NCBI GenBank assembly: GCA_030063045.1
Contig: JAQSEB010000151.1
Span: forward strand, 62,001-126,000
Direction of reading: 5' to 3'
Origin: Pratylenchus scribneri
Lineage: Eukaryota > Nematoda > Chromadorea > Rhabditida > Pratylenchidae
Length of the DNA: 64,000 nt
The notes under the pieces are model-generated. The model saw nothing but the letters and a program-made list of their open reading frames with translations, was not told where the DNA came from and ran no database searches. This document shows, piece by piece, positions 1 to 64,000 of this stretch (the stretch's first letter is position 1; every line of letters begins with the position of its first letter). A program made the translations under genes and the position numbers.

Positions 1-29
1 AAAGTGGATATATTTTATGGAAGTCATTT

Positions 30-287
30 AATTTGGCAACAAAAACACTGAATTTGGCAACCATCTTTCGTGTCGAAAAATATTATATTTTTGAGGCCAT
101 ATAACTTGGACAAATCAGACTTCTTTAAGATTCCCTAGCCCCTAGCTCTTAGCCCCTAATCCCATCCTGCCTTGAACCCTAATCCTAGCCCTAATCCCCT
201 AGTTAGGGCCAAGTTATATGGCCTCAAAAATATAATATTTTTCGACACGAAAGATTGTTGCCAAATTCAGTGTTTTTGTTGCTAAAT
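30..287. repeat. Foldback element with a telomere-like centre
   Basis: Two arms of about 80 bases (30-110 and 208-287) are near-perfect reverse complements, both carrying TTTCGTGTCGAAAAATA and AGGCCATATAACTTGG or their complements. The spacer holds irregular CCCTAG/CCCTAA/CCTAGCCC repeats. There is no coding potential. It is probably a non-autonomous DNA transposon (MITE); target duplication could not be assigned with certainty. Confidence 0.75.
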
Positions 288-299
288 TAATATTATATC

Positions 300-2279
300 T
301 ATATTTTATTGAGCATAAATTATCCCACTATCCACCTTGTTTATGTCATTTTATTTAAATATTAGAAATAATTATAATTTATTTTTGTTTAGCTGAATAT
401 CTACTAAGAGAGAGAAAAATTTAATCAAATATTATCAAGTTTTATATCACAAGTTCATTTTTAGAAAAAAATTTTTTGGATGAAAATTATTGTTAATTAA
501 AAATTGGAAATTCGTATTTTTAAATTATTTAAATCTAAAAAATATTTAATGAAATAAACATACATCGATTAACGGCAATTTTAATTTCATAAGATTGAGG
601 AATATCTGCCAATTATAAAATTATATTTAGATACAAATAACTATAATTTTTAAAGATTCAAAGGTAAAAAATATATTTTTTTTTCTAAATAAAAATAAAA
701 AAAATCAAAATGGCATTTTCACCTTTATTAGCCCAACAATTCGGTATTGATATCGACAAATATAATAGAAGGATGAATGAAATAATTTTAGGCGCAATCA
801 TTTTAGTAAATTTGCGAAAATTAAATATTTAAGAAAAAAATATTATTTTTATTTCACAGAATATATTAAAGAAATAGAAATTTTTAAATTGATAGTAAAC
901 GAATTGGTCAATGTACATAAGCGAACCAAGTAGTTGAAAAGATCTAGGATAATACTGCATAGTGGGATTTTTTAATTTATTTTAATCTAATTTATTAAAA
1001 AATCGATTGAAATATAGTTGACTATCCGAAAATTTTCTGGTTTAACCGGTTAATTCAATCTATGGTCTATAATGAAAGAACCGGGCTTTGGGAAATTTTG
1101 GAAATATAGTTTCGGATTATTTTATTGTCCAAGAGCTTGAATTCCTTTAAAAATATTTTCACTTTTGGGGCTATAGAGGAAAAATTTAAGGGAAAAAATT
1201 ATTGGGGCTAAAATTTTTTTGGAGAAAGTGGTTTAGAAATAATAAAATGGCCAACTAATAAAGCAATAATTCAATGCTCAAGGGTTTTTTTGGCCATATC
1301 GAATGAATGTACATTGCGTGGATTAAAGGTGGCCGATGGCGGCGCGCGGCCTAATAAGGCCATCGATGAATATAAAACATGTAGATTAATTTTCGCATCC
1401 ATTTCTAATTAAGGGGGGAAGGCACTGGTGGAAAGGCCCATTGATGAAAAGGAATTGGGGTGGCGCGAATCGCGAACGAATAAGCCAATCAATTGAAACC
1501 CTTCCTCTCCCCCCCCCCCCCCCCAATCGAAAATAATTCTCGGCCCCTTATCCCGGGGCTAATAAGTGAATGGGCCGAGTGCTCACCAAATCATGGGAGT
1601 GGATATTGGCCATTAGGACAGAGCAAAATGGATGAATGCTGGCAAACAACAAATTCCCCAAATGCCAAATCATATGAAATTCGGAACAAAATCCAAAGGT
1701 GTAAAATTTTTTTAAAAATTTTTTGGTGTCAAAATTTTTGTATATTCTTATTCAACTCGTTGAGCTCTATCGAATGACCTATCATTTGTATGATTTGATT
1801 CTATAAACTAAACCTTAAAATTTTTAAACTCAAAACTATTTTGCTTTAATAATTTCTAATTATAAATTAAGGTAAAAATATTTAGATTGACAATGCTAAA
1901 TCAGGAACTCTCATTCTTATTTTTTTAAATATGTTTAGTTAATATTTTGTGGCTATAAATTCAACTTATAAGTTGAAAATCGTGAAATTGAAACCATTGC
2001 GGCGTTTATTTACTATTTTTTAACTTATTGGACATTTTTTAATTAAAATTTCTCTCTGTATGGCAGGAAGATTTATTGATTAAGAAAAATATTGAAAAGA
2101 TTTAAATTTTTTTTTAATATTTCAATATTTTATGAAAAATTTAAAATTTTAAAAATTTATCTATCTTTTTCGAAAAATTAAAAAAAAACGAACAAGCCAT
2201 AACCGATTATTTTTCAAAAAAACCGAAACAGAAAGATTTAAAACCGATTGCGCAATTATATGTTGATATTTTATGCTTA
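300..2279. other. Intergenic AT-rich DNA, no gene seen
   Basis: No convincing exon was found. A more GC-rich patch at about 1310-1660 contains a run of C at 1508-1524 and a stretch (about 1567-1610) related to the 49-51 bp repeats near 21 kb (GGGAGTGGATATTGG, CAAATCATGGG), so it is likely a decayed copy of the same repeat family. The short open frame at 1493-1777 crosses this patch and is not supported as a gene. Confidence 0.6.
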
Positions 2280-2320
2280 CTAGCTCAGGAGTTCGCCCTA
2301 CGGGCGAACCCCTGAGCTAG
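2280..2320. repeat. GC-rich hairpin, copy A
   Basis: A near-perfect inverted repeat, CTAGCTCAGG to CCTGAGCTAG with an inner stem GTTCGCCC/GGGCGAAC and loop TAC, stands out from AT-rich flanks. Related hairpins occur at 17361-17402 and 44378-44419. It has no identified function; it could be a tiny palindromic mobile element or a structured RNA/DNA site. Confidence 0.7.
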
Positions 2321-2422
2321 GCAAAATAATCAACAACAATCATGCTAGCTAAATATGCAAAAAGTTTTATTTTAATTCTGATTTTTAATTCTGATTTTAT
2401 TCTTATTCTGAATTTTAATTCC

Positions 2423-4375
2423 GATTTTTCTTATTTTTAAATTCTGATTTTGTTACTTTCCTTGGGGGGCGGAGGGGGGGCAAGAAGATTATCAGCAGCA
2501 GGGGGGCAAGACCTATAATTTATAATGGATGAATAAGAAGATGATGATGGTATTCTTCGTATCATCATTATCCTCATCTTCAACATCTTGTTCATCTTCA
2601 TCATCATCTTCATCATTATTATCATCTTCATTATCTTTCATCATCATCTCATTTTCATCATCTTCATCCTCATCATCATCTTCATCATCCTCATTCTACT
2701 TCTTCATCATCCTCTTCTTCATCTTCATCATCATCCTCATCATCATTATTGTCATCATCTCATCATCTTCATCTTAATCATCCTCTCATCTTCATCACCC
2801 TCTCATTCTCGTCTTCATCATCATCATTATCCTTATCTTCTTCATCATCATCATTATCCTTATCTTCTCATCATCTTCATCTTCCTCTCAACCTCATCTT
2901 CATCATCCTCTCATTCTCGACTTCATCATCATCATTATCCTCATCTTCATCATCTTCTTCATCATCATCATTATCCTCATCTTCATCATCTTCTTCATCT
3001 TCCTCTCAACCTCATCTTCATCATCCTCTCATTCTCGACTGCATCATCATCATTATCCTCATCTTCATCATCTTCTTCATCATCATCACTATCGTCATCT
3101 TCATCATCTTCTTCATCTTCCTCTCAACCTCATCTTCATCATCTTCTTCATCATCATCATTATCCTCATGTTCATCATCTTCTTCATCTTCCTCTCAACC
3201 TCATCTTCATCACCCTCTCATTCTCGTCTTCATCATCATCATTATCCTTATCTTCTTCATCATCATCATTATCCTTATCTTCTCATCATCTTCATCTTCC
3301 TCTCAACCTCATCTTCATCATCTTCTTCATCATCATCATTATCCTCATCTTCATCATCTTCTTCATCTTCCTCTCAACCTCATCTTCATCATCCTCTCAT
3401 TCTCGACTTCATCATCATCATTATCCTCATCTTCATCATCTTCTTCATCATCGTCATTATCCTTATCTTCTCATCATCTTCATCTTCCTCTCAACCTCAT
3501 CTTCATCATCCTCTCATTCTCGACTTCATCATCAACATTATCCTCATCTTCATCATCTTCTTCATCATCATCATTATCCTCATCTTCATCATCTTCTTCA
3601 TCTTCCTCTCAACCTCATTTTCAACATCCTCTCATTTCGACTTCATTATCATCATTATCCTCATTTCATCATCTTGTTCATATTCATTATCATTTTCATC
3701 ATTATTATTATCTTCATCCTCATTATTTTCTCATCTTCATCATCTTCTTCATCATCGTCATTATCCTTATCTTCTCATCATCTTCATCTTCCTCTCAACC
3801 TCATCTTCATCATCCTCTCATTCTCGACTTCATCATCATCATCATCGTCATCTTCATCATCGTCATCTTCATCATTATCCCAATCTTCACCATCTTCTTC
3901 ATCCTCATCATTTTTTTCATCATCTTCATCATCTTAATCATCCTATTATATATTATAGGTCTTGTCGCCCCTCCCCGAAAAAACAGGATGCATCAATATT
4001 TTTTCCTTTTTGCATAAATAAATCATTTTAAAAAATTAAGAAAAGTTAATTGATAAGATGCTTTATTGCTATGCTTGAATGCTAATTTATCTGTAAAATG
4101 CTTAATTTAACTTTTATCCACAAATAATATTAGTGCAATTTGCTTATTTTTAATATTGTAAATTATTTGTAAAAATCATAGATTAGATGATGTCTAATCA
4201 AAAATCTAATGTCAAATTCGTGATCAGCGCCCCAAATTACCCTTAGAAAGTTGCATCCCGAAATAATAAAACAATTTTTAATTTGGGACCCCTTTTTTGC
4301 CTTTAAAAATACATAACGCCAAAGATAATTTAAACAATATTTTTTGGGGACAAACCAACAGAAAATTATATATAG
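2423..4375. repeat. Tandem segmental duplication, copy 1, with polypyrimidine minisatellite
   Basis: The segment begins at GATTTTTCTTATTTTTAA and is repeated head-to-tail at 4376. Its body (about 2530-3950) is a long array of TCATCATCTTC, CTCTCAACC and CTCATTCTCGACTT modules in shifting order. The tail (about 3955-4375) is unique AT-rich DNA also found in copy 2. The plus strand is open in all three frames over long distances only because TCATCT repeats lack stops; the products would be pure Ser/His/Phe/Leu repeats. It is about 70 bases longer than copy 2 because of array-length differences. Confidence 0.9.
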
Positions 4376-6258
4376 GATTTTTCTTATTTTTAAATTCTGA
4401 TTTTGTTACTTTCCTTGGGGGGCGGAGGGGGGGCAAGAAGATTATCAGCAGCAGGGGGGCAAGACCTATAATTTATAATGGATGAATAAGAAGATGATGA
4501 TGGTCTTCTTCGTATCATCATTATCCTCATCTTCAACATCTTGTTCATCTTCATCATCATCTTCATCATTATTATCATCTTCATTATCTTTCATCATCAT
4601 CTCATTTTCATCATCTTCATCCTCATCATCATCTTCATCATCCTCATTCTACTTCTTCATCATCCTCTTCTTCATCTTCATCATCATCCTCATCATCATT
4701 ATTGTCATCATCTCATCATCTTCATCTTAATCATCCTCTCATCTTCATCACCCTCTCATTCTCGTCTTCATCATCATCATTATCCTTATCTTCTTCATCA
4801 TCATCATTATCCTTATCTTCTCATCATCTTCATCTTCCTCTCAACCTCATCTTCATCATCCTCTCATTCTCGACTTCATCATCATCATTATCCTCATCTT
4901 CATCATCTTCTTCATCATCATCATTATCCTCATCTTCATCATCTTCTTCATCTTCCTCTCAACCTCATCTTCATCATCCTCTCATTCTCGACTGCATCAT
5001 CATCATTATCCTCATCTTCATCATCTTCTTCATCATCATCACTATCGTCATCTTCATCATCTTCTTCATCTTCCTCTCAACCTCATCTTCATCACCCTCT
5101 CATTCTCGTCTTCATCATCATCATTATACTTATCTTCTTCATCATCATCATTATCCTTATCTTCTCATCATCTTCATCTTCCTCTCAACCTCATCTTCAT
5201 CATCTTCTTCATCATCATCATTATCCTCATCTTCATCATCTTCTTCATCTTCCTCTCAACCTCATCTTCATCATCCTCTCATTCTCGACTTCATCATCAT
5301 CATTATCCTCATCTTCATCATCTTCTTCATCATCGTCATTATCCTTATCTTCTCATCATCTTCATCTTCCTCTCAACCTCATCTTCATCATCCTCTCATT
5401 CTCGACTTCATCATCATCATTATCCTCATCTTCATCATCTTCTTCATCATCATCATTATCCTCATCTTCATCATCTTCTTCATCTTCCTCTCAACCTCAT
5501 TTTCAACATCCTCTCATTTCGACTTCATTATCATCATTATCCTCATTTCATCATCTTGTTCATATTCATTATCATTTTCATCATTATTATTATCTTCATC
5601 CTCATTATTTTCTCATCTTCATCATCTTCTTCATCATCGTCATTATCCTTATCTTCTCATCATCTTCATCTTCCTCTCAACCTCATCTTCATCATCCTCT
5701 CATTCTCGACTTCATCATCATCATCATCGTCATCTTCATCATTATCCCCATCTTCACCATCTTCTTCATCCTCATCATTTTTTTCATCATCTTCATCATC
5801 TTAATCATCCTATTATATATTATAGGTCTTGTCGCCCCTCCCCGAAAAAACAGGATGCATCAATATTTTTTCCTTTTTGCATAAATAAATCATTTTAAAA
5901 AATTAAGAAAAGTTAATTGATAAGATGCTTTATTGCTATGCTTGAATGCTAATTTATCTGTAAAATGCTTAATTTAACTTTTATCCACAAATAATATTAG
6001 TGCAATTTGCTTATTTTTAATATTGTAAATTATTTGTAAAAATCATAGATTAGATGATGTCTAATCAAAAATCTAATGTCAAATTCGTGATCAGCGCCCC
6101 AAATTACCCTTAGAAAGTTGCATCCCGAAATAATAAAACAATTTTTAATTTGGGACCCCTTTTCTTTACATTTGCCTTTAAAAATACATAACGCCAAAGA
6201 TAATTTAAACAATATTTTTTGGGGACAAACCAAAACCAACAGAAAATTATATATAGGA
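4376..6258. repeat. Tandem segmental duplication, copy 2, with polypyrimidine minisatellite
   Basis: This is the second copy of the preceding unit, with the array at about 4480-5815 and the same tail to ATATAGGATT at about 6258. Small differences include fewer array modules and two short insertions in the tail near 6164-6172 and 6230-6238. A G-rich tract (GGGGGGCGGAGGGGGGG) sits at the head of each copy. It is treated as non-coding. Confidence 0.9.
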
Positions 6259-7211
6259 TTCTATTCTAAACAAAATATACAGCATTGAGTAAAAATATAC
6301 TATGCTTTGGAACTCTCTGGAACTGGAACTGGAATCTGGAATTGCAATAATTTTTATTATATAATAAAATAGAAATTTTATTAAAAATTTATTAGGGTGA
6401 AAATAATTATTATAAGCACCCATATCCAATATAGATTTAATTTTGAATAGCGATTTTTTCTCATCCTATATTAGTATTTTTCAATATGGAATAATTTTGA
6501 AATTAAAAATCATTTTCTCCTCATATATTTATCCAATTCAATATAAGACATTAAATTATTTAACATCAATTTCCAGTCATTTATTTGCGTAAAATTATTG
6601 CACATTTGTAGAATGGACATTAAGCTTTCCTCCCCCATTTAATCCTACTTTAAACAACTTCTTTATCAAAAAATGTTTTTTGTACCCATTGGCGCCATCT
6701 ATGAAATTTTATTCCACCTTAAGGCTCAAGACAGTTTCCCTAGGCGACTGATGAGAGAAGAATGCCGAGAGTGAAAAATGCCGTGGATTCAATGAGAAGA
6801 GAGAAAGCCGCCTGATGAGCAAATAGTCGAAGAATGTTAGCGCACCAACATTAATGAGAAGGTTTATGGACGGAAAGGAATTTGGCGAGAATAAGCTGCT
6901 GCCGGCCAAGATTGTCAAAAGAGATTGAATTTCTCTCACCGGTCGCAGCATTTTTGTTTTTCTTTAATTGGCTATTGCAGCCATCATATCGGCCACAAGA
7001 CATTATTTTTTGTAGCCATTTTCTCCCATTTCTTTTCAAATTATGTACTGCCAATGCCAACCTAATTTTGGAAATATATTGATGCCAAATATTTATGCAA
7101 TAAAATGAATTTTTGTACGAATTTTTTGTAAGCCCCAAAAATATCAAAAAGGAATATTTAAATTAATAAAAAAAATTCCCATAATAATTTAATAAAAAAT
7201 TAAGTTTAGAA
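6259..7211. other. Upstream region of the GPR180/TMEM145-like gene, no gene seen
   Basis: This AT-rich stretch separates the duplicated repeat from the start codon at 7212. Open frames on both strands near 6700-7150 do not resemble anything recognised and lack paired splice sites. It presumably holds the promoter of the downstream plus-strand gene (inference); no clear core element could be assigned. Confidence 0.5.
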
Positions 7212-10200
7212 ATGTCTCCAAAAATTTTCTTCATTCAATTATTAATCATCATTTTTAATTATTTTCAATTTGCAAAGAGCAAATTTGTGTCCGGAAATTT
7301 GTCTTCGAATAATGTAAGAAATATAGTGAATTTGTATGATTAAAATTTAATAATAATATTTGATTAAATTTCATTATTTTATTATTATATAAAATTGCAA
7401 AAATAATTAAATATTTATTAATGAAACAAAATCTATTAAATATAAAATTAAGAATTGGGAATATTTGGACCGCTTTTGCTTTGTCTCATCCGATGGCCTT
7501 TTTCAATACATCGTTCAATACCCTGTGGTTTGTGTGTGTGGGAAATAAAATGAAAAAATTAAATTTATTAAATTGTTAAAAATATTTTATATAAATATTT
7601 GAATTAAATTATTTTATATTTGTCAAAAATAATTTGATTTTTACTTGAAGCGTTTTGAGCTACAATCAATTTATATGTACTATGATGCGGAACAGCAATG
7701 GCGAGCCGCTTATGGCAACAATTCATTGGTAATTTTAAATATAAATTAGTTTTAAAAATTATATTTTATATTTTACTATTTTTTATATTATGTAATTATA
7801 AAAAATTTTATAGTCGAGTTGATTTAATTAATTTATATTATCTTCTATTTCTATTTGAAATTAACTTTAGAAAATTCGTGTCAAGAAAACGATATTCAAA
7901 AGAGTATTTGATGGATTTGAATAATGGAATTTTTTGAAAATTTGTTTTAATATTCTAAATCCATGACTACAATTACTAATAATTTTTGACAATTATCATA
8001 TAAATTAAAATTATTTTTTAAGAGCTGTCGTCAACGAGAACGTCTTGTCGATCCCGAAAATCACCAAATCATTCGGTTGGCTCCATCCGCCAAATTCATC
8101 GATGAACATTCTCATTGCGAACAAATCACAAAAAACAATGAGAGTTGGTATCGATGCATTGGGAAACGGTCATTTTTGTGAGTTTTTTGAGATTATCAAT
8201 TAATTCATCACTAAATTTTTGTCATAATCCGAAATTTTATTTAACATATTAATAAAAATTTTGGTCAATAACTTTCTATAGAGAATATTGAATGGATTAA
8301 AAAAAAATTGTCCTGAAAATTTTGGTCAAAAAATTGCCTGATTTTTGTATTTTTTTTTACTGTTTTTGGTCTCATTTTTTTGCCATTTTCAAAAAAATCA
8401 CTAATTCTATGCAGAGATAAATACTATAAATGATTCCTAATTTGGTAAAATATGTAAAGCTAATATTCACAAAATTGTATTGCGTACTTTGAGCCAAAAT
8501 ATTAGAAATAAAAAATTTCAATTTAAAATTTTCACTTCAGTTCGATGCGTCCCCGTTGGTGGTATTTTGCTGTTGGGAATTGTGATTCACAACATGGCCT
8601 CTTCCTTGAATATTCCCTGCTAATGACCAACACAAGGGATACCACAAATCGATGGCATTACCATTTCTCATTCGATGAATTTTGTAAGGTTTTTAATTAT
8701 TATTATAGATATTTTTTTTATTAAAAATCATGAAAATTAATTAATTTAATTTGAAAGATTGCCTGCCATTTGCCCTTTTATTTTTGATCATTCAATTTGC
8801 CCTTTTATGCTGTTCATTGATTTTTGCATGTAAGCCAATTGCTTTTATATATTTTATAATTATACATTATTAATAATAAAAATATTCTTTATATTAATTT
8901 CTAATTTCCCCAAACAGATGTGTTGAAAACGCGCAAAATGTTGCATATTTCCTTTCGACTCTTTTTATATTCAAATTTTTGTGAACTCCTCTCTGCCCTG
9001 CTACTTTGGCTTCATTTAGACAGATATGCCACGGATGGGCATGGAATGCCAATGTTAAAACTTCTTTCACTTGTTTTAAGGTTTTAAAATGAGAAATTTG
9101 GTCTTTTTCAAATTTAATATTTTTATGGAGAAAAAAAATAAAAAATATAAAAATCTATAAAGTTTTCCATACAAAATAGTCATTTTAGTGTGTCAATATG
9201 AATTTGAAAATATAGAAAATTAATTTTAAAATTTTATAGATGATAATAATTTAAATATTAATATTGTTGGAAATGCAACAATAAAAGGAAAAAACATAAA
9301 ATAAATGGAATAGAAAGAATCCAAAAAATTTTAAATTTTGTAATAAAACAAAGGAATAAGCCCCGAGTTTAGTTGAAATGAAGTCTTGTGATTACTCTGA
9401 AATATGTTTAATAAGACGTGCAGATGCAGAATGTCATTTGCGATTGCAAATTAAAAATCAAAACAATTTTACGAATTTTTTTACAGGCAATTTTCACTCG
9501 TTCTTTTCGTGCTTCTCCTCTTTTTGGTTGCCAAAGGCTATACAATCACGCGTGCTCGCATTTCTACATGTTCCAGTGTGAAAATTGTCTTCTTCATTTC
9601 TGCCTATTTTATTCTAAGGCTTTTCATGCTTGGCTGGGAATTAGTGGTTGGAAAATTAAAATTTTTTATTTTATTATTTTTAAATTAAATTTTTATAATT
9701 TCAACAAATAAGAAAAAAAAAGTCAGATTTGTATCCAGCATTATTTTTTATCAAAGAAAATTTAATTTTAAATTTTTTTTATTAAGGGTCCTCGGATTTT
9801 TTATGATTTATTTTTAAAATTATTCAGGTTTTTGACCCTGCTCAGGTCACATATATTTCGGAAAGTTTGCCCGCCTATTGCATTGGAGCGCTGAACATTT
9901 TGGGTTGGACATGGTTTTTGCGTTCAAGCTGGGTAAGCAATTAAAAAATTACCACCGTAAATATGTGAAATAAAAATTTTATTTACGAATTTTAAAAAAT
10001 TTATTAGAAGAAAAATTGTATATTTAAAATTTATAAAAAGGTAATTTCAGGTTACCGTGCAAAAATATCCACTGAAGAAACGTTTTTATTCCCTTCTGAC
10101 TATTTTTGGGACTTTATGGTTTGATTAAAAAATTAATATTAATAAATAATTTTTTAAGGTTCTGGTCAAGTCCATTGGTTTTGGTGATTGCCAATTTTGT

Positions 10201-10986
10201 GCTGGACAATTGGGTTCGCGAAGAAGTTGTTCAATTCGTCGAATCAACCATCTGTGCCGCTGGATTCATCATTTTTCTTGTAAATTTTAATATTAATAAA
10301 TTCAAAAAATAAATAATTGAACTTATTTCAAAAATTTGTTGAGATTTTAGAACTTACTGATCAAAACTACTTCCATTATAAATTCTCTTGATTAAACGCC
10401 TTAAATCAGTCTAAAGCTAAATATAAATCCTAGTACATAATTATGGCTAAATTTAAACTAATTTCTTCATATCTTCAAAAATGCTGTTTTTTTATAATAT
10501 TAAAAATACTTTCTTTTTTTTTCTATTCGCATTAAATATTAATTCTAAATAACTCATTAAAAAACAAATAAAAAACTTATTGGAAGAATTCAATTTAATT
10601 TAATTTGACACAAAGAAAATATTTGAAATTTTTTTTCAAGTTAAAATAAAAAAAATAATATAAGAGCATTTCTTTTTTAGACCAAAAAAACGCGTCCAAT
10701 AATTTCATGGCAGATTTTAAAATAATTTAAATTAATTAAATTAATTCAAAATGCAAATTAATACAATTCCAATATTAATTTATTACAGATATTGACTTGC
10801 CCATTCTCCAAAGCCAAACATTTTCCTTACCATGTTCGGACAAATCAAATTGGCAATCATCAACAAAATAATTTTCCGCACAATATTTATGAAGTATTTA
10901 TTTTATTAATTTTTAATTGAAAAATTTTAAATTTTCAGGTTCAATACTCCACATCAACACAGCCAATTAGGGGAAGACTGCATTAA
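7212..10986 (+). CDS. GPR180/TMEM145-family seven-pass membrane protein, 13 exons
   Basis: Spliced by reading, the exons are 7212-7313, 7453-7527, 7651-7728, 8023-8177, 8541-8683, 8758-8829, 8918-9080, 9487-9646 (end could be 9643), 9828-9932, 10051-10118, 10159-10279, 10789-10893 and 10939-10986. All junctions are GT..AG and keep frame, giving about 464 residues. Exon 1 encodes a signal peptide (MSPKIFFIQLLIIIFNYF). Exons 2-5 form the lumenal part with family hallmarks: NWEYLDRFCFVSSDG, YYDAEQQWRAAY, ENHQIIRLAP and RPRWWYFAVGNC. Hydrophobic helices fill exons 6-11, with the family-like VLKTRKMLHISFRLF loop and FVLDNWVREEVV; PYHVRTNQIG lies after the last helix. Members of this family are trafficking- or signalling-related membrane proteins of uncertain biochemical role. 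Nothing looks broken, so it is probably a functional host gene. Confidence 0.87.
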
Positions 10987-11144
10987 AGAATTTTAAAAAA
11001 AATTTGATAAAATTTTTTAAATGCTTTTTATCATATTTGCCATTTTAAAATTTCATTTTTATGAATTTTTTGATTTTATTTTACCATATTTTTCTTCTTT
11101 TCCTTTGATTTTTCTCCATTTTGGTTCATTCTTTCATCTTTTGT

Positions 11145-11804
11145 TTATTTGTTCTTTGGTTGACGGACCTGTAAAATAATAATTCAGATGAATTTTTTAT
11201 TAATATTTTAAAATTATTTCATTCCTAATTAAATTCTCAACTTAAGATCAAAATTAATAATAAATTATTTAATAAATTAGAATTAGATTTTCAGGCAACA
11301 TATTTTCCTTATTCATTTTTAATAAAAATAGAGCAATAATCAATATAAACAATCAAACTGAGTTTTTAAAAATTAAATATTTAATTACACTTTATAATAT
11401 TATTTTTGTAATTTCCCATTTTTACCTGAACGCCTTGCTCCTTCAGCTTTGCTTCCTTTGTTCCTTTTGGTTGATGGGCACAAACCAAAGTGCAATACCA
11501 ACGTGGACCATAACGATTGTAAAGCGATTGTTCCATAGCACAATATCCCATTTGTAATTTGGTACCACACAATGCGCATTTGAAGCAATCTTTGTGAACT
11601 AAAGGAGGGGGGACGATAGATTATTGCCAAAAAAAATCGGAAAAAATTTATTAAATATTTATTAATTTTTATATTCAATTTTAAATTTAATTTGTTGTTG
11701 AACTTACTGATTTCCTTTTCCACGACCAATTTGTCGGTGTGAGGCACATTTTTCTCACAAATGGCGCAGTCAGCAATTTGAGGGTCTTGGGCGTTTCCAA
11801 ACAT
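11145..11804 (-). CDS. Small single-LIM-domain protein, three exons
   Basis: Exons on the minus strand are 11804-11708 (from ATG), 11598-11426 and 11168-11145 (stop TAA), all with GT..AG introns and preserved frame, giving 97 residues. The protein carries one LIM zinc-binding module: CAIC near residue 14, then HKDCFKCALC (H-x2-C-x2-C-x2-C), followed by further Cys residues in RWYCTLVCAH. LIM domains bind partner proteins rather than DNA. The short Lys/Gln-rich tail ends VRQPKNK. The gene converges on the upstream GPR180/TMEM145-like gene, leaving about 160 bases between the two stops. The exact orthologue was not identified. Confidence 0.85.
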
Positions 11805-12970
11805 TGCTTATTTTACTAAAATAAAAATTAAATAAATTTATGTATATTTTTTTCTAATTAAATGTGAATTCAGAATTTTGCTTTATTTTTTAATGAAAAG
11901 CGAGTAATTTTTTTAAATGATTTTGTTGGCTGGTGCTTTTAATCCAATCGAATAATTTGCCTCCAAAATGAATTTAAGCATGGAATGCCTGCTGGCAGCT
12001 GGCAGCAATCAATCAATTTGTGAATTTGAACTTGAAACATTCAAAGGAAAAAAGGCCGACTGACATATGTTCAATCGGTAAAAGGAAGCAATTAAAAAAT
12101 TTTAGTAGGAACGGAAGGAGAAAGAAATAAAATCTAACAAAAAAGTTAATAATAAGGTCTAATATAATTAAAAAAAATTTTTAAATATTTTGAATTAGAA
12201 ATTAATAAATGGTAAAATTAAGCTAAATTTTTTTCAAAGTTAAATAGAGATAATTAAAAAAAAAAATTATAAATTTATATTTATAAAATTAGTCACTTTT
12301 TTCTTAATATTGAATGAAAAAACCTAAAAAAAATTAAAAATCCTTAATATTTATTATTTATGGATAAAAAATTTTGAAATTTTTTTCAATTTTGTGATAT
12401 CGATATCGAAGATTTTTTTTCGATATTTTTCGATATCGATATTTTTCCGATATATCGGTCCGATACAGGGATGGGTTCGATGGCCCCAAAAAAAATCGAA
12501 ATCGAAAAACGAAATTTCGATGCAAAAAATGACCGAAAATCGACATCGAAACGAAAAATCCAACCATCGTACATCGAAACCATCCCTTTCCGATATATCG
12601 ATCGGTCATCCTTGTCGATCTCTAGTAAAAAGCTTTTTTTTCTCCAAGGAGCACGACCATTGGCCACAGTTTTGGAAGAATTACAATTCCTCGAATTTTT
12701 TTTTCATTTATTTTACTTCTTTCTGATTAATGCTAATTCACTAATATACACGTTTTATAAATTACAATTGTGCAAGGAGCACACAGTGCACTTTTTGGCA
12801 GAAATTTTCTTATACTTTCCCACGATGTTAAGAGAATACTTAAAATTGTTATTAAATTTTATCCACTTCGATAATCACAGACATGTTTACGCATTATGTG
12901 TGAAATAAAAAATTCTAATTAAAAAGTGAGGAAATTGCCAAGGTACACATTTTGGACATAAAGTTTAAAT
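11805..12970. repeat. Intergenic DNA with a decayed inverted-repeat element rich in CGATATCGAT
   Basis: About 12385-12625 holds nested inverted repeats (ATATCGGTCCGATACAGGGATGG against CCATCCCTTTCCGATATATCG) and many CGAAA/TCGAT words, typical of a decayed non-autonomous transposon. Its right end reads CGATCTCTAG, as does the element at 45274-45644. Open frames across it on both strands are products of the repeat. Confidence 0.55.
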
Positions 12971-13574
12971 TTTTGTTTGGCCGAGCAATTTATGCAAAAT
13001 GTACAATTCAATCAGAGTGCTGAATTTGCGAAGATTGATTATTCCCTCCAATTTCGGATCATTTACAACATCCTGATGACACTCATAACCATTAACAATT
13101 CACTGGCAAATATAAGCGATGATGTAAACATTCTTATTTTTTATCAGTTTATTTTGTACATTCTTTCATATTACTTAATTTAGCAAAGGAAGAATATTTT
13201 TAAAAAGGGTATTTTTAAAATTCAAATAAATTTTAAAAATATAGAAGAGCTAAAATACTTATAGACCCAAAAAATATATTACGAAAATGGGGAAAATTTT
13301 TTTAATATTTCAGTTGAAAGGCAATTTCCATAACTTAATCCATACGAAATTTATAATGTATATGAATGGATAACAATATAATCATAACCAACAACTAATT
13401 CAATGAATTTACACCAAAATTTAAAAAATTTTGAAAAGTTTTTTTTTTGCTAAAAACTGGTTGCCGTTACTTAATAATTTGCATACTCTTAGTTTTTAAG
13501 ATCACTATGATTTTTAATTATAATTGATAATTAGACATCACCATATTTTGATTGTTATTATTATTATTATTAAG

Positions 13575-13820
13575 ATTGCATTGGTTTGCCTGTGCAAGGA
13601 TTATCGCAAATTGATTCGACAACAAATGCTTGTCTTTTTCCATTATTTTACATTTCGTCAATTTTACAATGCGGAAGCTGGATTGAAAATGGTGGCACCA
13701 AGTACAACAATGAATTATACAACAACATATCAAGCTGTTGTGCGACGAGTATATAGAAGAGGAGGAGCAGTGGCGCCTTCAAACATAGGAGAAATGATGG
13801 GGGTCAACAACACATGCTGA
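13575..13820 (+). CDS. Possible 3' exon of an unidentified (receptor-like) gene
   Basis: After a pyrimidine/AT-rich tract ending TTATTAAG at 13574, a frame stays open to TGA at 13820. It reads IALVCLCKDYRKLIRQQMLV and continues to an aromatic segment and a VNNTC end. A short hydrophobic stretch followed by Cys, basic residues and a polar tail looks like the end of a multi-pass receptor, but no family motif is decisive. Upstream, 12770-13080 has weak coding-like pieces that could not be joined to it. It could equally be a chance frame. Confidence 0.3.
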   Translation: MALVCLCKDYRKLIRQQMLVFFHYFTFRQFYNAEAGLKMVAPSTTMNYTTTYQAVVRRVYRRGGAVAPSNIGEMMGVNNTC

Positions 13821-14640
13821 TTTTTGTAAAAATTGAGATTGAAATTGTCAAGAAATTTTGCTTATATAGTAAATTGTCGATTGTATTGATAAAAAAAAGT
13901 AGCTTTTTAATTCCTTCCACTACTAGTGTTACTCGCAGATATTGAATTTACGAAAATGAATTTTTTCTGTTAGATAACAGAAAATGGACGAAAATGGCAA
14001 TCTTCTAAAAATCGCCAAGAACATAAAGCACATCATATCAAGCAAGAATATATAAATTCATAGATCCGTCAAAATCAATCTCGTTTGTCCAAATATTTTG
14101 ATGGAAATTAATGTATTTTAGAGATTTGGCATTTTATTCGGGCAATTAAGGATTTTTATTAGAGAACGGAGAACGGACTCTTCGAGATACCATTCCGTAT
14201 TTACAGACACGGAGCTTTAAATCTTTAAAACGAGTAAAATTGCAAAAACCGAGGGTCAAACCTACTGTTTTTTTTGGGTTTTCCATTTTCCCATGAGGGT
14301 AATTTTGATAAAAATTTTATTTTTCGAGCCATTTTAGCGAATTATTAACGTCCTCTATAAATTATAATTATAAGCTTTTGCGAAAAATTAAGGCTCCCTA
14401 TTGGGTCTTCATTTAAATTTTGACTTTATATTGTAATTTTTGTCAACAAAATACAAAGTAAAATTGATAAATACTCGTACTGGCTATTTCTAATCATTGT
14501 ATTGTACAGCTTTTTCTCCCTTAACTTTTGACATGACAGGAGTAAAAATATAATTTTATGCCATATAAAAATATGCTAATAAATAATATAAAAAAATATT
14601 ACAAAAGTATAAAAATGTAATATTACAATTTGGATAATAG
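13821..14640. other. Intergenic, nothing supported
   Basis: AT-rich DNA with no open frame of interest, no clear inverted repeat and no RNA-gene signature was seen here. Confidence 0.5.
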
Positions 14641-14661
14641 AAAAGGAAAATTAGATTTTAA

Positions 14662-14850
14662 GCCTTTATAGTTTTGTTTGTTTTGTAATTTCCGGCAATT
14701 TTTGTTGTATTTTAAGAATCTGCAATAATTTTTGTTGTGCTTTTGGAATTTCCGGAAATTGAATTGTTTGCAATTCTTGAAACCATTGAATTGCTCTTTC
14801 TGAGGGGAGATCTTGCATAATCTCATTCAATTCATAAGATGTACTTAATT
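14662..14850 (-). CDS. Possible downstream exon of the Ulp1-type protease gene
   Basis: A minus-strand frame reads STSYELNEIMQDLPSERAIQ and ends ITKQTKL at a TAA. Its composition is Gln/Leu/Ile-rich with regular heptad-like spacing, suggesting a helix. It lies about 40 bases past the protease stop at 14888, so it would belong to the same gene only through alternative splicing. No homology is recognised. Confidence 0.3.
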
Positions 14851-14887
14851 ATAAAAAAAATTAATTACTTTATTAAAATAACAAATT

Positions 14888-15892
14888 TTACAATTTTTCT
14901 ACTGCCAATTCAGAAAATATTTTCATTCGATATTCATAAATTTTTTCCTTACTGAATGCCCACCATTCCGGTCTAAAATTAATTCGATTGACAATTTCTT
15001 CCGCAAACACCATTAAAAATACGCCACAATCAATTCCATTTTCTTGTTTTGGCACTTCACGAATATCAGACCATATAGTCTCTGTCGGATCAAATGCCAT
15101 AATTCCTTCCAATTTTTGTTTATATAACTTTATGAAAAATATCAACATAGCTATCTTGAATTTATTCTTTTCTCCTGTCTGATCAGTCCCAGAATGTAAC
15201 GAATCGTAAAAAGTCATGAAATTTATTGACGGTCCGAATACAGCCAATGCCCAATGATTACCGTTTAGATGGGCTGGTATTAACCAATATTCTATTTTTG
15301 ACAAATGTTCCAATGTAATGGATTGCAACCAATCTGGTGTGAAATCGCCGGGTATTTCCCAATATTTTATTTTTGACCAATGCTCCAATGTAATGGATTG
15401 AAACCATTCCGAAGTGAAAATTCCTTTTTGGCGAAAAATTGTGACTACATAAGTCGGTATGTATCCAAAACGTGAATTTTTCTTTGTAAGCAATTCCATG
15501 TAAGCGTTGATGACAAAACTATTAACCCATTTATTAGGATTCAATAATTCCATTAGATCCTCTTTTGGCAATGCAGATTGATATGCTGCCGTCTCAGATT
15601 GCTTGGCCTTTTTTCTTGGATGTGCCAATGAGACACTCGTTTGCAGAGGAGGCGAAATTATTTGTATTTCATCATCTAATTAAGCAATATATTTATTAAT
15701 AAAAATGTTCAAAAATATTAAAAATATAAATTTTTCTAACCATTTTTATTGCTTTCTATCCTTAGTTTTTTGTTCATATAGGATGCTTGTAATGATTCCT
15801 GTTGTTGTTTTTCTTTATTTCTTTTTAAAGATAATTCTTGATGTTGTAACAATTTTCGTTTTTCTATAATTGTTTTCTCATTAATTCTTAAT
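14888..15892 (-). CDS. Ulp1/SENP-type cysteine protease (C48), copy 1, two exons visible
   Basis: Exon 15892-15741 encodes a charged coiled-coil-like segment (EKTIIEKRKLLQHQELSLKR). It ends in phase 1 and joins in frame to 15675-14888, which carries the protease domain. Counting from residue 1 at 15628, the catalytic set is visible: His125 in NHWALAV, Asp142 in TFYDSLH, Gln195 and Cys201 in QENGIDCGVF. This is the arrangement of SUMO/ubiquitin-like proteases, which cleave ubiquitin-like modifiers from targets, usually in or near the nucleus. Residues 71-95 and 96-120 are a tandem duplication (FTSEWFQSITLEH / FTPDWLQSITLEH) just before the catalytic His. The start codon was not found; a MITE at 15910-16310 sits directly upstream of the first exon. 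Confidence 0.8.
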
Positions 15893-15909
15893 CTTTAAAT
15901 TGATAAATT

Positions 15910-16310
15910 ATTAGGTGCTGTGTCAATTTCACAATAGGGCCAATGTGGTCAATTCCACAATAAGGGTCCTAGTGGGCGTTTTCGACTTATAATAAATCAG
16001 AAACCGGTTATAGACCCTAATAAATTTATACCATTTTGTATATCTCATCAAAACGCATCGATTGGTATATTATTTGTCATGGTTTGATCCAAATTAAAGG
16101 GTATTAAACCGTTTAAAACATATTTTCCAGTTTTTGGTTTTATTTAAACTCTTTAATTTTGGCCCAAACTATGAAAAATTATATATCAATCGATGCATTT
16201 TGGTGAGATCTACAAAATGGTATAAGGTTTGTAGGGTCAAAAATTGGTTTCTCATTTATTATAAGCCGAAAACACCCACATTGACCCTATTGTGGAATTG
16301 ACCCCGGACG
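15910..16310. mobile_element. Palindromic MITE between the FLYWCH and protease exons
   Basis: The arms (about 15947-16070 and 16180-16303) are reverse complements starting GGTCAATTCCACAATA. Each contains ATACCATTTTGTA followed by a core ATCTCATCAAAACGCATCGA or its variant. It is the same core type as the elements at 32.7, 39.8 and 49 kb. No coding capacity. Confidence 0.75.
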
Positions 16311-16591
16311 AAATTATTATATTATGAATTAAGCCAAATTTTTTTAAAATTTTCAAACATTTTCATTGTTATTTTCATGGGTATAGAATAGAGACATTCA
16401 TTTGTTTTTGCGAATTTATCACAAATTTGTTACAGAAATTCTGAGAAAACCTTTTATGAAAATTAAAAAAATAGGGGCTTCAATTCGTAGGGAATATCCT
16501 ATTTATTAGTATTACTTTCTTTAATTAAATTTTATATTCACTAATCCATTCCATTTTTAATTATTCTGTAAAAATATATTGATTTTAATTT

Positions 16592-19500
16592 TTAAATGAG
16601 ACCAAATTGTTTTCGTTTCCCTTTTTGTTGTTCCATTTTCTCTAACAATCTCTTTTTAATTTGTCGTTCTTCTCCTTCTTTTGATGGATTTAATTGTGGC
16701 CGAAAAAATTCCGACGTAGTAGAATTGGCACTTTCCAAATTGCGATGCTTCATTCGGTCAGTGACTGGTGTTGTCATTGTCATTGAGTTGGATTTGGATT
16801 CAGAAATTGAAAAATTTTTATCATTCAAATCTTGTTTTTGTTCTTTTTCTTCATTTTTGTCGTATTTCTCTCTGGTTATGTGTTGTTTAAAAAGTTGTGG
16901 ATATTTAAAAATTTGTTTTTCATCGGGTAGCATTATTTCCGGTTGAGATTTTACACATCTTAGGATCGAATCAGCTCGATGATTATGTTTCTCTATTATT
17001 GTCACAATCCCATCCTTGACTTTGACTTTTCCCTCGCATTCCAATCCCTCTTTTTCTCGATTTTCACAACACCAAAAATTGCTATTAATACGTGTATATT
17101 TAAAATTCATGTGCACAAGATAGCGTATTTTCCTTCCTCTTGGCCCCTTCTCTATTTTATATACAGCTTTATCTAATAATTAACGATAAATTTATGCTTA
17201 ACAATTTTTGTTTATCTAATCATACATTTTATGGAATTTATTGATAGGGTTCACAATAAATAAAAAAAAATTAATTTTATCTTTTATTATTTTTACTTTT
17301 TATTCACGAATTAATTCTCTGAACCACGAATGGGCGAAGATGGACACAACAGCCAAATTCTCTAGCTCAGAAAAACGCCCGATAGGGCGAACACCTTAGT
17401 TAGTTTATTTAATAGTTGATATATAATTAACTACAATATATTGCCTATTTCACAAATAGTGATTATATGAAAAATTCATAAAAACCTATAAGTGATTTCT
17501 GCGAATCTAGACAATTTTATACCAATTTTTTAAAGCAAATAACATACCTCTCACTTTATCCATGCCAGAAGGTAGAGGCTCTAGCTGCTGATTTAATGAT
17601 GGCTGTTGATTATGTTGTTCCATTTTATATTCAAATGGAATTTTTATTTCCGGCGGTCGAAGTGTTTCATTTGAATGAGAATGCGACGATGGAATGGCAT
17701 CATCTGATTTATTAATTTAATTTATTTTAATGCTTAAAACCTTATAAAATTATAAGCAGAATATTTTAATTTAGGCTTAGATGGGATTAGTTATAAAAAT
17801 TATTATGAATTGGCCAAGTTTTATTCATATTAAATTAGATTTTTCTTTATTCACTTTTTGTAAGGTATTAATTAATCATTACCAATTGGCGTAGAATTTG
17901 TTTCTTCTTTCATTCGTTGTTTCTGCATTGTTGAACTCAATGAAGTTCCAACAGTAGGATGAGCAACAATTTTTGGTTCCTTAAACATATTCGCATTAAA
18001 TGATTGATTATTCCCCATTGTTGTTGCCGGTTTACATCCTCTTCAGCTCGATGATTATGCTGTTTCGTGATTAGAACAATCCCATTTTGGACCATCGCTC
18101 GTCCCTTGCATCCAAGTTTATTTTTATTTCTACAATACCAATACTCTGTTTTTTCATTTATTGAAAATCCTTGAAACCAATATTCAAATCTCATATGTAC
18201 CAGAATGGTTGTATCATTTTTATCCTCATATCTAGTTTTATCTATGAGGGAGAAAATTATATTTTTAAAAATTTTAATACCTCTATTTATTCTCAGTAGT
18301 TTATCAAATAAATTTTGAAAACTCACCTCAAAAATAATTTAGAAAAAAATTTTGTTATTGCGATACTTGTGAATTTCAAATAACCGAGACTTGCAGATTT
18401 AAAAAAAAAAACTAATAAATTTCCAAATTAAAATAAGGATGATTTTTAATTAGTCGAAAAAAGTGAAAACATAAAAGAATATAACATAAAAATTTATATT
18501 AATACAAAAAAAGTGAAAGTTGAAAAATAACTCCAATAATACCTCCACTCTCTATTAATTCCACATCATTTGGTAAGATAGACAAATAATACACCTTATT
18601 AGGTTTTAAAAGAACATAGTTTTTGATAAGTGTTTTTAAGTCGAAAAATAAATGGTGTATAAATGGTGCTGCTGAAACATATACTGACGTTGAAATTTTT
18701 GCACAAAAATGTGGGCGTCAGGGGTGGGTAGGTAACGGCATGGCATGACACGGTACCTGCCATGCCGGCCTTAGACAGACATGCTATGAAAACAATAATT
18801 TCTTTGAGAATTAATTATTGAAAATTGTATAGTAATTGATAAAAAAAGATTAGAATAATTTAGATTTTTGGATTCTTATGTTACCAAAATAACCCTAATT
18901 AGCAAAATTTTGCCCTTATTTTTTTGAACTACATCAACCACAATTTTTTGCCATCTTTTTTTTCAAATTTAAGATGTTTAATTTCTGAACATCTCAAATC
19001 TTTGGGCAAAAATCAATCAATGACTCGTTCCTTCTGAAATTTCACTCCAATTGTAAATTCTATCGAATATTTTTTTTGTTTATTTTATGATAAAAAAATT
19101 TATATAAAAATATATGCCGAAACCGTGCCACCAAGGGTGGGCATTGCCCGCCCATGGTGAAGCGCTAAAATATTAGCGCTGAACTATGGCCGTGACAGTC
19201 ATAAATCATATACTACCATACCTTTCTCTTCATCATCATGATCGATAGACGAGAATTGTAATGGTTGAAAAAGTGATAGTTGCTGATGTTGTATTTTCGT
19301 TTTATTCTCATTAGGAATTGGTATTTCCGGTTGAGGTGTAACGCATCTTAGGATCGAATCAGGCCGATGATTGTGCTTCTGGGTTATTGTCACAATTCCA
19401 TCCTTGACATTGACAGTCGCTGACCCATCGCATGGAACTTCTTTTTTATTTTTGCAATGCCAAAATGTTTTAGTTTTTCTTTTATTATAATTACGTATAT

Positions 19501-20266
19501 ATTTAAAATTCATGTGCTCAAGATATTTTCCATCCTTTCCTTTTCGATTTTTCTCTTTTTTATATACAGCTTTATCTGAAGGTAAAAATAGTGTTTTTAA
19601 AAATTTTCCAAATGTTATATCAATTTTAATTGATCTTCTCATAACATCTATGTAATTTATTAAAGGGGTTTTATAGTTAATAAATAAATAACAAAATTAA
19701 CTTTTTCTCCTATTTTAGTGAAAATAGACATTTATTTGCAAAATTTTATAAAAAATATTATTATGTGAATTAATTCAAAAAATAGTGAAAATAATAATTC
19801 ATTTAATATTATATATAAAATAAGCTACAATTATCACTAAATATAATATAACCAGTAAATTTTCATAATTTTTTAATATTTTCATTCAAAATAAATTTGA
19901 TTTTTTGTACATAATTTTTTCTGATTAATTATTATAGTCAAAAATTTTTTCTATTCAATTTTTTTGTTTTTAAAAGCATCAATTAGAATTCACGAATAGT
20001 GCATTGAATATATACAAAAAATCATGAAAACCTTTAAGTGGTTTGAAGGAAAAAAATCATGGTCTAAAATTGATTTTGATCTAGAATATTTTTCTTTAAA
20101 CTATATACCATACCTCTCAATTTATCCATGCCTGAAGGTAATGGCTGTATTTGATGATTTTGTGATAGCTTTTGATTATTTTGGTCCATTTTGTTCTCAA
20201 ATGGAATTTTTATTTTCGGTTGAAGATTTTCATTTGATTGTGAAAGAGTCGGTGGAATTGCATCAT
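16592..20266 (-). CDS. FLYWCH zinc-finger gene with three FLYWCH modules
   Basis: Minus-strand exons that share phase and can be joined are 20266-20114, 19575-19222, 18241 to about 17890, 17703-17548 and 17172-16592. Each FLYWCH module opens with DKAVYK/DKTRY, then HMNFKY or HMRFEY, a W-x-C, a second Cys in CEGKVKV / CDGSATV / CKGRAMV and a final HNHR, the Cys2His2 zinc ligands of FLYWCH fingers (DNA- or protein-binding, common in nematode regulators and in MULE-type transposases). Linker exons 20266 and 17703 are copies of each other (DDAIPSSHSHSNETL; PLPSGMDK). In the 18.2-17.9 exon the frame shifts by one base between the HNHR motif and the downstream part (about 18030-18050), so the copy is either damaged or mis-sequenced there. 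The last exon ends at a stop at 16592; whether it also splices to the protease exons is unknown. Confidence 0.7.
17361..17402. repeat. GC-rich hairpin, copy B
   Basis: CTAGCTCAG, an inner CGCCC-GATA-GGGCG stem and CCTTAGTTAG form a hairpin like those at 2280 and 44378. It lies in an intron of the FLYWCH gene. Confidence 0.6.
18330..19190. other. Intron-sized AT-rich gap with a GC-rich repeat patch
   Basis: This lies between two FLYWCH exons. A GC-rich patch at about 18720-18780 (GGGGTGGGTAGG, GGCATGGCATG, CGGTACC) and another at about 19120-19195 (AAGGGTGGGCATTGCCCGCCC) look like ends of a decayed transposon, but their pairing is imperfect. No coding exon seen. Confidence 0.45.
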
Positions 20267-20329
20267 CTGATTTAGTTTAATCTATTTTAATGTTAAAATC
20301 AAATATCAATTAAATTACCATTTCCTGAG

Positions 20330-21740
20330 GCCTTCACAATTGCATGAATAATGAAAAGTTGAAATAATATTAAAGCGCAACAGAAGGATGCCAACATTAA
20401 ATGTGAATATTTTTTAAAGAATTTTAGATAAAGTTTATCTTAAGTAGAACTATATTCTTTTAAGTTAAAATTTTTTAACGAAAAATTACTAGATATTAGG
20501 TATAGAGATTATATTTGAGCTGTCAATCAATGACCAAATTTATATTGGATTAGTCGAATCTAATTTCTTCAACATACAATCAATGTTGAGCATTCATACT
20601 CCTACACAAACTACGAAATACGAAATACGAGTATAATGATTATATAATGGCCTGTACGAGTATGAAACGCCTTTTTATCGTAATTTGTCATACCAAAAGT
20701 ATGATATAAAGTCAAAATTTTAGATGAAAATTTCACTTTTTCAGTAAAAAATTTGTGAAAATATGCCCAATTTCGATATTGGTTATCAAAATGGAAAATG
20801 GTAGGGAGTGGATATTCGGGCGCTCATCAGAACATTAGAGGGAGTGGATATTGGGGTGTTCATGTTCATCAGAACATTAGAGGGAGTGGATATTGCCTCT
20901 CGATTTGGGCCAAGCGAAATGGGCTGATGAGTTTGCGAACATTGGAAGCCAAAATCGAGCGATAATATCCATTCCTTTTAATGTTCTGAAAACTGGGCCC
21001 ATTTCGCTCGGCCCAAATCATGGGTCAATATCCACTCCCTTCAATGTTCCGTACACTCGGCCCAAATCATGGGTCAATATATCCACTCCCTTCAATGTTC
21101 CGTACACTCGGCCCAAATCATGGGTCAATATCCACTCCCTCCAATGTTCCGTACACTCGGCCCAAATCATGGGTCAATATCCACTCCCTTCAATATTCCG
21201 TACACTCGGCCCAAATCATGGGTCAATATATCCACTCCCTTCAATGTTCCGTACACTCGGCCCAAATCATGGGTCAATATATCCACTCCCTTCAATGTTC
21301 CGTACGCTCAGCCCAATCCCCCATTTTCATTCAGAAATTGTGGAAGTGAAGAAAACAGACAGAGAATTTGTTTTAGATTTGACCCTTGGCAAATAGGGAT
21401 ATATGATCATTAATCAGTTTTTTCTGTCAATACTATAGCTCATTTATTCTCAAATGAGGTCGTTTATTTAAACTAGTTTCTGATTTATTGGAAGCCAAAA
21501 ACTTTAAATTTGTACCATTATGGAATCGACCTAGCACCGAGAAAAAATAAGAATATTCAAACTATGATAAAAAAATTATCCATTCCACGCATTATAGTTC
21601 TTCTTTCTTAAGAACAACCTTATTAGTTAAAATTCTTTTCATAATAGATAATATTCAAATATAATGTTGACATCTTTATGTTGCACTTTAATATTATTTC
21701 AACTTTTCATCAACACTCCGATTGTGAAATCTTCAGGGAG
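20330..21740. repeat. Spacer and inner arms of a large inverted duplication
   Basis: The DNA at about 20333-20470 is repeated in inverted orientation at about 21600-21735 (matching words include TTGAAATAATATTAAAG and its complement). This continues the FLYWCH duplication (minus at 19.2-20.3, plus at 21.8-23.2). The central spacer carries the 49-51 bp tandem repeat. Confidence 0.75.
20800..21330. repeat. 49/51-bp tandem repeat with inverted outer copies
   Basis: About six direct copies of a unit reading CACTCGGCCCAAATCATGGG, TCAATATCCACTCCCTTCAA and TGTTCCGTA run from about 21010 to 21310; the unit alternates 49 and 51 bases (extra AT). At 20800-20900 inverted partial copies (AGGGAGTGGATATTGG) occur. 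All three plus frames are open, giving repetitive peptides, but the period alternation breaks any single frame, so coding is unlikely. Confidence 0.85.
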
Positions 21741-21796
21741 GTGATAATTTATATTATATAACTTTTTAAGTATTAAAATAAATTAAACTAAATCAG

Positions 21797-23195
21797 ATCA
21801 TGCTATTCCACCGTCGCTTTCAAAATCAAGTGAACCGCTTCAAAATGAAAAAATTTCATCTTATAATAAAATGGACCAACAAAATCAACAGCTATCCCAA
21901 AATCAGCAACTACAGCCTCTACCTTCGGGCATGGATAAAGTGAGAGCTGACTGAGAGGTAAGTCTTATGATTTAAAAAAATTGGTGTAAAATTGTCTAGA
22001 CTCTCAGAAATCACTTAAAAATTTTCATCAATTTTTTTCTGTTTTCCGTATAATCGTATCATTATTTTGAATTTTAATTGATCCTTTTTAAAAGAAAAAA
22101 AAAGAACGGAGAAAACAATTTTGAAAATAATAAATTCATCTGAACAATTTTGTACAAAAATTCATGAAATTATTTAGAAATGAAGAAATTTTTTTGGTTA
22201 ATTTAGTGGTTATGCAGCTAATATTACATGAATGAATTATATATAATTTTCGCTACATTTTGAAATTAATTCACATAGTAATATTTTTATAAAATTTTGC
22301 AAATTTAAAATTGTTATTTTCACTAAAATAAGAGAGAAAGTAATTTTTGCTATTTATAAATTTAACCACTTCAATAAATTCTATAAATATTATGAATAGA
22401 TCAATTAAAATTGATATAGCATTAAGTTTAATTTTTTGAATGATATTTTCCTTCAGATAAAGCTACATATAAATCAGAGAAAAATGCAGGAGGACAAAAT
22501 GTACATTATCTTGAGCACATGAAATTTAAATATTTAATTAACGGTCGGTAATGTTTGAGCGCCGCACGTTTGAGTGCCAGCGACTTTGACGGGCGATAAC
22601 TCAGCAAATAAGAAACCGTTTGATGCAATCTTGGTATCATTGGATAGATCTATTCGAGCTCTATTAAATAGTGAATAAAGCTTTTTTAATTAATCAAAAT
22701 TTTAGTGACTTGAAGTCGAAAAAGTGAATAAAAGTCAGTTTTTCTTATTTAGAAGCTTGTAATTATGAGGATATCCAACTTTTCAAAAATTAATATAGCC
22801 TATTCAATAGAGCTCGAATAGCTCTATCCAATGATACAAAGATTGCATCAAACGGTTTCTTATTTGCTGAGTTATGACCTGTCAAAGTCGCTGGCGCTCA
22901 AACGTGTGGCGCTCAAACGTTCTGGCCCGTTTAATTAATAGTAAGAATGAACAACCTATAACATATTGGCGTTGTATAAATAAAAAATGCGAGGGAAAAG
23001 CGAACAAAGATGAAATTGTGACAATAGTGAAGAAACATAACCATCGGCCTGATAACGTAGAGTGTAAAACACTTCACCGGAAATAACAATTCCTAGTACG
23101 AATAAATCGAAAAAACAACATCAGCAATTATCACTTTATCGGCCATTAAAATTGCTGTCTACTGATAGGGATGATGAATTGAAAAGTATGGCGGC
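21797..23195 (+). pseudogene. Inverted FLYWCH gene copy, broken
   Basis: On the plus strand, 21797-21960 matches the linker exon (DHAIPPSLSKSSEPLQ, PLPSGMDKVRA) but runs into TGA because of extra bases before the splice donor. The FLYWCH exon starts at 22457 (DKATYK, HYLEHMKFKYL), is interrupted by a 389 bp MITE at 22542-22930, resumes with ITYWRCINKKCEG and KKHNHRPDN, and then hits stops. It mirrors the minus-strand exons at 20266 and 19575 across a palindrome centred near 21.0 kb. It is interpreted as a dead inverted duplicate. Confidence 0.75.
22542..22930. mobile_element. MITE inserted in the FLYWCH pseudogene
   Basis: Ends are inverted repeats containing GTTTGAGCGCC. Inner words GCTCAAACGT, AGCGACTTTGAC, AACCGTTTGATGCAATC and ATCCAATGATA also pair. 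It is flanked on both sides by TTAATTAA (22534-22541 and 22931-22938), an 8-base target duplication, or a TTAA/TA duplication within it. It splits a FLYWCH finger between its conserved Tyr and Cys. Confidence 0.8.
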
Positions 23196-23284
23196 TTATA
23201 GTTTCGGACTGTCACGATCGTGATACAGCCCTAATATTATAAATTAAAAAAATATTTTTATAATTGCAAACAATCAAATAAATA

Positions 23285-23936
23285 GGGGGCGGATTAATAT
23301 TGATATAGAATTCCGAAATATAGGCATAAAATATTGACATAAAATTGTCAAAATATTGATATAATTTGCAAAAATAGGCAAAATATTGATGAAATATTGA
23401 TGAAAATTTTTTTAAAAAATCGCTATATTATATAAAAATTTCGAAAAAAAATATTTTTCATTATCCTCAATCAAAAATTATACATATTTCAAAGTTTTTA
23501 TTCAAAAAATTTCAAAATCCATTTCCTAAAAATTTTTACACACATCAATAATTTTTAAAAAATTTTCCAAAATCAATTTTTTATTTATTATTTTCAAAAA
23601 ATCACAAAATGAACTTTTTCCTTAAATTTTTTAAGAAATTCTCAAAATTTTTCTAAAAATTTTCAAAATTAAAAAAAAATTTTTTCGATTTTTTTCAAAA
23701 AATTTCAATTTTTTTCTAAAATCTTCAAAATATTGATAAAAATGGCCAAAAATTGTCAAAAAATGCCGAAATATTGATATCAATATTGACGGCCAAAAAA
23801 TGGCAAAATATTGATGAATATTGACATAAAAGTTCATGCAAATCAACTAAAACCTTGATAAAAACGTGTTTTATGTTGGTTTAAAGCTATTTTAAGTTCG
23901 CAAGAAAAATATTGATATCAATAAAAATCCGCCCCC
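23285..23936. mobile_element. MITE with GGGGGCGGATT ends and TA target duplication
   Basis: The left end GGGGGCGGATTAATATTGATAT is mirrored by ATATTGATATCAATAAAAATCC with GCCCCC at the right; TA lies directly outside both ends. The interior is built from iterations of AATATTGA and AAAATTTTC words. It lies just beyond the last recognisable exon of the poly(A) polymerase-like gene, whose donor at 24076 points into it. Confidence 0.75.
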
Positions 23937-24075
23937 TAGTAATAACTAATAATTAGATCCAAAATGACTTATGCATCTTTTTGACAAATTTTTAATTTAT
24001 TTCTAATTCCAATCTTAATTTATATCGATAATATATTTTTCTAAATTAAATAAAATATTTACTAACTAAACTTAC

Positions 24076-26790
24076 CATCTAGATAATTCATTTACGCCAA
24101 CATAATTTGTTATCAAAAGCAAATTTCCCTTTAAGTCATTTTCCTTTTCATTTTGAATACTTCGCTAAAAATTAAAATTAAGATAATTTTTTAAATAATA
24201 AAATTTTACATTGTATTTTTGTTTATGTTTGAAATAATCTTTGTACATTGTCTCACTTGCTTCATTCATTTTATCTTCAACATTGATTATCACATTGGGA
24301 TTAACTTGTTTATCTTTTTTCGGTTGCAAACCAACCAACCATACAACACATTTAAATTTGCTTAAATTATTTTTAAAATATTAAAAAATTAAGAATTTTT
24401 ACTGAATATCTGAATTTGAATATTTTTTGCGTTTTATCAAACATCCTTTACGACTTCCGGCCTCAATTATATGATACCAATCAATCTCTTCAGGCAATAT
24501 TTTTCCAATTACATTTGGAATAAAATCGTGCAATTTCAATGAGGCAATTGCACAGAAATCATCGCCCAAGCCTTTTTGAATTTTAGTCAAACAATTGACA
24601 ATGAGATAATGTTGATACTAAATATAAAAATTGAATATTAAGCAAATATTCTTTTTCATATCCCATCCCAACAAAATTATCCGCGTCCTATAACCATTTA
24701 TAATTCCCATTAATTTTTTTGTCAGTCTCTAATCAAAAAATTTTACGCGTTCGAAAAATTATTATAATTTTTTGAATTTTGCAATATTTTTTTAAACAAA
24801 AAGTTTTTTTTGCCTAGCAAAATGAACTTATTTTTGAGGAAAATTTGATGTAAAAAAAGTTTTTCGTAAAACTTTTTAGGGATTATAGTTAGGGTTAAAG
24901 TTAGGTTAGTGGTGCAATAGGATTAGGTGTTTGGCCATGAATTTGTTGAGTTACGGTCATTTTTGTGATAATGAGTTTTTTTTGCAATAACTCTGTAGCT
25001 AATGAGCCAATTTAAATGATCTAAAATGCAGATAATAGCTTTTTTCCTAGGCTATCGAATGACATATTGAACCCTTTATGTAACCCGACCCTAAAAATTT
25101 TTTTATAGAAATTCAATTTTGCACCAAATTTCCCTCAAAATGAAGCCCATTTAAACTCGCAAAAAACCGCACTTTTTTAATTCGCTTAGCTTAAGTTTAG
25201 GGTTAAAACTTTTCTTTCAGAGCAGATGGGACAATTTTCATAAATTTATTAAAAATTTTTAATGATGGGAAGCAAAATGTTGATTGGATGCATAAAAATT
25301 TATGCGAATCAAGAACAATTTTTCGGCTCTACCTTTTTTGCTAAATCATGTCCTCGCATAAAATCTGCCCATTCCTCTCCGACTTCCTTTCTTCCTTCAC
25401 GTATCTCTCGTATTTGCTTTAGTCCTTTAATAATTTAAAGAGAATATTATCATTTTCATATAATACCTTCACTCATGATTGTATCCATAATTGTTTTAGT
25501 ATTTTCGTCAACATCAGATGCTTTATTGCTTTCAACGAAGCCAGGTGAAATAATCGGCATTAAATTTTTATTTTTATCCATATTATACCATAATAGGGCA
25601 CCATTCTGCGATCTATCATACGTTAATTCAGATTGTTGTAAAAGCTGAACCGGCATTGGCCATGGCCTTTATTTAAAATATAATCTGATTAAAATTTTAT
25701 TTAAAAATTTTCTAACCAAAAAATAAAAGTTGTAAAGAAGTGTTCAATAAGGAAAGACACCGATGCTGTTGGATAGCGCAAATAAATTTTTGTCATTAAT
25801 ATATTCATATGTACACCCTTGAAAAAGCCAAGTTTTGGTCCATAAATATTGTTACCTTAATTTATTGATTTTTAATTCATTTTAATAAAAATGATCAATG
25901 ATCACGTTTAGCCCAAAGTTTCAATGCTGCGCATGCAATTCGGAAGTTTTTACCATTATTGGGGAATAATTCAAGCATTCGAATGTTATCTCTAATCCCT
26001 GAATTTTTATATATAAATAAAATAATGTTTAGAAATTTTTTACCTAATAGCGACAAATAGCTCTTTCTTCTTTCAGACAATGCATATAATTTTACTAGAA
26101 TGTCATCTATTTGTTTACTTGTGACTTTTTTGCTTGTTAAAATTTGAAAATCGTTTTTCACAGGTTCAAAATTATCACTGAGAGTGAACATTTTTTCATT
26201 AACAGGAATAGTGGCGAAAAGGAAGTCCACTATTATTTTATATTTGCATTCATTAAAACTCTTTGATTCATAATTTTCATCTTCACAAAAAAATGCTTTT
26301 ACAAATTCCATTGGACCTGGAATTCGAACCGCTGAAATCACACGGCTCATCTGAAATAATTTTCCGCAAATTTATAAATTTTTATTGTCTGAATTACTTT
26401 GCACAATTTGCATATAAATAATTGATCATTTTCGCATATTCTTTCTCTCTTCATCTTCTTATGTTCATCTAAATCCTTTTCTACAATAATGCATTCCGCT
26501 TGTTGATTATAATCATAAATTTGTACATCATATGTCACCACAATTGTGTCCATATCAGAGCGTGGTGTCATTGTGCCCATCAGATGCGAACCAGTAAATA
26601 ATATTTCCGCAGTAGAATGCTAAATAATTCCTTTATTTTTAATTATATTACTCAATACTTAGTCAATACCCATTCTTTGACAAATTTTATAATCCTTTCT
26701 TTTGTTTCCATATTTTTGCATCCATAAATATTTTATGTGTTTACCCTGATCAATATCCTTAACATCAACAAATTTAATTTCTTCAATTAA
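24076..26790 (-). CDS. Poly(A) polymerase-like core and RNA-binding exons
   Basis: Exons joined by phase are 26790-26745, 26698-26670, 26619-26398, 26350-26044, 25998-25906, 25855-25717, 25666-25467, 25424-25333, 24617-24403, 24360-24210 and 24164-24076. Family signposts of canonical nuclear poly(A) polymerase appear in order: RIIKFVKEW; FTGSHLMGTMTPRSDMDTIV with the Gly-Ser and catalytic Asp-x-Asp; a third acidic site in YKIIVDFLFAT; IRDNIRMLELFPN; ALKLWAKR; NIYGPKLGFFKGV; WPWPMPVQLL; LMPIISPGFVESN; and WLVGLQP in the C-terminal RNA-binding-like part. Such enzymes add poly(A) to RNA 3' ends, using metal ions held by the three Asp residues, normally in the nucleus. All catalytic residues appear intact, so it may be active. 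The final donor (GTAAGT) at 24075 shows that the 3' end lies further downstream or was lost to the MITE at 23.3-23.9 kb. Confidence 0.85.
24640..25320. other. Large intron of the polymerase-like gene
   Basis: This lies between the exons ending at 25333 and starting at 24617. It contains partly complementary stretches (ACTTATTTTTGAGGAAAATTTG against CAAATTTCCCTCAAAATGAAG) and GTTAGGGTTAAAG words, suggesting an old inserted element. No exon seen. Confidence 0.5.
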
Positions 26791-26951
26791 CTGAAAAGGG
26801 GAATATGATTTTGTTGGTTCTTTCCCATTATCTGTGGGGCATAGGCTATTTTTAAGGAGGCGCCCCCTACACAATGACTTTGTCCGATTGCCCCTTAAAT
26901 AATGGGAAAGTAAAAGTGCCGGATTTAATTTAAAATTTTATTTAATGATAC

Positions 26952-29900
26952 TTTTTCAGTTAAATTTTCTTCCTTCTTTTCTTGGTCATCAAAATATAAT
27001 TGTTGTAAATATTCGGCCAAATCAAAAAATTCCTTTTCCGTTTCTTTTTCTTTTATTTGTCTCTTTTCTTTTATCCCTCGCTCTTTGTACAATTCATGGT
27101 CTATAAAATTGTTTATTTAATTATTTGTTATTCAATTTTTAATTTAGATACCAAGTTTTATTTGCCCTAAAATAGTTTTCCATATTTGAATTTGCCCATC
27201 AAATTTCGTTCCTTCCAAATTAAGTGCATTTAAAATTCCATTTATATCTTTGCTTTCCAATTCCACCTCTTTCCATTTCTGAGTAATCCATGCAAATCTG
27301 AATGCGTGTAAATTCTTCCTCATTTTCTTAATTTTCTTCATATTATCAACGATTTTATTCTCTTCCACATTTTTAATAGGCTTTTTCAGGGCAATTTCAA
27401 TTCTCCTTAATAAATTATAGAGATATTTTTCCAATTCATTGATGTCTTCATATTCGTTTATTTTAATTCCATCTACTTTATTTCGAATTTCTCCAAACTC
27501 AATTTCATTTAAATTCAATAAATTTTTGTAAATTTCATCTATAGTGAATAAATTTTTGTGAATTTCCAATGCCTTCAATCGTTGGCCAATTTCAAATGAG
27601 AATACTAATATATCCATGAATCGAAGTTTTTCTTGATGTTGTTCATGATTATCAATATCTATCATTAATTCTTTGTAATGCATGTCTAGTGTATTGAATT
27701 CCATCAAATCTAAAATAACATTTTAATTGGATGGTAAAAAAATAATTTATCCGTAAAATCATTGAATTTATTCAAAATTTTTGGTGTTCAATAATTAATA
27801 TTTTTTGATGCAATAAAATTTGGACAAATTAATCTCATTTTCCCACATACAGCCCTTTATTTTAACCCTAAATTAAATCCTAAATAGGAAATTAAAACTC
27901 CAAACTTATTATCTGCCATGGCATATTTATATGGCATCAACTTTTGGATAAATTCAATCAATGATTTTATGGTTAAAATATTTTTCTCAATTTTAATATT
28001 TTCTCAAATTTTTACCTGCAAATTTATATTTTTTCAAAATATTTAATTTTGTAATCTGATTCTGTTTCCCTCTGTGTTGACTTTGATTTCCACCGCTTCC
28101 TAGGAATCCAGTGATTTCCGGTAATTGCTCATTTCTTTGTTTTTTCGTTTCTTTTCTCTTCCCTCCCGTAGCAGATGATGGTTTCTCTTCCCTCTCATCC
28201 GGCTCTTTTTCTGTTGCAGGAATTACTTTTGAATTTTCATTTTCATGTTTTTGCTTATTAGTACTTTCGCTTCGTTTCATCGCAATTTCATCATCTGCTA
28301 CTACTGTCGAAGTAATTTCTTTCTCTTCTTTAGACGATTTTGTCATTTCATTTCCTTTTCCATCATCTGCCAAAGGCAGATTTCCATCTTTTATTTTTTC
28401 AGTTATCTTTTTTTGCGATGATTTTTTTGGTTTATTAGCCTTTTTTTGCGGCGATTTACTTTGCTTCTTTGCCGTTTTTTGTGATGAATTTGCTGGTTTT
28501 TTTTGGTCTTGTTCCTTTTCGATATCTTTGACCAGTGAATCCACGGATTTATCTCCATTTAATGAATCTTCATTATCCTCATGAAAATCCAGCCCAAGTT
28601 TCTTATACAAAAAGTGAATATTCTTTTTATCAAGAATTTCATAAATTCGTTCTCTTTGTTGGGGATGCTTGTGTAAATCTGGAAATGTCCATTTAATTAA
28701 ATTAAAATAAAAAAATTCAAGTTAGGCCAAAATGCTGAAAATAGTAAAATATCCTAATATACTTAACGAGTTCTCGACCGAACGCATCTCTGTCCGAAAT
28801 ATTCTGTCTAAATTTTCGCTTTTTTGGCGTTTTGTATTTTTTAAATTTTTAAGATTATTTATCCAAAAATTAATAATAGAGTGAAGAAATAAAGAAAAAT
28901 AGTTTTTAGACATAAAGAATAAAGAAATAAATGACAAAATATTTTTATAATGAAAGTAAACAATTTTAAAAATAAATTTAAAAAGGAAAAGTAATTATAA
29001 ACTTAGTATTTATCAATTATTAATGAGTTAATTAAGTAAAATAAGCAACCGTGCGCTCTCTTAAACTTTTTATTCATTGAAATCAGATTAGAATGGGAAG
29101 AAAAAACGGGAATGAGTTGAAATAATGAGAAATGAGATAAAGCATAGAATTAGTCTCAAGAATAGGGGCGAAATTTGTTACAAATTAATAGGAAAATGAC
29201 GGGAATTGTCCCGGAATATTCGAGTATGATGTGAAAATCCTTAGAAATGTAAAAAATTAAAGAAATTATCGAGAATGAAAGTTAAGATACCGGGAATTCT
29301 TGAGAATGAATATAAAATGCCGAGCATAAAAAATCCAGAATTGTAAGATTGATTAGAAATATGTCGGGAATTATATAGAATGAGGTGTAAACTAAAATAA
29401 TAGTAATTTATCGAGAATGAAAGGTAAAAAGCCGGGAATGGTCGAGAATGATGCATAAAAAGCCGGGAATGGTCGAGAATGATGCATAAAAAGCCGGGAA
29501 TGGTCGAGAATGATGCATTAAAAAGCCGGGAATGGTCGAGAATGATGCATAAAAAGCCGGGAATGGTCGAGAATGATGCATTAAAAAGCCGGGAATGGTC
29601 GAGAATGATGCATTAAAAAGCCGGGAATGGTCGAGAATGATGCATTAAAAGCCGGGAATAGTCGAGAATGATGCATTAAAAAGCCGGGAATGGTCGAGAA
29701 TGATGCATTAAAAAGCCGGGAATGGTCGAGAATGATGCATTAAAAAGCCGGGAATGGTCGAGAATGATGCATTAAAAGCCGGGAATAGTCGAGAATGATG
29801 CATTAAAAAGCCGGGAATGGTCGAGAATGATGCATTAAAAAGCCGGGAATGGTCGAGAATGATGCATTAAAAGCCGGGAATAGTCGAGAATGAAAGGAAT

Positions 29901-32900
29901 AAAGCCAGAAATATTCGAGAATGACGAAGAAAAAGCACAAATTATTTGGGAAGCAATATTCCAAAATGTTTGGATGAAAACAAAAACATAGTTTAGGAAA
30001 ACAAAAACCCAAAATGTTTTGATGAAAACAAAAACACAAATTTATTCACAAAAACGAACATGCATTCTCTTAAAGTTTAAATATAATTAAAAATATTACA
30101 ATAGTATATAGGATTTTTAAATATTTTTATTCAATGATGTTTTACAAGCGCTCGGGAGCCGCGAAGCGGCGACCGAGCGCTTGTTTTAGTGTCTAAAATA
30201 TTTTTAAAGAATTTTTTCATCTTAATATGGTCCAAGATAGGTTTTTATGAGTAACTTTGGATTAGAGTTAGATTTAGATTATTAAATTAAAAAAATTTTA
30301 AAAAGTTAAATTTGACAAAGTTTTATGGTCTCAGAAATTTCACCATTGCCATAATAATAAAGTCTTCTTCATAATATTCTAATTAAGATGGGCACTGAAA
30401 ATTTTACAATTTTCTTAAAAAATAAAAATTTTTTGATAGTTTAATAAGATAATTAATTACCATGAAATAATTGATAAAAATTTAACTCTTCATCATTCTT
30501 TTTGTTTTTAAATTTATCTTGCCCAGCAATTTTTTTCAATATATCAACATGAATTGCTTGTAAATTCTGCGACAAAATTGGTTCTTCAATTAATTTATTC
30601 TCTCCTTTTTCTTCTTTCACTTCATTTAGAAATTTTTCCGCCAATTGTTCTGGTTTTTGTTTTTGACCTTTTTTGTTATTTTCATTTATAAAGGCAGCAA
30701 TTTTTTCCGACATTATTATGACTTCATTGGCAATACTTCCAACTTCTTCTTGACGTAAATATAAATGGTCTGCCCAATAGCGGAAATCACAACGCCAATT
30801 TTCAATCAAAATTTCGAAAGAATCTAGTTTGCCAACCTCTGTTTCAATCCATTTTGCAAAAGCATATATGTTAGCGGCAATTTTATTTACATAATGATGG
30901 AATGGGGAATTATCGTTTATAAATGCCGCATAAAAAGTCCGTAATTTTTTTTGCGCATTTGAATCAGTGAAATCTTTAAAAAAAAATTCCATTAACGGGA
31001 CACATAATAAATTCAGTTTTTATTTAGAATACTATAAAAATTTTTGATATCTAAGGCGAATTCCTTTCCTAATAAATTTTTAATTTTGTTTGTGAGTGAC
31101 AAGTTACTATTTTAAAAAATCTCTTATTTAAAAAAAAAATATCCGAGCCTTCGCAAAATTCAGTTTTCCAAAAATCTGCATCGAAAATTTTTCGATGTAA
31201 ATGTCCGCTTTTCTTAAAAAATTCTTGTAAAAAAAGATCCATCTTCTCTTATAGTAAAAAAAGAAAAATTTTTTATTATATATTCCATTAAAAAATATCA
31301 TAAATTCTTTCTAATAATCTAAGGGAAATTATTAGAGTGAGTAAGAATTTTTTATAAAAAAAAGGACGATTAATTTTCAATTCTGCTCTAGACTAGAGAG
31401 CGAAATTATTAGATGGGGGTATTAAAAAGGTGGTCCGACAATTCGGCAGTGCGACAATTCGGCAGTGAGACAATTCGGCAGTGCGACAATTCGGCAGTGA
31501 GACAATTCGGCAGTGCGACAATTCGGCAGTGAGACAATTCGGCAGTACGAAAATTTGTGACAATTCGGCAGTACGAAAATTTGCGACAATTCGGCAGTGA
31601 TTTTTTTCGTAAAAAAATATGTAATTAGGGGCATTCGATGGTGGGGAATCCGAATATCGTATTAATTTTTTAATAAAATAATTTTTTAAACCGTTTTCGG
31701 TATACAAACCGGTTTGAAAAAATTTGAACTTAAGTATTTTGGGTCATATTATATATCATTCAACGCGTCTTGACGAGCTGATCACGAATCTGCCATTGTT
31801 TTCGCATAAAACCCAAAAATAAAAAAGTTATGACCATTTTAGTCATGAAGTAAGAACTTTATGCAAATTTAATGTCATAACTTTTTTATTTTTGGGTTTT
31901 ATGCGAAAACAATGGCAGATTCGTGATCAGCTCGTCAAGACGCGTTGAATGATATATAATATGACCCAAAATACTTAAGTTCAAATTTTTTCAAACCGGT
32001 TTGTATACCGAAAACGGTTTAAAAAATTATTTTATTAAAAAACTAATACGATATTCGGATTCCCCACCATCGAATGCCTCTAATTACATATAATTACATA
32101 TTTTTTTACAAAAAAATCACTGCCGAATTGTCGCAAATTTTCGTACTGCCGAATTGTCTCACTGCCGAATTGTCGCACTGCCAAATTGTCATGGAACCAT
32201 TAAAAAGAAAATATTTTTCAAAAATTACAACAATAATTTTGCAATTAATTTAAACATTCATATTGTTGATCCAATCTCATTAGTATGCCTAAACCACAAT
32301 TTGCGTAAATTAACAGGGCCGCCAATGAATTCACCAAGTCTATAAATTGAGCCACGCAAATTCTTTAATACTTCTTGCATTTCTCCATCGCCTTCAATGA
32401 AAGTGTCAATATTATTTAAATGTGTTAGTGCCAAAATGATTCGTTGCCTTAAATAATTGTTAATAAAATAAAACGGATAATAATAATTTAATATGTTACG
32501 GTAAATATTGAAATAGTTAATTCAGTTATAGTATTGGTAAATTCGATTTTTATTTTTCATATAGATTTAAGAATAGTTTCAATCATTTTGGAATGGTAAA
32601 TTTGGTTTTTCAAATTTCACTTTCATATCAGTAAAAGTTATTTGAAAAAGCTAAATCACTGTTTAGACATAAACTGATAATGTACTAATAATACTAATAA
32701 AAAAGGGAGGCAGAATAATGAATTTTCAGGTATCCTCCTCGGCGCTAGGTCGATTCCATAATTGTGCAAGTATGGGCGATACGACAAATTCTGCAAATAT
32801 AAGTTTTTGACTTCTAATAAACAGAAAACGGTTTTAGACCCTAGAAAATTTATACCATTTTGTAGATCTCATCGAGACGCATCGAATGGTATATAAAATG

Positions 32901-35900
32901 TCTGGTTTTGATCCAAAATTAAAATGTTTTAAACCAAAAATATAAAAAATGGTTTAAACGGTTTAACACTTTATCTTTTGGAATATTTATATACCATTCG
33001 ATGCGTCTCGATGAGATTTACAAAATAGTATAAGGTTTCTATAGTCTAAAACCTATTGCTGATTTATTAGAAGTCAAAAACTTATATTTACAGAATTTGG
33101 AATCGCCCTTGTTTGCATAGCCCTTTTGTCTTTTGTGGAAGACCCCGGACGATCCTCCCCCCCCCCCCCCCACCATAGAAATTTTTCCCTTTCACCATTA
33201 AGTGATTGACGCTGAAATTTCAAGAGATTTTAAACCAATTTAATACTTTTAAGCTTTAATTGTGTTCTAAGATTTTTATAAATTTTAATTAATGTAATAA
33301 ATTATCAGTTCCTACTTTTTATAAACAATCAACCACACCTTTCCAAGGTGGTTTCCATCTCCTCTTCCGAACAATTCATGAATTCATCAATAGTTTTTGT
33401 ATAAAAACTTTCAGCTTTGATCATTGTAAATTCGTGTTTAGCTTGATTGATCTCATGGAATTTTAGTAAAACACAAATGCCATTATTCAGCACATTTTGT
33501 TCCTCTTCTTGAGTTTGTTCCTCAATAGTGAGCGGAATTAATTGCTCATGAATTCGTGCAATAATTTCGTCGAATTTTTTATCATTGTAGTCATTACTCT
33601 TTGAAAGCACATTATTCAATAACAAATTCAACGCTAAACGCAGCTCATAACGCTTAGGAGTTATGCCTTTTATTGCACTTAAAAAAGATTAATGTTTAAA
33701 TATGATGAGGGAAACTTATTTAAAATTGAAATTAAAAATCATATTATTTTAAAATAGGCGAATAAAAAAAAATAATGAAAAAAAATAATTATAATTTTGT
33801 GTCCTATATTTAAATTTTAAAACATTTAAATCAATAGAGACCTATGTTCCAATTTGGCACCATTTATGGACAGAAAAAATTTTGAAGATTTTTAATATCA
33901 AATTAAAGAGCATTGCAGATTCATGGCTATATATTATATTATATAGTATTATAATATTAAGTTTATCTAAATTAATAATTGATGAATTTTTGAACAAAAT
34001 ACTATTGAAAATTTCTTTAATCTGTGCTAAAGATAATTTTAAATATTATTTTAGGTACAAATTCATCAATTCTGAAATAATTTAAATAAAATTAATATCA
34101 TTAAATAGCTAAAAATCTAAATTTTAATTTGATAATAAAATTATTAAATTCGGTCCTTTATGATGATGAGCTATTAAAATCACGAGTCACGACGATCTCC
34201 GTGAATAGAGGCTGTCCTAATTTATTGTGTATTTTAATTTATTATTATTTTTTGTGAAATTAGAGAATAAAATTCTAATTTGATTCAAAATTATTTGCTT
34301 ATAAAACAATTCAAATCATTGTCAAAAAAATTCGTAGTAATCTAAATTTATCAATATAAAATTTTGTATATCTATTTGAACTATTTAACTAATTTTCGGC
34401 CAATTCAAAAAATCATTTTAATAAATAATTAAAGATAAATAATATTTTTTTATTAATCATTATAATTATTTATAATTATTTTATAAATTAATTATTAAAT
34501 AATATATTTTGAAAATGAAAGCTACCGCTTCATGCATTCAAGTGCAAACAATCCGAATATTTTATCTTTAAAATATTATTTAGAATTATAGAATTTATTA
34601 ATAAACACATGTTAGTATAAAGAAAAATATGGAAAATACTAAATTCGGTAATTTACCAGAAGCTGGTTTGATAAATTTAAAAATCTCATTTTATAGAATT
34701 TGTAATGACTTTTAAGAATATACTCATTCTATTCAGCTTGTTCGATTTAATCTATAAATTTATTCCGGTATTAGATTATTTTAGAGAGATGAATTGTTTT
34801 CTATACCCAAATTGTTTTGGTTTACTATCTTATGTATACAAAGTTAAATGTAGGACTAGGGTTGGGCGGTACCGCAGTACCGGTCGGTACTGGTACCTAA
34901 GTACCGGGGGTTGGCCAGTACCGGTACCGATTTTGCGAGAACCGGAACCGACCCCGGTACTACCGGTACCGTTTTTTCAACTCGGTACTAGTCGGTACTG
35001 ACAAGCACCCCCTAAAATGGCATTTTTGGCCAAATTTTTATTTTTTTTTCTTCAAAATGACTAAAATATTTGAGATTGATTTTAGAAAATGCATTGGATT
35101 TTTTAAAATACTTTTTAATTTTTGAAAGAAAAAAATTTCTTTTTTAATTTTTTTTTCGATTTTTTGACGTTTTTTAGCCCAGTACCGTCAGTACCGACTA
35201 GTACCGGTACCGACTAGCGAAAAGTACCGGTACCGGGTACCGACCCCAAACCCAGAACCGGTACCGAGTACCGACTACGCCGGAATCGGCAAGTACCGGT
35301 ACCGATTTTGGACGAAAGTACCGGTACCGCCCAACCCTATGTAGGACTGAAATCGAAATTTCACACCTAAATAAATAATGCAGAATTTTTGAGAAAATTC
35401 TCAAATTTCATCAATCGTCACTCTAAATTATAGTCAATTTATTAATATCTTTTATACTAATTTATAGTTTTTTATTTCTTATAATTTTTACCTAATTTCA
35501 TTATGGCGGGTGCTGCCAATTCTAAATGATAAAATCCATCAAAACCAATAAGATCATAAATTTGCAGCTTTAATTCCAAAAGATTTTCCGGTTTCCATTT
35601 GTGAATTTGTTCAATGAACTGCAGAGAATTGCTCAACAACCATTTCAGGCACCAATAATTAGATTGTTTCAATTGAGTTGGCAATGTATAGAATGAGGCA
35701 AAATGTTCGGATTCATGTTTTGTGCAATCGGATTTTTCCAAATTTAATATTTCCAAAATAACGTCATTGCATTCATCCCACTAAAATTTAAAATGAGGAA
35801 ATTTTAATTTACTTAAATAATAATAAAATACATCAAAAAATTAAAATATTCTTTTTCTTAAGAATTGCCTTGGTATTTAAATGTATTTAAATATGAAATA

Positions 35901-37260
35901 AACATTGCCCACAAATATAACTGGAACAAAATAGTTCACGCTTAAGATAAGGCTGAGGTGATTGAGTCCTGATTCGGGTAATGCTTTAAGCATAATTACA
36001 AAGTAAAAAATGATTTGGCATAATTTTATAGTTTCAAAAATGTTAATTTTTCTTTTTTCGTTTAAAAATTATGGGTAAAGTAATTGAATAATAATAACAA
36101 ATTTTTATTGACAGTACCAAAAAAACGTTAAAATTTCCAAATACACAAACCTCTGGATCAATCCAATAGAAATGTCGCATTCTGAATTTGAAATATTCAT
36201 TCCATTTCTTATTCTCTGCTAAAATATTGTCGCGCTTCAGCCTATTAAGAAATTTATAAAAGCGACAAGCTTCTTCCTTGACGTCTTCTTTTTCGAGAGA
36301 TTTAACCATCAATGAATTCAAATGTGAATATTCTTCTTTTCTCTTTTCAAAATGTTGTGCAAATTTTTTGCTTTCGAAATTGCTTTTGTATTTGTCATCA
36401 AATTGCGAAAGAATTGAACCACTGAGATGCTTATAATGGAAAAACCCTGAAAACAAATTGATTGAAATATCTATAAAATTATATCCTTAAGTTAAATATA
36501 TCATTATATAATTTAGGGATACCAAAATTTACCAAAAAATCTTCGTGTGGTAAAATAATTTTGATACTTCGAAATTTCGCAAATCTGTGCATTTCCAATT
36601 TATTAAAAATTTATTGGAAATTGTATAAAACATATTGTAAACTTATTCAACTCATAAAATATGTTTTGAATTGTAAAATTTTAAATACATATTGCAATAA
36701 TTTAGTATACTGTTCATAACTTAAAAACATGTTTTAAAATATTTTTTAATCGGAAAAAATTTTACTTGAAATTCTATTCAATAAATTTTAATTTAATACA
36801 TTTTTCTTTTTCAAAAATTCATAAGACAAATAGGCTTCAAATAGAGAATTTACGGTACTAGCAAAATCGTTCTGCAACTTTTTAAAATTCAAAATACATT
36901 TCCAAAGTATTTAAATTGTGGAAAATAAAATTGATCAATGATATAATTTTATTAAATGAATTGCCATATTTTTCCATTTCTACTTTTTATATATAAATAT
37001 TTTAAGGAAAAGCTACAGAATCTAAATTAAATTTAACTCTGTACCATTAACCCTGGACTCAAAGAAAATTAGTTTGTGAAACAAATTCAATATGATTGAA
37101 TTTATGTTTAAATTTATAAAAAAAAAGTTGAAATAATTTTAATTTTTAAATAAATTTATAAAGTAACCTGTATATAATTCCAGTTCAATCTGCTCAAATT
37201 TTGGCTCGAATAGTGAAAGTGACATAAGTGTCTCTAATTTTTTAACTTCCTCCTTATAAT
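26952..37260 (-). CDS. Scaffold exons upstream of, and in frame with, the poly(A) polymerase-like core
   Basis: Exons read on the minus strand are 37260-37168, 36446-36151, 35780-35492, 33677-33339, 32447 to about 32315, 30973-30461, 28678-28016, 27709-27153 and 27100-26952. Most neighbouring junctions agree in phase, and the last joins phase 0 to the polymerase exon at 26790. The product is strongly helical and unrecognised, with recurrent LxxLxxxI spacing. The 28678 exon starts DLHKHPQQRERIYEILDKKN and turns into a Lys/Ser/Pro-rich linker (SPQKKANKPKKSSQKK) that could carry nuclear localisation. Seven of the nine exons (all but the last two) have a counterpart in the same order at 48.8-41.0 kb. 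Joins between 35492 and 33677 and between 32315 and 30973 are not settled, the second because a 769 bp MITE lies in that intron. No start codon was found. Confidence 0.6.
28720..30455. repeat. Intron with 31/32-bp minisatellite (main array about 29430-29890)
   Basis: The array consists of about 14 direct copies of GCCGGGAATGGTCGAGAATG plus ATGCATTAAAAA, with single-base length variation (31 or 32) and a few A-for-G variants. Degenerate relatives (CGGGAAT, GAGAATGA) extend to about 29100 on the left and 29960 on the right. No coding value; this lies in the intron between scaffold exons 30461 and 28678. Confidence 0.9.
30145..30183. repeat. GC-rich hairpin, copy D (different sequence)
   Basis: CAAGCGCTCGG and CCGAGCGCTTG enclose GCCGCGAAGCGGC, giving two stacked stems in AT-rich surroundings. 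It is similar in style to, but not the same sequence as, the CTAGCTC hairpins. Confidence 0.65.
31430..32198. mobile_element. Long palindromic element with iterated GACAATTCGGCAGT subterminal repeats
   Basis: Nearly the whole 769 bases fold into one hairpin: the left arm to about 31835 mirrors the right arm from about 31875. The left end has eight or more copies of GACAATTCGGCAGT in tandem; the right end has about four in inverse form. It is flanked by ATTAAAAAG on both sides (31421-31429, 32199-32207), a 9-base target duplication as seen with Mutator-type elements. The inner part carries the shared core CAACGCGTCTTGACGAGCTG. Confidence 0.85.
32740..33165. mobile_element. Palindromic MITE with the CGATGCGTCTCGATGAG core
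   Basis: Arms at about 32750-32900 and 32988-33110 pair over most of their length (TATACCATTTTGTAGATCTC and ATATACCATTCGATGCGTCT or complements). A C16 homopolymer follows at the right. It lies in the intron between scaffold exons 33339 and 32447. Confidence 0.75.
34858..35338. mobile_element. MITE rich in GGTACC, with perfect 10-bp target duplication
   Basis: Ends are AGGGTTGGGCGGTACCG and its exact complement. ATGTAGGACT flanks it on both sides (34848-34857, 35339-35348). Both halves are filled with CCGGTACCG/AGTACCGGTACC repeats; the centre is AT-rich. The 481 bases have no coding value; the short Arg/Tyr-rich open frames here are repeats of the palindrome. Confidence 0.9.
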
Positions 37261-37316
37261 CTATAAAAAATTATACCAGCATGTTCAAAAATAAAATAAC
37301 CTTTTAAAGGCCATTC

Positions 37317-38422
37317 CTATGTAGACCGTAACCTCTTGTGATTTCTGGGCAGTGATGAAATCTTTGAAGACTGTTGTGAAAAAATAAATATTTAATTTAC
37401 TTTTGGATTTTAGTTTTACCTCAACCAGTGTTTTCATGATACCAAAATTTTCAAAATGATATGATAGTGATATGATAGTCAAAATGGTATCATTCAAAAT
37501 GATATGATATGATAATGATAGTGGCAATTATCACTATCATATCACTATCATATCATTATCATATCATTTTTCTATCATTATCATTTTGAAAAAACCGCGA
37601 AAAAGACCAACATTTCAAAAAAATTTTCTCTACAAGTTAATAAATTTTCTTTGGTTAGATAAATGTTTATTGGGATTGCATTTTTTAAGTATATTGGCTA
37701 ACAACAATCTTTCTATCGTGGTGCATAAAGAAATTTGAATAAATATTTAAGGACAATATATAATATAATACTATTTCCTAATTCTTCCAGAGGCTTCCAG
37801 ACTTCCAGTGCAAAAATTTTTTTGTAACTTGAATTTTTAAATTTTAAATTTTTTTTAAAATTCAATTCAGAGAATCGTATTTGAAAAATTCAGTAAATAT
37901 TTAAGAGAGGTACATAAGAAAAAGATTTGATTGCTAAAAATGGCAATAAAGATTCCAGGAATAATAATTTATTTAAAAATTGTACAAAATCTATAAAAAT
38001 TCTTTGAAAAATGGAAAAATTTTTAAAAATTCTTTGAAAAATGGATAAAATTTGCCTGATTTCAACTATCATGATAGTATCATGATAATATCGCTTTTTT
38101 ATGATAGTAAATTTCTAAAAATGATATGATACTGATATGATAGTCAAACCTGCTATCATAAATCATATCATTATCATATCATTTTAGCACTAACATGAAA
38201 ACACTGACCTCAACTTGTGATTGATGCGAAATTGTTGATTTTTCTTGTGGATTGTGATGCGTGGATTGTGACAATTTATTTGATGAATATTCGGGTTCAT
38301 TTGATGATTTTTCTAGTTTAGCTTGCGGGGATTGAAGATTTATTGATTTATGCTTTTCATCATCATTCATAGATTGATGTACGGATGTTTCTGTTAATGC
38401 CGATTCCGGTGACAAAGGTGGA
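37317..38422 (-). CDS. C-terminal exons of the scaffold-Ulp1 gene, split by a MITE
   Basis: Exon 38422-38209 follows the protease exon in phase 2 and encodes a Ser/Gln/Glu-rich tail (SPESALTETSVHQSMNDDEK). Exon 37370-37317 adds SSKISSLPRNHKRLRST and a TAG stop; its basic end could be a nuclear localisation signal (inference). The intron between them consists mostly of the 781 bp MITE at 37426-38206. The next scaffold gene's first visible exon begins only about 57 bases further (37260), so the two genes are nearly abutting or are parts of one longer transcript. Confidence 0.5.
37426..38206. mobile_element. hAT-type MITE with 8-bp target duplication on a splice donor
   Basis: Ends CAGTGTTTTCATG and CATGAAAACACTG are exact complements; ACCTCAAC flanks both sides (37418-37425, 38207-38214). 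The interior near both ends is made of ATGATATGATAG repeats that pair across the element. CAG..CTG ends with an 8-base duplication are typical of the hAT superfamily. Confidence 0.9.
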
Positions 38423-38586
38423 CTTAAATATGAATGTAAAATTTTATTAAATTGAAAAATTTTTTAAATTTATTATATATACATATAAGATAGAAATATG
38501 GTATTTTTCTTCGAAAAAATAATAAAATTAAATAAAAATTCTTTTAAATTTATATAAATTGAACAATAATAAACAAAATCACTTAC

Positions 38587-39271
38587 AAGAGCACTTTCAT
38601 CAGCTCATCATAAATCCCCTCTCGTGCTTCTTTTACTCCGCCCTGATTAATATGCATTTTTGCATTCATACTATTCTGTTCAATGATATCTCGCGCATAC
38701 ATAAGCATGAAAACGCCACAATCGATTCCATTTTCTTGCTTTGGTAAATCCATTCTACTAGTTATGGGTAATTCGTCATTATCGGAGAAAGCAAATTGTC
38801 CACTTATTAGAGGATGATCACTTTGTTTGTATAATTCATGGAACATATTGAAAATTTCTCTGGTGAATTTTTTATTTGTGCTGCCTGGATGTAAAGAATC
38901 GAAGTAATGAAGTCGATTTCCATTTTCATCCACATCCATAACGGTCAGTACCCAGTGATTTTCATTCAAATGCGACGGAATTAGCCAATATTTGATGCCA
39001 CCATTAACAACCTTCTGCAGCAGCCATTCCGGAAACAATTTTTGTTTTTTTATACGGAAATAATACGTCACAGAGGTTGGAATGAAGCCAAAATGGTTAG
39101 TTTCTCCATGGTGGGCTCTTTCATTTTCACGAATTAACATTTCCAAATAAGCGTCAATAATATCATTTTCTAATAACCATTTTGCATTCAATACATTCTC
39201 CAAATTATCAAGAGTCAATATATTTAATATGTTTTCACTGCTCTGAATTGGCCCATCCACTGATGAAACTA
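38587..39271 (-). CDS. Ulp1/SENP-type cysteine protease domain (C48), copy 2
   Basis: One large exon, 39271-38587, ends at a GTAAGT donor. Counting from residue 1 at 39260, the catalytic residues are His102 (NENHWVLTV), Asp121 (HYFDSLHPG), Gln175 and Cys181 (QENGIDCGVF), all intact. The N-terminal part keeps the ENDIIDAYLEML segment typical of the family's substrate-binding side. It is predicted to cleave a ubiquitin-like modifier (SUMO or relative). The upstream linker exon ending at 40382 joins it in phase 1. It is close to the protease at 14.9-15.7 kb but lacks that copy's internal 25-residue duplication. Confidence 0.85.
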
Positions 39272-39811
39272 CTGTAATTCAATGTTTAATTATAATTATT
39301 TCTTTTTTTACAAAAATTGAAATTTCCTCAAGCTTTTGCTAGAACTAGGCCCGTTAAGCAGGGGGAGCAGGGATATTGGGAAAATTTTAAATTTTCCCAT
39401 ATAATGAAATCTTTTGAATTTTTTCTAATAATGGAAAAAATTTTTTGAAACTCTCACTAGCAAATTTTCTAAATAATTTACTAGCTAAAACTGTATAGAA
39501 TCTAAAATTTTCTGCTAATGAAATTTAGTAGCTATTAACTTAAAATTGAAATTATCTAGCAAATTGAAATTTCTCTACCTCTTTCTTAACTCACTAATAT
39601 GTTCCATTTTCATTTGTTTTTTATTTTTAATATTTAAACTATTGAATAAAAATATTTAATCAAGGAGAGGGAGATTTTCATTTTCGTTTTTGATGCTCAA
39701 TAATCTTACGGTTAACCATTATTATGTGTTATTAAAAATGCAATTTAAATTATTTAAAATCGTTATGGAGAGTCAAAATCTTTGAAAAAGACTAAACTAA
39801 AAAATAATGTA

Positions 39812-40315
39812 AGGTACTTATGTGTTATCTACCAGCAGATTTTCAAAAAAAATTTTTTTTGTAAATAATATACCATTCGACGCGTCTTGACGAGCTGATT
39901 ATGAAAATGTCAATAATCTTGATCGCGCGAACATTTTTGGCCAAGTTATGGCCATTTGAAAATCGCAAAAGTTAATGGTCCCCCCTATGGGTCGAAAACT
40001 CGAAAAATTTTTTTTTGAAATTTTTTTGGTCAAATTATAGCTCATTCGACGCGTCTCAACGAGAGAAGCTCGAATTTGCCATCGTTTTCGCATAAAACTC
40101 AAAAATAAAAAAGTTACAGTCGGGCAAATCCTTCGACGCATAGAGGGGATCAAGCACTTTTTCGATTTTCATGAGGTCATAACTTTTTTATTTTTGAGTT
40201 TTATGCGAAGCTAATAATATTTTCGTAACCAGCTCGCCGAGACGCGTCGATTGGTATATTATTTACAAAAAAAATATTTTTTGAAAATCTGCTGGTAGAT
40301 AACACATAAGTACCT
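39812..40315. mobile_element. Palindromic MITE with shared core
   Basis: Ends AGGTACTTATGTGTTATCTA and the complement are near-exact; AATGTA flanks both sides. The interior contains ATTCGACGCGTCTTGACGAG and CATAAAACTCAAAAATAAAA with their inverse partners, closely matching the centre of the 31.4-32.2 kb element although the ends are unrelated. It lies in the intron just before the protease exon. Confidence 0.8.
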
Positions 40316-40381
40316 AATGTAAATGTCAGTTTATTACTTATGAGTTAATTTAATATAATTAAAAATTTTTAAAAGTTTTAC

Positions 40382-40707
40382 ATTCTGTTGGAGAATTCGC
40401 TTCCTTTCTTAGATTTTCGCTCTTTTTAACCACATGATGATGAATTGTTGGTGAATGTGAATGCGATGATGATGAAGGGTCAAAATCTGGTGAATGTGAA
40501 TGCGATGATGATGAAGGAACCGTATCAGTAGAAACCACAATTTGGCCTTGTTTTCCAACGCTGCTAACGTGCATCATTTGTTGTGTTTTTGGAGAATGTT
40601 GTTCATTGTTGGAAACTTGCATTAAAACTTCCTTTGATTCTTTTCCTTTGCCTGAACTCTCCGTAGCCGTTACATCAATTTTAGGCTCTAAAGTGGGATA
40701 TTTTTTG
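40382..40707 (-). CDS. Ser/His-rich linker exon of the scaffold-Ulp1 gene
   Basis: The minus-strand exon reads KKYPTLEPKIDVTATESSGK, then a twice-repeated SSSSHSHSP motif and VVKKSENLRKE, ending at a GT donor in phase 1 that fits the protease exon at 39271. A similar SHSHSNETL motif occurs in the FLYWCH gene linker at 17.7 kb. Its upstream join to the exon ending at 41032 is out of phase as read, so one boundary is wrong or an exon is missing. Confidence 0.5.
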
Positions 40708-41031
40708 CTTTCGATTAATTGGAAAATAATAAATTCATTTTTTTTACATTTTCATAATCTTTATAAATTATAGAAAATATAAAAATTTCAGAAAATGTAA
40801 ATAAAAATTTAAGTAAGTAAGAGCGAATATGATTTTTTATTGAAAATACTGTTAATTTGCCTATAAAATAAACTCATAGAATTTATCAGTGCTTATTCTT
40901 TTTTTGAAACAATATAATTGGGCTATAAGGAAAGTGTTGGAATTTAGATTCATTTTAAGGTAACTTTAAAAAATTCCTTATTGATGGGAAAATTAATCTG
41001 TATCAATTTTTAAAATTTCCACTTTCACTAC

Positions 41032-44000
41032 CTTTTGCCTTAATTTTTTCTCCTTCTGTATTTTTTTTCTCTGTCTCTTTTCCTTCTTTTCCAATTTTTA
41101 TTGCATTTTCATTTTTTTGTTTTCCAATTTCATTTCCTTTTGTCACAATTTTTTCACCAACATCTGCTGCTGATTCAGTTTTATCCATTTTCCCTTTTTT
41201 ATTTTTTAATTCACTTTTTTCGACATCGGCTGGCTTATTAGATGATTTTTCTTCTTTGATCATTTTGACCTGTGAATCCGCAGATTGGTTTCCTTTTAAA
41301 GACTTTGACTTTGTAGTAATTGTAATTGGTGATTTGGGAAATTTATTCTCATGAAACTTTAGTCCAAATTTCTTATACAAAATCTGAATATTCTTTCTAT
41401 CAAGAATTTCATAAATACGATTTATTTGTTCGGGATGATTGTGTAGATCTGGAAATATTCATTTAATTAAATAAAGTTTTTGGTTTAGAACAAAGATTTT
41501 TGGGTAGCTTTAGATTATTACTAGGCTATTGAAACATAAAATCTTGAAGAAATTTTATTTGACAAAGTTTTTTTGTCTTAATAATTTTTGATTTTTTGAC
41601 ACTCCAAATTTTCGCAAAATTTTCAATATTTTTTAATCTTTAAAAATTGCGTACATTTTTAAATTTTTCAATACTTTCTTAAATCACATTGAATTAATAA
41701 AAAAAATATACCAGTGAAATATTGCATAAAATTAAATTCTACTTTTTCCATTTCTTCGTTTTTTGTTTTGATCGTATTTTTATCCTCTTCTTTAGACAAA
41801 TTTTCGAAGGTCTCAACAATAATTTCTTGAAACTCATCCAATAAACGTGGGATTTGTTTTCCATTAATATATTTGTCTACCAAATTTTCGATTTTATTTT
41901 GTTCTGAACTATATTCCATTCGAATTTGTTCTTCATTCTGGTTCCTCCTTTTAATTCGTTCCTTCAAAAATTTAGCAAAATATCCGCCCCTAATTGTGCA
42001 TTCAATTTCATTTTTGTTCACATCATCTGGATAAATGGTTAATTCGTCCAACAATTCACGAAACAATAAGTGTGATTCCAATAATACTGCACCAAAATAT
42101 AGTTTAATTTTGTTATTAATTTTAAGTTTAAGATCAATCCATCGTATTAAAACATATATTTTCAACTTTGTCTTATTCAATTGTCGAATATGTCCATCTT
42201 TTGTAGTCATAAATATATCAAATGATTCTTTTATTTCACTGATATTGTTGATAAAATCTGCAATTTTGAATTTATTAAAATTGCCTAATAAATTTTTTTA
42301 TATACTGAAAAATAAAATTTATATTATATTTATATAGAATGGACCAGAGCTGGGTCCGATTCCGAATCCGGCTTCGACTCCAACTCCGACTCCGGAGCGG
42401 AGTCGGAGTCAAAATTTTCAAAGGTCGGAGTTGGGAGTCGGAGTCGGAATCAAAAATTTTGAGCAACTCCGGACTCCAGCCGACTTCGGATTTTTATTTA
42501 AAAAATTGTATTTTTTTTACCTAATTTTTAAAAAAATTTCCCTTTTTAATTTTTTTAAAATAAATTTTTTTGATTTATTTTGCCTAAAATTGAAATTTTC
42601 ATACTGAAATTATATCATTTTCGGAAAAAGATGTTAATTTTGCACAAAAATGCCCTGGAGCCAAATCGAAATTACTTAAAAAAAAATTCTGCGGAGTAAA
42701 ACTCCGACGGGTCGAAGATGGAGTCGGAGCCGGAGTCAAAAATTGGAAAGCCCGGAGTCGGAGCTAAATTTTTGAAAGGTCGGAGTCCGAAGTCGGAGTC
42801 AAAATTTATGAAAAGCACAGCTCTGGAATGGACTCTTTTTATATTTCATTATAAAGAAGTAATTTTTTAATCATTAATTTCTACCAAATTTTCGGGCTGG
42901 AAATCCGATATCGAAATTTTTAGTGTATTATTTCGATCCGATTTCGAAACTAGTGAATTTCAAAAAGGGGGTCGAAAAATGACACTTCCCAAATTTCACG
43001 CAAAAATATTGGTTATTTTTATTGAAACGATTGCCTTATTAATTTATTTTTAATATTACTTATATTATTTTTAAAGAAAAAAAGGATACTATTAAAATAG
43101 GTAATAAAAATTAATTTATGATTTTCTGGGAATTTTATTTTTTAAAGTCGGTTTGGTTTCAAATAGATTTAAAATTTAAATTCGACAAATTTTGTATTTT
43201 AACAAATACTTAAAATGAAATATTCTGTTCCTGAAAAAATTTCACATTTTACATTCTATGTAATTAAAAAGTGCCTAATACATTCTGTGTCGTGCATTTT
43301 TTTGAAATTTTCATCCTGATTCATCAATATAGTATAATTGTCTTTGCCAATCAATTCTTGTAATAGATGAATTGCTCCAGCTTTATACTTTAAAATATTT
43401 TCCAAATCTTTGTCATCAGCATTAAAATAATTTTTAATTGATTCATAATGATGGGATTGCAGCATTAAACGTTGTCTTAAAATTATTAATTTTTTAAATT
43501 ATTTATATCTATTAGAACTTAAAGGAATATTTCTTGAATTGTATTAATTTATTTCATATAATTTTTGCTGCTATTTGTAATTAATTAATTCTAAATTTTA
43601 ATCAATTGTTAATCTTTTTAAATAATTATTATAATTTATGCGATTAAAAAAAACTGAAAAAAATATTATATAAATTTACTGAAAATTTTAATAAATTAAA
43701 ATGAGCCAACGCCTCTATCTACTAATAACCTTTCCAATGTGTTTTCAAGTTCCTCAGCACTATATTGCATCACTTCTCACTTGTTGATAATTGATGGAAA
43801 GAACTTTTTCTTTGGATACTTCTGATGGTTGGAAATCGTCAAAAAATTTTAACAATATGCAAAGTGATGCCTGTAATTTCTTTACTTCTATGAAAGTGTT
43901 TTCTACATTAATGAGTTGAATCAATTCATAAACAATTTGACCATAAATATTATCCAGATTTTGTTCATGCGAACCGCTAAAATTTAGTCGGAATTGGTTG

Positions 44001-47000
44001 AAAATTTTTAAGAAATAGCTGAGTGCAAATCGGAGTTGAAATTGCGTCCCTTCCAAACTTCCGGCACCGGAGAGATATCTTTAATTCAAAAATTTACAAT
44101 TTTATATAATTATTAATAGCACCTTAATATACTAATTCGAGTCAATTCCGGTATATCAGACAGATTATCGAAGCCTCCAATCAGTGAAGCAAGTCTATAA
44201 ATTGAGCCATACTTTTTTAGAATATTTTGCATTTCATCATCGGCTCGAGCTTCTTTCAATAATTTATTGATTTCAATTAAATAAATCGGCGGCAAAATTC
44301 TTAATAAATAATTAATATTAAACTAAATAGACCAATCTTTTTTGTTTATTATTTTTATCCTCTTTATTAAATAATAACTAGCTCGGGCGCACGCCCTATC
44401 GGGCGCGCTTCCGAGCTAGTCAAATTCTATTTCTCTATCTTATCCATCTTATTACATTCTTTTTTTCTTTTTCTCTATCTCATTCATCTTATCTAAATTC
44501 TTTTTCGCTTCTCTATCTTTTACATCAGCTTATCTCTCGCCCCTTCGGGGCTTAGCTCGCTTCGCTCGCCCTTCGATTGTTTCCCTATATCATCTTCGCC
44601 CCTTCGGGGCTCAGAGAATTAAATTGTAAAGGATAAAATGATAAAAAAAATTATTTGTTACCACTGGGAATCGAACTTGGCCCACACAGCAAAAGTCTAG
44701 CACTCTACCATCTGAGCTATTCAAGTCATTAAAAAAGCATCAATCAATTCTACTATACTACTACTCAGAGGTCGGGAAAAAATATGTGGAATACTCCACA
44801 TTTTTGTGGAATACTCCACATTCCATAGAAAATAAAATGTGCATATTTCATGGCCAAAACCTAAACCAAATGCAGAACCATTAACACCATCGTCTTTAGC
44901 ACCCTCGATTACCCTATACTTGACATTTTCATCATCAAAAACTATCATTACCAAACTTGGCCATAACTTATGGCCTAGCTGCGCGAGACTTAGCCAAATA
45001 AAAAAACTGATTCAAAATTCTGCATCAGCACCCTCGAAAACCCCCGAGTACAAAAACTCAGCTCATTTCATATTGCAAAACATAGAGAAAATTAGGGGGA
45101 CATGCAGACAATTTCCTCTAAAATTATATATAGGATAAGTTAAATCAGATTTTTGTGAATATTTATAATTTTATAGTTCATAAAAAATTTAGGTTTTTGA
45201 AATAAGAAAGTGTCGGGTCCGCAAATTGAAATCCGCAAGTGTCGGCTGTCAGTTAATCGATGAGCTATAAGTAGAGATCGGACAGAATGGTCAATCAAGA
45301 TCTTGAACCCAAGATTTTGATAAATTTTGATATTGATAAATCTTGACGAATTTTGGTTCAAGATCAAGATCAAGATTGCAAATTTTAAAAAAAAATTTGC
45401 AAATTTAAAAAAAATTTTCCCAGATTTTTTTTCCAAAAATGGCCGCGGATCGAAAAATTTTAGTCAAATATGGTAGAAAGGATAAATGTTAGCCAAAAAA
45501 GCCGTTTAGTGCTAAATTTTTACCTAAAATTTTAAAAAATCTACCAAATTCTGCCCAAAATTTCTTCGATCAAAATTTTTTCAAGATCGTGATAAATTTT
45601 GATCTTGACCATATCTTGATAAATCTTGATATTGGTCCGATCTCTAGTTATTAGCGCTGCTCACACTAAGCATAATTGTTCCACGTCCCACTCCTTACGC
45701 GAAATGCGTGTGGGATAGTTCTTTTTTACGTTTGAATTCGAATCCTCTTATTTTAAAATTTTTTTGGATTTTTTAAAATTTTTCTCTGCTTAAAATTAAT
45801 TTAAAAGATAAAAACAAACTTCATTTCCATTGATTGCAATTCATTAATATTAATTTTATCTGATAAATTTTCTTTCTTCATTGCAGCAAATCTTTCATCA
45901 CTTTTTATTATTTGCTCTCCATTGGAAGAAATTTCATAAAATTTGCTCAAATATTCTTCACTCATTCCAGTGAAAGTTTCTTCACTTATTATAGGATTTC
46001 CATTAGCCGAAATTGCAAAAAAATTGAGCAGAATGTAAAGTGTTTGTTCCAAATAAGCTTTCGCTTTCTCAATATACTCATCATTATCATCCAATTCTCC
46101 AATTGAAATGAGAATATTTCCAATTATATTGGAGATTCGATCGAATTTGTCCAAATTGAGTTTCAAATTATTAAGCAAATTTTTTTCCTCTTCAGTCCTT
46201 ATTTTGATCAATTTTTGCAATTTTCCATCACTTTTTTTCTCTATTTTGTTCAATTTATCCAAATTTTCCTGGGTTTCTTTCTCCTTTTTTTCCATGGATT
46301 CACGAAATAGAAAGAAAGGTTTTGCCAGAAAACTGATTGACATTCGTAGTTGATAAATTCTTGCATTTTCCATCCCAGACAAATATCTGCAAAAGGAATA
46401 GAAATAGAATTTTAATTTGTAAAAATAAGCAATAAAATTTTAAAATTTTTTATTTTATTTTTTACTCAAGAATTGCCGCATAAAACTATGTCACATTCGA
46501 TCTAGTTTTTTGTGCATTACTCCAAGAATTGTTTTAATGGACTTGATCTATGGACACCATCCCATTAGTTAAGGATGTTTTTAGTTAGAAGTTTTCAATT
46601 TCAAATAGAATTGATCATTTTAAACTAAAGCTATGACAACTGATGTTTTCTTTTTAATCGGTTTAATATTTTTAGCAAATCAAATTTAGTTAGAATTATC
46701 GTTTCCCAAATAAATTGACCATGCCGGATCGAATGAACCATAAATTAATGGTCCAAAGTCCAGAATGTCAATGAACTGAGATATGGGGTCATTTTCAGAA
46801 ACTAAAACTGCAATTTCTGCCATTATACTCTTTCCAGATCAGTGGAAATAAAGATGGCCGAAAAATGAGACCGGTTGCAATAAATATGGGGTAGGCAAAC
46901 AGAATTATTTACATGAAATTATATTACATTAAGCGATTAATGTGTATCTTTAATTTTTTTTATCCTGTCCCTAACTCAAATTCTAACTAAAATTATAGCT

Positions 47001-48822
47001 CAATAACAATAAATTTAGCCCTATCTAGGAGAATAAATATAACCATGACTTTTTTATTTTTTCGTTTTTTTCTATGAAACTAGAGATAGATTCGTGCCCA
47101 GCTCGATTTAAATTCCCTCAAAACAAAATTCATATATTTCTTACATTTTCAAACAGAAGTTTTCAAATTCTGGAATTGAAGATTCTGAATTTTTTTTTAT
47201 TAAATTCTGTAACTTTTATCTCCTGAAAAAAAGCATACCAATTTTCAAAACATTCATTCTTGTCAATTCCAGACGGTCAAATCCAATGGGTCCGGTTAGA
47301 TGAAAAATGCGTCTTTTCATTTCCATAAATTCAGCATCCGATTTTTCCCCTATTTTTTTGACGAAATTCTCCGATTTGACCATTAGCCACCTCAAAGACA
47401 AAAAGTTGGCTATATAATTTTGTGAATCTTTTGCCAAATATTCTTCCAAATGTTCACATTGTTTTTCCGTCCATTTATTTTTTGAATTCCAATTCAAATT
47501 TTTTTCTTTCAAGAATTCTTCCATTTCTTTTTTCCACTGAATAAAGGAGTTTTTTAAATTCAAAAAAAAATGCTAAATAATAATCATCCAATTTTTTATT
47601 CGTTATATTGTGCTCTAAATCTTTGCCTATTACACTTCTTAATTTCAGCTCACAAAAGAATTATAAAGAATTTTTGGTTCTTTTCAAAGTCTTATATCAA
47701 TCAACAAATTTGATTCCAATCAAATTTTTAAAGAAAAATGTAAAATATTCGTTTAGAAATTTAATACAAAATATTTAAAAATTCTAAATATGTACCAAAC
47801 TGAAAAATAATACTTCCCTGAGCGGATTCGGACCGTAGCCTAATTTTCGCAAAATTAAAAAGAATAGTGGGATCATTTAAAAAAATTTTTAAGTATTGGG
47901 GATCACTAGAAAAAACTTTTCTTAAGAATATTTCTAGATTCTAGCAGTTTTTTACTTTTTAAAATTTCAATCCAATCCTAACCTTAGCTATCCCAAAACT
48001 CAAAATTTATCATGTAAAAATCATAATTAAACATTTTTATTCAATATATTGAATTTTGCATTTTTTCGAATATAAAATTTATTATAATGTGAAAATTTGA
48101 AAAGAACCGAATTTTCGCATAATATTCATACAAATACACAATAATAATTGTTTGTATTTTTAGACACTTATTTATAGTATTCGTTCTAGACCTCCATTTT
48201 CCTAAAGCAAAATCTATATATCATTTTGTACGTTAACTCTAAGGAAACATTCATTTTTTTATAATGTCCTGTGTAAAAAATTTTCTTGCTGTACCTCCTG
48301 CCTAAAAAACACATTAAAATTGACAATTTTTTAAAAGAAATACATTGAAAAGGCATTAATGGAATTGCACAACCCTCCAAAATCCAAAAATCCTTAGAAA
48401 CTCTCAAATTTGATTTATAACCTGTTTGTCCAGCCAAAAGAAGGGGCGAGTTTTTTCGCTCATAACCAGCCTCCAGTGTTCGTTTTTTTGGAAGATGTGA
48501 TCCAAATTCATTCGCACAAAAATTTTGTAAAAGTCGCAGGTCATTTCCAATGTCTTTTCTTGTTTATTGAATAATTCGAAAAAATCATTTCGGATTTGCT
48601 GGAAATGTGCAGGTAATTCGCCCAATTCCTTTTTCAATTCTTCCTTAAATTCCATATAATATTTGATCAAAATGGAAAAACATAATCGTTGATAAAAGTA
48701 AAAGGCAATTTTCTTTTGAGCATCATTCATATTTCCATTATCATTGAAAAAACTTTTTTCCTCGAATAATATGGTATTATACACAGTTTCGAGGCTTTCC
48801 ATATTCTTAATGAGTTTTTCTT
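41032..48822 (-). CDS. Scaffold exons of the Ulp1-type gene (second copy of the scaffold)
   Basis: Exons are 48822-48422, 47536-47239, 46386-45820, 44299-44123, 44078-43730, 43475-43282, 42257-41712 and 41448-41032. They match the polymerase gene's scaffold exons in order: FFWLDKQ/W against FYWIDPE/W at the first junction; LRWLMVKSENF against LKWLLSNSLQF; RIYQLRMSISF against RYELRLALNL; GSIYRLASLIGG against GSIYRLGEFIGG; LKIYVLIRWIDL against NIYAFAKWIET; and RIYEILDRKNIQILYKKFGL against RIYEILDKKNIHFLYKKLGL. The two-exon repeat (RYLSG...LER / QR...GSIYRL) occurs twice here and once in the other gene. No known domain is recognised; helical content is high. The upstream start lies beyond the acceptor at 48823. 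Introns contain several MITEs. Confidence 0.55.
42345..42825. mobile_element. hAT-type MITE of TCGGAGTC repeats
   Basis: Ends CAGAGCTG and CAGCTCTG with GAATGGAC duplicated on both sides (42337-42344, 42826-42833). The interior is full of CGGAGTCGGAGTC and complementary CGACTCCGACTCC. It lies in the intron between scaffold exons 43282 and 42257. Confidence 0.88.
44378..44419. repeat. GC-rich hairpin, copy C
   Basis: CTAGCTCGG and CCGAGCTAG form the outer stem and GCGCACGCCC/GGGCGCGC the inner one, with loop TAT. The design matches copy A (2280) with altered but still paired bases. Confidence 0.7.
44536..44607. repeat. GC-rich palindromes GCCCCTTCGGGGC
   Basis: Two copies of GCCCCTTCGGGGC and one of GCTCGCTTCGCTCGCC sit within 72 bases of otherwise AT-rich DNA. 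Each can form a tight stem with a UUCG/TTCG-type tetraloop. Function unknown. Confidence 0.6.
44655..44730 (-). ncRNA. tRNA-like sequence (tRNA pseudogene or SINE head)
   Basis: The minus strand has an A-box-like TAGCTCAGATGGTAGAG and a B-box-like AGTTCGATTCCC at tRNA spacing, with TTTTGCT at the anticodon-loop position. The T-stem and acceptor stem do not pair well as read, so this is more likely a tRNA-derived relic or a SINE promoter than a working tRNA. Confidence 0.45.
45274..45644. mobile_element. MITE with GAGATCGGAC ends and TA target duplication
   Basis: GAGATCGGACA at the left and GGTCCGATCTC at the right are inverted, with TA outside both. The interior repeats AAGATCAAGATC and TTGATAAATCTTGAT. 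It lies in the intron between scaffold exons 45820 and 44299. Confidence 0.8.
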
Positions 48823-48949
48823 CTGTAAATAAATTTATTATATTATTAATTTTTTAATAAATAATAATTTAGAATAAATTTATGGTATTCATGTTTCATG
48901 AAATTAGGGCAACGTCGAACTTTGGTCGCACCACCAACTTGAGCCTCCG

Positions 48950-49470
48950 ATTTGGTAAAATGGTTAAAAACTATATTAAAATGAATTTACAATTTATTCA
49001 TTATTTAGATGGATTTAATATTAATATTAAATAGTAAATTCAAGTTTTTTTTATTAATTTTCTGGGTCCGAATTTTCAAAAAAATTCAAAATTATGCAAA
49101 TGATATATCAATCGAAGCGTCTCGACGAGCTGATTGTAATTCTGCAATTGATTTTTTGTAGAGTTCAAAATAAATTAGTTATGTCAATTTTAGTATCATA
49201 TAGTTTAGATGTGTTATATTTTTGAAATTTTAAGTTTTTTGCAAGATAAATAAGATTTTTAAGGGCAGCTCATCGAGACGATTCGATTGATTTATTATTT
49301 GCATGATTTTGAGATTTTTTTGAAAACACGGACCCAGAAAATTCATAAAATAAAAAAATTGAATTTATTATTTATTATGAGCATTAAATTCATTTAAATA
49401 ATGAATACATCTATTTTGATATAGTTTTTTGCCATTTTCACAATTTAATGGCCAAAGTACATAGGTACCC
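48950..49470. mobile_element. Palindromic MITE, older copy
   Basis: Arms at about 48955-49150 and 49265-49465 pair imperfectly (TCTGGGTCCG against CGGACCCAGA; ATGCAAATGATATATCAATCG against CGATTGATTTATTATTTGCAT). The core CGTCTCGACGAGCTGATT is the one shared by the other palindromes. Confidence 0.7.
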
Positions 49471-49479
49471 AAAGTCATA

Positions 49480-50535
49480 TCATAATAGGAAAATTTCTAT
49501 TTATTTCTATCTAAAAAGGCTAACAATTTGAATTCAGCATTATGTCAATCTAATAACTGCTTTAATTGAGCTTGGTAATAAAAAATTTCACCAAAAAAAT
49601 TATTTTGCTTTTATTTTTTCAAGTTAATTGTTATCAGAATATCATAATAAGTTTATCAACATATCACAAAAATCAATGAAAGTATTAAATTTGTTTTATT
49701 TCCAACTCAAGTTGTTCCAAAAACCCGTAAAACATAGACAGGATTTTTTCTAATCGTTCAATGTTCCCTTAAATGCTTAATTTCTCTAAAAAGGCCCTTC
49801 AATTAGAAAACCATCTAAAAAGGGCTTTGCTAATTTGCCTAAAATTAAGTGACTCTTTTTTAATTTATTAATGTTAGAGATTGGACAGCAAAGAGACAAA
49901 GAAATTTCAACTTTAGCGATAGTGATATCAATTATATTTACTATTACTTGATGATGCATCGATAATCACATTGCTGTCGATGAAGAGCGTTAGTGCAATT
50001 AGCACAAATGTCAACATTGAAATTTTTAATATTTATAATATTTTTTTTTTGAATAATTTTTTCAGCTAAAATTCGTATAAAAAAATTATAATGTTATTGA
50101 AAAACAATTCGATAAAATTTTATAATCCAAAAAAGCCGGCCAATAGGAAGTTTTGATAATGGAGCGGTCTGCCATTTTGGTAAAGTAATATTTTTATTTT
50201 ATTTCTAGGTAATATTTTGGATTAAAGACGGTTACTTTTTTCCATTCCTGGACTAAAAAACTCCTTTTTTCCAAAAACCAGTACAAAGATTTATGAGACG
50301 GTAAATTATACAGGTATTTTCCGCGCCGTGAACCGACCTTAATTTTTGGAAAAACGACACGGCAAAATTAGGGGAAAATTTTTTGAGGAAAAAGGATTCC
50401 TTGTTCCATAAAAAAGGGAATTAAGGAAATTCCTCTTGTTATTCAACTTTTCCGACATTCAATGGAATGATCAATTGTGATTTATTTTAAGGAATTACAA
50501 TGAAATTAGGTAAAGGAATAATAAAAGGCAAAAAA
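49480..50535. other. Flank between scaffold gene and retroelement, no gene seen
   Basis: AT-rich DNA without a supported exon. It may hold the missing 5' exons of the scaffold-Ulp1 gene or its promoter, interrupted by the retroelement, but nothing convincing was found. Confidence 0.4.
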
Positions 50536-51655
50536 TTATTAAATATTGATATGGGTTTATTTAATAATTAATTGATTAATTAACCGAAATTGCCTGGAAT
50601 AAAAAAGGGGTCAATTACTTGGGAACTATCTACTGTAATGTGAGTATAGGCGGATTAAGGGGGAAAGTATGGGATAAGGATGTACGGATTTGATGGGGAA
50701 TGAATGGGCTAATTTACCGGGCAACAACAAAGGTTGCCAAAGGATTGGGCAATGCAAAGATTGCCTGAAGAAAGGATTGGGCGGCAATTACAAAGATTGC
50801 CTGAAGAAGGGTGGATGTGGGGAAAGAAAGGCCAAAGCGAATTGCCAATTTACAAAGAATTGGGCTTAGGATGAACAATGTCGGGAATGGCCAGTTCCCT
50901 TCTTATAATGCTATGAAATTGATGAAAATGTGATTAATGTAAATGAATAAAGCTAATTTACTAAAGGGAATATACTTATAAAAGAGGGGAGTTAATCTAC
51001 TGTAAATTTGGAAATGGAATGTTTGAATAGCTTAAGGCTATTCAATTAATTAACTAAGTAAATGATGTAAATTGGGCCGGTGTTAAGAGCCTTAGTTATA
51101 AGCTTAACCTTACTCAGTTAGACCCGGGGGAAGAACCAAGGATAAACTTAAAACCTCACTGCTGGTTTTGCAATGGAAGAGAATTTATGATTAAATTCCT
51201 TTTTTATCCACAAAGGGAAAATCGAAGCACAAAATTGTTGAAGAAGTGAAAATTGTGAATATGGGGGGAACATAGAATGGATGAAAATGGGAGGAGTTGG
51301 GAATGTTGGTTTGGCCTCCGGCGCACACCTGGCCAAAAGAAGAAGGCAAAGTGGCAGTGGAAGGCGATGGGGCAAAGTGGCAGTGGAAGGCAATGGAATG
51401 GACGGGCGCATTAGGGCATTGGGTTGATGGGGGTCAGCAATGGAAGCCAAGCTAAAAATAGAGGGAACAAAGATGTGGGGAATAGATTAGGGGCCAAGGG
51501 GTTGAGGGTGGGAAAGTGGGCAAACCGATGGACGACCAAAGGTCCATCGATTTGACTTTTGATTTCGCGGATTGCTGCAAAGGCAATCCGCGACACTCCC
51601 ACCAAATAAAGAAGACCACCCGGGGAGAAGGGGACCACAAGAGAACCCCCTAAGT
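50536..51655 (-). repeat. 3' LTR of the retroelement (right edge approximate)
   Basis: The left edge is set by comparison with the second copy: TTATTAAATATTGATATGGG follows AAAAA here and CGCCAC at 63401. The right edge is uncertain, near 51645-51665, because the other LTR leaves the window. The minus strand just before it (about 51666-51680) is purine-rich (AAAAAGGGGACGGAACAGA), the likely polypurine tract. AATAAA on the minus strand near 50555 could be the poly(A) signal and TATAAGTATA near 50975-50985 a TATA-like element. The ends do not show TG..CA as read. Confidence 0.8.
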
Positions 51656-52255
51656 TTAGTATCTGTTCCGTCCCCTTTTTATTGTCCTCCTTACGTCTGA
51701 ACGCACAAAGGCATCCGGTAAGGAGTCAGTAACGATGTCGTCTTCCTCGTTGATTGCCTGAATTTTGGGATTAATTGGATTCCCTCCCAATTTTAGTGCT
51801 TCCAATTTTTGAATTTCCCTTATTGCTTCCCTTTTTCTTTCTTTCTTAATTATCCTCCTTATTCTAACTTCCATGACTTTGGTGTATACAAGGTAACACC
51901 ATTGGATGATAATGCCCGAAACTGTGATACGGGTGACAAAGACCCATCCATCGAATTTTGACCATAATGTCCCCCATATCGAGAAATTCTCGTCCGACAA
52001 AACGTCGGATGACCCTCCACCGGAGGAAGCTGGACCTTTTCCAGTCTTCAAAGAGAACTGACTAGTTCGATAGGATTTGAACAAAGTCATCATGTCCAAT
52101 TGACCTTCGGTTAAGTTGGTTATTATCAACTTTTGGAAAATTTGCAGATTTGTCTCTGGCAAATTGTGGTTCCACGCATTGTTTTGCGTGTTTAATTCGC
52201 TGATATTTTTGACCAATTCTTTGGTACCAGTCAGTTGATTTACTTGGAAAAGTTT
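51656..52255 (-). CDS. Env C-terminal part with transmembrane anchor (frame-shifted from the upstream ORF)
   Basis: This frame is open from about 52255 and overlaps the end of the upstream glycoprotein frame, one base out of register, near 52240-52255. Counted from 52216, a single hydrophobic segment at about residues 90-111 (WVFVTRITVSGIIIQWCYL) is followed by a long Arg/Lys-rich cytoplasmic-type tail ending at TAA next to the purine tract. Several N-x-S/T sites precede the anchor. It is the membrane-anchoring half of the same glycoprotein. As it stands the anchor is not joined to the ectodomain, so this copy would make a truncated product unless the frame is changed by recoding or the offset is a sequencing error. 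Confidence 0.75.
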   Translation of the reverse strand, partial: KLFQVNQLTGTKELVKNISELNTQNNAWNHNLPETNLQIFQKLIITNLTEGQLDMMTLFKSYRTSQFSLKTGKGPASSGGGSSDVLSDENFSIWGTLWSKFDGWVFVTRITVSGIIIQWCYLVYTKVMEVRIRRIIKKERKREAIREIQKLEALKLGGNPINPKIQAINEEDDIVTDSLPDAFVRSDVRRTIKRGRNRY

Positions 52256-54591
52256 TCCATCAAAAAAATTGCTTTATGTTGATGCTCCAAGCATGGAACA
52301 GTTTTTGCTTCATTATGCAAGATCATTGTTTTCGGATCGAGGTAAGTCTCAAAGGGCTCACTATTCTCGAACAGAGTTACATTGACTAGCAACCTCTCAA
52401 AGCAGGTATCGGCAGGAACAATTTGGTACTTGTACACAAAGGAACAAGACCAGTATTCCAGGATATTTCCTGTTGCCCAACTTCCAGCCAGCATGGGAGA
52501 ATTGGCCAATTCTCTGATCAATAATGTTGGGTTGATATGCGAGAAATCATGGCCGAATAGAGAATCCGAAATATAATCACACACAAACTTCGTGTAAGCT
52601 TGGAGCGAATTTCGCAATTCTCGATCGGCGAACATGGCTCTGGCTTGGAGTTGTGTTTCCAATTGACTGACTCGAACCTGGCCATCAAAGGGCTCTTGGG
52701 CTTCTCTTTTTGACCTTTTCTTGATCAGATTTATCATTGTTTCATATTCGTCATGTTCGATCGCGAATCCTTGCTGGCTAATCACCAACTGATTATTGCA
52801 AGAGGTTATTCGCTCCGGATTCTCGGCGAATGTTAGGGACATGTCTGGTGGATTGCTGAGCCATCCGCTTCTGTAGAAAATGCCATTTCTCTTTTCAAAT
52901 CTTTTGAAAATGCAACGGCGATAATCCGAAGTCAAAGCTTCAGTTCCTTGTCCCTTTTCTGTCTTCCATACGATAATGGACTCGCCTCTTATTCGGCAAT
53001 ATCCATCCGAATATCGGCATTGAGCCAAATTGTCAAAGGGTGAAGTGACTTCTTCTGAACCCGGTCGACTGATCAAAGTCAGATTTTTCAGAATGCAATT
53101 TGTGGCCACTGCTCTTTTCTTTCCTATTGACCAATAGGATAGCTCATAGGCTAATTTTTTCCCCGTGGTCATTGTCCCTTCTGGGTCTCCAAAGAGAAAT
53201 CCTTCTCTACATTTATGTCGTTTTGCCATTTCTTCACAGTCTTCCTTTGAGACTGACAAAATTTCCTGATTAGGTATTTCAAAAGGATCATTGAACCAGT
53301 TTTTCCAATATGTCATTTCATGTCGAATGATGGAACATTCGAATCCGGAAAAGGTATAGTCGATTTGGTTAGGCTTATACAAAGTAAGACTAAAGTTAGT
53401 GGGTTCATGGTCAAACAATTGTCCGAAATTTAGGCAACTATTATGATTATGCGAAATTTTCACAAATTTGGATTCACTATTAAAGTGACACACCATTGGT
53501 TGGCTACCCATGATTAATGAGCAACAAAGGCTCAGTGAATATAATAACAAAATTGAGCTCACGTGCAAAGACGAATTAGTCCAAATTCTTCTTTTGTACA
53601 TACCCTTTGTCCTCTTAAATTTTGATTGTTTCTTACCCTTTCGCGGAGGCGATAATCCGGCATCAATCCATTCTTCTTCATCGCTCAATGTCAAGGGTTT
53701 GCTGTACTCCATTGGTGAGGTTGTTCGAGCGGGTTGTATTGATCGATTTTCGTTCATCGCAAAGGATGAAGTCGCTTCCATTCTTGACTCAAAGGTCGAG
53801 GTAGACGATGTTGTTATCATCTCAAAGGATGATGAAGAACCTTTGCCATTTGATGGTGCCTCTGGCTCAAAGGCCATTGGGTGAATTTTGTCATGGACTG
53901 GGACCAACAGCTGTGCCTTTCCTTTCATTTTTCTAATATATTCTGCGTTGTCCATCCCAATTACTCCTAAAGCCTTTCCCAATTCCGTCCAATTGCATTC
54001 CTGGATGTGGTCAATGGTCGCGTTCACATGCGTTAAGAATTTCTGCCAACACTCAGGACCGATGCAGCTTGCTGCATTTCCCTCTCGCTTGAATGGTGTT
54101 ACTATTAGCACGGTCATGTTTTCAAATCTCTCTGTTCTGGGGGCAACCTTTCCTTCTCTTGGCAAAACCTTTGATGTATGGAATTCCGTTGTTTGTAACC
54201 ATTTTAAGAAACCACAAAGGGTATCCAAAACGGGTTTCGTTGTCGTGAATTCTCCCTTGAGGCCCTGGGCGAGTCGAAGGTGTTTTTCAACATTTAAATA
54301 ATCCTCAATCATGACTTGACCGTAGATAGAGGGATAACGTTCAAACAAATTCGGGAGTAGTCCTAACTTCGTTAGATACGTCTGAACAAGAAGCACCAGG
54401 CTGAACGAGTTCAATCCTTGATGTTTCGGATCGACAAAGCGATCGGCGAAGGAGCGGATGACATTGCAAATGACGGGAAAAAGTGGGTTGATGTTTATTA
54501 ACGTTCGCAACCATATCCCGTTAAATATCTGTTCGAGTTGATTCGAATTTCCGATCGAAATGTCGATTGCTTTCCCTTTGTATTTGATCAT
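52240..54591 (-). CDS. C-terminal half of a Cid1-like nucleotidyltransferase fused to Env ectodomain
   Basis: The 783-residue ORF begins at an ATG overlapping the previous ORF's stop (ATGA). Residues 1-15 contain Asp10 in KAIDISIGN, which fits the third catalytic Asp of the nucleotidyltransferase whose first two Asp lie at the end of the preceding frame. Residues about 30-75 (NPLFPVICNVIRSFADRF, HQGLNSFSLVLLVQTYL) match the PAP-associated helical domain of Cid1/TUTase enzymes, which add U or A to RNA 3' ends. A Ser/Thr-rich linker follows. Residues about 335-360 form a hydrophobic segment after Lys/Arg residues, probably an internal signal sequence for the glycoprotein. The ectodomain is Cys-rich with a furin-like RSKR site at residues 626-629. 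It resembles Env proteins acquired by other nematode retroelements in layout; its exact fusogen class is not determined here. Confidence 0.8.
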   Translation of the reverse strand: MIKYKGKAIDISIGNSNQLEQIFNGIWLRTLININPLFPVICNVIRSFADRFVDPKHQGLNSFSLVLLVQTYLTKLGLLPNLFERYPSIYGQVMIEDYLNVEKHLRLAQGLKGEFTTTKPVLDTLCGFLKWLQTTEFHTSKVLPREGKVAPRTERFENMTVLIVTPFKREGNAASCIGPECWQKFLTHVNATIDHIQECNWTELGKALGVIGMDNAEYIRKMKGKAQLLVPVHDKIHPMAFEPEAPSNGKGSSSSFEMITTSSTSTFESRMEATSSFAMNENRSIQPARTTSPMEYSKPLTLSDEEEWIDAGLSPPRKGKKQSKFKRTKGMYKRRIWTNSSLHVSSILLLYSLSLCCSLIMGSQPMVCHFNSESKFVKISHNHNSCLNFGQLFDHEPTNFSLTLYKPNQIDYTFSGFECSIIRHEMTYWKNWFNDPFEIPNQEILSVSKEDCEEMAKRHKCREGFLFGDPEGTMTTGKKLAYELSYWSIGKKRAVATNCILKNLTLISRPGSEEVTSPFDNLAQCRYSDGYCRIRGESIIVWKTEKGQGTEALTSDYRRCIFKRFEKRNGIFYRSGWLSNPPDMSLTFAENPERITSCNNQLVISQQGFAIEHDEYETMINLIKKRSKREAQEPFDGQVRVSQLETQLQARAMFADRELRNSLQAYTKFVCDYISDSLFGHDFSHINPTLLIRELANSPMLAGSWATGNILEYWSCSFVYKYQIVPADTCFERLLVNVTLFENSEPFETYLDPKTMILHNEAKTVPCLEHQHKAIFLMENFSK

Positions 54592-57500
54592 GAGAATGGG
54601 ACCCGAATTACTAATGGCCGCTCGTCAATGGTCATCCGTCTGCAGAGTATTCCATTCATGGCGTTCAAAAGGGCTACTGGTTCGAGGTTCACTTCAAAGG
54701 TGAACACCACTACCACGTCGAGGTCCGAACCTTTGCGCCCTAATCCGGATAGGCTTGAACCAAAGGGAAAAGCTGAAACCGATTTCCATGAGTTTAAGGC
54801 CCTATCTATCTCTTCAACAATTTCTGCCTTCTTTCTAAGCTCTTCTTCATCTTCCTTTTCCTGTTCATATTTATCGAAGATAAGAGCCGTCAGCCGGTTT
54901 TTGTCCAAATCTGGGTTATTGATTTGAAGATTCTCGAAAAAATGTGTGTACGCGGAATCATTTGGCTCAAGGGCCGGTTCAGTGCCTACATTCTTTTGCA
55001 TTTGATCATTTATTGGCGCAAAGGCCAAATCATGTTGGTTTTGCGAAAATTTCGTTGGCACAAAGGCCGATTTACCTTGTCCTTGTGGCTGCTGTTGCAT
55101 CTCATCACGGATTTCCATCAAAATTCTCCCAAGGTTGTTTTGTCCGCGCAGCCGATCAAGGTCCAAGTGTGGTCGTCTTTCAAAGATTTCTCGATGGTCA
55201 CATCCAATACCCCAATCGCTGTCGGACGACATCTCAAAAATATGAGCATTTCCTGTCTTCAGCAAAGTGGTACGAGCTGGTTCTTGGCGGAATTTGGCAA
55301 CCAATCCTTCCTTCATTATGCCATATTTGATCCGGCTCCATTGATATTGGTCGAGGCCGATTTTGTGGGCTTTGCATTCCTCTTTTATTTGCGCAGGTGT
55401 CCAATTGAAGTTGACAATTTCGTAGGCCAGTGTAGATCGATTTGCGAAGAGAGCCTTCTGTTGGCAGTACCACTGTTCTGAGGACGTATAAAGTTGGTTG
55501 TTGATTGTGAATCTTGTTTCTTCATTAAAGTTTGAAAGATGGAATTTTTTCGTGAAGAATCCTAGTGCTTCGCCAAAACGGCCGCAATCCACAATTATAC
55601 AATCTGGCTCAAAATTGGGATAATCGACGGGAATTGCTGGAAATCCGCGAAAGGCAGGTTGTTCGTTTTGCTCTTCCATAGGATACACAGGTGGTGCTGT
55701 TGGACTCGTTGTTCGTAGACCATCAACAAAGGATGGATTGTCGCGTAGACCATCAACAAAGGATGGATTGTTGCTTAGACCATCAACAAAGGATGGTTCG
55801 TTGTATGCGTCATCGACAAAGTATGGACCTTGTTGCAGCGTATACGATTCTTGGGAGAATACGGCATTTATCACGGATCTTTGTCCAAATGTTGGCTGCT
55901 TCATCATCGATGACGGCCCTGCTTGCTCACTGTTGGATTTGATCTCGTTCCATTTGCGTTTTGATGTTTTGCTCTTTGCCTCATCAATGAACTTGTCGAG
56001 AGCTGAGTCTTTGTTTTGCCTATCATAGGGTATTCCTTCGTCGACGAGTTGGTCATGGATGAGTTCCAAATCCAAGTTCAGTGGCACACTGATGCAGGTC
56101 ACATCAGGGAAATAAATATTGGAGCCAATCCAGAAGACTTTGATGTGTCGATTTGCCGTTAAAAGGCTTTCGATGAATTGGGCTGCTTTGTTGTTTACGT
56201 CATCATGGGTCCAAATCACGAATGCCTTGACTTGACGCCGAATGTCCATTCGTTGGAAAAGTGAATCCCACCAATCGGCTGCTTCGAGTGACTTGACAAG
56301 CAATAAACAGCGCATGAAGTTTATTTGGAAGAGTTTTGTCAAACGAATTATTCGAATGTCGTTGCCGAGAAAAAGGACCGGCGCAGCCACAGATATTTTT
56401 CCATCATACTTTGTTGTTTTCAGCATGATTCGTTCATCTTCAGTCAATTTCTCTGGCAATGATTCGATTTCGTCACTGGGCATGTCATTCGTGTAAAGGG
56501 TGACACCTTCCTCGACCATCGTTACACCTGAAATTGAATTGTTATAATTATCCGCAAAGGGATTTTCATCTTCTTCAGAGTTGCCCTGATCTGTTCCCCT
56601 AGTTTGGATTTCCGATTCCGAACCAAATTCTAGTGGGTACAGGTTTTTTGTTGCGCGTTCAAAGAGCTTATTACCGATTTTAACTTGCGCTGTGCGTGAA
56701 GATACAAAGTCTTCGATTTTGCCTAATTTCCAAGCGGAGCGCGGCGCATTTTGATCTGCAACTATAACTTCATCGCCAATCTTGGGAAACTTCTCGCCTC
56801 TTTTGAGGCATCCAAAGTGCCTTTCTCTTAATCCAAGTAGATAAGAAGTCTTCCATTCATTCCAGAATTGATTAGCGATGAGCTGCGCATTTTTATAGCT
56901 TTCAAGCAGTTTATCTTTTCTTGATCTGATCTCAACATAATCGGGATCATTTGGATCGAATGTTTCTGATGAAACGTCCGGTCCATCCATCGAAAGTGAC
57001 GGGGAAACCAAGTCAATTGGTCTCAAAGGACGAATGACTTCGTTTTCCGATAAAAAACTCAAAGGTCTTTCATTTATGATTCGCTCGATTTCAATCAAAG
57101 TTGTCCACAATTCCTCAAAGCTTAAAAGCTTGTTCCGGATTTCCCTCTTCATGTGGTATTTGACTATCCCTATTAACCGCTCATATTGGCCACCGCGCCA
57201 TGGGGCACACGGGGAATTAAAGAACCATTCAATTTGGTTCTGCGTGACAAACTCTTTCACTTCTTTCGATGTGTATATGCCATCCCAACTTGCTCTGAGT
57301 TTGGCATTTTCTTCAGCCATTGCTTTAATTGCCTTTTCGCCCAAAATAAAATTTGAGCCATTGTCACTTATAATTCGCTTCGGTACTCTCCAACGGCGAA
57401 TAAATCGCGTAAAAGCGAGAACGAATTTCGCTGCTGAAGCGTCTGTGACAATTTCCAAATGTATCATTCTTGTTCGAGCGCATGCAAAGATGGCTCCCCA

Positions 57501-58256
57501 AACTTTGTGTTTGTCCTTTCCGCAGGTGGACTTAACTGCTAATGGTCCAAAATAGTCAATGCCGACCGTTTCCCATGCCATTTCTCCCGAGACTCTGTAT
57601 TCTGGGAGAGGGGGTTCATCCGGATATAGGTAAGCTTTGACTTGGAATCTTGCACAAAAACCGCAAAGGGTTTTCTTATTCTTCTTTATCACTTGGATGA
57701 TTTTTTGTCGGCAACTGGGAATCCAATATTTGGTGCGAATCGCAGCAGTTAGATTCGTCACACCAGCATGTTTTCTGAGCAGGTGTTCCTCCTTAATGAT
57801 TAAGTCAGTGATTGGGGCTTGCTTCGCAATGAAGATTGGATGGATGCTGCTGAGTTCGATTTTGCTCTTTTGAATCCTTCCTCCTGCTTTCCAAATTTGA
57901 TTTTCTTGGAAGAGCCCGAGACTGATGATAGTATCATTCGATGGAGGAAACATTGCTTGGGCTTCAAGAATAAGCAAATTTTCGGCTTCCTTTAATTCGT
58001 CCACCTTCAAAGGTGTCATTTCTGAAAATGCCAAATTTAATTCTATGGGCTTATCTGGTTTGGATTTGCCCTTCCGCTTGAAAAATTCGATGGCTCTAAT
58101 CAAGTAGGCTGTTGCATTCTTCAATCTGCGTAATTGTGAAAAATTTTCGTAGTTGAACAATGGAAACACAAGGGGTTCATTTTGGGTTATATTGGCCATG
58201 CTCATTTCCCAATTGCATTCCGGCTTTTTCCACTGGAATATATGTTTTGGGATCAA
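54588..58256 (-). CDS. Integrase, unknown alpha/beta domain, NADAR domain and start of a TUTase
   Basis: This ORF has 1222 codons. Zinc-binding H2C2 residues are His158, His163, Cys198 and Cys201. The catalytic triad of the retroviral-type integrase core is Asp234 (GIDYFGP), Asp298 (IISDNGS) and Glu359 (RGGQYER), followed by a Pao-type C-terminal domain (GDEVIVADQNAPRSAWKLG, residues about 494-545). Residues about 617-760 form an unrecognised alpha/beta segment. Four PSFVDGL-like repeats occur at about 811-848. Residues about 899-1025 match NADAR/YbiA-like N-glycosidases: LSNFNEETRF, YTSSEQWYCQQKALF, RIKYGIMKEGLVAKFRQ and WGIGCDHR. A Glu/Lys-rich helix follows, then FPFGSSLSGLGRKGSDLDV with Gly1166-Ser1167 and Asp1178/Asp1180, the nucleotidyltransferase signature. 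The frame ends at TGA in mid-domain. It overlaps the upstream ORF by 80 bases, one base out of register. Confidence 0.88.
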   Translation of the reverse strand: MIPKHIFQWKKPECNWEMSMANITQNEPLVFPLFNYENFSQLRRLKNATAYLIRAIEFFKRKGKSKPDKPIELNLAFSEMTPLKVDELKEAENLLILEAQAMFPPSNDTIISLGLFQENQIWKAGGRIQKSKIELSSIHPIFIAKQAPITDLIIKEEHLLRKHAGVTNLTAAIRTKYWIPSCRQKIIQVIKKNKKTLCGFCARFQVKAYLYPDEPPLPEYRVSGEMAWETVGIDYFGPLAVKSTCGKDKHKVWGAIFACARTRMIHLEIVTDASAAKFVLAFTRFIRRWRVPKRIISDNGSNFILGEKAIKAMAEENAKLRASWDGIYTSKEVKEFVTQNQIEWFFNSPCAPWRGGQYERLIGIVKYHMKREIRNKLLSFEELWTTLIEIERIINERPLSFLSENEVIRPLRPIDLVSPSLSMDGPDVSSETFDPNDPDYVEIRSRKDKLLESYKNAQLIANQFWNEWKTSYLLGLRERHFGCLKRGEKFPKIGDEVIVADQNAPRSAWKLGKIEDFVSSRTAQVKIGNKLFERATKNLYPLEFGSESEIQTRGTDQGNSEEDENPFADNYNNSISGVTMVEEGVTLYTNDMPSDEIESLPEKLTEDERIMLKTTKYDGKISVAAPVLFLGNDIRIIRLTKLFQINFMRCLLLVKSLEAADWWDSLFQRMDIRRQVKAFVIWTHDDVNNKAAQFIESLLTANRHIKVFWIGSNIYFPDVTCISVPLNLDLELIHDQLVDEGIPYDRQNKDSALDKFIDEAKSKTSKRKWNEIKSNSEQAGPSSMMKQPTFGQRSVINAVFSQESYTLQQGPYFVDDAYNEPSFVDGLSNNPSFVDGLRDNPSFVDGLRTTSPTAPPVYPMEEQNEQPAFRGFPAIPVDYPNFEPDCIIVDCGRFGEALGFFTKKFHLSNFNEETRFTINNQLYTSSEQWYCQQKALFANRSTLAYEIVNFNWTPAQIKEECKAHKIGLDQYQWSRIKYGIMKEGLVAKFRQEPARTTLLKTGNAHIFEMSSDSDWGIGCDHREIFERRPHLDLDRLRGQNNLGRILMEIRDEMQQQPQGQGKSAFVPTKFSQNQHDLAFAPINDQMQKNVGTEPALEPNDSAYTHFFENLQINNPDLDKNRLTALIFDKYEQEKEDEEELRKKAEIVEEIDRALNSWKSVSAFPFGSSLSGLGRKGSDLDVVVVFTFEVNLEPVALLNAMNGILCRRMTIDERPLVIRVPFS
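55182..55562 (-). other. NADAR (YbiA-like) domain within the retroelement polyprotein
   Basis: Residues about 899-1025 of the integrase ORF. The order of conserved blocks fits the NADAR superfamily: an aromatic LSNF near the start, an acidic SEQWYCQQK helix, a basic WSRIKYGIMKEGL helix, LLKTGNAHIFEMS and a closing W-G-x-G. Characterised members are N-glycosidases; some remove ADP-ribose from guanine bases and others act on riboflavin intermediates. Key residues appear present, so activity is possible (inference). Confidence 0.8.
55700..55830. repeat. Short in-frame tandem repeats encoding PSFVDGL
   Basis: Three direct copies of ACCATCAACAAAGGATGGAT-type units (about 30 bases; 55718-55795) plus a diverged fourth one encode PSFVDGL and FVDDAY on the minus strand, upstream of the NADAR domain. 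They form a linker that could vary in copy number between elements. Confidence 0.8.
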
Positions 58257-61200
58257 AGTCCCTGATGCTTTCGGGCCATTTGGCTTCTTCCAAATGAATC
58301 CAATCAGGTCCTTTAAACCACAAAGGGTTATCGATCAATTCACTTGGAGTGCATCCACGAGAAGCCAGATCTGCTGGGTTTTCTTTTCCTGGAATGTGTG
58401 TGACCCTAAACTTCCTGAGTACTTTGACTCTATTGTTGATGAATCGATTCTTTTCCTTGTATGTTTTCAAATAATCAACAACGTCAGTGGAGTCGGTCCA
58501 AATACGGATTACATTGATTGGAATCGTTTTTTCCACTTCCTTCTTCACAAAGCCAATGTTGTTGACTGCTAATCTTGCTGCATGTAATTCTAAAGATGGA
58601 ATGCTTCTGTCTATGCGTTCCAGTTGAGTGGGAATCACAAGACTTTTGGCATAAATGAGATTGCATGAGATTTCATCATTCTTTCCGACAATGCGTAGGT
58701 AAATGGCGATGCCTAAACCTTCGATTGAAGCATCGGAAAATGCGTGAAGCTCATATCTTTTCGCTTTATCTTTGGGAATTTCCGCACAAAGGCGGGGAAA
58801 TTCAACCATTCGATCATTCCAAAGGGTCATTAACTTTCTCCATTCAATGACTAATTCATTGTTAATCACTGTATCCCACTTCAACTTCTTATCCTTTTCA
58901 ACCTTTTGCATAATCAATTTGCCTTTCAAAACGATTGGTCCAGTCAAACCAGTTGGATCGTATGGTTTGTGAATTTGGGAAAGGATTGAACGACGAGTGA
59001 TCGGCTTGTCCATATCAAAGTATGGGAATTTGACCGCCAAAGTGTCCTTTCGAACATTCCAATGTAAGCCTAAAAGCTTAGTCATTTCCCCTTCCGTTCT
59101 GTCTTCTTCTGGCAGTTCCAGAATTTCTTGCCATGCATTTGAAGTAAATTCGCGAACATTCATGTTAGCTTCTTTAAAAATTTTCTTCAAATATTCGTAA
59201 TTCCTTTTCGTGTCTTCTGCTCTTTCCATTTCGATGGATATATTGTCGACATACGAATCCGATTCCAAATTGCGAACAATGTCTCCTTCATACAATTTGA
59301 AATGATTGTTGAGCACCACTTGTAAATGTGCTGGACTGCAAATCACTCCAAAGGTGACTCTGCAGAATCTGAATTCAGTCAATGTCTTTTGGTCATTCGG
59401 ATCTGTGAACCAAAGAAATCTAAGTGCATCCCTATCCTCTGGTGCGATTCCAATTTGGAGGAATGCCTTTTCAACATCACAAGTCATCAAATATTTCTTC
59501 AATCTTGATCGAATCAAGATTCCAGTTAAATCATTGTAAAGCTTGGGTCCTTTGTTCAAGCATTCGTTCAAAGACGGATACTCTTTGCGAAGTTTTGCAC
59601 TTGCATCGAACACGATTCTAATCTTTGTAAATACTTTGTCCTGCCTCTCAACAAAGTGATGAGGTAGATAGTGTGTGACTTGACTTCTTTTCTTTGGTGC
59701 TATTTCAATTATGCCTTTTTTCAATTGATCTTCAAAGATCTCATTGTATTGCTTCATCAATGCTGGATTTTCCTTCAGCTTTTTCATTGTTGATCGAAGC
59801 CTTCCAATGGCGAGTCCATAATTATCTGGAAGTGCATGAACTTCATCATTCCAGCTTAATTTGACTTCATATCTTTCGCCATTGAAGTACAATTTGTCTT
59901 CGAAATCCTTTAACCATTTCTCATCATCATTGCTTATTAAATCCGAAAGTCCGATATTTTCGAGCAAATTCTGTCTTTCGATCAGTTTATCGAGATTGGC
60001 ATCTGATACCTTTCCTGAATTTTCGTTGAAGTCAAACTCAAAGGTTTGATCCATCACACAACCAGTGATTGCTTCTTCCTTGTATTCTATTTCATGATAT
60101 TGAAGCGTTTGGTTCCTTTCGGCATATTTAATTTCATTGAAATGCTCGATTTTTCCTTCACCGCTGATTATCGGTCCCAGTTTGGATGAACTGATCCAAA
60201 ATCCATTCGGCAGTTCTGTGACTGGTGTAATGCCCAAATGATTGTAATAATCACCGCCAATCAGGATTTCTGGTTCCTCCATTGTTGGTTTGAATTTAAT
60301 CTTATTCATTTTGAGCTTATTCAGAATCTTTTCTTCGTATTTGATGTAAGGCAATTTGGGCATCACACTATTGATTGATCGAACTTTGATTAGCATGTCC
60401 AATTCCTTTCCTTTTAGACCGAGTTCAAAGACTCCAGTTCTGAATTGTCCTAACTTCTTTCCACCAATTCCGGTAATTTCAATGTTGGTTGTTTTTAAAG
60501 TTTCAAGTCCTAATTCTTTGATGAGTGAATCCTTGGCATAGCTTTTGTGGCTGCCATCATCCAGGAAACCTAAAGTGCATTTTTTCTTCTTCTTTGAATC
60601 CAATGGATTGTACACGGTGATTTGTGCACATTTGAGTAAAGAATGCACTTCAGTCGAATCCTTCATGCATCCGCTTGCCACAAGTGTCGAAGCACTCATT
60701 TCGGATTCGGATGTCTCATTCGCATTCACTTGTTCTTTCTTGATCTTGATAGTATATCGTTTCGGACATAAAGCCGGGTGATGCTTAATAGTTCTACAAA
60801 GGATACATTTAAGCTTATATCGGCTGCAGTCGCTTGCGAAATGTCCAGGATTGAGGCACACATAGCAAAGTTTTTTATCCATAGCTGTCTTTCTTCGTTG
60901 TTCGCTATTCCGGAATTTTGGGCAATCCATTTCGAAATGTCCTAATCCATCGCAAAGGCGACAAGGGTTTCGAGCTGGACTTCGACTTCGACTTGTGCTT
61001 GGAGACTTCCCTGACCTGGCTTTTGCTCTGCCACTGGCGTCAGGATGAGGCGAATCATTCCTTTTGTCCATCTTTCTTCCTTCGCGCCTGCTTGAAGAAG
61101 AATGATTGGACGTCGAGGAATCTCGGCTTTCCGACCTATTCCTCGCCGGACTTTGCCTTTCAGCTCTTTGTCCTAATGGTGTTCGATTACTCCCAGTGGC

Positions 61201-61407
61201 TGGATTGCTGTTTAATGCATATTGAATTGCCATGTTCATTGTGGAGCTCAAAGGCTCTTCTTCGCTCAACTTTTCTTTTGTTCGTTCCCTTGATTTGCGT
61301 TTGCTCTCCGTCGTGGTAACTTGACCACATCTTGTTTCGATGTCCCTAATCTGTTTGAGATGATCAACCGCTATTGCGTATGCTGTACGAAACAAGTCGT
61401 AGTCCAT
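58177..61407 (-). CDS. Retroelement protease, reverse transcriptase and RNase H
   Basis: The 1076-residue frame opens directly after an in-frame TGA. Two CCHC zinc knuckles (CRLCDGLGHFEMDC at 149-162; CYVCLNPGHFASDC at 181-194) are followed by an aspartic protease-like LDDGSHKSY (282-290). The reverse transcriptase has DASAKLRK (601), motif A TCDVEKAF with Asp644 and motif C YVDN at 719-722. RNase H-like residues are Asp892 (FSDAS), Glu940, Asp972 (WTDST) and Asp1013. The layout is that of the BEL/Pao group. The second Asp of the usual YxDD box is Asn here. It overlaps gag by 37 bases (61371-61407) and the integrase frame by 80 bases, each one base out of register, whereas relatives generally make one continuous gag-pol. 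Confidence 0.93.
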   Translation of the reverse strand: MDYDLFRTAYAIAVDHLKQIRDIETRCGQVTTTESKRKSRERTKEKLSEEEPLSSTMNMAIQYALNSNPATGSNRTPLGQRAERQSPARNRSESRDSSTSNHSSSSRREGRKMDKRNDSPHPDASGRAKARSGKSPSTSRSRSPARNPCRLCDGLGHFEMDCPKFRNSEQRRKTAMDKKLCYVCLNPGHFASDCSRYKLKCILCRTIKHHPALCPKRYTIKIKKEQVNANETSESEMSASTLVASGCMKDSTEVHSLLKCAQITVYNPLDSKKKKKCTLGFLDDGSHKSYAKDSLIKELGLETLKTTNIEITGIGGKKLGQFRTGVFELGLKGKELDMLIKVRSINSVMPKLPYIKYEEKILNKLKMNKIKFKPTMEEPEILIGGDYYNHLGITPVTELPNGFWISSSKLGPIISGEGKIEHFNEIKYAERNQTLQYHEIEYKEEAITGCVMDQTFEFDFNENSGKVSDANLDKLIERQNLLENIGLSDLISNDDEKWLKDFEDKLYFNGERYEVKLSWNDEVHALPDNYGLAIGRLRSTMKKLKENPALMKQYNEIFEDQLKKGIIEIAPKKRSQVTHYLPHHFVERQDKVFTKIRIVFDASAKLRKEYPSLNECLNKGPKLYNDLTGILIRSRLKKYLMTCDVEKAFLQIGIAPEDRDALRFLWFTDPNDQKTLTEFRFCRVTFGVICSPAHLQVVLNNHFKLYEGDIVRNLESDSYVDNISIEMERAEDTKRNYEYLKKIFKEANMNVREFTSNAWQEILELPEEDRTEGEMTKLLGLHWNVRKDTLAVKFPYFDMDKPITRRSILSQIHKPYDPTGLTGPIVLKGKLIMQKVEKDKKLKWDTVINNELVIEWRKLMTLWNDRMVEFPRLCAEIPKDKAKRYELHAFSDASIEGLGIAIYLRIVGKNDEISCNLIYAKSLVIPTQLERIDRSIPSLELHAARLAVNNIGFVKKEVEKTIPINVIRIWTDSTDVVDYLKTYKEKNRFINNRVKVLRKFRVTHIPGKENPADLASRGCTPSELIDNPLWFKGPDWIHLEEAKWPESIRDFDPKTYIPVEKAGMQLGNEHGQYNPK

Positions 61408-62291
61408 TCAGATCCCTCGGGCATGCTAGCCAACTTTGCAGTTTTCAATTCAACATATTTGGCTAAAACCTTACGTGACATTTTCTGTTCGAGATTGAGA
61501 TAAATCTGAGGTGACTTTAAGTCTTGCTTGTAATGTTCCAATTGACGGCAAATTCTCTCTACTTCGACTTGCAGTTTCAAATCGTCTGACAACTTGTCTG
61601 ATTTGGGCAGTCTAGAGAGTTGATTGTGTAAATCTCGAATGAGATTCTCATTTTTGCCATATTTATCAATCAACAAATCCTTGGCTAGCCTATAATTATC
61701 TTCCGAAAAAGGAAACAACCCAAGAATGCACTTTTTGGCTTCGCCTCGAAGTTGTGCATCCAAATAGGACATTTTCTGTACTTCATTCATTTCGGTGTCG
61801 TCATCGATCATCGTTTTAAACAGTGGCCAAAATTCATCCCACATTCCTGGGGAACCGTCAAAACTCTTCAAAGAGAGTGCGGGAAGCGAAACAAAGCGCC
61901 TTCCCCCGCCGCCACTTCCACCAGCATTGTCCAAAAGTCGGTCAATGCCGTCTTTTGCTGTCCGGATCAGGTTCAGTTTTGTTCCGGCTTGTTTTATGAA
62001 TTTTTGAATTTCTTCATACTTAATCAATGCTTCGTATTCTGCCTTTTCTTCGACTCTGCTTGCGTCATTCAGTCTGCTGAGATACGAGTGATAAGCAGTT
62101 CGGGCTGCTTTTATTTCGTCAATCTGAGTGACAAATTCTTCTACCCAAGTTCTTAATTGTCTCTGATCGCATGTCAATAAGTGCCTTTCACGGCTGCTAT
62201 TGATCGATGCTGGGACGACAGGGATGACCTTATCCATATAATTTGTTAATAGCTCCTTGGCGTCTAGAATTCTATGAGCAAATGTGGCCAT
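61371..62291 (-). CDS. Gag of the BEL/Pao element
   Basis: This ORF starts at an ATG (62291) after a 1.1 kb leader and has 306 residues. An N-terminal coiled-coil-like region is followed by a Gly-rich hinge (about 123-130). The Pao-type gag core (about 135-300) follows: LKSFDGSPGMWDEFWPLF, SYLDAQLRGEAK and LIRDLHNQLSRLPK. It is expected to form the particle shell with the zinc knuckles that lie in the next frame. The C-terminus is cut off where the frame diverges from the pol frame. Confidence 0.9.
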   Translation of the reverse strand: MATFAHRILDAKELLTNYMDKVIPVVPASINSSRERHLLTCDQRQLRTWVEEFVTQIDEIKAARTAYHSYLSRLNDASRVEEKAEYEALIKYEEIQKFIKQAGTKLNLIRTAKDGIDRLLDNAGGSGGGGRRFVSLPALSLKSFDGSPGMWDEFWPLFKTMIDDDTEMNEVQKMSYLDAQLRGEAKKCILGLFPFSEDNYRLAKDLLIDKYGKNENLIRDLHNQLSRLPKSDKLSDDLKLQVEVERICRQLEHYKQDLKSPQIYLNLEQKMSRKVLAKYVELKTAKLASMPEGSEWTTTCFVQHTQ

Positions 62292-63384
62292 GATTGAATG
62301 TGCGCAAAAATTATCTAATTGGCTTCAAAGAGTCAATTATAGTAAACAAATTGCCTTAAAATTTCAATCAATCGCAAGCTCTTTGAACGCAATTCAAAAA
62401 ATAGGGGAATGAGTAAATTGAATCGGAAATCCAAATAATTTGACCGTATTTGGGTATGGGCTAACTACTGTGGTTCTTGAATTAAATTGAAATCAAAGTT
62501 CAATTTAATTTTCTCAGATTGGCCTAAATAAGGGTATGGGAGCTGAGATTGTTACTACTGATTGGCTCTTTATATTTGTGTTCAATTACCAAGGAGTAGT
62601 AATCTGCACTTTCTCAAATTAAATTGAAACAAAGTCGAATTTTAATTTGAGATTTACTGCAGTAATTTAATTTTCAACCAGTCTTTGTTTTGAATCGATT
62701 TTCTTGTTGAATTAGAATTCTAATTATTCAATTGAATAATTAAAATGATTAAATTAAGGTTAAATACAAAGTTCAACTTTAATTTAATCGATAATCAACC
62801 ACAAATCAAAATCCCTTAATATTGGCTGTCAATTAGCTTGGGTTAAGTTTCGGCTGGATATAGAGTACTATTGAAATGTCGGGGTTGCTAAAATTTAATT
62901 TCTATTACCACCAAATTAGAAAATTTTATAGGTGAAATTTGAATATAATAATCTCGAATTGAATAAAAATTTGGTGGTTAGAAGAAATTAAATTTCAGAA
63001 TCTATTATTTGTCTCAATAATAGACCCTCCGGACAAGGAAAAGGAAAACTGGCCTTCCAAAATTATTCGAAGTGCACAAAGGCAAATTTGGAAGAAATGG
63101 CAATTGGGTACTGTAGTTCAAAGGCGCACAAAGGCACAAACCACAAATGAAATCAATGAAAATGGCACAAAGGCTAAAAATAGAAAAGGTAAAGTCAAAC
63201 GCGGAAAGGGAAAGTACCGGTGAAGATGGTCACAAAAACCAAAAAAAAAAAAAATTGGTTAAAAGGGCCAAAAAAGCACAAAGGCTGAAATGGAAAATAC
63301 AAATGTGGAATTTTTTAAAAAAAATAAAATTATAATTACCAGGCCAAATTTCGATTAGCGAAGAAACCGATTGGGCAGGTATTG
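62292..63384 (-). other. Untranslated leader of the retroelement
   Basis: This lies between the primer site and gag. Long runs of AATTTAATT and AATTGAA words and repeated GCACAAAGGC motifs (63070-63290) are seen; no conserved ORF. It probably holds packaging signals (inference). Confidence 0.6.
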
Positions 63385-63399
63385 GAGCAGGGTCGCCAC
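63385..63399 (-). other. Primer binding site
   Basis: The minus strand reads TGGCGACCCTGCTCC, one base after the LTR edge at 63401. TGG at this position is complementary to the CCA of a tRNA 3' end; the GGTCGCCA end is of the kind found in some arginine tRNAs used by other LTR elements. The tRNA itself is not in the window. Confidence 0.75.
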
Positions 63400-63400
63400 T

Positions 63401-64000
63401 TATTAAATATTGATATGGGTTTATTTAATAATTAATTGATTAATTAACCGAAATTGCCTGGAATAAAAAAGGGGTCAATTACTTGGGAACTATCTACTGT
63501 AATGTGAGTATAGGCGGATTAAGGGGGAAAGTATGGGATAAGGATGTACGGATTTGATGGGGAATGAATGGGCTAATTTACCGGGCAACAACAAAGGTTG
63601 CCAAAGGATTGGGCAATGCAAAGATTGCCTGAAGAAAGGATTGGGCGGCAATTACAAAGATTGCCTGAAGAAGGGTGGATGTGGGGAAAGAAAGGCCAAA
63701 GCGAATTGCCAATTTACAAAGAATTGGGCTTAGGATGAACAATGTCGGGAATGGCCAGTTCCCTTCTTATAATGCTATGAAATTGATGAAAATGTGATTA
63801 ATGTAAATGAATAAAGCTAATTTACTAAAGGGAATATACTTATAAAAGAGGGGAGTTAATCTACTGTAAATTTGGAAATGGAATGTTTGAATAGCTTAAG
63901 GCTATTCAATTAATTAACTAAGTAAATGATGTAAATTGGGCCGGTGTTAAGAGCCTTAGTTATAAGCTTAACCTTACTCAGTTAGACCCGGGGGAAGAAC
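63401..64000 (-). repeat. 5' LTR of the retroelement, cut by the window end
   Basis: It matches 50536-51135 base for base as far as it is visible. Its outer edge and the flanking target duplication lie outside the window. Confidence 0.92.

What the first reader, a model, noticed from the sequence alone, without database searches (positions are those of the whole stretch)
51656..58256. A retroelement that carries NADAR, an RNA-tailing nucleotidyltransferase and Env behind its integrase
Seen: after a normal BEL/Pao integrase the coding region continues with a NADAR-like domain (55182-55562), a Cid1-like nucleotidyltransferase (about 54850-54360) and a signal-bearing, furin-site glycoprotein. 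Known: nematodes silence transposons partly by adding non-templated tails to their RNA, and NADAR enzymes can remove ADP-ribose from nucleic acid bases. Inference: the element may have captured both activities to protect, mark or tail its own RNA/DNA, i.e. a counter-defence or replication module. I do not know whether this combination has been described.
Basis: partly seen in the sequence, partly recalled or inferred. Interest (0 to 1): 0.92.

Follow-up and report, generated by a model that had tools for sequence, protein, structure and literature searches.

The report
Retrovirus-like element carrying two captured enzymes
A family of retrovirus-like mobile elements in a nematode genome carries, between its integrase and its envelope protein, two intact-looking enzymes that act on nucleic acids (one that adds tails to RNA, one that strips ADP-ribose), kept by selection in many copies, which suggests they help the element survive or copy itself.

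Summary
Window 50536-64000 (minus strand) is a BEL/Pao (belpaovirus-like) element: 1,060-bp identical LTRs, YVDN reverse transcriptase, integrase, NADAR (E=1e-24), a Cid1/GLD-2-type nucleotidyltransferase (NTase) and a furin-site envelope protein (Env). This copy is broken at four junctions, one inside the NTase; open copies exist. The cargo recurs: 31 of 96 NADAR hits in the genome lie in frames of 551 or more codons, and all 31 have an NTase downstream. Families A, B and C keep every catalytic residue checked although A is only 22-25% identical to B and C; dN/dS of both enzymes is 0.06-0.14, like integrase and Env. Families D and E carry the NTase without a detected NADAR and have lost its third catalytic Asp. 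None of 12 other BEL/Pao pieces scanned has either enzyme. Family A also has the exact spliced leader SL1 inside its LTRs. NADAR in other retroelements is published; NADAR plus NTase was not found in my paper searches. Most likely the enzymes travel with Pol and process the element's own nucleic acid (3' tailing, de-ADP-ribosylation). Activity, substrate and any counter-defence role are inferred, untested.

The parts
63400..64000 (-). 5' LTR (continues to 64459 in window coordinates, beyond the window)
   Evidence: 1,060 bp identical to 50536-51595; its first 601 bp match 22 places in the genome, 8 at 100%, 13 at 99%, 1 at 98%
63382..63399 (-). primer binding site, GTGGCGACCC...
   Evidence: directly inside the 5' LTR; family A has TTGGCGACCC at the same place; function inferred
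61374..62324 (-). gag-like frame, DUF1759
   Evidence: Pfam 7.3e-26
58180..61407 (-). pol frame: three CCHC-like motifs (60766-60963), DUF1758 protease, RT with YVDN (59242-59253), Peptidase_A17
   Evidence: Pfam, motifs
56634..57806 (-). integrase: H2C2 57681-57806, rve 57201-57512, DUF5641 56634-56900
   Evidence: Pfam (H2C2 and rve below their cut-offs)
55998..56417 (-). alpha/beta (Rossmann-like) cargo domain, function unknown; similar stretch at the same place in families A-E
   Evidence: alignments A2/A3 (13-29% identity outside family C); AlphaFold2 model pLDDT 75.6, pTM 0.72; fold comparison
55098..55544 (-). NADAR domain; catalytic E and K in 55455-55484, W in 55326-55343, E/D/W in 55212-55238
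   Evidence: Pfam 1e-24, alignment A1, motif positions
54690..54887 (-). Cid1/GLD-2-type NTase, first part with GS..DLD (54717-54764)
   Evidence: Pfam MTPAP-like 1.3e-8; relatives with an unbroken NTase match GLD-2, TUT4/7 and Cid1 structures
54110..54624 (-). NTase, second part, in another frame: third Asp 54556-54570, PAP_assoc-like motif 54388-54414 (lower end approximate)
   Evidence: alignment of relatives
51656..53560 (-). Env in two frames: signal-like core 53521-53559, furin site 52705-52722, membrane anchor 51884-51937
   Evidence: window piece 98% identical to the Env of L027, which aligns with family D Env at 29% identity, 5e-88; family D matches Monjiviricetes_fusion below its cut-off
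50536..51595 (-). 3' LTR

Best explanation
It is a recently inserted, now broken copy of a BEL/Pao (belpaovirus-like) element whose lineage took up a cassette between integrase and Env: an alpha/beta domain, a NADAR N-glycosidase and a Cid1/GLD-2-type RNA nucleotidyltransferase. Shown: identity of the parts, order, copy number, conservation of catalytic residues, purifying selection. Inferred: because open copies encode the cassette in one frame with integrase and Env (and, by frame length, the rest of Pol), the enzymes are made as part of Pol and go with the RNA into the particle; there the NTase extends 3' ends of the element's RNA, which would restore or protect 3' ends that the nematode silencing machinery cuts and tails; the NADAR removes ADP-ribose from guanines of the element's RNA or DNA. 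Together they would be a nucleic-acid maintenance or counter-silencing module. Which base the NTase adds is open.
For: 31 of 96 NADAR places lie in frames of at least 551 codons; all 31 have an NTase hit downstream on the same strand, 29 of 31 in the same reported frame. A is 22-25% identical to B and C over NADAR-NTase, yet E, K, W, E, D, W of NADAR and GS, DxD and third D of the NTase are invariant in 7 of 7 rows (residues named in PMC11543638 and PMC9303266, passages). dN/dS where it could be computed (pairs share copies): NADAR 0.058-0.107 (5 pairs), NTase 0.063-0.143 (6), integrase 0.032-0.175 (9), Env 0.060-0.124 (4); six Fisher tests for excess synonymous change, p 1e-6 to 4e-13. NTase pieces match TUT7 at 1.2e-21 (A) and 7.8e-30 (D) and GLD2 at 4.4e-16 (C). 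Element NTases are split from GLD-2/TUT4/TUT7 (support 92.8/76). C. elegans RDE-3 tails transposon and viral RNA with poly(UG) to silence it (abstract of PMC12265681).
Against: No expression, biochemistry or particle data. One capture of the cassette is only weakly supported: element NADARs group in the 30-sequence tree with support 36/36, and in the 15-sequence tree A did not join B/C (monophyly p-AU 0.23). NADAR is not detected, and the third NTase Asp is replaced, in families D and E, so the pair is not indispensable. NADARs also act on riboflavin intermediates, so the substrate is open. Best PDB relatives are uridylyltransferases for A and D and a poly(A) polymerase for C, so base preference is not settled. 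One of the comparisons (L024/L025) has a single, non-synonymous NTase change. The window copy cannot make an intact NTase or Env from one frame.
Confidence: 0.45

Rival explanations
1. The cassette acts on the host rather than on the element: NADAR removes ADP-ribose marks or signals made by host defence, and the NTase tails host small RNAs or mRNAs to weaken RNA interference.
For: A review of viral NAD/ADPr systems proposes that NADARs of RNA viruses, which include nidoviruses of nematodes, target host ADP-ribosylation (PMC9503650, passages). Another BEL/Pao piece of the same genome carries an Argonaute-type PAZ domain, which points to RNA interference as the opponent.
Against: No data on host targets; an enzyme fused to Pol might be scarce outside particles.
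Confidence: 0.22
2. [quoted passage not shown] elegans, it couples the element's RNA to the SL1 machinery.
For: [quoted passage not shown] Family A has the exact SL1 22-mer in its LTRs: 16 of 19 family A places show it, 14 on both sides. The genome has a gene with tandem NADARs (C80).
Against: The window, with the family C LTR, has no SL1-like site within 4 substitutions. Element NADARs do not sit inside the C80/C93 clade, though a joint clade is not rejected (p-AU 0.33). It does not explain the NTase.
Confidence: 0.12
3. The cargo is passive baggage or a structural scaffold without catalysis.
For: Families D and E have lost the third catalytic Asp of the NTase; NADAR can be missing.
Against: Low dN/dS and invariant catalytic residues in A, B and C.
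Confidence: 0.08
4. Metabolic role: NADAR clears reactive riboflavin intermediates as in bacteria and plants, unrelated to nucleic acids.
For: YbiA is the best PDB match of the family A domain (3.8e-12), and bacterial and plant NADARs do this (cited in PMC9303266 and PMC11543638, passages).
Against: No evident use for a retroelement; it sits beside an RNA-tailing enzyme; guanine-ADP-ribose hydrolysis is conserved among several NADARs (PMC11543638).
Confidence: 0.05

Closest known systems
Endogenous belpaoviruses of nematodes (Atlas virus and relatives; PMC9094657, passages seen)
   Same: BEL/Pao Gag-Pol-Env polyprotein, RT motif YVDN, nematode host
   Different: Env is of phlebovirus (class II) type there; the words NADAR and nucleotidyl- occur 0 times in that text
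Anakin: mosquito Pao elements with a chuvirus glycoprotein (PMC7642597, abstract and passages seen)
   Same: Pao-type element with a glycoprotein of chuvirus kind as Env; ours is only a sub-threshold match to that kind
   Different: mosquitoes; 'nucleotidyl' occurs 0 times in that text
Ectocarpus Gypsy elements and Crassostrea Tx1 LINE ORF1 with YbiA-family NADAR (PMC12477816, passages seen)
   Same: a retroelement with a YbiA-family NADAR
   Different: NADAR at the N-terminal region of Gypsy Pol or in LINE ORF1; other superfamilies; no NTase or Env in the passages seen
GLD-2 / TUT4-TUT7 / Cid1 nucleotidyltransferases
   Same: palm with GS..DxD and third Asp, PAP_assoc-like region (A, B, C)
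   Different: embedded in a retroelement frame; apart from GLD-2 and TUT4/7 in the tree
SNA-3 of the SL1 trans-splicing machinery (PMC9303266, abstract and passages seen)
   Same: nematode NADAR protein tied to RNA
   Different: three NADARs, cellular; element NADARs not placed inside the host tandem-NADAR clade

Membership tests
BEL/Pao (Belpaoviridae) | Gag-like DUF1759, DUF1758 protease, RT, Peptidase_A17 | tested here: met
   Pfam over cut-offs
BEL/Pao (Belpaoviridae) | integrase with H2C2, rve and DUF5641 | tested here: met
   DUF5641 over cut-off; H2C2 and rve found but below theirs
BEL/Pao (Belpaoviridae) | two LTRs and a primer binding site | tested here: met
   1,060-bp identical LTRs, GTGGCGACCC inside the 5' LTR
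BEL/Pao (Belpaoviridae) | nematode-type RT motif YVDN | tested here: met
   59242-59253; motif named in PMC9094657
BEL/Pao (Belpaoviridae) | target-site duplication of about 5 bp | tested here: inconclusive
   no exact repeat: flanks TTATTT and TTTTTT on the element strand differ by one base in A/T-only sequence
NADAR, YbiA subfamily | Pfam PF08719 above cut-off | tested here: met
   88 bits against 35.1
NADAR, YbiA subfamily | catalytic E, K seven residues on, E (YbiA type), W, D, W | tested here: met
   invariant in 7 of 7 rows and present in the window
NADAR, YbiA subfamily | N-glycosidase / guanine-ADP-ribose hydrolase activity | not testable with these tools
   needs enzyme assay
Cid1/GLD-2 nucleotidyltransferases | palm domain above cut-off and GS..DxD plus third Asp | tested here: met
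   MTPAP-like palm 35.5 bits against 27; residues in A, B, C; D and E lack the third Asp; in the window the domain is split by a frame break
Cid1/GLD-2 nucleotidyltransferases | PAP_assoc domain | tested here: inconclusive
   over cut-off in D (26.2 and 26.5 bits against 22.6), below in A (18.7), not reported for B or the window
Cid1/GLD-2 nucleotidyltransferases | adds nucleotides to RNA 3' ends | not testable with these tools
   needs enzyme assay
Monjiviricetes/chuvirus fusion glycoprotein | match to PF24664 above cut-off | tested here: not met
   A 20.9, D 20.8 and 19.5 bits against 27; none reported for B or the window; so the Env is not filed as a member, only as resembling it
Monjiviricetes/chuvirus fusion glycoprotein | relation of the window Env to the Envs that show the weak match | tested here: met
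   C with D 5e-88, A with B 4e-43, E-values for single comparisons
SNA-3 | element NADARs nested in the nematode tandem-NADAR clade | tested here: inconclusive
   not nested in the tree; joint clade not rejected, p-AU 0.33

The most novel reading that the evidence does not exclude
A lineage of endogenous retrovirus-like elements in a nematode evolved a Pol-linked nucleic-acid maintenance module (alpha/beta domain, NADAR, 3'-tailing NTase) that works against the nematode's tailing-based and ADP-ribose-based silencing, while its family A made the spliced leader SL1 the start of its own R region, so that trans-splicing of its genomic RNA regenerates the very sequence needed for strand transfer. 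The host RNA-processing system would thus have been met at both ends of the element's RNA.
Probability: 0.25. Interest if true: 0.92.

Novelty: new variant of a known kind. Interest (0 to 1): 0.8.

Why it matters
Retroelements that capture envelope genes are known; one lineage that keeps, under selection, an RNA-tailing polymerase and an ADP-ribosyl hydrolase fold beside its integrase was not found in the papers I could search. Nematodes silence transposons partly through non-templated RNA tails and small RNAs, so this gives a defined, expressible pair of enzymes with which to ask whether transposons fight or use RNA tailing and nucleic-acid ADP-ribosylation. Sister families with and without NADAR, and with and without the third NTase Asp, are a natural comparison.

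Tried and rejected

Led nowhere: protein search with window residues 620-1248 found none at E<=0.001 among 7989 scored candidates; with family A NADAR-NTase 2 among 7997, a LINE-ORF1-like protein with NADAR and a TUT-like protein, so no other species with this architecture was found. IMG/VR scan: 16 loci, all 16 matching only within the first 201 residues of the query, the NADAR part. Env of the window against PDB: no match better than E=0.39. Species not identified: the rRNA search did not complete. Splice-site scan of seven cargo regions gave no acceptor shared between families. Literature: ten answered searches; 'bel pao' with 'nucleotidyltransferase' 0 papers. PMC11118728 on transposons of plant-parasitic nematodes holds none of five words looked for.

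Dropped from counts: pairs with saturated dS (L024 and L027 with L023 for NADAR and NTase; L014 and L011 with L010, whose NTase pieces were also misaligned) and pairs without synonymous differences; E fell out of the NTase tree and D_C15 out of the integrase tree because my cut patterns failed; L064 left out of the NADAR tree as partial; the second domain of the C80 gene and hosts L050 and L052 left out of the trees. Of 15 BEL/Pao 3' pieces fetched, 12 were scanned (L030, L034, L043 were not). Mended on checking: the count of LTR matches at 100%, the support for one capture of NADAR, and the wording on Env type; confidence in the mechanism lowered from 0.5 to 0.45 because base preference is mixed.
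Full report
What is there. The window lies in a 227-Mb assembly of 276 contigs. That it is a nematode follows from 227 exact copies of the spliced leader SL1 against 0 for the reversed control. The species was not identified. The element runs on the minus strand from 64459 (beyond the window) to 50536. Its LTRs are 1,060 bp and identical; the RT motif is YVDN, as described for nematode belpaoviruses. The first 601 bp of the LTR match 22 places, 8 at 100%, 13 at 99% and 1 at 98%, two of them partial, so the family is young.

State of the window copy. Five frames overlap end to end: Gag-like, Pol, integrase-alpha/beta-NADAR-NTase (first part), NTase (second part)-Env, Env end. Sister copies of family C carry NADAR in single frames of up to 3,559 codons, so this copy is broken at four junctions, one in the NTase and one in Env; a like break in Env is seen in L024. 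With identical LTRs this is either a very recent copy of a defective template or partly sequencing error; I cannot tell which.

The cargo across the genome. Of 96 NADAR matches, 31 lie in frames of 551 codons or more: 19 of family A by score and frame (nine of them fetched), one diverged relative (A2, C131), one of family B (C45), ten of family C including the window and its diverged relative C2 (C5). All 31 have a PF22600 NTase match downstream, 29 of 31 in the same reported frame. A DUF5641 match lies upstream in 18 of the 19 family A places; B and C are not in that list, which was capped at 150 matches. Of the other 65 NADAR matches I looked at nine loci: six break at about the same place in the domain, as by an intron, two are uninterrupted, and one was cut from the output; these look like cellular genes. 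Family A and B pieces show integrase, DUF5641, NADAR (1.1e-35 and 4.8e-28) and NTase palm (6.9e-18 and 2.5e-14). Two further families, D (C57, C15) and E (C79, C17, degraded), have integrase or DUF5641 matches and an NTase but no NADAR match. Of 12 other BEL/Pao 3' pieces scanned, none has NADAR or NTase; 10 have a phlebovirus-type Env and 2 no Env match.

Enzymes look functional. NADAR residues shown or proposed to matter (E, K, E, W, D, W; PMC11543638 and PMC9303266, passages) are invariant in 7 of 7 rows from families A, B and C. So are GS..DxD and the third Asp of the NTase. In D (L044) and E (L046) the third Asp reads Gln. PDB relatives of the NTase are TUT7, TUT4, GLD-2 and Cid1: TUT7 first for A and D, GLD2 first for C. 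NADAR relatives are YbiA and 8bau. To my eye the U-selecting histidine of Cid1 is absent from the printed sequences, but its position is recalled, comes from no call, and settles nothing.

Selection. Nei-Gojobori dN/dS, where dS was neither zero nor saturated: NADAR 0.058-0.107, NTase 0.063-0.143, integrase 0.032-0.175, Env 0.060-0.124, alpha/beta region 0.133-0.227 (pairs share copies, family B has one copy and could not be tested). Six Fisher tests gave p from 1e-6 to 4e-13. Both enzymes are thus about as constrained as integrase and Env.

Recombination and history. L024 and L023 share 92% of integrase but only 48% of NADAR and 61% of NTase; L024 and L028 have identical integrase pieces (500 codons) but 15 differences in NADAR. 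Cassette and backbone have been exchanged between copies, as expected if two RNAs are packaged together (inference). The integrase tree joins B, C, D and E (98.4/99) apart from A and from three other families. Element NTases are split from GLD-2 and TUT4/7 (92.8/76). Element NADARs form one group in the 30-sequence tree, but with support of only 36/36; in the 15-sequence tree A stood apart from B/C, monophyly not rejected (p-AU 0.23). One capture of the cassette with loss of NADAR in D and E is the simplest reading; two gains are not excluded. The donor is unresolved.

Third cargo domain. Between DUF5641 and NADAR (or NTase in D and E) families A-E have some 130-160 residues with alternating strands and helices; identity outside family C is 13-29%, with one invariant Asp. 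The model of the window domain is fair (pLDDT 75.6) and Rossmann-like; the family A model is poor. Family A has about 190 further residues before it without a significant match.

Env. The Envs of C and D (5e-88) and of A and B (4e-43) are homologous, and A, B, C and D align with many cysteines invariant; E was not tested. A and D match the Monjiviricetes fusion protein below its cut-off. The window Env therefore resembles the chuvirus kind by a chain of homology, but membership is not established. Chuvirus glycoproteins in mosquito Pao elements are published (PMC7642597).

SL1 in the LTR. In family A the exact SL1 22-mer lies inside the LTRs: 25 places with the same 15 following bases, one of them at C131 (A2), and pairs around the C7, C10 and C65 copies (which lists 100 of 227 places). 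Counting both lists, 16 of 19 family A places have SL1, 14 on both sides and 2 on one; C4 has no exact copy, and C97 and C188 could not be judged because the list is cut. In the C11 copy SL1 starts 166 bases before the LTR end, AATAAA follows within 20 bases of SL1, and the primer binding site comes right after the LTR. Only 5 of 227 SL1 sites are followed by GTAA, as I recall of SL RNA genes. My inference: a trans-spliced genomic RNA was once reverse transcribed, and SL1 became the start of R. In Cer1 the genomic RNA is not SL1 trans-spliced while the spliced mRNA can be (PMC3315495, passages), which shows the conflict that such an LTR would resolve. No SL1 was seen near the copies of B and D in the list (C45, C57, C15) or in the window.

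Mechanism. Shown: parts, order, copy number, conservation, selection. Inferred: translation with Pol, presence in particles, tailing of own RNA, de-ADP-ribosylation of own nucleic acid, benefit against silencing. In C. elegans RDE-3 adds poly(UG) tails to transposon and viral RNA (PMC12265681, abstract), which is the most obvious opponent of a self-tailing enzyme.

Novelty. NADAR in retroelements is published (PMC12477816). NADAR with an RNA nucleotidyltransferase and Env in one element, and SL1 inside an LTR, did not appear in the listings of ten searches or in the passages read; most subscription papers are not in that library, so this is no proof of absence.

Noticed in passing
L031 (C1:2692566-2698562), codons about 1060-1165 of the piece; L035 (C33): A BEL/Pao piece with phlebovirus-type Env carries an Argonaute-type PAZ domain behind Env: L031 Pfam 9.3e-4 (below cut-off), PDB argonaute-2 PAZ 7.2e-6; L035 only Pfam 0.0058 and no PDB match to PAZ. 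It could bind small-RNA 3' ends.
   Followed up: partly
family A LTRs, e.g. L054, L055, L012:2344-2365: Exact SL1 spliced leader inside the LTRs of a retroelement family.
   Followed up: partly
G000, about 190 of 227 SL1 sites: Most SL1 copies are neither followed by GTAA nor tied to the family A copies I could place; several listed ones come in pairs 2.0, 2.6 or 3.6 kb apart. Origin unknown.
   Followed up: no
L033 (C1:5216585-5222578): WW domain (2.1e-8) behind the Env of another BEL/Pao piece.
   Followed up: no
L044, L046: NTase families without detected NADAR have Gln in place of the third catalytic Asp; families with NADAR keep it (2 and 3 families).
   Followed up: partly
L049 (C80:269150-271450) and other loci: Host gene with tandem NADARs like SNA-3, and further NADAR genes that break at a common place in the domain.
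   Followed up: partly
L001 (C75): Uninterrupted host NADAR frame overlapped by a second frame with a G-patch-like sequence (by eye).
   Followed up: no
P0004: A LINE-ORF1-like protein (by eye) with NADAR from a public data set, like those reported for oyster Tx1.
   Followed up: no
window 55716-55827: Three copies of a 30-base repeat in the linker before NADAR.
   Followed up: no
window 2561-3942 and 4514-5809: Two long diverged ATC triplet arrays with long open frames on the + strand and GC skew near -0.65.
   Followed up: no
window 21007-21316 and 29425-29893: Tandem arrays with 51-base and 32-base units.
   Followed up: no
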